Positions 1 through 35,434 of a DNA stretch of 35,434 nucleotides are shown here, piece by piece (positions within the stretch are counted from its first letter, which is position 1; the number at the start of each line of letters is the position of its first letter). The stretch comes from a virus: positions 1-35,434 of the IMG/VR virus record IMGVR_UViG_3300030104_000111; one strand, written 5' to 3'. A model generated the notes under the pieces. The model did no database searches. It had not been told where the DNA came from and worked only from the letters and a program-made list of their open reading frames with translations. The translations under genes were made by a program, and so were the position numbers.

Positions 1-1417
1 CCTCTGGGCCTAAAGCATTTCTTGATGCATCAATAAACTCTAGTAATTTATTTCTATCATCCCCTCTACCTATAGCTTCCATACCAGTAATAGGTTTAGG
101 ATGTATTAAACTTTCTCCATCTTCTCCTCTTGGAAAGTCAGGAACTTTATTTGTTTTCTGCAATATAAACACCAATCGTTTAACTAGAGGTAGCTGTAGT
201 TCTTGCGTCAGTTGTGAGTACAAGCCTCCGAGTGAAGCCTCTAACTCCTGACTGCTATATCTTATCTCTTCTGCTGTTACTCTTTCAGCTGGACGTTGTA
301 CTGCACTATTAAGAAGGAAAGCAAACGACAGTCTGTTTTCTATTCTGTCGATAGTATTGTTAGCTAAAGATAAATCATTTAACTTTCCTTGTGCTTGCAG
401 TACAGTCACATCATTAGCACTACCTTGTATTACTGATCCATTTTCTGCATTAACTAAAGTACGAGGTCTTGTAGTACCAGCTGGAGATACCATAAACAAC
501 ACCTTACTAAGCATTGCACTTGCTTCCAATATACTTTGGTACAAGTTTTCTAATGCAGTTAAGTCGCCATACCATTGCTCAATAAATGAACGTCCGTAAT
601 TCTCTGACTCGATTTGTGACCAGCGTAATGGAATAAAGGGAGAGCAATCAGCGGGAGACATACCATATGTATTAGGTACTGGCTTACCTTTTACTTCCTG
701 ATACCACATACATTTATTATCTTTGTACTTAACACAGGTATATATTTTGCAAGTCTTTTCTTTACTGTAATTATCTTTCTCCTGTAAATCTTTTGGTAAG
801 AAGTTAGGAGGTAATACTGTAGGACTAACTTCTTCTTCTATTATTATTTCGCTTACGTTACCCATAGGGTCACGTTGAACTGTATAGTTTTCCAAATGAA
901 TAACTCTTATCCCAGCTGGACTAACATATAACAATACATTCCCTGCTACTATTAGCTGCTCAAAGGCTTCATGCATTGAGGCTCTGAACGACATAGTTTC
1001 CAGCATATTATGTACTTGCTGTTCTACTTTTACTAAGGCTGTATCTAATTGCGTCTTAACTTCTGGGCCTTGTTCAGCAACTATCATTGCTAGTCCATCT
1101 ATCTCTAATTTAAAGAAGCCAGTATTGATAGGAAATAAATTTATGCCAAGCTTGTTTGCAATATTTAAAACACCTCGAGCACCCATACTTTGATGTGGCT
1201 GATCTATCTTGCCACGATCTCCGTATGTATCTTCTGGATATAGAAAGGGGATAGTTACTTTAGCGTTAGCTCTTGCTCTGTCTCCATAAGGAGCACGATT
1301 AGTCTTTCCTTGTTGGTACTTGGATGCAACAGTAACTCCTTTTTTCTGCTCCATGTCAGATTTATAGGAGTTATTCTGATCGACACCACTTGTTAAAGTA
1401 ACTTCGTTGTTATTCAT
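1..1417 (-). CDS. Portal (head-tail connector) protein, T7 gp8-like, C-terminus cut by window edge
   Basis: I translated this frame by hand; it stays open for 472 codons from the ATG at 1417 to the left edge, against 536 residues for T7 gp8. It forms the dodecameric ring at the unique capsid vertex through which DNA is packaged and ejected and on which the tail is built. The family is recognised from its layout: a polar N-terminus with YGDRARANAKVTIPFLYPED, then NIANKLGINLFP, then VAGNVLLYVSP, then RWSQIESENYGRSFIEQWYGDL, and later the RVTAEEIRY motif. The ATG directly follows the TAA of the gp7.3-like gene with no gap, so translation is probably coupled. In T7 gp8 is followed by scaffold and capsid. 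Here it lies on the opposite strand from the capsid gene, at the end of the replication block. Family call is firm. Confidence 0.93.
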   Translation of the reverse strand, partial: MNNNEVTLTSGVDQNNSYKSDMEQKKGVTVASKYQQGKTNRAPYGDRARANAKVTIPFLYPEDTYGDRGKIDQPHQSMGARGVLNIANKLGINLFPINTGFFKLEIDGLAMIVAEQGPEVKTQLDTALVKVEQQVHNMLETMSFRASMHEAFEQLIVAGNVLLYVSPAGIRVIHLENYTVQRDPMGNVSEIIIEEEVSPTVLPPNFLPKDLQEKDNYSKEKTCKIYTCVKYKDNKCMWYQEVKGKPVPNTYGMSPADCSPFIPLRWSQIESENYGRSFIEQWYGDLTALENLYQSILEASAMLSKVLFMVSPAGTTRPRTLVNAENGSVIQGSANDVTVLQAQGKLNDLSLANNTIDRIENRLSFAFLLNSAVQRPAERVTAEEIRYSSQELEASLGGLYSQLTQELQLPLVKRLVFILQKTNKVPDFPRGEDGESLIHPKPITGMEAIGRGDDRNKLLEFIDASRNALGPE

Positions 1418-1729
1418 TTAAGGTATTTGTAAACCAGATCCTTGTTTTAAATCTGTTCTTAATCTTCTACGTCCATAACCTCTCCGCTTTTGTGCTCCTC
1501 CAATACCTAAACTTCCGCTTGGTAATTCAAGTGCAGCTGCTGGTGCGGTAGCTGTAGCAGATGGAGGCGGTGCTGCTGGTGCGGTAGCTATTTTTCTTTG
1601 CTCTTCTTGCCTTGCTAAATTATCAGCCCGAGTTTCTTCATACTGTCTTTTCTGTTCAGCAATTTGCTCACGCTGTACAGCCAGCATTTCATCAGTTCTA
1701 TCTGGCGGTCTGCCTCCTCCTCCGCACAT
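1418..1729 (-). CDS. Small tail-assembly-type protein, T7 gp7.3-like position and composition
   Basis: This 103-aa protein begins MCGGGGRPP, continues with a charged Glu/Gln/Arg helix (about residues 15-47), an Ala/Pro/Thr linker (48-70), and a basic Gly/Arg tail ending RRRLRTDLKQGSGLQIP. T7 gp7.3 is 99 aa, lies directly upstream of gp8, is Ala-rich with a basic Gly-rich C-terminus, and is needed for tail assembly. Position, length and tail composition agree, but N-terminal similarity is not obvious. A strong Shine-Dalgarno (AAGGAG, 6 nt before ATG) supports the start. It is 2 nt downstream of the 62-aa gene and abuts the portal ATG. Function as tail-assembly or virion protein is inferred from synteny. 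Confidence 0.7.
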   Translation of the reverse strand: MCGGGGRPPDRTDEMLAVQREQIAEQKRQYEETRADNLARQEEQRKIATAPAAPPPSATATAPAAALELPSGSLGIGGAQKRRGYGRRRLRTDLKQGSGLQIP

Positions 1730-1731
1730 AA

Positions 1732-1920
1732 CTACTCCTTAGTAATGTTGTTTTGCTCATTGTAAACCGATTCAAGCATTTTTACCATGCCTCTTTGACC
1801 AGCGTAATACCATATTTCTCTATCTTTATCATCAAGAGCAGGACATTTTTCTGGTATCATCTCTTTTAATCTGTTAATTAATGCTTCTTCTATGGGTGGA
1901 AATGGGTCGTCAACTGCCAT
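1732..1920 (-). CDS. Small conserved phage protein of unknown function
   Basis: This 62-aa acidic protein begins MAVDDPFPPIEEALINRLKE and continues with a CPALDD segment and an aromatic stretch around REIWYYAGQRG. It has no membrane segment or enzymatic motif. It starts the small group that leads into the gp7.3-like gene and the portal, and is separated from the upstream exonuclease gene by about 190 bp that hold an opposite-strand gene. It may therefore need its own promoter; an AT-rich stretch just upstream on its strand (1925-1955) could serve, but no clear -35 was seen. Small proteins of this type occur next to portal genes in other T7-like phages as far as I recall. No function is proposed. 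Confidence 0.7.
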   Translation of the reverse strand: MAVDDPFPPIEEALINRLKEMIPEKCPALDDKDREIWYYAGQRGMVKMLESVYNEQNNITKE

Positions 1921-1958
1921 GAGTAATGCTAATTTATATTTATATTACTGTACACACT

Positions 1959-2114
1959 ATGGCTAGAAAAGGATTGTATTACAACATCAACAAGAGAAAG
2001 AAGGCTGGAACAAGTAGAAGCAAAGCTAACAGTACTATTTCAGAAAAAGCATATAAAAATATGCAAGCTGGATTTCCAAAAAAGAAAAAGAAAAATCCAT
2101 TAAGTATTGACTAA
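1959..2114 (+). CDS. Small basic protein (MARKGLYYN type), isolated on the plus strand
   Basis: This 51-aa protein begins MARKGLYYNINKRKKAGTSR and ends with a lysine run (KKKKK) and NPLSID; it is strongly basic throughout. A frame-extended start at 1926 would add a hydrophobic MLIYIYITVHT, but the ATG at 1959 matches the N-terminal pattern M-x-R/K-K-G-L-Y-x-N-I of small basic proteins that I recall as frequent in marine phage genomes, so I chose it. It is the only plus-strand gene inside the minus-strand replication and portal block. Its TAA overlaps the exonuclease TAG tail-to-tail in the tetranucleotide CTAA (2111-2114). A nucleic-acid-binding or virion role would fit the charge, but this is a guess. 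Confidence 0.72.
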   Translation: MARKGLYYNINKRKKAGTSRSKANSTISEKAYKNMQAGFPKKKKKNPLSID

Positions 2115-2842
2115 GGTTTCCATAGTTTTACCTTACCTGTCTTAGTGTTGTAATCTCCTGACCTTAATATTCTTGCAAGCCTAGCTGTAAGTAATGCTTC
2201 CTTGTATCCTCCTTGTTTCTTTTCATATTCTTTTACGACTATCTCCCACATATCAGGTAACTCTTTAGCATCTCCTAGTATTTTATTTGCTGTTACTGCA
2301 CCTACTCCAGCTATACCTTTGTAGTTATCTGTCGTATCTCCTGTTAAAGCTTGTGCCATCCAATTCCTGTTAGCTTGCCTTCTTGTTATTAACTCTAAAT
2401 CTTCTCCAGCTAATAACTTGCAAGGTATAGTTCTCATGTCTTTATCTGGACTAACAATAATAGGATCATCCAACTCTTTGCTTGTTGCTAATAAACCAAG
2501 TACGTCATCTCCTTCAAGTCCATTGTATCTTACACATCTATATCTATTGGTTAATGCATCCATGACAGCCTTAAGAGCTAATGGTTTTCTTCTGCTTTTG
2601 CGGTTAGCTTTGTAGTCTTGATACAAATTATGTCTAAATGTAGGGTAAGAAGTAAAGCACATAATAACTTCTCCTTCATCTTCTGATACTTGTTTGTATC
2701 TTTGTATGTAAGTCTCAATAAGATCTAATCCCCAGCTTGGTCGAGAGTATAGAACGTGTAAGTTGTCATCGAACCTATCGTCATTCTCTACTGCATAGCA
2801 GCAGTTGTAACACAGCCAATCGGCATCAATTAATAAAGTCAT
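2111..2842 (-). CDS. 5'-3' exonuclease, T7 gp6-like (FEN/RNase H family)
   Basis: 243 aa (T7 gp6 is 300). These enzymes remove RNA primers and degrade host DNA during infection using two metal ions. Visible motifs in order are LLIDADWLCY at the N-terminus (D6, D8), a DYKANRKSRRKP clamp/arch segment (about 76-87), GLEGDDVLG (E110, D112, D113), VSPDKDMRTIP (D133, D135), GDTTDN (168-173) and a helix-hairpin-helix-like GIAGVGAVTA (176-185). All expected acidic metal ligands are present. The ATG overlaps the primase-helicase stop as ATGA (2839-2842), so expression is coupled. In T7, gene 5 (DNA polymerase) sits between gp4 and gp6; here the two genes overlap and leave no room. The call is firm. 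Confidence 0.93.
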   Translation of the reverse strand: MTLLIDADWLCYNCCYAVENDDRFDDNLHVLYSRPSWGLDLIETYIQRYKQVSEDEGEVIMCFTSYPTFRHNLYQDYKANRKSRRKPLALKAVMDALTNRYRCVRYNGLEGDDVLGLLATSKELDDPIIVSPDKDMRTIPCKLLAGEDLELITRRQANRNWMAQALTGDTTDNYKGIAGVGAVTANKILGDAKELPDMWEIVVKEYEKKQGGYKEALLTARLARILRSGDYNTKTGKVKLWKP

Positions 2843-4482
2843 AATAAATTATGTAAGGAAGGAGTTAGTCTGCCAGTAGCTTCGTTGTATTCAAGCTTGT
2901 CAGCTTTACCCAAGCAACCACTATGGCGATTTTTTAATACTTTTAATTCGAGTTCGTTTGATTTTTCTGTGGCTTGTTGCGATCTAATTCCGCATATGAC
3001 GAGGTCGCTTAGCTGAGCTATAGATTGCGATCCTCTCAAGGCTGCTAAATTTATGTCGCCTCCCTCTTCAGCTGGCTTGCCATCTGTTCTACGCAAGTGA
3101 CTGACCATAACTAAACCTACTCCTGTCTTTTCAACTACCTGTCTTAGCTTGGTACAGCATACATCTATTTGTTTTCTTTCATCTCCATCACTAAGTCCAG
3201 ATACTACAAGACTAAGATGATCCAAGAAAATAACATCGCACTCTTCGCCAGTAGCCATAAATGTTATCTGATCTATTAATCTATCTGGATCTAACGAACC
3301 AAAGTGTTGAAGCAATACAAACTTGTTGTCACTAAATAAATAATCAAACGCTTGTCGTAATTCTTTTTCATCAACAGCCTTTTCGTCTATGTGTAAAGGT
3401 TTGTTTAAAGCTATAGATAATATGCCCTGCATACTTCTCTTACTACTTTCTTCAAGGCCAATCCAACCGACCTTTAATCCATTTACTAAAAAATGATGTG
3501 CCATTTCTCTGCAAAGTAGGCTCTTGCCAACACCTGTGCCAGCACAAATCGTAGTCAACGACTGCTTTCTATAGCCTTGCACCATCTTGTTTAGCTGTGG
3601 AAAAGGATAGCTACATATTTTAGAGTTATCTTCTTTTACTAAATCTTCCCATAAATCGTAGGCAGAAAATATGTTGTCGGGTCTGATAGGACTTGCTTTG
3701 AAGAGTAAGTCTCTAAGTAACTCTGACTCCCCTGCGAGGAGCATTTCATTAGCATCTTTTCTTGGTAGGTTTGCGATAGCTGCCTTGCCAGTAGGTAAGA
3801 TTTTTGCAACCTTTTCGGCAGCATCCACACCAACAGAGTCCGAGTCAAAACAAATAACTATACGAACAAACTGAGATAACCATGATAAATTTGCAGCTAC
3901 AAACTTTGTAGCAGACTGAGCACCTGATGGCAAACTAACAACTGGAAAGTAATTGCCACTAGCTGAGACTGTAGCTTGAGCCACGCTCATTGCATCAATC
4001 TCGCCTTCTGTAATTGTTACAAATACACCGCCAGTATTTTGTTGCCTCCATAATTCCTGACCCCATAGCTTTATATCAGTTAAGTCTCCCTTCCATATAA
4101 ATCTTTTATCTTTAAATCTTATGTGCTGTGCTGCAACTAATCCACTTTGATTTCTGTAGGTTGCAACCTGACAATCAGTACCATTGAATTGAGAGATACC
4201 ATAATTAAAAAACTTACAAGTCTCTTTTGTTATACCACGCTTTGGTAAAGCACATGGAATTGCAGTTATAGGTTTCCATTCTTTTTTCATTGGCTGATAA
4301 GTGGGTTTCTTAAAAATTTTTTTAGGTTGAAATTGCCAACCACATCCAAAGCAATGCTTGTGTCCGTCATCATAAACAGCTACGTTATCTTTGCTTCCGC
4401 ACTCTGGGCAAGGTTCTTTAGTTTTGTACTTACTCGGCATACCATTCTTTAGGAATAATCTTGTTACACCAAAGGAAGCCAT
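2839..4482 (-). CDS. DNA primase-helicase, T7 gp4-like
   Basis: 547 aa, close to 566 aa in T7. It primes and unwinds at the replication fork. The N-terminal zinc ribbon has C25-x2-C28-x15-C44-x2-C47, the same spacing as T7 gp4. A TOPRIM domain follows, with the acidic motif TEGEID (E159) and the CFDSDS motif (about 211-216). The RecA-like helicase domain has Walker A AGTGVGKS (314-321), Walker B VIFLDH (417-422) and the later HLRR...ALRGSQSIAQLSD segment that corresponds to DNA-binding loop and arginine-finger regions. The first ATG (4482) overlaps endonuclease by 53 nt; an internal ATG at 4440 (residue 15) would overlap by only 11 nt and still include the whole zinc ribbon, so the start is uncertain. 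Identity is firm. Confidence 0.95.
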   Translation of the reverse strand: MASFGVTRLFLKNGMPSKYKTKEPCPECGSKDNVAVYDDGHKHCFGCGWQFQPKKIFKKPTYQPMKKEWKPITAIPCALPKRGITKETCKFFNYGISQFNGTDCQVATYRNQSGLVAAQHIRFKDKRFIWKGDLTDIKLWGQELWRQQNTGGVFVTITEGEIDAMSVAQATVSASGNYFPVVSLPSGAQSATKFVAANLSWLSQFVRIVICFDSDSVGVDAAEKVAKILPTGKAAIANLPRKDANEMLLAGESELLRDLLFKASPIRPDNIFSAYDLWEDLVKEDNSKICSYPFPQLNKMVQGYRKQSLTTICAGTGVGKSLLCREMAHHFLVNGLKVGWIGLEESSKRSMQGILSIALNKPLHIDEKAVDEKELRQAFDYLFSDNKFVLLQHFGSLDPDRLIDQITFMATGEECDVIFLDHLSLVVSGLSDGDERKQIDVCCTKLRQVVEKTGVGLVMVSHLRRTDGKPAEEGGDINLAALRGSQSIAQLSDLVICGIRSQQATEKSNELELKVLKNRHSGCLGKADKLEYNEATGRLTPSLHNLL

Positions 4483-4879
4483 GACGTTCAGCCCATTGCC
4501 AATACGTCAGACTTCTTTTAGCTTTACTAAGTTTGTTGTTTGCGTTTTGAAAACAGAACCGCAAACTTAGTGTGGGATGTTGCGTCTTGACTGCAATATA
4601 TTTTTTTCTTTCTTCTTTAAGTAGCGTTCCTTTGAGTTCAACCACACAGTTAGGAAGGATGATGTCAGGAGTGTAGCTACTACTGATGATGTAATCATAG
4701 CTGACAGTTTCATAGGTAAAAGGTACGTTCTTTTTTATTAAGTCTGATGCTACTTGTGCTTCAAACTTTGACCTAAAATGTACTACCCCCATAGGAGTTT
4801 TCAACATTTGAGGGTGTGAGGTCTTGCGTTTGGTTTTTGTTTTGGAACTTAAACCCCGAGAGGTCTGTTGTTTTTTCAT
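4430..4879 (-). CDS. Endonuclease I / Holliday-junction resolvase, T7 gp3-like
   Basis: 149 aa from the ATG at 4879, the same size as T7 gp3. It cleaves branched DNA before packaging and helps to degrade host DNA. The core is clear: FRSKFEAQVASDL (catalytic Glu helix), YTPDIILPN with the metal-binding Asp, then VVELKG with the Glu-x-Lys pair, an RKK and QHPTLSLRF segment, and a C-terminal HGFLWCNKIIPKEW like the T7 C-terminus. Starts at 4807 (MLKTPMG) or 4792 would give a short N-terminus as in T7 and reduce the overlap with the upstream SSB gene from 107 nt to 35 or 20 nt. None of the candidate starts has a good Shine-Dalgarno. Family firm, start uncertain. Confidence 0.92.
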   Translation of the reverse strand: MKKQQTSRGLSSKTKTKRKTSHPQMLKTPMGVVHFRSKFEAQVASDLIKKNVPFTYETVSYDYIISSSYTPDIILPNCVVELKGTLLKEERKKYIAVKTQHPTLSLRFCFQNANNKLSKAKRSLTYWQWAERHGFLWCNKIIPKEWYAE

Positions 4880-5408
4880 ATGGCACAAAATTCATAATGA
4901 CTATGGCTTCTGGTTGGACTGTTAATCCAACACCATAAGTCGGATGGTTATACCCTTGCACTCTTAACTTGGCTTGTACTGTTGTACCTCTACCTAAACC
5001 TATGTATTTTTCTCTTTCTTCTAATGGTATTGGAGTGCCATACTTATCTAAAAGAATAGGAGGAGTGTTAGCAAATCTCTTAGCACCTTGCCCTGCCTCT
5101 ACAGGTTTTTTACATTTGATCTCCATTACATTTTTGCCCTCAAACTCGGTAAATCCATACCTTGAATGTTCGCCCATTTTAAAAGTTTGTTGCGGAAAAG
5201 CAGTCTTAAGCTGTACCTTCCATGCTTCAAGACCTTTCTCAAACTCGTCATATACTCTTGTTGTTTCTTTTGAATCTGGATCTAACAGTAGTGTTACGCT
5301 CCATTCTGGTGCTTTATTAAATGCATCATCTGGTTTTACTAGATGACTCCATGCAACTCCACATTCTGGTGTGAAGATATAAAAAGGATTTGCTTTAACT
5401 TGATTCAT
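4773..5408 (-). CDS. Single-stranded DNA-binding protein, T7 gp2.5-like
   Basis: 211 aa (T7 gp2.5 is 232). It coats ssDNA at the fork and organises the replisome. The call rests on synteny (between RNA polymerase and endonuclease I, as in T7) and on OB-fold-like content: an N-terminal TPECGVAWSHLVKPD, a WSVTLLLDPDSKE strand, FTEFEGKNVMEIKCKK, PPILLDKYGTPIP and TVQAKLRVQGYNHP. Unlike T7 gp2.5, the last 35 residues are not acidic: the end is TPSNVENSYGGSTF, which keeps a terminal Phe but has only scattered Asp/Glu. In T7 the acidic tail contacts DNA polymerase and helicase, so these contacts are probably different here. The ATG overlaps the RNA polymerase stop as ATGA. Confidence 0.85.
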   Translation of the reverse strand: MNQVKANPFYIFTPECGVAWSHLVKPDDAFNKAPEWSVTLLLDPDSKETTRVYDEFEKGLEAWKVQLKTAFPQQTFKMGEHSRYGFTEFEGKNVMEIKCKKPVEAGQGAKRFANTPPILLDKYGTPIPLEEREKYIGLGRGTTVQAKLRVQGYNHPTYGVGLTVQPEAIVIMNFVPYEKTTDLSGFKFQNKNQTQDLTPSNVENSYGGSTF

Positions 5409-7780
5409 GTTATGAAATAGGTTGATGAACGTGTAAGTAAAACATCTAACTCTCCAAGAGTTGGCTCTGGAGGTAGCGTTTCTATTTGGTTGTCTGTTAA
5501 TTGTGCTTTTAATTCTGCCTTTAGTTTTGATAAACGATCTACTGAATACATATCAGCAAATGTTTGCCTAACCGAGTCACGCAGTAAACTCATTTCAGAC
5601 GGTGTAGTAACGAAACAATCGTGGATGCCAGCGATATTTTCGACTCCTTGTATTGAAGCATGAATTGTAGAAAATGCCATATGACTTGCATCAAAACTAT
5701 GTAATATATTTGCTGAGATAGCGTGACCCATCTTTCTTGTATTTAGTTCTGGTGTATCTTCATTTGTTCTTATATCGAGATAAACGTCAGATAAATATTT
5801 AAGTTGTATTCTTATTTTCTTTGGGTCGTAATACTTTTGTTCGACATACAAACCAGTAGGACTAGTCCATGTTACTGCTTTGTTTACCTTGCCTAGTTCT
5901 CTAGCTACAGCCTTAAACCACTTCATTGCTACATATGCTGGAGCTATAGCTTTAGCTGATTCTTGAAATAAAAGAGTAGCCATGTAATTCATAGCACTCA
6001 TACTACCTTTACCTCTTGTCCAGTTCTTCTTGCCTAATAGTTTTGTTGATCGTTCTTGTGCCCAGCTGTATGCATAGTGATAGAAGGCACTATTGGTAGC
6101 CGAGTATGGTGCTGTCATTACGCAAGGTTTAGTTAATGATCTATCTACGTTAAGCATTAACCATTTAGCTGCTCTTGGATCGTCACTATCTATAAGTCTT
6201 CGGTTTATTTGTGATGCTACTTCGCTGTATATATCTTGCGGTCTATCTGAGTTAATTAGATTAACTTTTTCTCCCATTACTTTGGAGCGTAGCAATCCGC
6301 TGTAGTGCTGTATAGAACTACAAGTGCAATCAAGGTGGCAGGGAAGCTGACATAAATAGCTACTTGGTTCTTGTTGATAAAGATAGACTGCCCTGCAAAA
6401 AGCAAGAAAACTCCAAGCCTTATCAGCCCGCATCCATAGTTCTGGTGCAGCCCAGCAATCTCTTCCAATGGCATAAATGTTTTTTAAATTATTATTAACC
6501 CAATCAATCTTTGTTTGAAAGTCTTGTTTTATACCAAACATATTTGCACCATGTATCTTTAACCAGTTAAGATCTTCTTCTGTTTTTATTAACTTGCCAT
6601 TGGTAAATTGCAGTAGCGACCTTGATATGTCATTACCTTGTGCATTTAAGTAGGGAACTCTATCGTAAACCCTACCTCGAAAGTCTAGTTGTTTAGGAAA
6701 GTACAAGTTAGGTTCGTCTTTATATTTCTCAGCCATCCATAATGTTTTTGCTATACCAATACGACTACCTTTTGTTTGGTTATTTTTTTCTATTATTCTT
6801 TTGCATTGCATTTTCCATCTAATTACTTCTGGATCATTCTCGTTTAAATGTTTTGGGTAAGGAGGTACAGCATATCCTTCTCTTGGTAACAAACAACCTA
6901 TCTCTAAATTATTATTATATGCCTCTAATATCTGCTCTAACATATACTTATTAACACACATACTTACATCGCCTTGTATGTTTGCAACATCATAAAACGT
7001 AGTAGTTGCTATAGGTTTGTTTGCTATTTGTTTATTGTTACTTTTAAAAAGATTAAACTTTATGTTCTCATTATAGTAGCCTCCATCGTAAGGGTTAGTC
7101 CAATGTTTAGGTTTAATTAGCAGCGGTAAAAAATTTGGGGTGTGTATTTTTAAGTCGGTGTTTATTTTCTTGACCCATTCCATGCACTTGTCGGTTGCCC
7201 TGACCATTCTTCTGGAGGTATTTAAATGTTTTTCTAAATATATTTCTATTAATCCAGTATATTTTTGTATTAGTTCAACCATAAATAGGCCACTTGCCAT
7301 GCGTTGGCGAGCGTTCCAGTATTCAGTATTGACCATTGAATTAATTAAAAAAATTTTATATCTTTTTTTATGCTTACCTCTCTTGTATTTACTTAGCTCA
7401 CTATCGGTAGCTCTATCTAGCATTGTCTCTATCCATATCTTTTCGATAACACTAGCTGCTATCTGGTGCAGGGTAGGAGTGCTTGAGAGAGTATCGACTA
7501 CTGTTCTTATTGCTGCTGCTGCTATTTGTTGGGGAGGCAATTCTAATAATGGTGTAAGCATTGCATAGTTAGTGCCAGCTTTACCGCTCTCAATCTTTCT
7601 CCTAATGGCTCGCAAGTGGTTAACAATTATGTCCACATTAAAAGAGCACAAAGCCTCACCATAAATAGTGAGAGACTCCATGCCCTTAGTTTGTTTTTTG
7701 TTTTGATTAGACCTAACTCTACTTTGACCTAAGTTAAGCATTAACTCTTCATTGTTAAGCTGGTCGTTAAGTGACCGCAT
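5405..7780 (-). CDS. Single-subunit DNA-directed RNA polymerase, T7 gp1-like
   Basis: 791 aa, shorter than the 883 aa of T7, mostly in the N-terminal half. It transcribes middle and late phage genes from phage promoters. Catalytic motifs are intact: LDFRGRVYDRVPYLNAQGND (365-384), the first catalytic Asp in HLDCTCSSIQH (D484, T7 D537), RSLTKPCVMTAPYSAT with K551 and Y559 (T7 K631, Y639), HSFDASH (694-700) and GIHDCF with D721 (T7 D812). T7 ends in FAFA; here the end is TYFIT. The ATG overlaps the stop of the upstream ribbon-helix-helix gene (TAATG), so dose is linked to that regulator. Promoter specificity cannot be read from the sequence alone. Confidence 0.97.
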   Translation of the reverse strand: MRSLNDQLNNEELMLNLGQSRVRSNQNKKQTKGMESLTIYGEALCSFNVDIIVNHLRAIRRKIESGKAGTNYAMLTPLLELPPQQIAAAAIRTVVDTLSSTPTLHQIAASVIEKIWIETMLDRATDSELSKYKRGKHKKRYKIFLINSMVNTEYWNARQRMASGLFMVELIQKYTGLIEIYLEKHLNTSRRMVRATDKCMEWVKKINTDLKIHTPNFLPLLIKPKHWTNPYDGGYYNENIKFNLFKSNNKQIANKPIATTTFYDVANIQGDVSMCVNKYMLEQILEAYNNNLEIGCLLPREGYAVPPYPKHLNENDPEVIRWKMQCKRIIEKNNQTKGSRIGIAKTLWMAEKYKDEPNLYFPKQLDFRGRVYDRVPYLNAQGNDISRSLLQFTNGKLIKTEEDLNWLKIHGANMFGIKQDFQTKIDWVNNNLKNIYAIGRDCWAAPELWMRADKAWSFLAFCRAVYLYQQEPSSYLCQLPCHLDCTCSSIQHYSGLLRSKVMGEKVNLINSDRPQDIYSEVASQINRRLIDSDDPRAAKWLMLNVDRSLTKPCVMTAPYSATNSAFYHYAYSWAQERSTKLLGKKNWTRGKGSMSAMNYMATLLFQESAKAIAPAYVAMKWFKAVARELGKVNKAVTWTSPTGLYVEQKYYDPKKIRIQLKYLSDVYLDIRTNEDTPELNTRKMGHAISANILHSFDASHMAFSTIHASIQGVENIAGIHDCFVTTPSEMSLLRDSVRQTFADMYSVDRLSKLKAELKAQLTDNQIETLPPEPTLGELDVLLTRSSTYFIT

Positions 7781-7953
7781 TAACTCCAGAACTCTAGTTT
7801 GTTATCAAAATTTATTTCTAGCCATTCAGTTATAACTCTTTTAGATAGCTCGGCTCTTGTAATACCTTGCTTTTCTGCAAGAACATCTAACTTATCGCAT
7901 ACTTGTTGAGGTAAAAATGCTTGTAATTTTTTACTTTCATTTTCTTGCGTCAT
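7780..7953 (-). CDS. Ribbon-helix-helix (CopG/Arc-type) DNA-binding regulator
   Basis: 57 aa, found by hand translation. The layout fits a ribbon-helix-helix dimeric repressor: strand KLQAFLPQQ (9-17), helix A VCDKLDVLAEKQ (18-29), the turn GITRAELSK, and helix B RVITEWLEIN (39-48), with an Asn/Lys/Trp tail. It has the strongest ribosome-binding site of the left block (AAGGAGG, 8 nt before ATG), which sits inside the end of the 114-aa gene that it overlaps by 17 nt. Its TAA overlaps the RNA polymerase ATG. It may repress the early promoters in the 11-kb hub once enough polymerase is made, or act on host promoters. The fold call is good; the target is unknown. Confidence 0.85.
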   Translation of the reverse strand: MTQENESKKLQAFLPQQVCDKLDVLAEKQGITRAELSKRVITEWLEINFDNKLEFWS

Positions 7954-8281
7954 TAAAATACCTCCTTGCTGTAGTCCATACTAACTTTACTAATGGATAC
8001 ATAGCTACTCTATGTTCGACATTCTCATATTTATCTTTTAGAAACTCGTTCATAGCTCGGTCACTAGCTTCGTCTTCAGTTTCAATAGTTACTGGATTGT
8101 CGGGCAGCATAGCCCAATAGATAGCATCTGGAGGTATGTAAGTCCATTCATTGCTTTGCCAATATCCGTTAGGTCTATACTCATTTTGTTTTATAAAGTA
8201 AAGTACATGACCAGCGTTATTAGCGTGTGCTTTATCTGGTTTTTTTGTTGCCAGTTTGTATAGTTGATTGTCTAAATACAT
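7937..8281 (-). CDS. Hypothetical early protein, 114 aa
   Basis: No confident family. The middle segment has GHVLYFIKQNEYRPNGYW, then WTYIPPDAIYWAMLPDNP, a pattern of a beta-rich piece ending in W-x-x-LP-x-P that recalls the small DUF551 phage proteins, but this is a weak visual resemblance. The C-terminal half is helical and charged (EDEASDRAMNEFLKDKYE) and ends basic. The ATG at 8281 is preceded by a weak AAAAGA. It lies in the early operon, overlaps the ribbon-helix-helix gene by 17 nt, and its start overlaps a possible 47-aa ORF. Early position two genes before the RNA polymerase fits a host-takeover protein, which is an inference from context only. Confidence 0.8.
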   Translation of the reverse strand: MYLDNQLYKLATKKPDKAHANNAGHVLYFIKQNEYRPNGYWQSNEWTYIPPDAIYWAMLPDNPVTIETEDEASDRAMNEFLKDKYENVEHRVAMYPLVKLVWTTARRYFNDARK

Positions 8282-8375
8282 TTTCTTTTAGTAGTAGGTT
8301 GAATTTTGAATTTAATCCTAGTGTGATAACTAGATGTGATGTTAATAGTACAAGACATATAAAGTTAAACCGCAT
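8232..8375 (-). CDS. Possible small single-span membrane protein, 47 aa
   Basis: Hand-translated: starts MRFNFICLVLLTSHLVITLG, one hydrophobic helix or uncleaved signal, then a polar tail ending QTGNKKTR. It has a good Shine-Dalgarno (AAAGGA about 6 nt before ATG), overlaps the upstream 64-aa gene by 11 nt in the style of the operon, and fills what would otherwise be an 83-nt gap. Against it, its 3' end overlaps the start of the 114-aa gene by 50 nt, and short hydrophobic frames arise by chance in AT-rich DNA. If real it may be an early membrane-acting peptide. Confidence 0.4.
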   Translation of the reverse strand: MRFNFICLVLLTSHLVITLGLNSKFNLLLKENVFRQSTIQTGNKKTR

Positions 8376-8559
8376 TTGTTTCCTTTTTAAGATACAGTTT
8401 GACTTCATAAATTTCTTTATAAGGAATTTTGCTTTTCATAAAGCTAGATAATGCTTCGTATAAATTAACTCCTTTTTGGATGTAGCCCTCGACATTACCT
8501 GTCGAGAGACTACTAAAAATAATTTCATACGATTTCATTTCTTTGTTAACTATCTGCAT
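8365..8559 (-). CDS. Hypothetical early protein, 64 aa
   Basis: No recognised family. The sequence MQIVNKEMKSYEIIFSSLST opens with a short strand; a helical centre (NLYEALSSFMKSK) and a lysine-rich end follow (YEVKLYLKKETNAV). It overlaps the preceding gene by 10 nt within TCATGC, so translation is probably coupled to termination upstream. The mixed alpha/beta pattern and small size fit the many host-directed early proteins of T7-like phages. No signal peptide, membrane segment or catalytic motif was seen. Confidence 0.7.
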   Translation of the reverse strand: MQIVNKEMKSYEIIFSSLSTGNVEGYIQKGVNLYEALSSFMKSKIPYKEIYEVKLYLKKETNAV

Positions 8560-8888
8560 GAGTTAATCATCTCCACTATTGGAATAAGATCCTCAATTAT
8601 ATTCTTAATTAATAAATTTCTAGCCTTAACTGAGTCATCTGGTAACACTATCGCCATACCAGTATTACCTGAGAGGTTATTAATAACTCCCAAGATATAA
8701 GTTAGACGTTGCACTTGTGTATGCCATAACGGATTCTCTTTTAATAATTTAAGGAGTTCGATGTCATTAGCACCGATCTCCCTTAAATAATCAGCATCGT
8801 TGTACTGATCTTTATCCATAAACAACCATCTATCATTGATAATGCCATACTCTAAATGAATACGTTTAAATTTTTCATCTAATCCCAT
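8550..8888 (-). CDS. Hypothetical early protein, 112 aa
   Basis: No recognised family. It is mostly helical, with MGLDEKFKRIHLEYGIIND at the start, an acidic segment (MDKDQYNDADYLREIGANDIE), a Trp-containing LKENPLWHTQVQRL, a small glycine turn (NNLSGNTGMAIVLPDD), and a hydrophobic helical end (NLLIKNIIEDLIPIVEMINSCR). The start at 8888 is well supported by GGGAGG seven nt upstream. The gene begins 1 nt after the stop of the 57-aa gene. Early-operon position suggests a role in the first minutes of infection; nothing in the protein says which. Confidence 0.8.
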   Translation of the reverse strand: MGLDEKFKRIHLEYGIINDRWLFMDKDQYNDADYLREIGANDIELLKLLKENPLWHTQVQRLTYILGVINNLSGNTGMAIVLPDDSVKARNLLIKNIIEDLIPIVEMINSCR

Positions 8889-8889
8889 G

Positions 8890-9063
8890 TTAATCCTCCC
8901 ATTTTTGTAGGTTTACTTTTATATCCCAAGTCATTGAACAGTACTTGGTGTTATCCCAGATAGAACCCATTACCGCCTCAACGATAATAGTATTTATCTC
9001 TTCGACTGATTGTTTGCTCATGTGGTGCTTATCAAAGTTGGGAAAGTGTATGAATTGTGCCAT
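8890..9063 (-). CDS. Hypothetical early protein, 57 aa
   Basis: Found by hand translation. It begins MAQFIHFPNFDKHHMSKQSV and ends with NLQKWED; a central acidic helix (EEINTIIVEAV) is followed by a Trp/Tyr-rich segment (GSIWDNTKYCSMTWDIK). Its ATG overlaps the TAA of the upstream gene (TAATG) and its last codons carry the Shine-Dalgarno for the next gene, so it fits the coupled operon exactly. No family recognised, no membrane segment, one internal cysteine. Confidence 0.75.
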   Translation of the reverse strand: MAQFIHFPNFDKHHMSKQSVEEINTIIVEAVMGSIWDNTKYCSMTWDIKVNLQKWED

Positions 9064-9356
9064 TACTTCAACCCCTTCTTTTTATATACAACCGCATAGC
9101 TGCAAGACTCGGCTAGCTCTGGGTTAAGGACGTTCTCGCAGAACTTGTCATACTCTGGTTCTAACCAGCTTTCAAGTTCCTCTTTCTTATCTGTATAGCA
9201 ACTAACCTTTAAGTCGCTACCTCTTCTTACATAATCGAGGTCGATAGCTTGCACTAACTCCTCATAATCGCAGTCGATTGTAAAGATTACCCTATAATTC
9301 CAGCCATGATCTATTTGATCTGTTGAAATTGGATAATCGCATAGTGACATAGCCAT
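9063..9356 (-). CDS. Hypothetical early protein, 97 aa, acidic
   Basis: No recognised family. It begins MAMSLCDYPISTDQIDHGWN, then a beta strand YRVIFTIDCDYEELVQAI, a polar hairpin (RRGSDLKVSCYTDKKEE) and an acidic helical end (LESWLEPEYDKFCENV) before a final AVVYKKKGLK. Alternating strands and helices suggest a small alpha/beta fold. Both borders are TAATG overlaps of one base, typical of this operon. An acidic early protein could be a DNA mimic or an inhibitor of a host enzyme, but no motif supports any specific role. Confidence 0.78.
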   Translation of the reverse strand: MAMSLCDYPISTDQIDHGWNYRVIFTIDCDYEELVQAIDLDYVRRGSDLKVSCYTDKKEELESWLEPEYDKFCENVLNPELAESCSYAVVYKKKGLK

Positions 9357-9544
9357 TAGTTAAGTTCCTCCTGATTTTGTTTGACTAGCTTTGGATCATT
9401 GCCAAAAAATTGACTCATTAAATCATTGCTTATTTTTTCTTGAATACTAGGAGGGCAGTCCGTCCATGTATTGTTTCGAACCATCCAGCCATGATCTAAT
9501 ATGGCTGGGATGTTGTTCTTATCTTTGATGTAGTGCTTAATCAT
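9356..9544 (-). CDS. Hypothetical early protein, 62 aa
   Basis: I chose the ATG at 9544 because it overlaps the upstream stop as ATGA and has AGGTGG just before it; a longer frame from a GTG at 9586 would overlap the neighbour by 46 nt. The protein begins MIKHYIKDKNNIPAILDHGW and contains MVRNNTWTDCPPSIQEKI, then an amphipathic helix and a Gln/Glu/Asn-rich end. The LDHGW piece echoes IDHGWN in the next gene downstream, which may reflect shared ancestry or chance. No family recognised. Confidence 0.72.
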   Translation of the reverse strand: MIKHYIKDKNNIPAILDHGWMVRNNTWTDCPPSIQEKISNDLMSQFFGNDPKLVKQNQEELN

Positions 9545-9891
9545 GTGACCACCTGTAAAGATTCGACTAATTTGAAAGGCTTGCACCCTTTGTACTGGTT
9601 GTAATAGTCATTCTTATAAGAGTCCGACTCTTTATCTATTACATCTGGATCTCTTAGCTGGTATCCATCCCATGCCCAGCGTTCAGAGTCGTGAATGTCG
9701 AATATGTGGACTGTCATTATCTGCCACCCTAATAGACTGTTATCACGTTTGGCTTTTCTTACTGCTTTTGTTGCGTGGATTATGTTTGGGTCGTGGCCTG
9801 ATGACCACGCAATAGATGTTCCACTATTCCAAGCAGTAACAGCAAGTATTCTTCTTGGCTGCTGTTCATACTTGATTTTCTTTTTACTCAT
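9541..9891 (-). CDS. Hypothetical early protein, 116 aa
   Basis: Begins MSKKKIKYEQQPRRILAVTA. The ATG at 9891 is preferred over one at 9903 because it sits after GGGAG and overlaps the upstream 57-aa gene by only 8 nt. The protein has AWNSGTSIAWSSGHDPNII, a basic helix (HATKAVRKAKRDNS), then GWQIMTVHIFDIHDSERWAWDGYQ, and ends with LVESLQVVT. It is Trp-rich (five by eye). It resembles no family that I can name. Early-operon position. Confidence 0.76.
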   Translation of the reverse strand: MSKKKIKYEQQPRRILAVTAWNSGTSIAWSSGHDPNIIHATKAVRKAKRDNSLLGWQIMTVHIFDIHDSERWAWDGYQLRDPDVIDKESDSYKNDYYNQYKGCKPFKLVESLQVVT

Positions 9892-10057
9892 TGTCTCCCT
9901 CATTTATATTTACTTTGCCTTTACCGAACATACATTCAGTTATTATTTGGCCGATCTCATCCTCATTTAAAAGAAGGTCGTTTATGTGTTTACCCTCGTA
10001 AACTTTCTTTTGCGGGTTGTTGTCCTCATCAAAAGAAATAAATTCTATGCTTTGCAT
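9884..10057 (-). CDS. Hypothetical early protein, 57 aa, acidic
   Basis: Hand-translated: begins MQSIEFISFDEDNNPQKKVY and ends VNINEGDNE. It is strongly acidic, with a helical centre (INDLLLNEDEIGQIITECM). It is the first gene after the terminator-like hairpin and the 138-bp gap, so it may start a second early transcript. Its last codons supply the Shine-Dalgarno (GAGGGAGAC) for the following gene and overlap it by 8 nt. No recognised family. Confidence 0.74.
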   Translation of the reverse strand: MQSIEFISFDEDNNPQKKVYEGKHINDLLLNEDEIGQIITECMFGKGKVNINEGDNE

Positions 10058-10149
10058 AATTTAGTACCTGTTTGTAGTGGTTTAGTAAGTAGTTTAAAAA
10101 ACTACTCATTCATAGAAGACCTATAAAAGTGTAGTTTTTGGAAGGTATA
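10058..10149 (-). promoter_or_regulatory. Early-operon internal gap with perfect 8-bp hairpin
   Basis: Non-coding DNA between two early genes. It holds a perfect inverted repeat, AGTAGTTT-AAA-AAACTACT, at 10088-10106, and just upstream on the minus strand a TTTTATAGG stretch. If the hairpin at 10150-10179 stops transcription, a promoter must lie here to serve the genes from 10057 leftward, including the RNA polymerase. I could not identify a convincing -35/-10 pair or a repeated phage promoter, so the promoter role is inferred from position only. Confidence 0.35.
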
Positions 10150-10179
10150 AAGACCCCTGAAAGAAATTTCAGAGGCCTT
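10150..10179 (-). terminator. Rho-independent-type terminator hairpin after first two early genes
   Basis: The arms 10150-10162 and 10167-10179 pair at 11 of 13 positions around a 4-nt loop (CTGAAA-GAAA-TTTCAG core with a CC/GG pair below). Read on the minus strand it begins 17 nt after the stop codon at 10196 and is followed by TCTTTATACCTT. It is nearly symmetric, so it could act in both directions. In T7 an early terminator also limits host-polymerase transcription, though after more genes. Confidence 0.6.
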
Positions 10180-10195
10180 CAAGCTCCTTCTAGAG

Positions 10196-10585
10196 TTAGC
10201 TATTACTCCATTGTTTGTGCTTTCTGTTAGGAATTGGTTTGTGATGTCTTCCGCACCAGTTCAGAGGCTCGCCATGATATAAGTCTTTTTTCTTACATCC
10301 TTTTATAATTCCATAATTTAATTTGAAATTATAGTTGTCTTTGGCTTGCCAAATTTGCATGCTTTCCTTGTACCATCTGGAACTAGGAAATAAATGTTTA
10401 ACAGCATCCATACTCTCGTATAAATATTGCTCCTCATATCCATTACCAAAAGGAATTTCAATAATAAGCTCGTTTTCATGCTCAAGGTTAAGCACTACTC
10501 TTGATGAAAAATAAGAGACACCATTAATAGTGTCTCTCCATTCTTTGCCGTAAACATCAATAGTTTTAAGTTCAGATAAAAGCAT
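10196..10585 (-). CDS. Conserved phage early protein of unknown function, 129 aa
   Basis: The N-terminal half has a pattern that I recall from many small phage ORFs: TIDVYGKEWRDTINGVSYFS, then RVVLNLEHENELIIEIPFGN, a GYEEQYLY box, and a helix reaching HLFPSSRWY. The C-terminal part is basic with CKKKD, CGRHHKPIPNRKHK and no complete zinc-finger spacing. The family has no assigned role to my knowledge. The ATG overlaps the upstream stop (TAATG). It is second in the early operon and is followed by a terminator-like hairpin, so it may be among the most abundant early products. Confidence 0.78.
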   Translation of the reverse strand: MLLSELKTIDVYGKEWRDTINGVSYFSSRVVLNLEHENELIIEIPFGNGYEEQYLYESMDAVKHLFPSSRWYKESMQIWQAKDNYNFKLNYGIIKGCKKKDLYHGEPLNWCGRHHKPIPNRKHKQWSNS

Positions 10586-10935
10586 TATTCATACCCTAAT
10601 GAACTTACTTCTATACCTATAGCTGGGCATAGTTCCCCATTACTATCCCAAATATTAGAAGTTGCTACATGATCTAAAAAAGCTTGCAAAGCTATAACTT
10701 GACCTCCAGATGTGCCTCCAATAGAAAAGTTGTAAAATTCTGTGGTGCTGGTTGGTTCGAATTTATAAGGATAAATTCTCACATTTAAAAAACCAATAAC
10801 CCATTCATAAGGCACTTTGTCGCCAGCTGGATTTCTTACTGGTTGACCAAATAAGTTAACTAATTGATAAACCGATGCTCGACAATCACCGATCTTCCAG
10901 CTGCTAATAGTTCTACTGTTAATTGAAACAGACAT
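10585..10935 (-). CDS. First early gene, hypothetical protein, 116 aa
   Basis: I chose the ATG at 10935 (MSVSINSRTISSWKIGDCRA); a longer frame from a TTG at 10995 runs through the leader repeats and is unlikely. The protein has a polar N-terminus, RASVYQLVNLFGQPVRNPAG, YEWVIGFLNVRIYPYKFEP, a glycine-rich SIGGTSGGQV, and ends with GIEVSSLGYE. No family recognised. It is the first gene left of the 11-kb hub, about 63 nt downstream of a sigma70-like promoter start point (-10 at 11005-11010), so it should be the earliest protein made. Host-takeover functions are common at this position in T7-like phages, but there is no motif to support one. Confidence 0.75.
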   Translation of the reverse strand: MSVSINSRTISSWKIGDCRASVYQLVNLFGQPVRNPAGDKVPYEWVIGFLNVRIYPYKFEPTSTTEFYNFSIGGTSGGQVIALQAFLDHVATSNIWDSNGELCPAIGIEVSSLGYE

Positions 10936-10960
10936 AATAATTAATTTGTAGTGAGTTAAT

Positions 10961-10998
10961 AGATTGCAGCAGAATCCGTAAAGAATCCGCAGCAATCT
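10961..10998 (-). repeat. Leader inverted repeat with tandem AGAATCCG units
   Basis: AGATTGC (10961-10967) and GCAATCT (10992-10998) are a 7-bp inverted repeat. Between them lie two 11-bp direct units, AGAATCCGTAA and AGAATCCGCAG (10971-10992), that share the first eight bases. The block sits at the expected transcription start of the leftward promoter and 26 nt before the first early ATG. That is the usual place for a repressor operator, and the DNA-binding protein encoded upstream of the RNA polymerase is a possible partner. Confidence 0.55.
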
Positions 10999-11004
10999 AA
11001 ATTA

Positions 11005-11033
11005 AATATAATCTATTTATTATCGGTTTGCAA
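11005..11033 (-). promoter_or_regulatory. Candidate leftward sigma70-type early promoter
   Basis: On the minus strand, -35 TTGCAA (11033-11028; 4 of 6 matches), a 17-bp spacer, then -10 TATATT (11010-11005; 5 of 6). It points at the first early gene, 70 bp away. Such matches are common in AT-rich DNA, but the position is exactly where a host-read early promoter is needed. Confidence 0.45.
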
Positions 11034-11313
11034 TTTATTTGGCGGCCTATGTCTGATTTATACATAAATTAAAACCAAATAAGCACCAGATACGACAATA
11101 AAACCATAAAAACCCTTGTAGAACTGTCTAACGGACAGTACTGCCGACTAGACTATAACTGCATTTATAGCTATTTATTGGATAATTTCTATAAATTGGA
11201 CACAATACAGGCCACATATCAGAATAAAATTAAAAAAACCTATGGGGGATTTTACAAAATTCTCATAGACGTTAAGCCACTCAAATTTTTCTACCAAAAA
11301 CTGTAAATATCGT

Positions 11314-11365
11314 GATAGATAACTGATAGATAACTAATAGAAACTAATAGAAAGGAATAGACACC
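11314..11365 (+). repeat. Iteron-like array of five 10-11 bp direct repeats
   Basis: Two perfect copies of GATAGATAACT (11314-11324, 11325-11335) are followed by AATAGAAACT, AATAGAAAGG and AATAGACACC (11336-11365). The helical-turn period puts all copies on one face of the DNA, as in initiator- or repressor-binding arrays. It lies in the AT-rich hub, so a replication origin or regulator array is plausible. Confidence 0.6.
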
Positions 11366-11425
11366 CTCTTCTATTGTGGAGAGCTAGTGGTGGACAGGTT
11401 TTTCAAATAAGATATATTAAGAGTA

Positions 11426-11491
11426 AGCCATTATATTAACCGAATCCCCAAAATCGTTCGGTAAAAACTCCACACACCTTATATAATGGCT
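11426..11491. promoter_or_regulatory. Mirrored TATAATGGCT elements (possible divergent promoters) around inner palindrome
   Basis: AGCCATTATAT (11426-11436) and ATATAATGGCT (11481-11491) are exact 11-bp inverted repeats. Each contains a perfect TATAAT reading outward, rightward to the terminase and leftward to the early genes. An inner palindrome ACCGAA...TTCGGT (11439-11444, 11457-11462) lies between. No good -35 match was found for either side. It may be a pair of divergent promoters, phage-polymerase promoters of unknown consensus, or a large stem. Confidence 0.5.
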
Positions 11492-11538
11492 ATTAATGGG
11501 GTTTTTCAGTAGTGGGTTGAACCTCATTTTTAACTATT

Positions 11539-11775
11539 ATGGCTAAACAAGACACAAACGAAGTATTAAGTAACCTTCATGCTGGACTAGCTGGAGCGTT
11601 AAGTGAGTTATTGGTAAGTGGGGAAGCAAGTACAGCAGATTTAAATGTGATACGACAGTTTCTGAAAGATAATCAGATAACAGCCCAGCCTGTAGAGGAT
11701 ACTCCGTTTGGAGATTTAGCTAGGTCGTTACCTGATATAGAGAATGTTATTGAATTAAAGAAGCGTAGTGCGTAA
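11539..11775 (+). CDS. Terminase small subunit, T7 gp18-like
   Basis: 78 aa (T7 gp18 is 89). It recognises concatemeric DNA for packaging and regulates the large subunit. Recognised from VLSNLHAGLAGALSELLVSG, then GEASTADLNVIRQFLKDN, the pattern seen in small terminases of this phage group, and from overlap with the large subunit. The C-terminus is charged (VIELKKRSA). It is the first late gene of the plus-strand block, 48 nt downstream of the TATAATGGCT element. In T7 the terminase genes are at the right end after the tail fibre; here they open the late block. Confidence 0.9.
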   Translation: MAKQDTNEVLSNLHAGLAGALSELLVSGEASTADLNVIRQFLKDNQITAQPVEDTPFGDLARSLPDIENVIELKKRSA

Positions 11776-13498
11776 ATCAGAATGGCAAGGACTACCAGAG
11801 CCTTACGATAAGGACTTTAGATACTTTTTAGTTTTAGTTTGGAGGCATTTACAGTTACCAGATCCAACAACAGTACAGTTGGACATAGCAGAATATATGC
11901 AGGGAGGTCAGAAGAGAAGGATTATTGAAGCTTTTAGAGGTGTAGGTAAGTCATGGATGGCAGCAGCATATGTTTTATGGTTACTGAGAAACGATCCACA
12001 GAAGAAAATTATGGTTGTGTCGGCCTCGAAGACGAGGGCTGATGACTTTGCACAGTTTTGTTTACGGATAATACAGGAAATGCCGATACTAAAATGCCTA
12101 GAACCAGATAAAAATGAGCAGAGATCAGCTAGTAATAGGTTTGATGTACGTCCAGCTATACCCGATCAGTCAGCTAGTGTAAAAAGTGTAGGTATATTTG
12201 GTCAATTAACTGGTAGTCGTGCTGATTTAATACTGGCTGATGACTGTGAAGTACCTAATACAGCATGGACTGTAGGTATGAGAGAGAAATTATTGCAATG
12301 TTGTGGGGAGTTTAACGCTATTCTTAAGCCAGATGGAGAGATAATGTTCTTAGGAACACCACAAACAGAGGAAAGTATATATAACAAGTTAAGACAAAGA
12401 GGTTATGACTGTCGTATATGGACTAGTAGATACCCTAAAAAGCCAGAAAAGTATGGAGATGCATTAGCTCCGATGATTTTTAAGCTATCAACTAAGTTAG
12501 CTGGTCAACCAACCGACCCAGATAGGTTTTCTGAGATGGATTTACTGGAAAGAGAAGCTAGTTATGGTCGCTCGCAGTTTACTTTGCAGTTTCAACTGGA
12601 TACTACCCTTTCTGATTTACAACGATTCCCTCTTAGATTGGCTGATTTAGTCGTAATGGAGGTAAAAGACCACGCTCCTGAGAAGGTTGTATGGTCATCT
12701 GGAGCAGAATATAGGTTAACAGACCTACCAGCTGTAGGTTTTAGTGCAGATTACTACCATAGACCAGCGTTTTTACATGGCGATTGGCTGCCTTTTACTG
12801 GTGTGGTGGCTTATATAGATCCATCAGGCAAGGGAGTTGATGAAACAGCGTACAGTATAGTCGCACATTTAAACGGAAACCTGTTTGTTTTAGAAGTTGG
12901 CTCGTTTTGTGAAGGTTATACAGAAAAAGTATTAACTGGTATAGCTGAAGCTTGTAAAAGAAACAAAGTTAACTTAATACTTTTAGAGGATCAGTTTGGT
13001 CAAGGCATGATGGAAAGTTTATTACAGCCATATTTACGAAAAATTTATCCCTGCACCATAGAAACTAATAGAAGTAACGTGCAAAAAGAAAGAAGAATAA
13101 TAAATGCATTAGAACCAGTAATGAATCAACATAGATTAATTATTAATCGGTCGGTTATTGAAAACGATGCAAAACCTAGAGATGAAGACTCTGTTGATAA
13201 GGCTTTAGGTTATCAATTATTTCATCAGATGACTCATATAACTGTTGATCGAAACTGTTTACAAAACGATGACAGACTTGACTCTTTAGCTGGTGCGGTG
13301 GAATATTGGAATGAGTCATTAGCAATAGATGAAGATCGTGCTATCCAAGATCGGGAAATGGAATTATGGGATTTGGAACTGGCTGCTCACAGGGGGGATC
13401 TGGAGAACGCTTTGGACGCACAAATCTTGGGTATCCCGCTTGAAAAACTTGGACATCCCAATACAACAGGAAAGTGGAATCGTGTCACAGGACATTAA
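11768..13498 (+). CDS. Terminase large subunit (packaging ATPase/nuclease), T7 gp19-like
   Basis: 576 aa (T7 gp19 is 586). It drives DNA into the procapsid and cuts the concatemer. ATPase motifs: Walker A AFRGVGKS (55-62) and Walker B DLILADDCE (153-161), followed by the coupling motif MFLGTPQTEES. Nuclease motifs: AYIDPSGKGVDET (D351), LILLEDQFGQG (E407/D408) and NDDRLDSLAGA (D505), the expected acidic triad of the RNase H-like domain. The start is GTG at 11768, overlapping the small subunit by 8 nt; no in-frame ATG is close. The C-terminal tail ends with GKWNRVTGH. The call is firm. Confidence 0.96.
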   Translation: MRKSEWQGLPEPYDKDFRYFLVLVWRHLQLPDPTTVQLDIAEYMQGGQKRRIIEAFRGVGKSWMAAAYVLWLLRNDPQKKIMVVSASKTRADDFAQFCLRIIQEMPILKCLEPDKNEQRSASNRFDVRPAIPDQSASVKSVGIFGQLTGSRADLILADDCEVPNTAWTVGMREKLLQCCGEFNAILKPDGEIMFLGTPQTEESIYNKLRQRGYDCRIWTSRYPKKPEKYGDALAPMIFKLSTKLAGQPTDPDRFSEMDLLEREASYGRSQFTLQFQLDTTLSDLQRFPLRLADLVVMEVKDHAPEKVVWSSGAEYRLTDLPAVGFSADYYHRPAFLHGDWLPFTGVVAYIDPSGKGVDETAYSIVAHLNGNLFVLEVGSFCEGYTEKVLTGIAEACKRNKVNLILLEDQFGQGMMESLLQPYLRKIYPCTIETNRSNVQKERRIINALEPVMNQHRLIINRSVIENDAKPRDEDSVDKALGYQLFHQMTHITVDRNCLQNDDRLDSLAGAVEYWNESLAIDEDRAIQDREMELWDLELAAHRGDLENALDAQILGIPLEKLGHPNTTGKWNRVTGH

Positions 13499-13712
13499 AC
13501 CAGCAAAAATTTTAAGGCCAAGAGCATGGTGTATAAGAATACCAAGAACTTATTGTGGAGATTTAGGTCATGCAAATATTGGCGGTTTTCAAACAGTCGT
13601 TATTGCATATGACCAACGCAATGCATGGGAATCAGCTATGGGTGCTGAAGATTGGGAAATGTTAACTTTTCCTGTTAATTGTGTATCAGTTTTTCCTACG
13701 CAACCTGTTTAA
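13482..13712 (+). CDS. Hypothetical protein, 76 aa, after terminase
   Basis: No in-frame ATG exists before the conserved-looking part, so the best start is GTG at 13482, which overlaps the terminase stop by 17 nt and follows AGGAAAGTGGA. The protein reads VSQDIKPAKILRPRAWCIRI, then YCGDLGHANIGGFQTVVIAY and a Trp-containing WESAMGAEDWEMLTFP. It looks like a small beta-rich protein and resembles no family known to me. Its stop abuts the stop of a minus-strand gene without a gap. A gene, not a shadow, is likely because it fills the space to the next gene and has non-random composition, but the start is unusual. Confidence 0.55.
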   Translation: MSQDIKPAKILRPRAWCIRIPRTYCGDLGHANIGGFQTVVIAYDQRNAWESAMGAEDWEMLTFPVNCVSVFPTQPV

Positions 13713-13913
13713 TTATTTATAACTTGAGTTGTTTCTAATACGTTCCTGATGTTGTTTCTTTGCATTTGGATTAATATAGTCAGGCATAACATTTGGATCT
13801 AATATTCTATTAATACCTCTTTGTATAACACCTATATTTTCGGCATCTTTCATTCTATTAACAGCTTCTCTATCTAATTTATTATTATCTTCTTGTTGGT
13901 AAGCTCCGCACAT
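13713..13913 (-). CDS. Small hydrophilic protein, MCG start, 66 aa
   Basis: It begins MCGAYQQEDNNKLDREAVNR and is hydrophilic throughout, with a helical N-terminal half, then GINRILDPNVMPDYINPNAK and a basic HQERIRNNSSYK end. The first three residues match those of the gp14-like and gp7.3-like virion genes in this window. It is the second gene of a two-gene minus-strand unit inside the plus-strand late block; its ATG overlaps the stop of the 53-aa gene (TAATG). It runs tail-to-tail with the gene at 13482. Function unknown; a minor virion role is a guess. Confidence 0.75.
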   Translation of the reverse strand: MCGAYQQEDNNKLDREAVNRMKDAENIGVIQRGINRILDPNVMPDYINPNAKKQHQERIRNNSSYK

Positions 13914-14074
13914 TACTTGTCTTCCAATAACATCTCTCTTATTTTAGCAACTGCAAGGTCATCTAGCTTATTTGTCGATTGCTTAGCTAATGCTTCTAAT
14001 AAGTCGCAGACTAAAATAGATACACTTTTTGACTTTAAAAAAGCAAAAATAATTGGACGAACTAGGCTAATCAT
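13913..14074 (-). CDS. Small conserved phage protein, 53 aa, amphipathic
   Basis: Found by hand translation. It begins MISLVRPIIFAFLKSKSVSI and continues with LVCDLLEALAKQSTNKLDD, AVAKIREMLLEDK. The pattern, a hydrophobic N-terminal helix followed by a Leu/Lys helix and a short charged one, recurs in small phage proteins that I recall from marine and other phages, often near membrane or lysis genes. The hydrophobic part is probably amphipathic, not a clear transmembrane span. It starts a two-gene minus-strand unit, divergent from the membrane-protein gene at 14120 with only 45 bp between them, so the gap should hold promoters for both directions. Confidence 0.82.
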   Translation of the reverse strand: MISLVRPIIFAFLKSKSVSILVCDLLEALAKQSTNKLDDLAVAKIREMLLEDK

Positions 14075-14119
14075 TTTAAGAATCTATGGTTAATATACAG
14101 GTAGTATAGTTCGATCTTT

Positions 14120-14500
14120 ATGGAGAAACAAGAAAAGGAGCAAAAAAAAGGTGTTTGGTTTAAATTACAAGAAGCTGTACCTTGCAGAGAGGAGCAATTC
14201 GAGTTGGTATCACTAGGGGTCAGACTTATTTTGTTGGCTTGGGCTACAGCGATGTTGTCATTATCGTACTTAGATTTGTCAAAACTAGGAATACCGCAGC
14301 AGAAGATAGATCCGACCTTTATCGCTTCGGTTTTTGTAGGACTTGCCAGTAGTTTCGGGGCTAGTATTACACAGAAAGGTGGTGAGAAAGGTAAGAATGG
14401 TACTAACGTAAAGGCTGAGCTACAGGAAGTGTTAGGCAAGACACAACTCGTTCGTATTGAAACTCCTTTAAAATTAACTTTAGATACTGATAAAAAATGA
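14120..14500 (+). CDS. Two-span membrane protein, holin-like candidate
   Basis: 126 aa. The N-terminal 30 residues are polar (MEKQEKEQKKGVWFKLQEAV), then two hydrophobic segments (about 32-51, LGVRLILLAWATAMLSLSYL, and about 67-83, FIASVFVGLASSFGASI), then a basic and polar C-terminus. Two close transmembrane helices with charged ends fit a class II holin or an inner-membrane anchor. There is no endolysin nearby to support the lysis reading. The gene overlaps the next one (ATGA) and heads a three-gene plus-strand cassette of exported or membrane proteins that I associate with marine cyanophages from memory. Function not established. Confidence 0.78.
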   Translation: MEKQEKEQKKGVWFKLQEAVPCREEQFELVSLGVRLILLAWATAMLSLSYLDLSKLGIPQQKIDPTFIASVFVGLASSFGASITQKGGEKGKNGTNVKAELQEVLGKTQLVRIETPLKLTLDTDKK

Positions 14501-14862
14501 AGAAACTATTATTTCTATCTCTGTTTTTATTTAGCCCTGTATATGCCAATGGAGTGCCTTCTTGGACTACTGGCTCTAGTAACAGAACAGAGAATACTAC
14601 TCAGACAATTACCCGCTCAGTAGTGACTGAGAAATATGGAGCAGCAATTAATTCTTGGGAAGCGTCTAATATAGAAGTTACAAGTGCTAGTTCTGGAGGA
14701 ATTGCTCATTCAGATGCAATCTTTACACCAAAGACTGTTACTTCTGATTGGTCTTTATCTGTTACTACTAGAGCAGCAAGTCAAATGACTGAAAAGATTA
14801 CACAGAATGATGCGATTACGACTACAAGCGTTATTACTTCTTTGTCTGTCTTTAGTCAGTAA
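14497..14862 (+). CDS. Secreted or periplasmic protein with signal peptide, 121 aa
   Basis: A classical signal peptide is visible: MKKLLFLSLFLFSPVYA with a likely cut before NGVPSW. The mature part is polar and Ser/Thr-rich, dominated by T, S and A (TTGSSNRTENTTQTITRSVV), with beta-strand-like repeats and no Cys. It resembles small exported proteins of unknown role that I recall from marine cyanophages. It overlaps the upstream membrane-protein gene by 4 nt and the downstream signal-peptide gene by 56 nt in another frame. Export implies action in the host periplasm or at the outer membrane, perhaps superinfection exclusion or lysis timing; these are guesses. Confidence 0.82.
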   Translation: MKKLLFLSLFLFSPVYANGVPSWTTGSSNRTENTTQTITRSVVTEKYGAAINSWEASNIEVTSASSGGIAHSDAIFTPKTVTSDWSLSVTTRAASQMTEKITQNDAITTTSVITSLSVFSQ

Positions 14863-15361
14863 TCAAGTAAGAGCAGAAGGAGATACCAACGTACAGGCAC
14901 AACCTAACGCTGTTGGTAATTCCAGTATTATTAACCAGAATATGAATATTAATAATGGAATGACAGGTAAACAACAGTTTGGATCTTTAGTTTGTAGTCA
15001 ACCAACTATGGCTGTAACTCCTTTCTATACAGGTAACGATGCTCAGGGAGAAGAAACATATTCTATAAATGAAGGTTGGGGAGTGCAAATGAGTTTTATG
15101 ATACCGCTTGGAGATAATAAAACTTGTAACGAACTATCAAAAGTAAAATTAAAACTAGCTGAAGAAGAATTAGACAAGCAGTTACACGATAAACATTTAG
15201 TTCGTATTTTGAAATGCCAGCAACTTCACGCATCAGGATACATGATTAACCCTGCTTCTAAATACGCATACATCTGTGCCGATGTCATTAATATACGAAG
15301 TTATGTAAAAGCTAATCCTTCTTTGTTTGTAAATCCTTCACCTCCTTCTTTAAAACCTTAG
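14807..15361 (+). CDS. Secreted protein with signal peptide, 184 aa
   Basis: The N-terminus MMRLRLQALLLLCLSLVSNQ followed by VRAEGD is a typical signal peptide with cleavage after Ala. The mature part begins with an Asn/Gln-rich stretch (NSSIINQNMNINNGMTGKQQ), then FGSLVCSQPTMAVTPFYTGN, a YSINEGWGVQMSFMIPLGD strand pair, and a helical end with Lys/Glu. Four cysteines in the mature protein (VCSQ, KTCNEL, LKCQQL, YICADV) could form disulfides in the periplasm. I recall close relatives in marine cyanophages without known function. Its start lies inside the previous gene and its end overlaps the opposite-strand gene at 15312 by 50 nt, so both borders are compressed. Confidence 0.85.
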   Translation: MMRLRLQALLLLCLSLVSNQVRAEGDTNVQAQPNAVGNSSIINQNMNINNGMTGKQQFGSLVCSQPTMAVTPFYTGNDAQGEETYSINEGWGVQMSFMIPLGDNKTCNELSKVKLKLAEEELDKQLHDKHLVRILKCQQLHASGYMINPASKYAYICADVINIRSYVKANPSLFVNPSPPSLKP

Positions 15362-15794
15362 TAAACATTTTCTTAAATGTTTTCTTAATAAAAGCTAATA
15401 CGCTTTGCATGGCGATCCCGCCCGCCACGCTTACAACGCTTGCAGTTCCCGCAGCGATTATGCTCGATGCAATGACCTCTGGTGCGGGAATAGGCATTTC
15501 TCCAAAAAATGGTATATTGAACGTAGCTATAGTTTCTTCAGTTGATAAAAGCTCTTTGGTGTTTGGCGGGATTGTCGGTATTGTCTCTTGTTTTAATTGT
15601 AACTCTTCCTCCTTTGAAGATGATGTTTCTTCTTCAGCAGAAGATTCCTGACCTCCCAAACCCGACTCAACTTGTTCCAGAGAAGGTAAAAGAACTGGAT
15701 CTAAATACGGAACGTCTGCCACAGGTGGATAAAAAATTGTTCTAGGCGGTACTAATACATCTATTTCTGGGATCTGCGGTAGATATTCGTTCAT
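15312..15794 (-). CDS. Acidic, Pro-rich single-span membrane protein with basic tail, 160 aa
   Basis: Order of segments: a Pro/hydrophobic N-terminus (MNEYLPQIPEIDVLVPPRTI), an acidic Ser/Glu-rich centre (about 46-72), a second Pro-rich piece around FFGEMPIPAPEV, a hydrophobic helix (about 111-135, SSIIAAGTASVVSVAGGIAM), and a basic amphipathic tail (FIKKTFKKMFTKVLKKEVKD). It resembles Pro-rich, one-span, basic-tailed proteins that I recall from marine cyanophages. It is transcribed against the late block, divergent from the capsid gene. An acidic protein beside the capsid gene could recall a scaffold, but the membrane helix argues against that. Role unknown. Confidence 0.78.
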   Translation of the reverse strand: MNEYLPQIPEIDVLVPPRTIFYPPVADVPYLDPVLLPSLEQVESGLGGQESSAEEETSSSKEEELQLKQETIPTIPPNTKELLSTEETIATFNIPFFGEMPIPAPEVIASSIIAAGTASVVSVAGGIAMQSVLAFIKKTFKKMFTKVLKKEVKDLQTKKD

Positions 15795-15840
15795 TTTTTG
15801 ATAGTATTAACATAACCTTATACTTATTTATTACACATAG

Positions 15841-15899
15841 CATCCTTGAGGGGAATCAGACTAAGTGAAATAAGGATGGTTAATTCCAATTTTATTTCA
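15841..15899 (+). promoter_or_regulatory. Competing inverted repeats upstream of the capsid gene
   Basis: Three pairings share this 59-nt leader: CATCCTT (15841-15847) with AAGGATG (15872-15878); TGAAATAA (15866-15873) with TTATTTCA (15892-15899), which overlaps the first and so competes with it; and GGAAT (15852-15856) with ATTCC (15883-15887), which would form a pseudoknot with the first pair. The last base is 8 nt before the capsid ATG, which lacks a good Shine-Dalgarno. A role in translation control, RNA processing or promoter activity is inferred. Confidence 0.4.
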
Positions 15900-15907
15900 G
15901 ATTTCCT

Positions 15908-16894
15908 ATGGCTAATTTTAGTCCAAGTAGGCTAGGTCTTGTTAACAATACAGGTACTGGCTACAAAGATTTATTCTTAAAAGTTTGGAGCGGAGAGGTA
16001 CTTTCAGCATTTAGAAAGGCTACAATTTTCGAGCCATTACATACAGTTAGAACGATTCAATCAGGCAAATCGGCACAATTTCCAATTATTGGACTCGCTA
16101 GTACTAGCTATCATGCTGTGGGCGAGCAACTTACTGGTTCAGCTATCAAACACGCTGAAGCTACTATAAATATTGATGACAAACTTGTAAGTAATGTATT
16201 TCTAGCGGACATCGAGGAAGCTATGAACCATTACGATGTGAGGTCAAAATATACAGAAGAGATGGGAAATGCTTTAGCCTATCGCTTTGACCAAAACGTA
16301 GCTGCTGTAATATGTCAGGCTGCTAGAACTGGTACAAACTTCAACACAGATTTAGCTGGTGGTACAAGAGTTAAGATTCTTAAGTCTGGTACAGCCAACA
16401 CCGCTGCTGCTGTTGCAGCTGTTACTGGTGCTGATCTTGTAACTGCTCTTTGGACTATTGCTGAAACATTTGACAGTAATAACATTCCAGAAAACAACAG
16501 ATACTTTGCACTTGATCCAGCAAACTACTACAAGCTTGCAAGAACAACTGATGTTCTTAACAGAGATTGGGGTGGTTCTGGAGCATATGCTGATGGAACA
16601 GTTCTTAAGGTCGCTGGTATTACGATTATTAAATCTAATCATTTACCTAAGACAAACAGATCCGCAGTAACTGGAGAAAACAACACATATCATGCCAACT
16701 ATACCGATAACATTGGCTTGGCATTTACTCCAGATGCAGTTGGAACAGTTAAATTAATGGATCTTAAGATGCAGCAAACAGGAAATGATGTTTCCGCAAT
16801 GTATCAAGGTACATTTATGGTCGGTTCTATGGTTCATGGTACAGGGGTTTTACGTCCTGATTGTGCTATTGAAGTATATGCAGCTAACTCATAA
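15908..16894 (+). CDS. Major capsid protein, T7 gp10-like
   Basis: 328 aa (T7 gp10A is 345). HK97-fold shell protein. Recognised from the gp10-type pattern: an N-terminal region with LFLKVWSGEVLSAFRKATIF, TIQSGKSAQFPIIG, then INIDDKLVSNVFLADIEEAM and YRFDQNVAAVICQAAR; the centre has RYFALDPANYYKLARTTDVL; and the end has HGTGVLRPDCAIEVYAANS. It follows a 113-bp gap with competing hairpins and is followed by a terminator hairpin, the same arrangement as T7 gene 10 with its terminator. No Shine-Dalgarno is evident. There is no sign of a frameshifted longer form. Firm. Confidence 0.95.
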   Translation: MANFSPSRLGLVNNTGTGYKDLFLKVWSGEVLSAFRKATIFEPLHTVRTIQSGKSAQFPIIGLASTSYHAVGEQLTGSAIKHAEATINIDDKLVSNVFLADIEEAMNHYDVRSKYTEEMGNALAYRFDQNVAAVICQAARTGTNFNTDLAGGTRVKILKSGTANTAAAVAAVTGADLVTALWTIAETFDSNNIPENNRYFALDPANYYKLARTTDVLNRDWGGSGAYADGTVLKVAGITIIKSNHLPKTNRSAVTGENNTYHANYTDNIGLAFTPDAVGTVKLMDLKMQQTGNDVSAMYQGTFMVGSMVHGTGVLRPDCAIEVYAANS

Positions 16895-16906
16895 GTAGAT
16901 ATGATA

Positions 16907-16926
16907 GGGGAGTACACTTACTCCCT
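16907..16926 (+). terminator. Terminator hairpin after capsid gene
   Basis: GGGGAGT (16907-16913), loop ACACTT, ACTCCCT (16920-16926), giving six Watson-Crick pairs plus one G-T, followed by TATTATTATG. It begins 12 nt after the capsid stop. T7 has a partial terminator at the same place, which gives high capsid and lower tail expression; the same use is likely here. Confidence 0.7.
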
Positions 16927-16933
16927 TATTATT

Positions 16934-16996
16934 ATGCCTAGAGGTAAAGGAACTTACGGAACTAAAAAAGGTCGTCCTCCCAAAAAAGGAAAATAA
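16934..16996 (+). CDS. Micro-ORF, 20-aa basic peptide MPRGKGTYG type
   Basis: The peptide is MPRGKGTYGTKKGRPPKKGK, all basic and glycine-rich. It begins seven nt after the terminator hairpin and its TAA directly abuts the ATG of the gp11-like gene (16997). I recall short peptides with the same M-P-x-G-K-G-T-Y-G and GRPPKK pattern in uncultured marine phages, so it is more than a chance frame. It may be a nucleic-acid-binding peptide or a leader that couples translation of the tail-tube gene. Confidence 0.62.
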   Translation: MPRGKGTYGTKKGRPPKKGK

Positions 16997-17605
16997 ATGG
17001 TACTTGCAAGAACATCAAAACTTCAAGCAGTCAATAAGGCTTTGCAAATGATGGGCGAAAGTCCATTAAATTCTTTGCAAGGCCTTCTTGGTCTAGGAAA
17101 CTTAGCAGAAGAAACTTTAGATAGCGTTAGTCGCAAAGTACAAGCTGAAGGATGGTCTTTTAATACTGACTATCAAATGACACTAACTAGAGATTCTGCA
17201 ACTAATGAGATTTCAGTTGGAACTAACGTCAGCAGAGTTGTTGTTGATCCTTGCGAATATTATGACGTTGATGTTGTACAACGTGGAAGTAGATTATACG
17301 ACAGAAAAAACAACACTTATGCCTTTGCAATAGATTTAAAAGCAGACATGACTGTTATTCTTGAATGGGATGACTTACCAGAACACGCTAGAGTTTACAT
17401 AATGCATAAAGCTGGTAAGGAATTACAAGAGAATATGATTGGAAGCAAAGACCTGACAGAGATAAATATGGTATTAGAACAAGAAGCTAGGACACAATTT
17501 CTTGAAGAAGAAACAACTTTAAGTGAACATAATATGCTGAGAGGTCATGCTCGAAAGGGTTATCCAGTTCAAGGATTTAGACCTATCAATGTTATGGAAA
17601 GATAA
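16997..17605 (+). CDS. Tail tubular protein A, T7 gp11-like
   Basis: 202 aa (T7 gp11 is 196). It forms the dodecameric adaptor ring below the portal. Typical features are an N-terminal KLQAVNKALQMMGESPLNSL, a helix ending LDSVSRKVQAEGWSFNTDY, a beta region around RVVVDPCEYYDVDVVQRGSRLYD, DLPEHARVYIMHKAGKELQE, and a C-terminal helix. It directly follows the micro-ORF and is followed two nt later by the gp12-like gene, so it is the start of the tail and internal-core operon. Firm. Confidence 0.94.
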   Translation: MVLARTSKLQAVNKALQMMGESPLNSLQGLLGLGNLAEETLDSVSRKVQAEGWSFNTDYQMTLTRDSATNEISVGTNVSRVVVDPCEYYDVDVVQRGSRLYDRKNNTYAFAIDLKADMTVILEWDDLPEHARVYIMHKAGKELQENMIGSKDLTEINMVLEQEARTQFLEEETTLSEHNMLRGHARKGYPVQGFRPINVMER

Positions 17606-17607
17606 CT

Positions 17608-20271
17608 ATGGCATTAATTAGTAGTACTATTCCCAACATGATTAATGGGGTTAGTCAACAGCCTCCAGCATTAAGATTAGCTTCACAGGCAGAATCAGTT
17701 ATAAATTGTTTATCTTCTCCAGTAGAAGGATTAACCAAGCGTCCTCCATTTAATCATATAAAAAAGATATTAAACGGGTCAGCTGGATCTGGACATCCTT
17801 TTGTTGAAGTTGTAGATAGAGATGGAACTATTCAATATTTAATAATGATTAGAGATGGAGCTATAGATGTATTTGATTTGGATGGCAATGCACAAACAAT
17901 CTCAACTCCTAACGGAACTGATTATTTAGACATAACCAATACAGCAGAGCCAGCAGATAAATTTAGAATTGCATCAGTAGCTGACTACACTTTTATATGC
18001 AACAGAGAAAAAATTGTAACGATGGATCACGCTGGTACTTACACGCAATCAGGTACAACAATAACTGTTAATTCTAATGCTCATGGATTAACATCTGGAG
18101 TAAAAATACAAATAGATTTTGAAACTGGTAGTAGTGTTGATGGTACTTACGTTGTAACTGTTGTAAATTCTAATCAGTTTACATTAACTGGAGCTTCAGC
18201 AAGCACTAGCGGAAACTGTAGGTTTAATGAATTATCTCCAGATGTATCAGCAAAAGGTATTGTTTTTATAAAAGCTGCTGATTATGATACGACTTACGAA
18301 GTAAAAATAAAAAGTGCTAATGGAAGCAGTACTTTAGCAACTGCATCGTTTACAACTGCTGCTGTAGGTGGTGCATTACCAAACTCAGGTACAATCGCTA
18401 CTGATTTAAGAAATGACTTAGCAAGTGCCTTGCCTAGCGGTTGGGTATTTACTGTAGATCAATACATTATTAGAATAGAAAGACAAGATGGAACTGATTT
18501 TGTTTTAGAAAGTAGTGATACTAAGTCTGGAACTTTTACAAAAGCAATCAAAGGAGCGATAGATACTATTAGCGACTTACCTACATTATGTGAAGACGGA
18601 TTTGTTGTTAAGGTGCAGGGATCTAAAACTACAAGGCTGGATGATTATTATGTTAAATTTGAAACTTCTAATGGTACAGGTTTTGGTTTTGGTATTTGGA
18701 GAGAAACAGTTGGGCCTTTAGAACCATATAAATTTAATAAATCAACAATGCCTCATGCCTTAGTTCGTGATGCAGCTACTGGTAATTTTTCGTTTGAACA
18801 ATTTGATTGGTCGCCAAGAATTGCTGGGGATTTAGTAACTGCACCTACTCCTACTTTTGTAGGTACTACTATTAATAACATTAATACTTTCAGAAACAGA
18901 TTAATATTTTTAGCTGACGAAAACGTAATAATGAGTGCTGCTGATAGTTATGATAGATTTTTTCCTGAGACAGTACAAACTATTGTTGACAGCGATCCGA
19001 TTGATTTAGTTACAGGCGGTACTGAGATTCATTTTTTAACGTCTAGTTTAGCTTTTGCTAATACCTTATTGCTATTTAGTCGGCATGGTCAGTTTAGGTT
19101 AGACGCTGGAGCAGCCACTATAGGAGGTGCGTTAACACCAAAGACTGCAACCATTACAGCTATAACTACATATGAAACTGAACCAACAGTTGATCCTATT
19201 GCTGTAGGTCGAACTGTTTACTTTTCTGTACCTAAAGGAGAGTTTAGTGGTTTGCGTGATTTTTACCTTCCAGATATAACTGCATCAGTTCCAGTATCAG
19301 AAGAAGTTTCGTCAGCTGTTCCAAGATATATTCCTAAAAATATAACAAGTTTAATTAGTTCTGCATCAGAAGAAACTGTTATAGCTATAAGCAAAGATGA
19401 ACCTAAACGTATTTATTTTTATAAATTCTTTTATGAAGAAGATTCTAAACTACAGTCTTCTTGGTCATTTTGGGAACTTAAAGGAGAAAAAACTGTAATT
19501 GGAGCTTCAATTATAGATAGCGATGTTTTCTTTGTTATTCAATATTCAGATGGAGTTTACCTAGAAAAATGCTCATTACGTCCAGAATCAGTTGATACTG
19601 GTTCTAACTTAGAAATTTTATTAGATAGAAAAGTAGATGAAACTAAATGCCACATTAATGTAATTAATCAAGGTGGTGCTGGTGTTCAATCAGTTATATC
19701 TTTACCTTACCCAACTGCTACTGCTGGAATACAAATTGTTGTTGGTAGAGATGTTTCTGGTAATACATTGCAGCATGGAGAAGTAAAAGTACCAAGTGTT
19801 GAAACTTTATCTGGAGCTACGCAATCTGGTTTTAGCGGTAACGGAACTATGACTGTATTAGGAGATTTAACTAACGCAAAGTTTTTTATAGGAGAAAGAT
19901 ATGACATGACTTACGAATTTAGTACACCATATTTAAAAGAACAACCAACTGGTGGTGGTGTTGCTGTAGTTGCTGGGCCTCGATTACAGATAAGAACTTG
20001 GACATTTGTTTTTGACGACACCTCTGCTTTTAAAATAAAAGTAACTCCAAGAGGTAGAACTCCACAAACTTATCCTTATAATGGGTTTATTGTTGGTCAA
20101 AACCCTCCAGCTTTAGGTCAAGCACCTTTCTTGGCTGGTAAATTCAGAGTGCCAGTAATGGCACATAACAACGATACTAAGGTCGAGATATTAAGCGATA
20201 GTCCACTACCCTGTCGTATCCAATCATCAGAATGGGAAGGATGGCTACACACCAGAGCAAGACGACTATAG
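17608..20271 (+). CDS. Tail tubular protein B (nozzle), T7 gp12-like
   Basis: 887 aa (T7 gp12 is 794). It forms the hexameric nozzle of the short tail, to which fibres attach. Recognised from its N-terminus ISSTIPNMINGVSQQPPALR followed by VEGLTKRPPF, which is diagnostic for this family, later the FRNRLIFLADENVIMSAADS, LFSRHGQFRL and LKGEKTVIGASII segments, and a C-terminal GWLHTRARRL. The extra length relative to T7 includes a region around residues 140-215 with Ser/Thr-rich, beta-type sequence (TVNSNAHGLTSG, DFETGSSVDGTYVVTVVNSN), like an Ig-like or carbohydrate-facing insertion. It overlaps the gp13-like gene by 40 nt. Firm. Confidence 0.94.
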   Translation: MALISSTIPNMINGVSQQPPALRLASQAESVINCLSSPVEGLTKRPPFNHIKKILNGSAGSGHPFVEVVDRDGTIQYLIMIRDGAIDVFDLDGNAQTISTPNGTDYLDITNTAEPADKFRIASVADYTFICNREKIVTMDHAGTYTQSGTTITVNSNAHGLTSGVKIQIDFETGSSVDGTYVVTVVNSNQFTLTGASASTSGNCRFNELSPDVSAKGIVFIKAADYDTTYEVKIKSANGSSTLATASFTTAAVGGALPNSGTIATDLRNDLASALPSGWVFTVDQYIIRIERQDGTDFVLESSDTKSGTFTKAIKGAIDTISDLPTLCEDGFVVKVQGSKTTRLDDYYVKFETSNGTGFGFGIWRETVGPLEPYKFNKSTMPHALVRDAATGNFSFEQFDWSPRIAGDLVTAPTPTFVGTTINNINTFRNRLIFLADENVIMSAADSYDRFFPETVQTIVDSDPIDLVTGGTEIHFLTSSLAFANTLLLFSRHGQFRLDAGAATIGGALTPKTATITAITTYETEPTVDPIAVGRTVYFSVPKGEFSGLRDFYLPDITASVPVSEEVSSAVPRYIPKNITSLISSASEETVIAISKDEPKRIYFYKFFYEEDSKLQSSWSFWELKGEKTVIGASIIDSDVFFVIQYSDGVYLEKCSLRPESVDTGSNLEILLDRKVDETKCHINVINQGGAGVQSVISLPYPTATAGIQIVVGRDVSGNTLQHGEVKVPSVETLSGATQSGFSGNGTMTVLGDLTNAKFFIGERYDMTYEFSTPYLKEQPTGGGVAVVAGPRLQIRTWTFVFDDTSAFKIKVTPRGRTPQTYPYNGFIVGQNPPALGQAPFLAGKFRVPVMAHNNDTKVEILSDSPLPCRIQSSEWEGWLHTRARRL

Positions 20272-20735
20272 GAAAGTTTATTTGGCGAAAGTCAATACTT
20301 TCTGACGTTGTAGAACTTGCAGCAAATATGAGACAAGAAGATAAAGAGGAAGTGTTGGCTTACTCTGGATCATCCCCGCAAGAGGCTTTGTTCTATTGTT
20401 TTTTTAATAGTCAACCCTGCATGACTATGATTGGTAGAAAAGGTAACTTAATGGGAATGTATGGAGTAGTGCCTTGTTCTGCAAAGGTTGGAAGAATATG
20501 GATGTTAGGTCATAAAACTATGACTGATGATTATAAAGATGTAAGAGATTTTTTAAGAAATTCGCCAATAGAATTACAAAAGTTTCATTGCAATTATCCA
20601 CTTTTATATAACTATGTTGATGAAAGAAATACAACTCATATAAAATGGATTAAGTGGATGGGTTTTTCAATCATTAAAAAACACGCTACATTTGGTGCAG
20701 CGGGTCTTCCTTTTTACGAATTTGTAAAGAACTAA
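20232..20735 (+). CDS. Internal virion protein A, T7 gp13-like (GNAT-like)
   Basis: 167 aa (T7 gp13 is 138). In T7 this protein is linked to core assembly and is ejected early. The C-terminal half matches: NYPLLYNYVDERNTTHIKWI, then KWMGFSIIKKHATF and LPFYEFVKN correspond to the T7 segment with NTSHIRFL. The arrangement, with a VLAYSGSSPQEALFY region and GVVPCSAKVGRIWMLG in the core, resembles the acetyltransferase (GNAT) fold, but acetyl-CoA binding is not evident. ATG at 20232 overlaps gp12 by 40 nt; an ATG nine nt later is an alternative. Sits directly before the gp14-like gene. Confidence 0.85.
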   Translation: MGRMATHQSKTTIGKFIWRKSILSDVVELAANMRQEDKEEVLAYSGSSPQEALFYCFFNSQPCMTMIGRKGNLMGMYGVVPCSAKVGRIWMLGHKTMTDDYKDVRDFLRNSPIELQKFHCNYPLLYNYVDERNTTHIKWIKWMGFSIIKKHATFGAAGLPFYEFVKN

Positions 20736-20737
20736 TT

Positions 20738-21412
20738 ATGTGCGGTGCAATTCCTATAGCTGTTATCTCAGGAGTCTTAGGTGTAGCTGGCAGCTATATG
20801 CAATACCAGCAAGCTAAGACAAATGTTGCATATCAAAATGCACAACAAAATTTACAACATCAAAGTAATCTCTTGCAGGCACAGTCGAATCGAATGACTG
20901 AAGAGACAAAGAAGTTGATGAATGAAGATGCTATTGCTCATGCAAATTATTTAGCAGACTTGCAATATGAAAGAGATAGTACAAATATAACTATGAATCA
21001 GATGCAGCAGCAAGAACAAGCAGCACAAGAAAAAACTGCAAGAGGTCGGACATTCTTAGAAAAGAAAGGAGAAGTTGCAGCATTAAGAGGATTAGGAACA
21101 AACGCATGGACTTTGATTGCGGATATAAAACGCACACAAGCAGCAGCAGACTTTATAACGAATCGAAATACAGCGTTTAGTTTACAAGGCACTCAATCGC
21201 AGCGACTTGATGCACAGGCTAATCGGGCTAGTAGGCGAGGTCAAACTGCAACGTACCTTAAGAAAATGGTGCTTGATCCTGTTAAACCTCTGGAAATACC
21301 GAAGCCGAGCTTTGGGCCATATGCTCTTGGCATGGCTAGTTCCGTTGTCGGTGGCTTTAGTACTTATGGTAATTTGTCTGGAGGTGGTATGCCTAATTGG
21401 AGCTTGTCTTAA
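20738..21412 (+). CDS. Internal virion protein B, T7 gp14-like
   Basis: 224 aa (T7 gp14 is 196). It is ejected with the DNA and in T7 forms the outer-membrane pore of the DNA conduit. The N-terminus MCGAIPIAVISGVLGVAGSY matches the T7 MCWAAAIPIAI pattern, followed by a long Gln/Asn-rich helical region (QNLQHQSNLLQAQSNRMTEE, MNQMQQQEQAAQEK) and a Gly-rich end (SSVVGGFSTYGNLSGGGMPN). Two nt separate it from the gp13-like gene and its TAA directly abuts the next ATG. Assignment rests on N-terminal match, composition and synteny. Confidence 0.87.
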   Translation: MCGAIPIAVISGVLGVAGSYMQYQQAKTNVAYQNAQQNLQHQSNLLQAQSNRMTEETKKLMNEDAIAHANYLADLQYERDSTNITMNQMQQQEQAAQEKTARGRTFLEKKGEVAALRGLGTNAWTLIADIKRTQAAADFITNRNTAFSLQGTQSQRLDAQANRASRRGQTATYLKKMVLDPVKPLEIPKPSFGPYALGMASSVVGGFSTYGNLSGGGMPNWSLS

Positions 21413-23899
21413 ATGGTATCCGTAAAAGGTTTAAGTCTTGGTAAAAACGAAGACCCTAAAAAAAGAGGATCTGGACAAGCCAAGCAAATATCTCTTGATG
21501 GATTAACTGTTAGTCCTTCAACTGGTAGTACAAAAATAGAAGAACCAAAAATATTAAATGCTAGATGGTATGGAGAGACTGCTGTAACTCCAGCAGCGTT
21601 AACTAAAATTCCACAATTAGAATTACCAAGCGTAGCTGGTGTAATAGAAAATGCTACTCCACAAGATGCTGGTGCATATGCTGATGCTTTTAGTGATTTT
21701 GCTAATACTGTAAATAATTTTGGCTCAGCAATGCTGAAAAGAAATGAAAAGATACGACAAGAAGATGAAGCTATAGCATTTAATATTATTAACAGGTTTG
21801 GAGAAGGCGATAGCCCTGTTAAAAAACTAGAAACCTACATAAGCAAAATAGAAAAAGATACAGAACGATTAAAAAATAAAGAAGTTTTAAATGAAAATGA
21901 TAAGCAACAAATATTAGATAATGAAAAATTAATTAGACAAATAAATAAAAGAAGAAATCTTGGTCAAGTTTTATTATCTCAAGACAGAGAAAGGGTAATT
22001 ATTAATAGAGCAATGACATGGCCTAGTCATTCAAAAACTGTTCTTGTTCCTGATACAAATTTAGATGGAGAGATTACTGACAACAATGGAGAATTAAAAT
22101 CAATACCAGTTACTGACTTAGATCCTAAAGACGCTAGATATATAAAAGCTTTTAATGATTATGTTTATGGAGGTGTTCAACTTAGTGCTTTTGAATTAAA
22201 AAATGTAGAGCCTAAAGTTTCAAATGCATTGTATAACTCAATGCAAACACAAGATAAAGTTTTTAATGATAAGCAAAAAGATAAGATACTTAACTCGTCA
22301 ATGAACAACATAACATTGACGTTAAAGCAATTAAAAAATAATGGAAATACTTTTGATGTAGCAAATTTTATAACAGGATTAAATAATGATATTGATTTTT
22401 TAAAAAACACTCATATGTTCTCAAGGCAAGAACAACAACAATTTATATCAAATATAATTGCACAAACTCAATATTATTTAGGAGAAGCTGGTTTTCATAA
22501 CACTAGAGAAATTATAGAAACTATGTTTTTAGGAAAAAATTTAGGAAAGGAAGATCAAGTATTTCCGTTAATGATTGGGCCTCTGGAGGAAAGAGTTAGT
22601 AAAAATGGCACGTTAAATAAAAAACTAAGGTTAGTAGATCTTATTGGCGGAGAAGCACAGTTAAATTTTCTTATTGGACAGACAGAACAAAAAAATTTAC
22701 AGGCAAATGATAGAAATGAAAAGTCACAAATAGCTAGCTACGAAGGGTCTTTTGAAAAAATACTAAGAGCACCAAATGAAGGAGGTAAAGGTACTTTGTT
22801 TACAGATATAATTATGGGTGCGACTGATAATATACAAGGTAATGTTTATGTACAGACAGCTATTACAGCATTAAGCAAAGAAAGAGATACGTTAATACAA
22901 GCAGCAAATGGAGATCAAGATAAAATTTTTGCAATAAATAAAGCTTATACTGCAAAGCTTGCCGATATAAAATTTAATATTGGCTCACTTGAGTATGAAT
23001 CAGAAAAAAATAGTCTTGTATTAAGAAGTTATGATTTATTAACTGGTAGTATGACCAATGCAGAAGAAGAACTCTTTAAAGAAGATTTAGAATTATTTAA
23101 AGATCACTATAAAGGATTACCAAAATTAACAGAAGATTTAAGAGTCGTTAACAGCAACTTAGTTAATTCTGATAAGCAAGATTTTAGAAGTATAACCAAA
23201 GTTGGAAATGATTTAATTAAAAGTTTGTTCAATGATTATGCTGACAAAGAAGAAATATCAAATGAAAATTTTGATAGAAAAACTGTTTTTAATTCTGCCC
23301 TGCCTTCTATACAAAAAGAAGTTAATGAAATTATTGAGCAAGCTAATGAAGCTTTCCCTAACGATATAGAGCAACGAAATAATTATGTATTAAGTGAAAT
23401 AGACAAAAGATGGAAAGCTGGACGTTTTGTAGAAGGTAGAAAAAAACCTAATACATCTCCTTTATTTGGTAGCGGAGATTATAAAAACACACTTAAAAAA
23501 CTTACAAGAGAAACTGGTTATAACAAAAAAAATGGTGTAGATGCTAATGGAATATTGACAGATATAACAACTTTTAGTTCATATATTAACTCTCCAGATC
23601 AGCCTATTTTTACAAAAAAGGCTTTAGTCGGTAATGGTTTTACTTCAAATAAATTTAGCGGGCTACTTGCATCTTGGATGTCAGGAGAAGAAATGCCAGA
23701 AGGTTGGACTATGATTGAAAAGAATTTATATAAAATTAGAGGTCGAAATGGAACTTATACTATTGATGATTTTTTAATAGATCAATTAACAAAAGCTGGC
23801 ATACCTATGAATAAAATTCCTGTCGAGGAAATAAGAGAAATGAAGAATATGAATCAAGAGCAAAGAAGAAAACATTGGGAGGAAGTATTAACTAAATAA
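21413..23899 (+). CDS. Internal virion protein C, T7 gp15-like
   Basis: 828 aa (T7 gp15 is 747). In T7 it forms the hub of the internal core and the periplasmic tunnel after ejection. Here it is recognised from synteny and size more than motifs: a low-complexity basic N-terminus (KGLSLGKNEDPKKRG), then a long helical Glu/Lys/Asn-rich body with AYADAFSDFANTVNNFGSAM, a coiled-coil-like stretch around 148-185 (EKDTERLKNKEVLNENDKQQ) and EEIREMKNMNQEQRRKHWEE at the end. No enzyme motif is visible. It is followed by a 55-bp gap containing a sigma70-like promoter that separates it from the giant gene. Confidence 0.83.
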   Translation: MVSVKGLSLGKNEDPKKRGSGQAKQISLDGLTVSPSTGSTKIEEPKILNARWYGETAVTPAALTKIPQLELPSVAGVIENATPQDAGAYADAFSDFANTVNNFGSAMLKRNEKIRQEDEAIAFNIINRFGEGDSPVKKLETYISKIEKDTERLKNKEVLNENDKQQILDNEKLIRQINKRRNLGQVLLSQDRERVIINRAMTWPSHSKTVLVPDTNLDGEITDNNGELKSIPVTDLDPKDARYIKAFNDYVYGGVQLSAFELKNVEPKVSNALYNSMQTQDKVFNDKQKDKILNSSMNNITLTLKQLKNNGNTFDVANFITGLNNDIDFLKNTHMFSRQEQQQFISNIIAQTQYYLGEAGFHNTREIIETMFLGKNLGKEDQVFPLMIGPLEERVSKNGTLNKKLRLVDLIGGEAQLNFLIGQTEQKNLQANDRNEKSQIASYEGSFEKILRAPNEGGKGTLFTDIIMGATDNIQGNVYVQTAITALSKERDTLIQAANGDQDKIFAINKAYTAKLADIKFNIGSLEYESEKNSLVLRSYDLLTGSMTNAEEELFKEDLELFKDHYKGLPKLTEDLRVVNSNLVNSDKQDFRSITKVGNDLIKSLFNDYADKEEISNENFDRKTVFNSALPSIQKEVNEIIEQANEAFPNDIEQRNNYVLSEIDKRWKAGRFVEGRKKPNTSPLFGSGDYKNTLKKLTRETGYNKKNGVDANGILTDITTFSSYINSPDQPIFTKKALVGNGFTSNKFSGLLASWMSGEEMPEGWTMIEKNLYKIRGRNGTYTIDDFLIDQLTKAGIPMNKIPVEEIREMKNMNQEQRRKHWEEVLTK

Positions 23900-23900
23900 A

Positions 23901-23928
23901 TTGACTATTTAGTGTAAAATTGTATGAT
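23901..23928 (+). promoter_or_regulatory. Candidate host-type promoter for the giant gene
   Basis: TTGACT (23901-23906), a 16-bp spacer and TATGAT (23923-23928) each match the sigma70 consensus at five of six positions. It starts one base after the stop of the gp15-like gene and lies 26 bp before the giant ATG, in one of the few intergenic gaps of the late block. AT-rich DNA gives chance matches, so this is a candidate. Confidence 0.55.
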
Positions 23929-23954
23929 TAAAGTTAATATGTGATAAAACCTAG

Positions 23955-26900
23955 ATGGACGTAGAAAACTCAGTCAATACCGAAGTAGTAGAAGAAGAGG
24001 AGGAGGAAGAAGAAAGCCTGTTTAATTTTGGCAGCTATAAGCCTAATTACGATACAACTATAGAGGTCGATCAGAATAGAAACAAATCTATTTTTAATGA
24101 AGAAGATAATGATTTTAATGAAGAGATTACAAACGTAGAATCAGACGAAACAATTATTACTAGAGAAACAAACAAGGAACAGTATTTAAAAGGTTTGGCA
24201 GAAGGAAAAATAGACACAAAAACACATAGCAATATTTTAAATATTGAATATGCTCCAGAACATCTTAGAGGAAAGATGCATTGGAGAAATAGTGCTGGAG
24301 ATTTTTTAAGAATGATCGACAGGGCTGGCATGGGTGTTACGCAAAATTTATTTAATACAGGACAGAATCTTTTAAGAGGAGATATGCCCGCTGTTGTAGC
24401 AGAAACTTTAACAGGCGATCCAATAAGTGCATCAATTATAGGTTTCAAAGCTTTAAAAAAGGGTATAGAAAATAGAAGTTTTACTGACTTTTTTGAAGGA
24501 TTAGGCTACGGAGAAGACGGATTAAGCATGAGTCTTCTTGACGCTGCTGCATCATCTAAAGGACAAGTTAATAATTTTGAACAGTTTGATGCTATTTCTC
24601 CAGAAGACCAAGCAAGAGGTGTTGACTATGGGCTTTTTGGATTACCTTCTTTAACCGAACTAAGTGGTGGCTATCCAGAGCAAAATACTGGCAGATGGCT
24701 TGCTGATGGTACAACTAATTTTTTAGGAAATAGCATACCTTTTTTTGCTATAGCAGCGGGCATTATGGCAGAACCTACTCCAGCTGGAGAAGTGGTCGCA
24801 GTTAAAACAGGGCTTGCAAAGTTAAAAGCTAGTAGTCCAGCATTTAGAAATTTTTATAATCTTATTTCAAGAGATCTTTTAGGCAAAACAAGATATGGAC
24901 AAGGATTTAAAACAGCTACTAAGTTTTTAGTCAAAGAAGGTATAAAAGGTGCTGGTGCTGGTGCTATTGCAGAAACATTTGTAGGAGATCCATATGCTGA
25001 TTATGGTTTAGATGCTATTCTTCCTGACTTTTTAGATTACGAAAATCGTGTAGATGATGGTTTTTTTAAAGCAAAGCTAAAGTCAATGATTGTATCAGAA
25101 TTTATGCTTGGCCCATTATTTGGAATAGGTATGGGTGGTATTGGTGTTGGAACTAAACCTATAAGAGAGCCAGTAGCTAGAGTTTTTAGTGGTTTAGTAA
25201 AAGGAGATGGAAAAGTTTTACAAGATGAAACAGCAAAATTTATTAAGAATGTAAAGAGTAAAGCAAACAGATTTAAAGGGCCAAACAGACATAAATTACA
25301 ATTTGAATTTAACAAAAGAAATTTAGACACATTTTTAGATGATGCTGAAAAACTTTTAGTTGACCCTATTGCAGAATATTTAGCTGACACACAAATTGCT
25401 AAAAAATTAGCTGAAAGTTTAGGTTTTACTTATAGAGATATAGACGAAATAAAACTAGAGATAGATGACATTAAAGCTAAAAGTAACGAAAGACAAGGTA
25501 TTTCTGTCACAAGAGACACTCAGCTACAACTTGAAAAGGACAAGATAAAAGATGCTGAAAGAAAATCTAATGTTGAAGGCCGAGAAAAAACAAAAATATA
25601 TACTGAGCTTGCTGACGAAAAAGCTAAAGTTCAAGAGCTTGAAGCAAAGCTAAAAGAAGCAGAAGAGAAAGCAGAAAAACAAAAAAATGCATTTGTAAAA
25701 TCAATTAATAATTCTGCTAAGTCGGAAACAAAATTAGTAGAAGCAATGACATTAAATAACCAAGTACGTCCAGATCAAAGTAAGACAGCATACGACAAGA
25801 TTGGTGTAACAAGTGCTAATAGACCTAAGACACCGCTAGAAGTATTCCAAATGAATCCTAATGATCTTGTAATACGTCCAGACATTTTTCAGATAAAAGA
25901 ATCAGGTAAGTTTAATAAGTCTGGAGTAAGCGGATCACTAGCAGATCAAACAGAATTTGATCCTAAGTTTGCTGGAGTCGTAAGTGTATGGAGAGATGAT
26001 ACTGGAGAACTTGGGCCAGTAGGTAAGTTATATGTAATTGATGGTCATAACAGAATAGATTTAGCAAAGAAATCTGGCATTGAGTCTGTCAATGTACAAA
26101 CAATAGAAGCACCAAACTCAAAGGCAGCACAAACACAAGCTGCAATTATTAATATAAATTCTTTTAATTACGACCAAAAAGGAGCTATAGCTGTAACTGA
26201 TGTAGCCAAGATCTTAAGAAACGAAGAGTCTCCTAGAGCTTTAGCTGAGATGGGAATGAGTCTAAAGCAAAGAATAGTTATCGAAGGTATGCAGCTGGCA
26301 AGATTACCCGATCATCTTTTTGATAAATTACTTAGAGGAGATATTGGTTTACAAAAAGGTTTAGCATATGGCTCTCAACCTATTTCGTTTACTGCTATTA
26401 GCGATGTTTTTAAAGCTATAGATAAAAGCAATCCTTCGATAGAAAAGATTAAACAAGCTGTATTAATGGCATCTGAGTCTGTCGATATGCCTCCAGAAGA
26501 TGGTGTTATTCCTTTGTTTGCTGACTATTTAAAAACAACAAACGCAAAACAATTATTAGAAGTTAGAGCAGAAATCTCTGCACAATTAAAGAAAACACTT
26601 ATCAGATTAAAAGCTGTCGGTACTAAAGATAAAAAAGCTGGAGTAGAAACTGTAGCTGGTAACAAGATAAACCTAGAAAACACACAAAATGCTTTAGTCG
26701 AAGCTTCTAAAACAAATGATTTGTTTAATGCTGTTGCTGCATCTGGAGGAGAAACAACACAAATAATAAAAGAATTAGCTGCACAGGTTAAAGGACGTAA
26801 TGTTAAAAAATTAGTTGAAGCTAATTTAGAAAGAATACAAGATGCATTGCAGCTGGAAGAAGCACCTTTATTTAAGAGATCTGAAGCTGTAGATATTATG

Positions 26901-29900
26901 CAAGAGATAGACAAGAAGAAGATGGATGAATTAAAGCAAATAGAAAACGAAACTCAACAAGTGACGTTTAAGCAAGAAGATATAGAAGTAATGAAAGAAG
27001 AGCCAAAATTTAAAGAAGAGTTTGAGCAGCTAGGAGAAACACAACAAGAAAGTGTAACTAAACAATTAAAAAACAAAGGTAAAGTTACTACTAACCCAAG
27101 TAATATAACTGGCAAAACCTTGCCTCCTTTAATAACAAATCCAAAGGCAAGAGTATTCCCAGAATATTTTGAAGGATCAGATCAAAATTTATTATATAGT
27201 GCAGTAGATAGCAGCGGTAAAGTAGCAAACTTAAGTAATTTTGAACTACAAGATGCAGTAACAAGAACAGAAAGATTTAAATTAACGACAAGGCAAATAA
27301 AAAATATACAAGCTAAAAAAGCAAAGTATGACAAGGCAAATGCAGTATATGAAGAATTAGAAAAACAAATTAATGATTTACTTACAGGTAAAGGAAAGCA
27401 AGGAAAACTTTTTGAAACAGATCCTAATGCTGCTGATACAGAGTTAGACAGATTAATGGCAGCGAGAGAGGCAGCAGATAAAGAGCGAGCAAAATTTGTA
27501 GATAGCAGGCTTGAATATCACTCTAAGCATATGGCATTGGTTAATTCTTTAAAAGGTAGAGAGCTAGAGCCAGTAGTTAATAATATGAGAGAAGAGTCTA
27601 TTGCAAACAGAGAAGAAAAGAAACGACTTAAAGAAGTACAAGAGTTAAAAGAAGCGATTGATTTTAAAAAAGCAAGAGGAGATTATAAAACTAAAAAAGG
27701 TTATAACCTTGATGAAGCACATAAGATTGATAACTTTACGTTTACTCAATATGGAGTAGAGCTTGAAGGTTTGGTTGATAGTCAAGGTAAAGGCTATAAT
27801 CGTTTTTACTTTGGCAAACCTTCTCCTCGATATAACTCTGAGGTTATAGATTTTGTAAGTGATTTAGATATAGCTATATATACAGTTGCTAAACAGATAG
27901 CAAATGGATTATCTAAAAAAAGTAAATCTCATTATAAATATGTGGATTTGTTAAATGATTTAGGTTTAACAAACAACCAAATAATGACTAGATATAAAGA
28001 AATAATTGAAGAATTAAAAGCTGGTAATCTTACTATCGAACCTTCAGAAAATTATTTCTCTAGTAAATTACTTCGAGTTATTTCAGATCTTGATACTGAG
28101 ATGAAAGATATAGACGGAAGATATAGTTACGAAATAGATCCAGAAGCTATTATCAGTCAAAGAGTAAATAAGGCTAAAAAGGATTTAGATGCTAAGACTA
28201 ACCAAGAATTTAGAGATGTTAATAATCCTAAGAAGCCTACAGAAGATGAACTTTTAGAACCAAGAGAAGGCGACTATTATGAAATTATTGAGGATCAAGG
28301 AGGAGATCTAGGATCTGAAGAGATTTATTTAGCTTTAGCTGGTTATCAAAGATCTCAGATACAAGGCTTAATGCAAGAGATAGAAAAAATATCTGGTATA
28401 GATTTTAAATTAGTTTCTGATCCTATTGTCGGTGTAGCTGGGCCAAAAGCGGCAAAGGAATATGGTGTTCCTGTTGGTACAAAAATGCCAGCAAAAGGTT
28501 TTTATAGATCTGGGGAAGATCCTGTAAAAGATTTAATAGTCGTATCAATGGTACATGGACAAGACTTTGCATCGTTTGGTGCTCTTACTGAAACTGCATA
28601 CCACGAAGCCTTCCATAGATTATTTAACAGATACTTTACTAAGCAAGAAAAGGAATTACTTAAGGCTGCATTGCCACAGTTAAGAGAGCTTGCTGCTCTT
28701 ACAAAACCAAAAATGCACGACAAAATCTTTGGTTTAAATGGTAAAAAGCAACTAGGTATGGAAGAAGTTGTATCAATAGCAGCATCAGGTTACAAATCAG
28801 CTAAAGAAGTTTATGAAAAGAAAATTGGTAAATGGGGTAAAGTTTTTGACAAGATTGAACAAATAGTTGCAAGAGTTAAAAACTTCTTACAAGGAAAAGG
28901 ATTTCAAACATGGGAAGATTTATTTGATAATTCTTTCTCAGGAAAAATACAGTCAAGAGGATTAGCTGCACAAGAAGGAGTTATAAAAGATAGTCCAATA
29001 GAAACTACTATGTTTGAAACAGATCCTGTTGAACTAAATAATTTATTTAAAGATAATTTAGAAGCTTTAACTGATGGCAGTATTACTCTCGAAGAGATGA
29101 TGTCTAATGTTTTACGTCCTTTGGTAAATAGAAAGTGGGAAACAAAAGGTTCAAAATATTTTATACCGACTACAAATACAGAATTTATTGCAGCAAATAA
29201 AGCAATAAACCAAGCTATGGACAAGACAGTTGAAGCTTTGATGACACCTAATGCAGAGTTCCCAGACATACCAGCAGTTAAGTTAAGCGAGTTAAATAAG
29301 ATGGCAATGCAATTAATTGATGATGTCGATGGCAATGTAGATGAAGTTATAAAAATATTTAGACAGGCTACTAAGGGCGATATGTTGGCTATGAATGATT
29401 TATCTGCCTTTGCTGCTATACGTCTATTAAGAGATGGTACTACTGATATGTATGCTGTCGCTGCTAAAAATTATGAATTAGATCCTTCTCCACAAAACGC
29501 ACAATTCTTAGTTGCAACATTTGAAAATTCAGCAAAATTAAATACTGCTTACGCTACTTGGGGAAGAGCATCTGGACAAAGGTTGCAAATGATGGGTAGA
29601 GAAGTTGACTTTAATGGCGAGCAAATAACTATAAACGTAATGAACGCAGAGCAGAATATAACAATGAGAGGAGAATCTGGATCTGTACAGGATGCAATGA
29701 ACAATGGATTAAAAGAACAAGATGAAGGTTTAGGAAATGGTGCTTACTTTACATCTGAAATAAAGCCTAATTCTGTAGCTGGAGATGACGTACTTACTGG
29801 TAATTTAAAAAATACTAATATTGCTGACTTAGTAGAAGCGGGTGTCGGTTTAAAACAAATACTACAAGACAGAGGAGTTAATGTTAATTTCAATAAAACA

Positions 29901-32900
29901 TTAAACAAAACACAAAAGAAAGCAATTAATGAGTATGTTGCAGAACTAGGAGTAGATGGTATTAGATTAAAAGGATCAGACTTAGGACTTGATGGAGATA
30001 TTATATTTATTCCAAACATAGATAAGGCTAATAAACTTATTGGTTCTAAGGTTGAAATAACTCCAGAAGCAGAACGTCCAGTTGGATTAAACAGAGAAAC
30101 TTTTGAGTCAAGTTTAGCTCAAGGAACTAACATACTTAAAAAGGTTTTAGATGAAGATACCTATGAAAGTATTTTTAGTGGAGAGCCTAACGACAAAGCA
30201 AGAGAAGTTTTACAACTATTAGCAGAAGTAAATCCATACCTTAACGACAAAGTTAATGGTACAAGGATTATGAGGCATTTAAATAAGACTTTTGAGCAAT
30301 ACCCAAGAGGGTCAATGACGCAACAAAACCTTGTTTCAGCATTTAGAAACTGCATATTTTTAGGAGTAAAAACATTTATGAGAGTTGCTGTTGGTAATAA
30401 TGTAAGAGCAATTTTACTACCTATGCAAAAAAATGCTGGTGCAAACATTGGAAGACTAAGCGGTAATCTTAATGATTACGAAAGAACTGCTATGAATGTA
30501 AGAGAGCAGTTACAGGGTCTGTTTGGACATAGAGGATATTTAAGATCTCAGGCACATTTAATGCAAGCTATCTACTTAGCAATGCAATCATTCAAGCATA
30601 ATACAAATTTTGGAAACATTGGTAAGGGTCAGTTTGAGGGAGGAAAGTTTGGTGGAAATAACGGAATGAAATTATTTAAGGTCGAAAACCAAGCTGACTT
30701 ACCTTTTGATTATCAACCACATAAAACACAATTACTTAAAGAACAACCTAAAGGTAATGAGTACTGGTTAAATCCAGACAATAATGGAATGGCTTTATTC
30801 TTGCATAGAGTGAAAAGTACCTTTGGCAACTTTAGTAGCAGAATGTTTGGCAGTTTAGATACTTTAATAACTACTGGTACAGCTATAGCTCAAGAAGAAA
30901 TAAGACATATGGAAATGATTTTGATGGATATGTATTCAAGAGGAATAGATATAACATCAAAAAATGCATTAGATAAAGCAAGCTTAGAAGCAAAAGAATT
31001 AACTAGAAAATCTATGTTAGACGTTGAGATGGCTAATGGAGATGTTGTTAAAGGTGGTTTCTTTAGCTCAGAAAACATGAGACAGACTACAGAATATCTA
31101 AGTTTTACAGACGACATCAATATAAAGCGAAACAAAAGAACTAGAGAGTACGCAATGAGAAGAGCACAGGAGCAAGGCATTACAGATCCTATGGAGCAAA
31201 TGGAATTTGTTAATCAATACCTAAAACTTCCTGATGCTGTTACAAACAAAGAAGGAATGAATCAAGCTAATGCAATGCTGTCTGGTGGAGCTAGAGAATC
31301 ACAGCCTATAGGTGCATACGTTGATGTTAAGAATCCAAATCAAATAAGCAGCTTACCAACAAACCTTACAAATTTACCCGCAAATATAGTTGGTGGAATT
31401 ACAGATCGCCTTCCAATAACTGGTGCTATTTTTCCTGTTAACAGAACTCCTAACAATATTATTAAAGGTGTTTTAAGAATGTTGCCAGTAGCTAATGGAA
31501 TGGTAGATAGTTACTGGAGAGATATAAATTCTGAAGATTTATTTGTGAGAGAAAATGCAATAGGAGAAGTAGTTACTGGTATGACTTTTGCTGGAATGGG
31601 AACTACTCTTCTTGCATCTGGAGCAATAGATGTACAGGCAGGGTATGGATTTAACAGAAAGAAAAGACAAATGTATATAGATCAAAAACGTCCAGCATGG
31701 AGCATTAGATTTAAAAAATTTGATGGTACTTATAGCGAGTGGTTTAGCTTGGAAGCTTTTGATACATTTGGAACAATACTAGGAATTGCAGCCAACTTTA
31801 GAGAAAACTTAAATACTATGCCTATTGAACAGTTTGTAAAACCAAAAGATTTAAACTATGGAAAGATAGACAGGAATGACGCTCTTAGTGCAGAACAAAG
31901 ATCAGAAGCGTATGAAATAAACCAAGACGTTGCAATTCTAGCCTCTGCTCATGCAATTAGGCTTGCTAAAGCTGTTATGTACACAGCGAAAGATACAGCG
32001 TTACAACAGATAGATAAAGGTTTATTTAAAAGCTTAAACGATATACAAAGATTAATGGCTGACTTTTTACAAGGAGATGCTGTTATGAATAATTATGTAG
32101 TCGGTAGTCGAGGCCGACTTTCTGATTTTACAAGAAGGACTATGTTTGGATATGTACCGCAGATATTAAGAGATGTTCGTGTTGGTATAGATAACAAGAG
32201 GAGAGTAGCTCCTAACAGTAGAAGTGAAAATCCAGTTTGGGCTTTTGTTGAAAACTTTTTCTATCAACTAGGAACACAATTACCAGTTACATCTTTAGGC
32301 TATACGATTGATATAGATGAAATAACTGGACAACCAAAGACTTACGCTACTTCTTATAATTGGGAATCTATAGATAATCCTATTCATAGGGCATTGCTAT
32401 CCACCTTAAATCCATTAGAAGTATTTAAACCAACTCAAGAAAAAGATTACGGAATAGCTGGTGTTATTTATAATGAGTTAAATAGATTACATGGCAAAGG
32501 TGCATACCCTCGTTTTATTGGTAGAAATTTCTTGAATACAGCTACTGGGCAAAAATTAGATGATGTACAATTTAATAGAGTAAAACAAATTTTTGCAACT
32601 GAAGTGAAGCTAGATATTGTAGGTGCTGGAATACCAATGACATTTTCTGAAGCATTGCATTATTTGATAACACAAAATGATAATTACCTTTTAGCAAGAG
32701 ACATAAATCCTAGTAAAATCGGAACTTCTAAAACACAAGCAAAAGGAAATACAGGAGAAAATTTCCAATTCCCAGAAAGAATATCAGACAAAAGGATGCT
32801 TACAAAATTAAAATTAATTATGAATGTAGCTAAAGAATACAAAAAAGTAACTAAACAAAAATATCTTAATGAGATTGGAGAGGGTGGTAATGGAAGTAAG

Positions 32901-33023
32901 CAATTAGATCTATCACTTAATGAATACGAATCAAGAAAACTTGCAACTCTTAACAGAGATAGTGAGCCAGTTTATGGACTAGGTGTTAATCTTAATGAAT
33001 GGAGGGAAATTATTAATTCTTAG
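23955..33023 (+). CDS. Giant internal virion protein D (gp16 position) with polyvalent-protein domains, 3022 aa
   Basis: More than twice T7 gp16 (1318 aa). Order of recognisable parts: an acidic N-terminus (Glu run about 14-21); a hydrophobic stretch near 250-300; a coiled coil about 515-590; a ParB-like domain about 620-745 with DLVIRPDIF (637-645) and IDGHNR (D696-R700); a zinc-metallopeptidase segment with HEAFH (1550-1554) and a downstream GMEEV (E1603, E1604) as possible third ligand; an ADP-ribosyltransferase-like segment about 1890-2030 with GLGNGAYFT (1925-1933) and DGDIIFI (2013-2019); and a C-terminal third with a NRTPNNII box (2496-2503). Such assortments are known as polyvalent proteins, delivered into hosts with DNA. 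No transglycosylase motif of T7 gp16 was seen. Synteny supports an ejected virion protein; the biochemical roles are inferred. Confidence 0.88.
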   Translation: MDVENSVNTEVVEEEEEEEESLFNFGSYKPNYDTTIEVDQNRNKSIFNEEDNDFNEEITNVESDETIITRETNKEQYLKGLAEGKIDTKTHSNILNIEYAPEHLRGKMHWRNSAGDFLRMIDRAGMGVTQNLFNTGQNLLRGDMPAVVAETLTGDPISASIIGFKALKKGIENRSFTDFFEGLGYGEDGLSMSLLDAAASSKGQVNNFEQFDAISPEDQARGVDYGLFGLPSLTELSGGYPEQNTGRWLADGTTNFLGNSIPFFAIAAGIMAEPTPAGEVVAVKTGLAKLKASSPAFRNFYNLISRDLLGKTRYGQGFKTATKFLVKEGIKGAGAGAIAETFVGDPYADYGLDAILPDFLDYENRVDDGFFKAKLKSMIVSEFMLGPLFGIGMGGIGVGTKPIREPVARVFSGLVKGDGKVLQDETAKFIKNVKSKANRFKGPNRHKLQFEFNKRNLDTFLDDAEKLLVDPIAEYLADTQIAKKLAESLGFTYRDIDEIKLEIDDIKAKSNERQGISVTRDTQLQLEKDKIKDAERKSNVEGREKTKIYTELADEKAKVQELEAKLKEAEEKAEKQKNAFVKSINNSAKSETKLVEAMTLNNQVRPDQSKTAYDKIGVTSANRPKTPLEVFQMNPNDLVIRPDIFQIKESGKFNKSGVSGSLADQTEFDPKFAGVVSVWRDDTGELGPVGKLYVIDGHNRIDLAKKSGIESVNVQTIEAPNSKAAQTQAAIININSFNYDQKGAIAVTDVAKILRNEESPRALAEMGMSLKQRIVIEGMQLARLPDHLFDKLLRGDIGLQKGLAYGSQPISFTAISDVFKAIDKSNPSIEKIKQAVLMASESVDMPPEDGVIPLFADYLKTTNAKQLLEVRAEISAQLKKTLIRLKAVGTKDKKAGVETVAGNKINLENTQNALVEASKTNDLFNAVAASGGETTQIIKELAAQVKGRNVKKLVEANLERIQDALQLEEAPLFKRSEAVDIMQEIDKKKMDELKQIENETQQVTFKQEDIEVMKEEPKFKEEFEQLGETQQESVTKQLKNKGKVTTNPSNITGKTLPPLITNPKARVFPEYFEGSDQNLLYSAVDSSGKVANLSNFELQDAVTRTERFKLTTRQIKNIQAKKAKYDKANAVYEELEKQINDLLTGKGKQGKLFETDPNAADTELDRLMAAREAADKERAKFVDSRLEYHSKHMALVNSLKGRELEPVVNNMREESIANREEKKRLKEVQELKEAIDFKKARGDYKTKKGYNLDEAHKIDNFTFTQYGVELEGLVDSQGKGYNRFYFGKPSPRYNSEVIDFVSDLDIAIYTVAKQIANGLSKKSKSHYKYVDLLNDLGLTNNQIMTRYKEIIEELKAGNLTIEPSENYFSSKLLRVISDLDTEMKDIDGRYSYEIDPEAIISQRVNKAKKDLDAKTNQEFRDVNNPKKPTEDELLEPREGDYYEIIEDQGGDLGSEEIYLALAGYQRSQIQGLMQEIEKISGIDFKLVSDPIVGVAGPKAAKEYGVPVGTKMPAKGFYRSGEDPVKDLIVVSMVHGQDFASFGALTETAYHEAFHRLFNRYFTKQEKELLKAALPQLRELAALTKPKMHDKIFGLNGKKQLGMEEVVSIAASGYKSAKEVYEKKIGKWGKVFDKIEQIVARVKNFLQGKGFQTWEDLFDNSFSGKIQSRGLAAQEGVIKDSPIETTMFETDPVELNNLFKDNLEALTDGSITLEEMMSNVLRPLVNRKWETKGSKYFIPTTNTEFIAANKAINQAMDKTVEALMTPNAEFPDIPAVKLSELNKMAMQLIDDVDGNVDEVIKIFRQATKGDMLAMNDLSAFAAIRLLRDGTTDMYAVAAKNYELDPSPQNAQFLVATFENSAKLNTAYATWGRASGQRLQMMGREVDFNGEQITINVMNAEQNITMRGESGSVQDAMNNGLKEQDEGLGNGAYFTSEIKPNSVAGDDVLTGNLKNTNIADLVEAGVGLKQILQDRGVNVNFNKTLNKTQKKAINEYVAELGVDGIRLKGSDLGLDGDIIFIPNIDKANKLIGSKVEITPEAERPVGLNRETFESSLAQGTNILKKVLDEDTYESIFSGEPNDKAREVLQLLAEVNPYLNDKVNGTRIMRHLNKTFEQYPRGSMTQQNLVSAFRNCIFLGVKTFMRVAVGNNVRAILLPMQKNAGANIGRLSGNLNDYERTAMNVREQLQGLFGHRGYLRSQAHLMQAIYLAMQSFKHNTNFGNIGKGQFEGGKFGGNNGMKLFKVENQADLPFDYQPHKTQLLKEQPKGNEYWLNPDNNGMALFLHRVKSTFGNFSSRMFGSLDTLITTGTAIAQEEIRHMEMILMDMYSRGIDITSKNALDKASLEAKELTRKSMLDVEMANGDVVKGGFFSSENMRQTTEYLSFTDDINIKRNKRTREYAMRRAQEQGITDPMEQMEFVNQYLKLPDAVTNKEGMNQANAMLSGGARESQPIGAYVDVKNPNQISSLPTNLTNLPANIVGGITDRLPITGAIFPVNRTPNNIIKGVLRMLPVANGMVDSYWRDINSEDLFVRENAIGEVVTGMTFAGMGTTLLASGAIDVQAGYGFNRKKRQMYIDQKRPAWSIRFKKFDGTYSEWFSLEAFDTFGTILGIAANFRENLNTMPIEQFVKPKDLNYGKIDRNDALSAEQRSEAYEINQDVAILASAHAIRLAKAVMYTAKDTALQQIDKGLFKSLNDIQRLMADFLQGDAVMNNYVVGSRGRLSDFTRRTMFGYVPQILRDVRVGIDNKRRVAPNSRSENPVWAFVENFFYQLGTQLPVTSLGYTIDIDEITGQPKTYATSYNWESIDNPIHRALLSTLNPLEVFKPTQEKDYGIAGVIYNELNRLHGKGAYPRFIGRNFLNTATGQKLDDVQFNRVKQIFATEVKLDIVGAGIPMTFSEALHYLITQNDNYLLARDINPSKIGTSKTQAKGNTGENFQFPERISDKRMLTKLKLIMNVAKEYKKVTKQKYLNEIGEGGNGSKQLDLSLNEYESRKLATLNRDSEPVYGLGVNLNEWREIINS

Positions 33024-33025
33024 CT

Positions 33026-35434
33026 ATGCCTTTTGCTCAATTTACTGCTACTGGTAATGGATCAACCAAGCAATTTACCATACCTTTTCCATATGTAAAA
33101 AAGGATCATATTGTTGTTGCACTTAATAATGTAGCTAATACTAATTTTACTTTTATAAATGATACGACTATTGAATTTAATACTATTAGTTCAGCTACAT
33201 CTACTCAAGAAACATCTGGAGCACCTAAGAATGGAGTAGGAATTGAAATTACAAGAGATACTCCATTAACAAATGCATTAGTTGATTTTGTTGATGGCTC
33301 TACTTTAACTGCTGGCGACCTTGATACTGCTGTATTACAGCTACTATACGGAATACAAGAAGCAAAAGATGAAGCTGCTCTTGGTATTCAACGTACACCT
33401 CAAGGACAAGATGCAAAAAATCAACCGATAATTAATGTTTCAGATCCTACCAATGCTCAAGATGCAGTAACTAAAGCATTTTTAGAAAGAGTCGGTAGTA
33501 TTACATCGACACAAATTGCAGACGGAAGTATTGTTAATGCTGATGTAAATGCAAGTGCAGCTATAGCTGGAACTAAAATATCTCCTGATTTTGGTAGTCA
33601 GAATATTGCTACATCTGGAACTGTTGATGGCAGGGATGTATCTGCTGATGGTACAAAATTAGATACTGTAGAAACTGGAGCTACTGCCGATCAAACAAAT
33701 GCAGAAATAAAAACAGCTTATGAAGCAAATTCTAATACAAATTCTTTTACCGATGCTTTACTTGCAAAGCTAAACTCTGTTGAAGTAAATGCCACAACAG
33801 ATCAAACAATAGCAGAAATCAAAAGTCTTATAGCTGGCAGTCCTTTAGATGCTAGTCACCTTGCAGCAGACTCAGTAACAAGTTCTGAACTAGCAGCAAA
33901 TTCAGTCACTACTTCTAAAATAGCAGATGCAGAACTAACAACACTAGCTGGTATGCAGTCTGGTACAGCTTCTAAGTTAGCTGACAGTACAGCTTTGACT
34001 GCTGATATTGCCGATCTAAACCAAATAGATGGCATGGCAAAGCAAACAACTATAACTGATGATGATACAAAGTTTCCTACCTCTGGTGCGGTTGTAGATT
34101 TTGTAGCTGCACAGATCGCACCTATTGGTGGATTAGAAGTTATAGCTAATGAAGATAGCTTCCCTACTTCACAACCTTCATCTGGTGTTGTTATCAGTAT
34201 TTCAGACATAGAAGGTCTTGTAGTCAATGGAAGTGGTGTTGCTACAAATGCAAGAACAACAGGAAACGGATCAGATAACGTAACTATTAATGGCTTTCCT
34301 TCTAGCTTACAAAGCAAGACAATGGCTGCTGGTCTTGGTCTTATGGTCAGTTCTACAGGCTCTAGTCAAACTTATACTTACCATAAGCTATTAGCAAAAG
34401 AAGCTGATGTAGAGCAACTTAGTAATGATATAAATGACTTTGCAGCTAGGTATAGAGTGGGTTCTTCTAACCCTACAACTGATCTTGATGCTGGTGATCT
34501 GTTCTTTAATACGTCTACTCAGAAATTATTAGTTTATAACTCAACCAATAGTGCGTGGGAAGAAGCACAGAGTATAGGTAACTTCTTTATCTCTACATTT
34601 AGTGAGTCGTTTGACGGAAGTAGAACAGATTTTACTGTAAGTAATGCACCAGCAAATGCTCAACAGATAATCCTTAGTATTAATGGTGTTGTGCAGAAAC
34701 CTAATAGTGGAACATCTACACCTTCAGAAGGTTTTGCTTTATCAGGCAGTACTGTAAAACTATCTTCTGCCCCTGCTAGTGGATCAGATGTATTCATAGT
34801 GGTAATGGGTTCTACAGTAAATATTGGAACTCCAAGTAACAACACAGTAACAAGTGCGATCTTACAAAACGGATCAGTCATAACCGCTAAGTTGGCAGAT
34901 CAAGCGGTCACTTTAGATAAGTTATTACATGGTGATGCAAGTAGTAACGGAAAGTTTTTAAGAGCTAATAATGGTGCAGACCCTACGTTTGAAAGTGTTA
35001 TTACTGATCTGGTAAATGACACATCACCACAGTTAGGCGGTAATTTAGATAGTAATGGTAACAATATAAAACTAGGAGATAGTAGTTCATCTAATGATGA
35101 TCGTTTGCAAATTGGTGCTGATACTTTTGGAGATTTAGAGCTTTACCATGATGGTACAAACTCTTATATAGATAATAAAACTGGTGATTTTTTCATAAGA
35201 GGTGTTGATGAAAAGTTCTTATACATACAAGCTAAATCTGGTGAAAATTCTATTATTTGTAAAGATGACGGAGCAGTAGAGCTTTATTACGATGGCGGTT
35301 TAAAGTTAGGTACTCGATCTAATGGGGTTAATATTTTTGGACTTGCTGAAGTGTATGGCACTATTAGACCTAATGCAGATAATTCACATGATTTAGGTAC
35401 TACATCACTTCGTTGGAGAAACATCTACACCAAT
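33026..35434 (+). CDS. Tail fibre protein, T7 gp17-like N-terminus, C-terminus cut by window edge
   Basis: Translated by hand; open for 803 codons to the right edge. The first about 140 residues match the T7 tail-fibre attachment domain: MPFAQFTATGNGSTKQFTIP, FPYVKKDHIVVAL, TPLTNALVDFVDGSTL, and DLDTAVLQLLYGIQEAKDEA. The rest is Ser/Thr/Asn/Ala-rich with repeats: an ATxDQTxAEIK unit occurs twice, and IADGSI / LAADSV / LAANSV type units recur. At the end are DLELYHDGTNSYI (704-716) and VELYYDGG (751-758), a repeat type that I recall from marine phage fibres. The C-terminal receptor-binding tip is outside the window. It starts two nt after the giant gene stop. Confidence 0.92.
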   Translation, partial: MPFAQFTATGNGSTKQFTIPFPYVKKDHIVVALNNVANTNFTFINDTTIEFNTISSATSTQETSGAPKNGVGIEITRDTPLTNALVDFVDGSTLTAGDLDTAVLQLLYGIQEAKDEAALGIQRTPQGQDAKNQPIINVSDPTNAQDAVTKAFLERVGSITSTQIADGSIVNADVNASAAIAGTKISPDFGSQNIATSGTVDGRDVSADGTKLDTVETGATADQTNAEIKTAYEANSNTNSFTDALLAKLNSVEVNATTDQTIAEIKSLIAGSPLDASHLAADSVTSSELAANSVTTSKIADAELTTLAGMQSGTASKLADSTALTADIADLNQIDGMAKQTTITDDDTKFPTSGAVVDFVAAQIAPIGGLEVIANEDSFPTSQPSSGVVISISDIEGLVVNGSGVATNARTTGNGSDNVTINGFPSSLQSKTMAAGLGLMVSSTGSSQTYTYHKLLAKEADVEQLSNDINDFAARYRVGSSNPTTDLDAGDLFFNTSTQKLLVYNSTNSAWEEAQSIGNFFISTFSESFDGSRTDFTVSNAPANAQQIILSINGVVQKPNSGTSTPSEGFALSGSTVKLSSAPASGSDVFIVVMGSTVNIGTPSNNTVTSAILQNGSVITAKLADQAVTLDKLLHGDASSNGKFLRANNGADPTFESVITDLVNDTSPQLGGNLDSNGNNIKLGDSSSSNDDRLQIGADTFGDLELYHDGTNSYIDNKTGDFFIRGVDEKFLYIQAKSGENSIICKDDGAVELYYDGGLKLGTRSNGVNIFGLAEVYGTIRPNADNSHDLGTTSLRWRNIYTN

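Follow-up and report, generated by a model that had tools for sequence, protein, structure and literature searches.

In phage T7, the internal virion proteins gp14, gp15 and gp16 are ejected from the particle and build a channel across the cell envelope. The gp16 gene of Escherichia coli T7 is flanked by gp14/gp15 on its 5' side and by the fibre gene on its 3' side. Marine T7-like phages have a protein in the same place, annotated as gp16 or internal virion protein D (e.g. Syn5 gp45, P-SSP7 gp16 and the proteins of HTVC011P and ProddE). Phage polyvalent proteins are long late-gene products that hold ParB, zincin metallopeptidase (MPTase) and ART domains in one chain (Iyer et al. 2017, PMC5512222); the terms 'T7-like' and 'internal virion' are absent from the main text of that paper. 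For the P-SCSP1-group (MPP-C) cyanophages, the authors of the P-SCSP1u genome speculated on internal virion proteins from size and position and could not annotate them (PMC9860041). The text of the P-SCSP1u cryo-EM paper mentions no internal core, and we found no virion proteomics for these phages in the literature searched.

Here we describe a gene in which these two kinds of protein appear to be joined. The window (the whole stretch of DNA that was analysed, 35,434 nucleotides) is part of a 36.4-kb IMG/VR record. Its terminase and that of the P-SCSP1 cyanophages share ∼80% identity, so it is likely that the phage infects picocyanobacteria. Among isolates, only 17 P-SCSP1 phages have a long match to the window; scans of IMG/VR added >100 further loci, some being overlapping parts of the same contig. 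The late genes are arranged in the T7-like order, with gp11 (16997) and gp12 (17608) preceding a gp13-like gene, gp14, a gene of gp15 size, an ORF of 3022 codons and the tail fibre gene:

20232..20735, plus strand: gp13-position gene (phrog_308 internal virion protein; weak match to Pfam T7_Gp13)
20738..21412, plus strand: gp14 homologue (Pfam T7_gp14, 2.9e-15)
21413..23899, plus strand: gp15-position gene, with weak similarity (E 2e-8) to PSCSP1u_00022, the P-SCSP1u gene at the equivalent place
23955..33023, plus strand: predicted fused gp16/polyvalent-type protein, 3022 aa; intact in independent contigs, dN/dS 0.11
33026..35434, plus strand: tail fibre (gp17), continuing past the window end (T7 tail-fibre N-terminal domain, Pfam Phage_T7_tail, 3.2e-29)

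The portal, exonuclease, primase-helicase and RNA polymerase genes (2-7780, minus strand) are opposite in strand to the late genes (11768-35434, plus strand), and this arrangement of the portal-to-RNA polymerase block relative to the capsid, tail and gp16 genes differs from that of P-SCSP1u. The same gene order recurs in two independent contigs (portal at 1236-2651 on the minus strand with capsid at 17058 on the plus strand; portal at 2437-3852 on the minus strand with capsid at 18152 on the plus strand), so this is a real inversion in the window clade.

The initial annotation of this DNA had pointed out an uninterrupted 9-kb frame with three motifs in order, and both the frame (23955..33023, plus strand, ATG start) and the motif positions are confirmed: IDGHNR at residues 695-700, HEAFH at 1550-1554 and GLGNGAYFT at 1925-1933. 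When the protein was shuffled 2000 times, HExxH arose in 1.9% of the shuffles, [DN]GH[NH]R in 0.05% and GxG[AV]YF[TS] in 0.1%; given this rarity, and because each motif lies within a segment conserved among distant homologues, the three are not due to chance. The full-length frame is also uninterrupted in five further IMG/VR contigs (3019-3026 aa), with lengths of 2978-3019 aa in more distant contigs. The dN/dS ratio is ∼0.11 overall among close relatives and <0.32 for every module in every pair tested, indicating that purifying selection acts on all modules, the ART-fold segment included. A Pfam scan of the 3022-aa protein gave no significant match (RecX_HTH3 fell below the threshold and was judged spurious). 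The protein has the following segments:

24222..25394, plus strand: N-terminal segment (aa 90-480), with HMM matches confined to the window's own clade and one further locus (L034), and no known family
25848..26858, plus strand: ParB-like domain (aa 632-968) with a [DN]GHxR motif (C-terminal region of phrog_21, 1.9e-21)
26037..26054, plus strand: IDGHNR motif (aa 695-700), G-H-x-R invariant in homologues
28314..29009, plus strand: putative zincin-like (HExxH...E) metallopeptidase domain (aa 1454-1685), from invariant residues, an AF2 model and Foldseek
28602..28616, plus strand: HEAFH (aa 1550-1554), with invariant H1550, E1551 and H1554
28764..28766, plus strand: E1604, candidate third metal ligand, invariant in the alignment
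29502..30071, plus strand: ART-fold segment (aa 1850-2039), probably catalytically degenerate, assigned through matches of homologues (L140, L093, L095) to PARP/ART-PolyVal
30075..32582, plus strand: C-terminal gp16 core (aa 2041-2876, ∼840 residues), homologous to the marine T7-like internal virion protein D

That this protein occupies the gp16 position, as first annotated, is borne out by the T7-like gene order and by true gp16 homology of the C-terminal core, which is present in nearly all relatives except the giant proteins that share only the ParB domain. With a divergent relative (L097) as the query, tblastn picked up genes labelled internal virion protein D, and HMMs built from the window family only match gp16 of HTVC011P, ProddE, S-TIP28, CRP-125, Syn5 (gp45) and P-SSP7 with E-values from 1e-24 to 6e-9 (database size set to 50,000). 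Alignment of the core with marine gp16 by hhalign gave a probability of 100 and an E-value of 3.4e-41 over 628 columns; the reversed-profile control gave no match (probability 0.1). The matched region is the C-terminal half of the marine T7-like gp16 proteins, which are 1192-1415 aa long, as against 3022 aa here (a length comparison that the initial annotation had proposed). Neither Pfam nor the family HMMs found ParB, MPTase or ART in these marine proteins, while the positive control, T7 gp16, gave its SLT domain. No similarity between the window core and gp16 of E. coli T7 was detectable, and Pfam found no SLT transglycosylase in the window protein or 15 relatives (T7 gp16 control, 1.7e-31). 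By these comparisons the 3022-aa protein is a gp16 homologue by descent within the marine T7-like group, and the equivalent of T7 gp16 by position only. Core relatives were absent from prophages in a scan of genome contigs, and the core profile had no match in the PDB. LPD38 was considered as a relative of the core and set aside, as hhalign of the core against the LPD38 region of a giant phage protein (L053) gave no match. Pfam also found no transglycosylase in gp16 of Syn5, P-SSP7, HTVC011P, ProddE, S-TIP28 and CRP-125 (L167-L169, L171-L173), unlike T7 gp16.

The ParB-like segment proposed earlier also holds up: G-H-x-R is found in 24 out of 24 non-redundant sequences (as are R700 and D/N696), homologues of the domain match ParB families, and the domain is shared with polyvalent-type proteins. 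Against the PDB, the best match of its profile was Noc, at a marginal 0.0058 (ParB, 0.26). The giant phage proteins that share the domain combine it with GGDEF and LPD38 (L053, 645-7706), RelA/SpoT (L063, 7271-18961) or an M90-type metallopeptidase (L059, 9233-14062). A conserved arginine and an Asp/Asn at the end of strand 2, two features of DdrB-like ParB domains, are present, with strand placement taken from the motif; hhalign against the single P1 DdrB sequence gave a probability of 0.5, and we do not class the domain as DdrB-like. We also rejected the label 'portal protein' that comes with phrog_21: the match is limited to profile positions 1007-1332, which coincide with the ParB-like region, and the genuine portal gene is at 2-1417. 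As phrog_21 matches gp16-position proteins solely through this C-terminal region, moving the portal label to them would be an error.

In the metallo-domain, only four columns are invariant among 37 homologues (H1550, E1551, H1554 and E1604), and HExxH with a downstream glutamate is the gluzincin signature. The AF2 model of residues 1454-1685 (pTM 0.65) places the motif in a helix after several beta-strands. The Foldseek search of a viral library with the metallo-domain returned a 'large polyvalent protein' from a Nohivirus as its top match (1.5e-4), and the phage of that match encodes a protein that is also a sequence homologue by our HMMs. The zinc-metallopeptidase reading of the initial annotation thus stands as to the HExxH...E domain and its polyvalent kinship; it is weakened by the nearest solved structure in a Foldseek search of the PDB, which is a non-protease HExxH enzyme, an oxygenase, with an insignificant score (E 0.034, TM 0.29). 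Metal binding is likely, and proteolysis plausible, given these four residues. A longer model (residues 1440-2045) was poor (pLDDT 58.7) and its PDB structure search empty, and the sequence profile of the MPTase-ART pair had no match in the PDB. The M90/ATLF-type peptidase of L059 was compared as a possible relative of the window MPTase and gave no match.

The window ART segment itself has no Pfam match, and its assignment comes through homologues, for which the ART fold is firm: the segment of L140 passes the Pfam PARP cut-off (31.7 versus 26.7 bits), L093 matches ART-PolyVal (1.3e-3) and L095 is also among the PARP/ART-PolyVal matches. These homologues have the strand-1 His (LYHGT, LHHGT), whereas in the window clade this column is R/K/T/V (R1905 in the window protein), i.e. 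a non-conserved residue in six of the six lineages examined. The strand-2 Tyr (Y1931, 21 out of 21) and the strand-5 acidic residue (D2015, at least 90% in the alignment) are kept. Since the strand-1 catalytic His is not conserved in the clade, ADP-ribosylation in the window phage is doubtful. The earlier proposal of an ART-like segment is therefore upheld as to fold and not as to catalysis: the segment is evidently ART-derived, probably a pseudo-ART (a noncatalytic remnant or binding module) in the window phage, and is not classed as an active Tox-ART-HYD2.

The domains vary among relatives. ORFs >2000 aa have the architectures ParB-MP-ART-CT (26), NT-ParB-MP-ART-CT (12), ParB-MP-CT (10), MP-ART-CT (four) and ParB-CT (one). 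One relative (L148) has the core without any recognised cassette domain, L163 and L150 keep ParB and core and have no MPTase, and in L163 an ART (DUF3990, 2.3e-5; 7802-9379) sits in the MPTase slot between ParB and core. In Nohivirus AP013547.1 (L175, 816-8710), ParB-MPTase is a separate gene of 1484 aa directly upstream of a gp16-size gene of 1145 aa; we did not adopt the latter as a core homologue (hhalign probability 11-16). Variable combinations of this kind would be expected if an effector cassette had been joined to a structural core. Several unrelated enzymatic-type domains (ParB-like, HExxH and ART-fold, all by homology) lie in one late-gene polypeptide, and the architecture first proposed, with gp16 turned into a polyvalent carrier, is well supported by the core homology together with the cassette domains.

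We consider it fairly probable that the 3022-aa product belongs to the gp16-type internal core (ejection) proteins, that its N-terminal two thirds form a polyvalent cassette and that this cassette enters the cell along with the DNA; self-cleavage by the HExxH domain is less certain. By analogy with T7, the core would pack on the portal together with gp14 and gp15, be ejected early and help to form the trans-envelope channel, and the cassette, being fused to it, would travel into the cell with the core and the DNA (packaging and ejection of the 3022-aa chain are predicted here from gp16 homology). The HExxH domain may cut the chain, either before packaging or after entry; the ParB-like domain, once released, could then target DNA or nucleotides as the phage enters. 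In the window phage, the ART-fold segment is probably a noncatalytic remnant or binding module. More tentatively, and as a possibility to which we give less than even weight, gp16 may serve across a widespread T7-like lineage as a delivery chassis, with a constant core and an exchangeable effector cassette (ParB, HExxH peptidase and ART, alone or combined) that is injected alongside the genome and cleaves itself inside the host.

The HExxH domain might instead serve in maturation only, as a protease that trims its own protein (or gp14/gp15) while the head is being assembled; nothing in the chain would then act as an enzyme in the host. Such a role has a suggested precedent in P1 DdrB (PMC5512222), and as the domain lies between ParB and core, a cut would separate cassette from core; L163 and L150, however, retain ParB and core without an MPTase, so that not every relative needs a cut by this domain, and we regard this explanation as unlikely. 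Alternatively, the cassette domains could be degenerate, or co-opted as scaffold or spacer of a very long core/channel protein. The loss of the ART His in the window clade, the loss and swapping of cassette domains while the core persists, and the modest AF2 confidence are all consistent with a structural role, but HExxH with E1604 and G-H-x-R are invariant down to ∼17-25% identity. Such conservation is difficult to account for unless there are a metal site and a nucleotide/DNA site, and it makes a purely structural cassette quite unlikely. An active anti-defence package that includes ADP-ribosylation of host targets agrees with the domain set of the polyvalent proteins (PMC5512222), but with the strand-1 His replaced throughout the window clade and no target or defence link known, it is improbable for this phage.

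Delivery of a polyvalent cassette by a gp16-type core, if correct, assigns a function class to the largest gene in the P-SCSP1 (MPP-C) cyanophages; this clade reportedly contributes nearly half of the cyanopodovirus reads from the surface ocean (PMC9860041). It also makes P-SCSP1u on Prochlorococcus MED4 a cultured system for testing polyvalent-protein delivery, one suited to the purpose since its carrier can be recognised as an ejection protein and is not a protein of unknown packaging.

Among known systems, the closest is PSCSP1u_00023 (2563 aa, ULF50148.1), a protein labelled hypothetical that has the same position and the same ParB - MPTase - ART - core order as the window protein, with 27% identity over 1450-2900 and 29% over 468-972; it differs in a shorter, unrelated N-terminus and in a Lys at the strand-1 ART position. 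The marine gp16 proteins share core and gene position and differ in their length and in having no ParB, MPTase or ART. E. coli T7 gp16 shares the position, and differs in its own N-terminal SLT transglycosylase, which is missing from the window protein, and in sequence. The 1484-aa protein of Nohivirus MedDCM-OCT-S31-C1 (BAQ94395.1) has homologues of ParB (2e-66) and MPTase (1.5e-24) in the window order, but in an unfused gene upstream of the gp16-position gene, and without ART. The polyvalent proteins of PMC5512222 share the domain set, which in the window is fused to a T7-like gp16 core. We did not find such a fusion in the literature searched (open-licence papers only). Polyvalent proteins with these domains were thus known already (PMC5512222), and what appears to be new, within the open-licence literature, is their fusion to a gp16 core.
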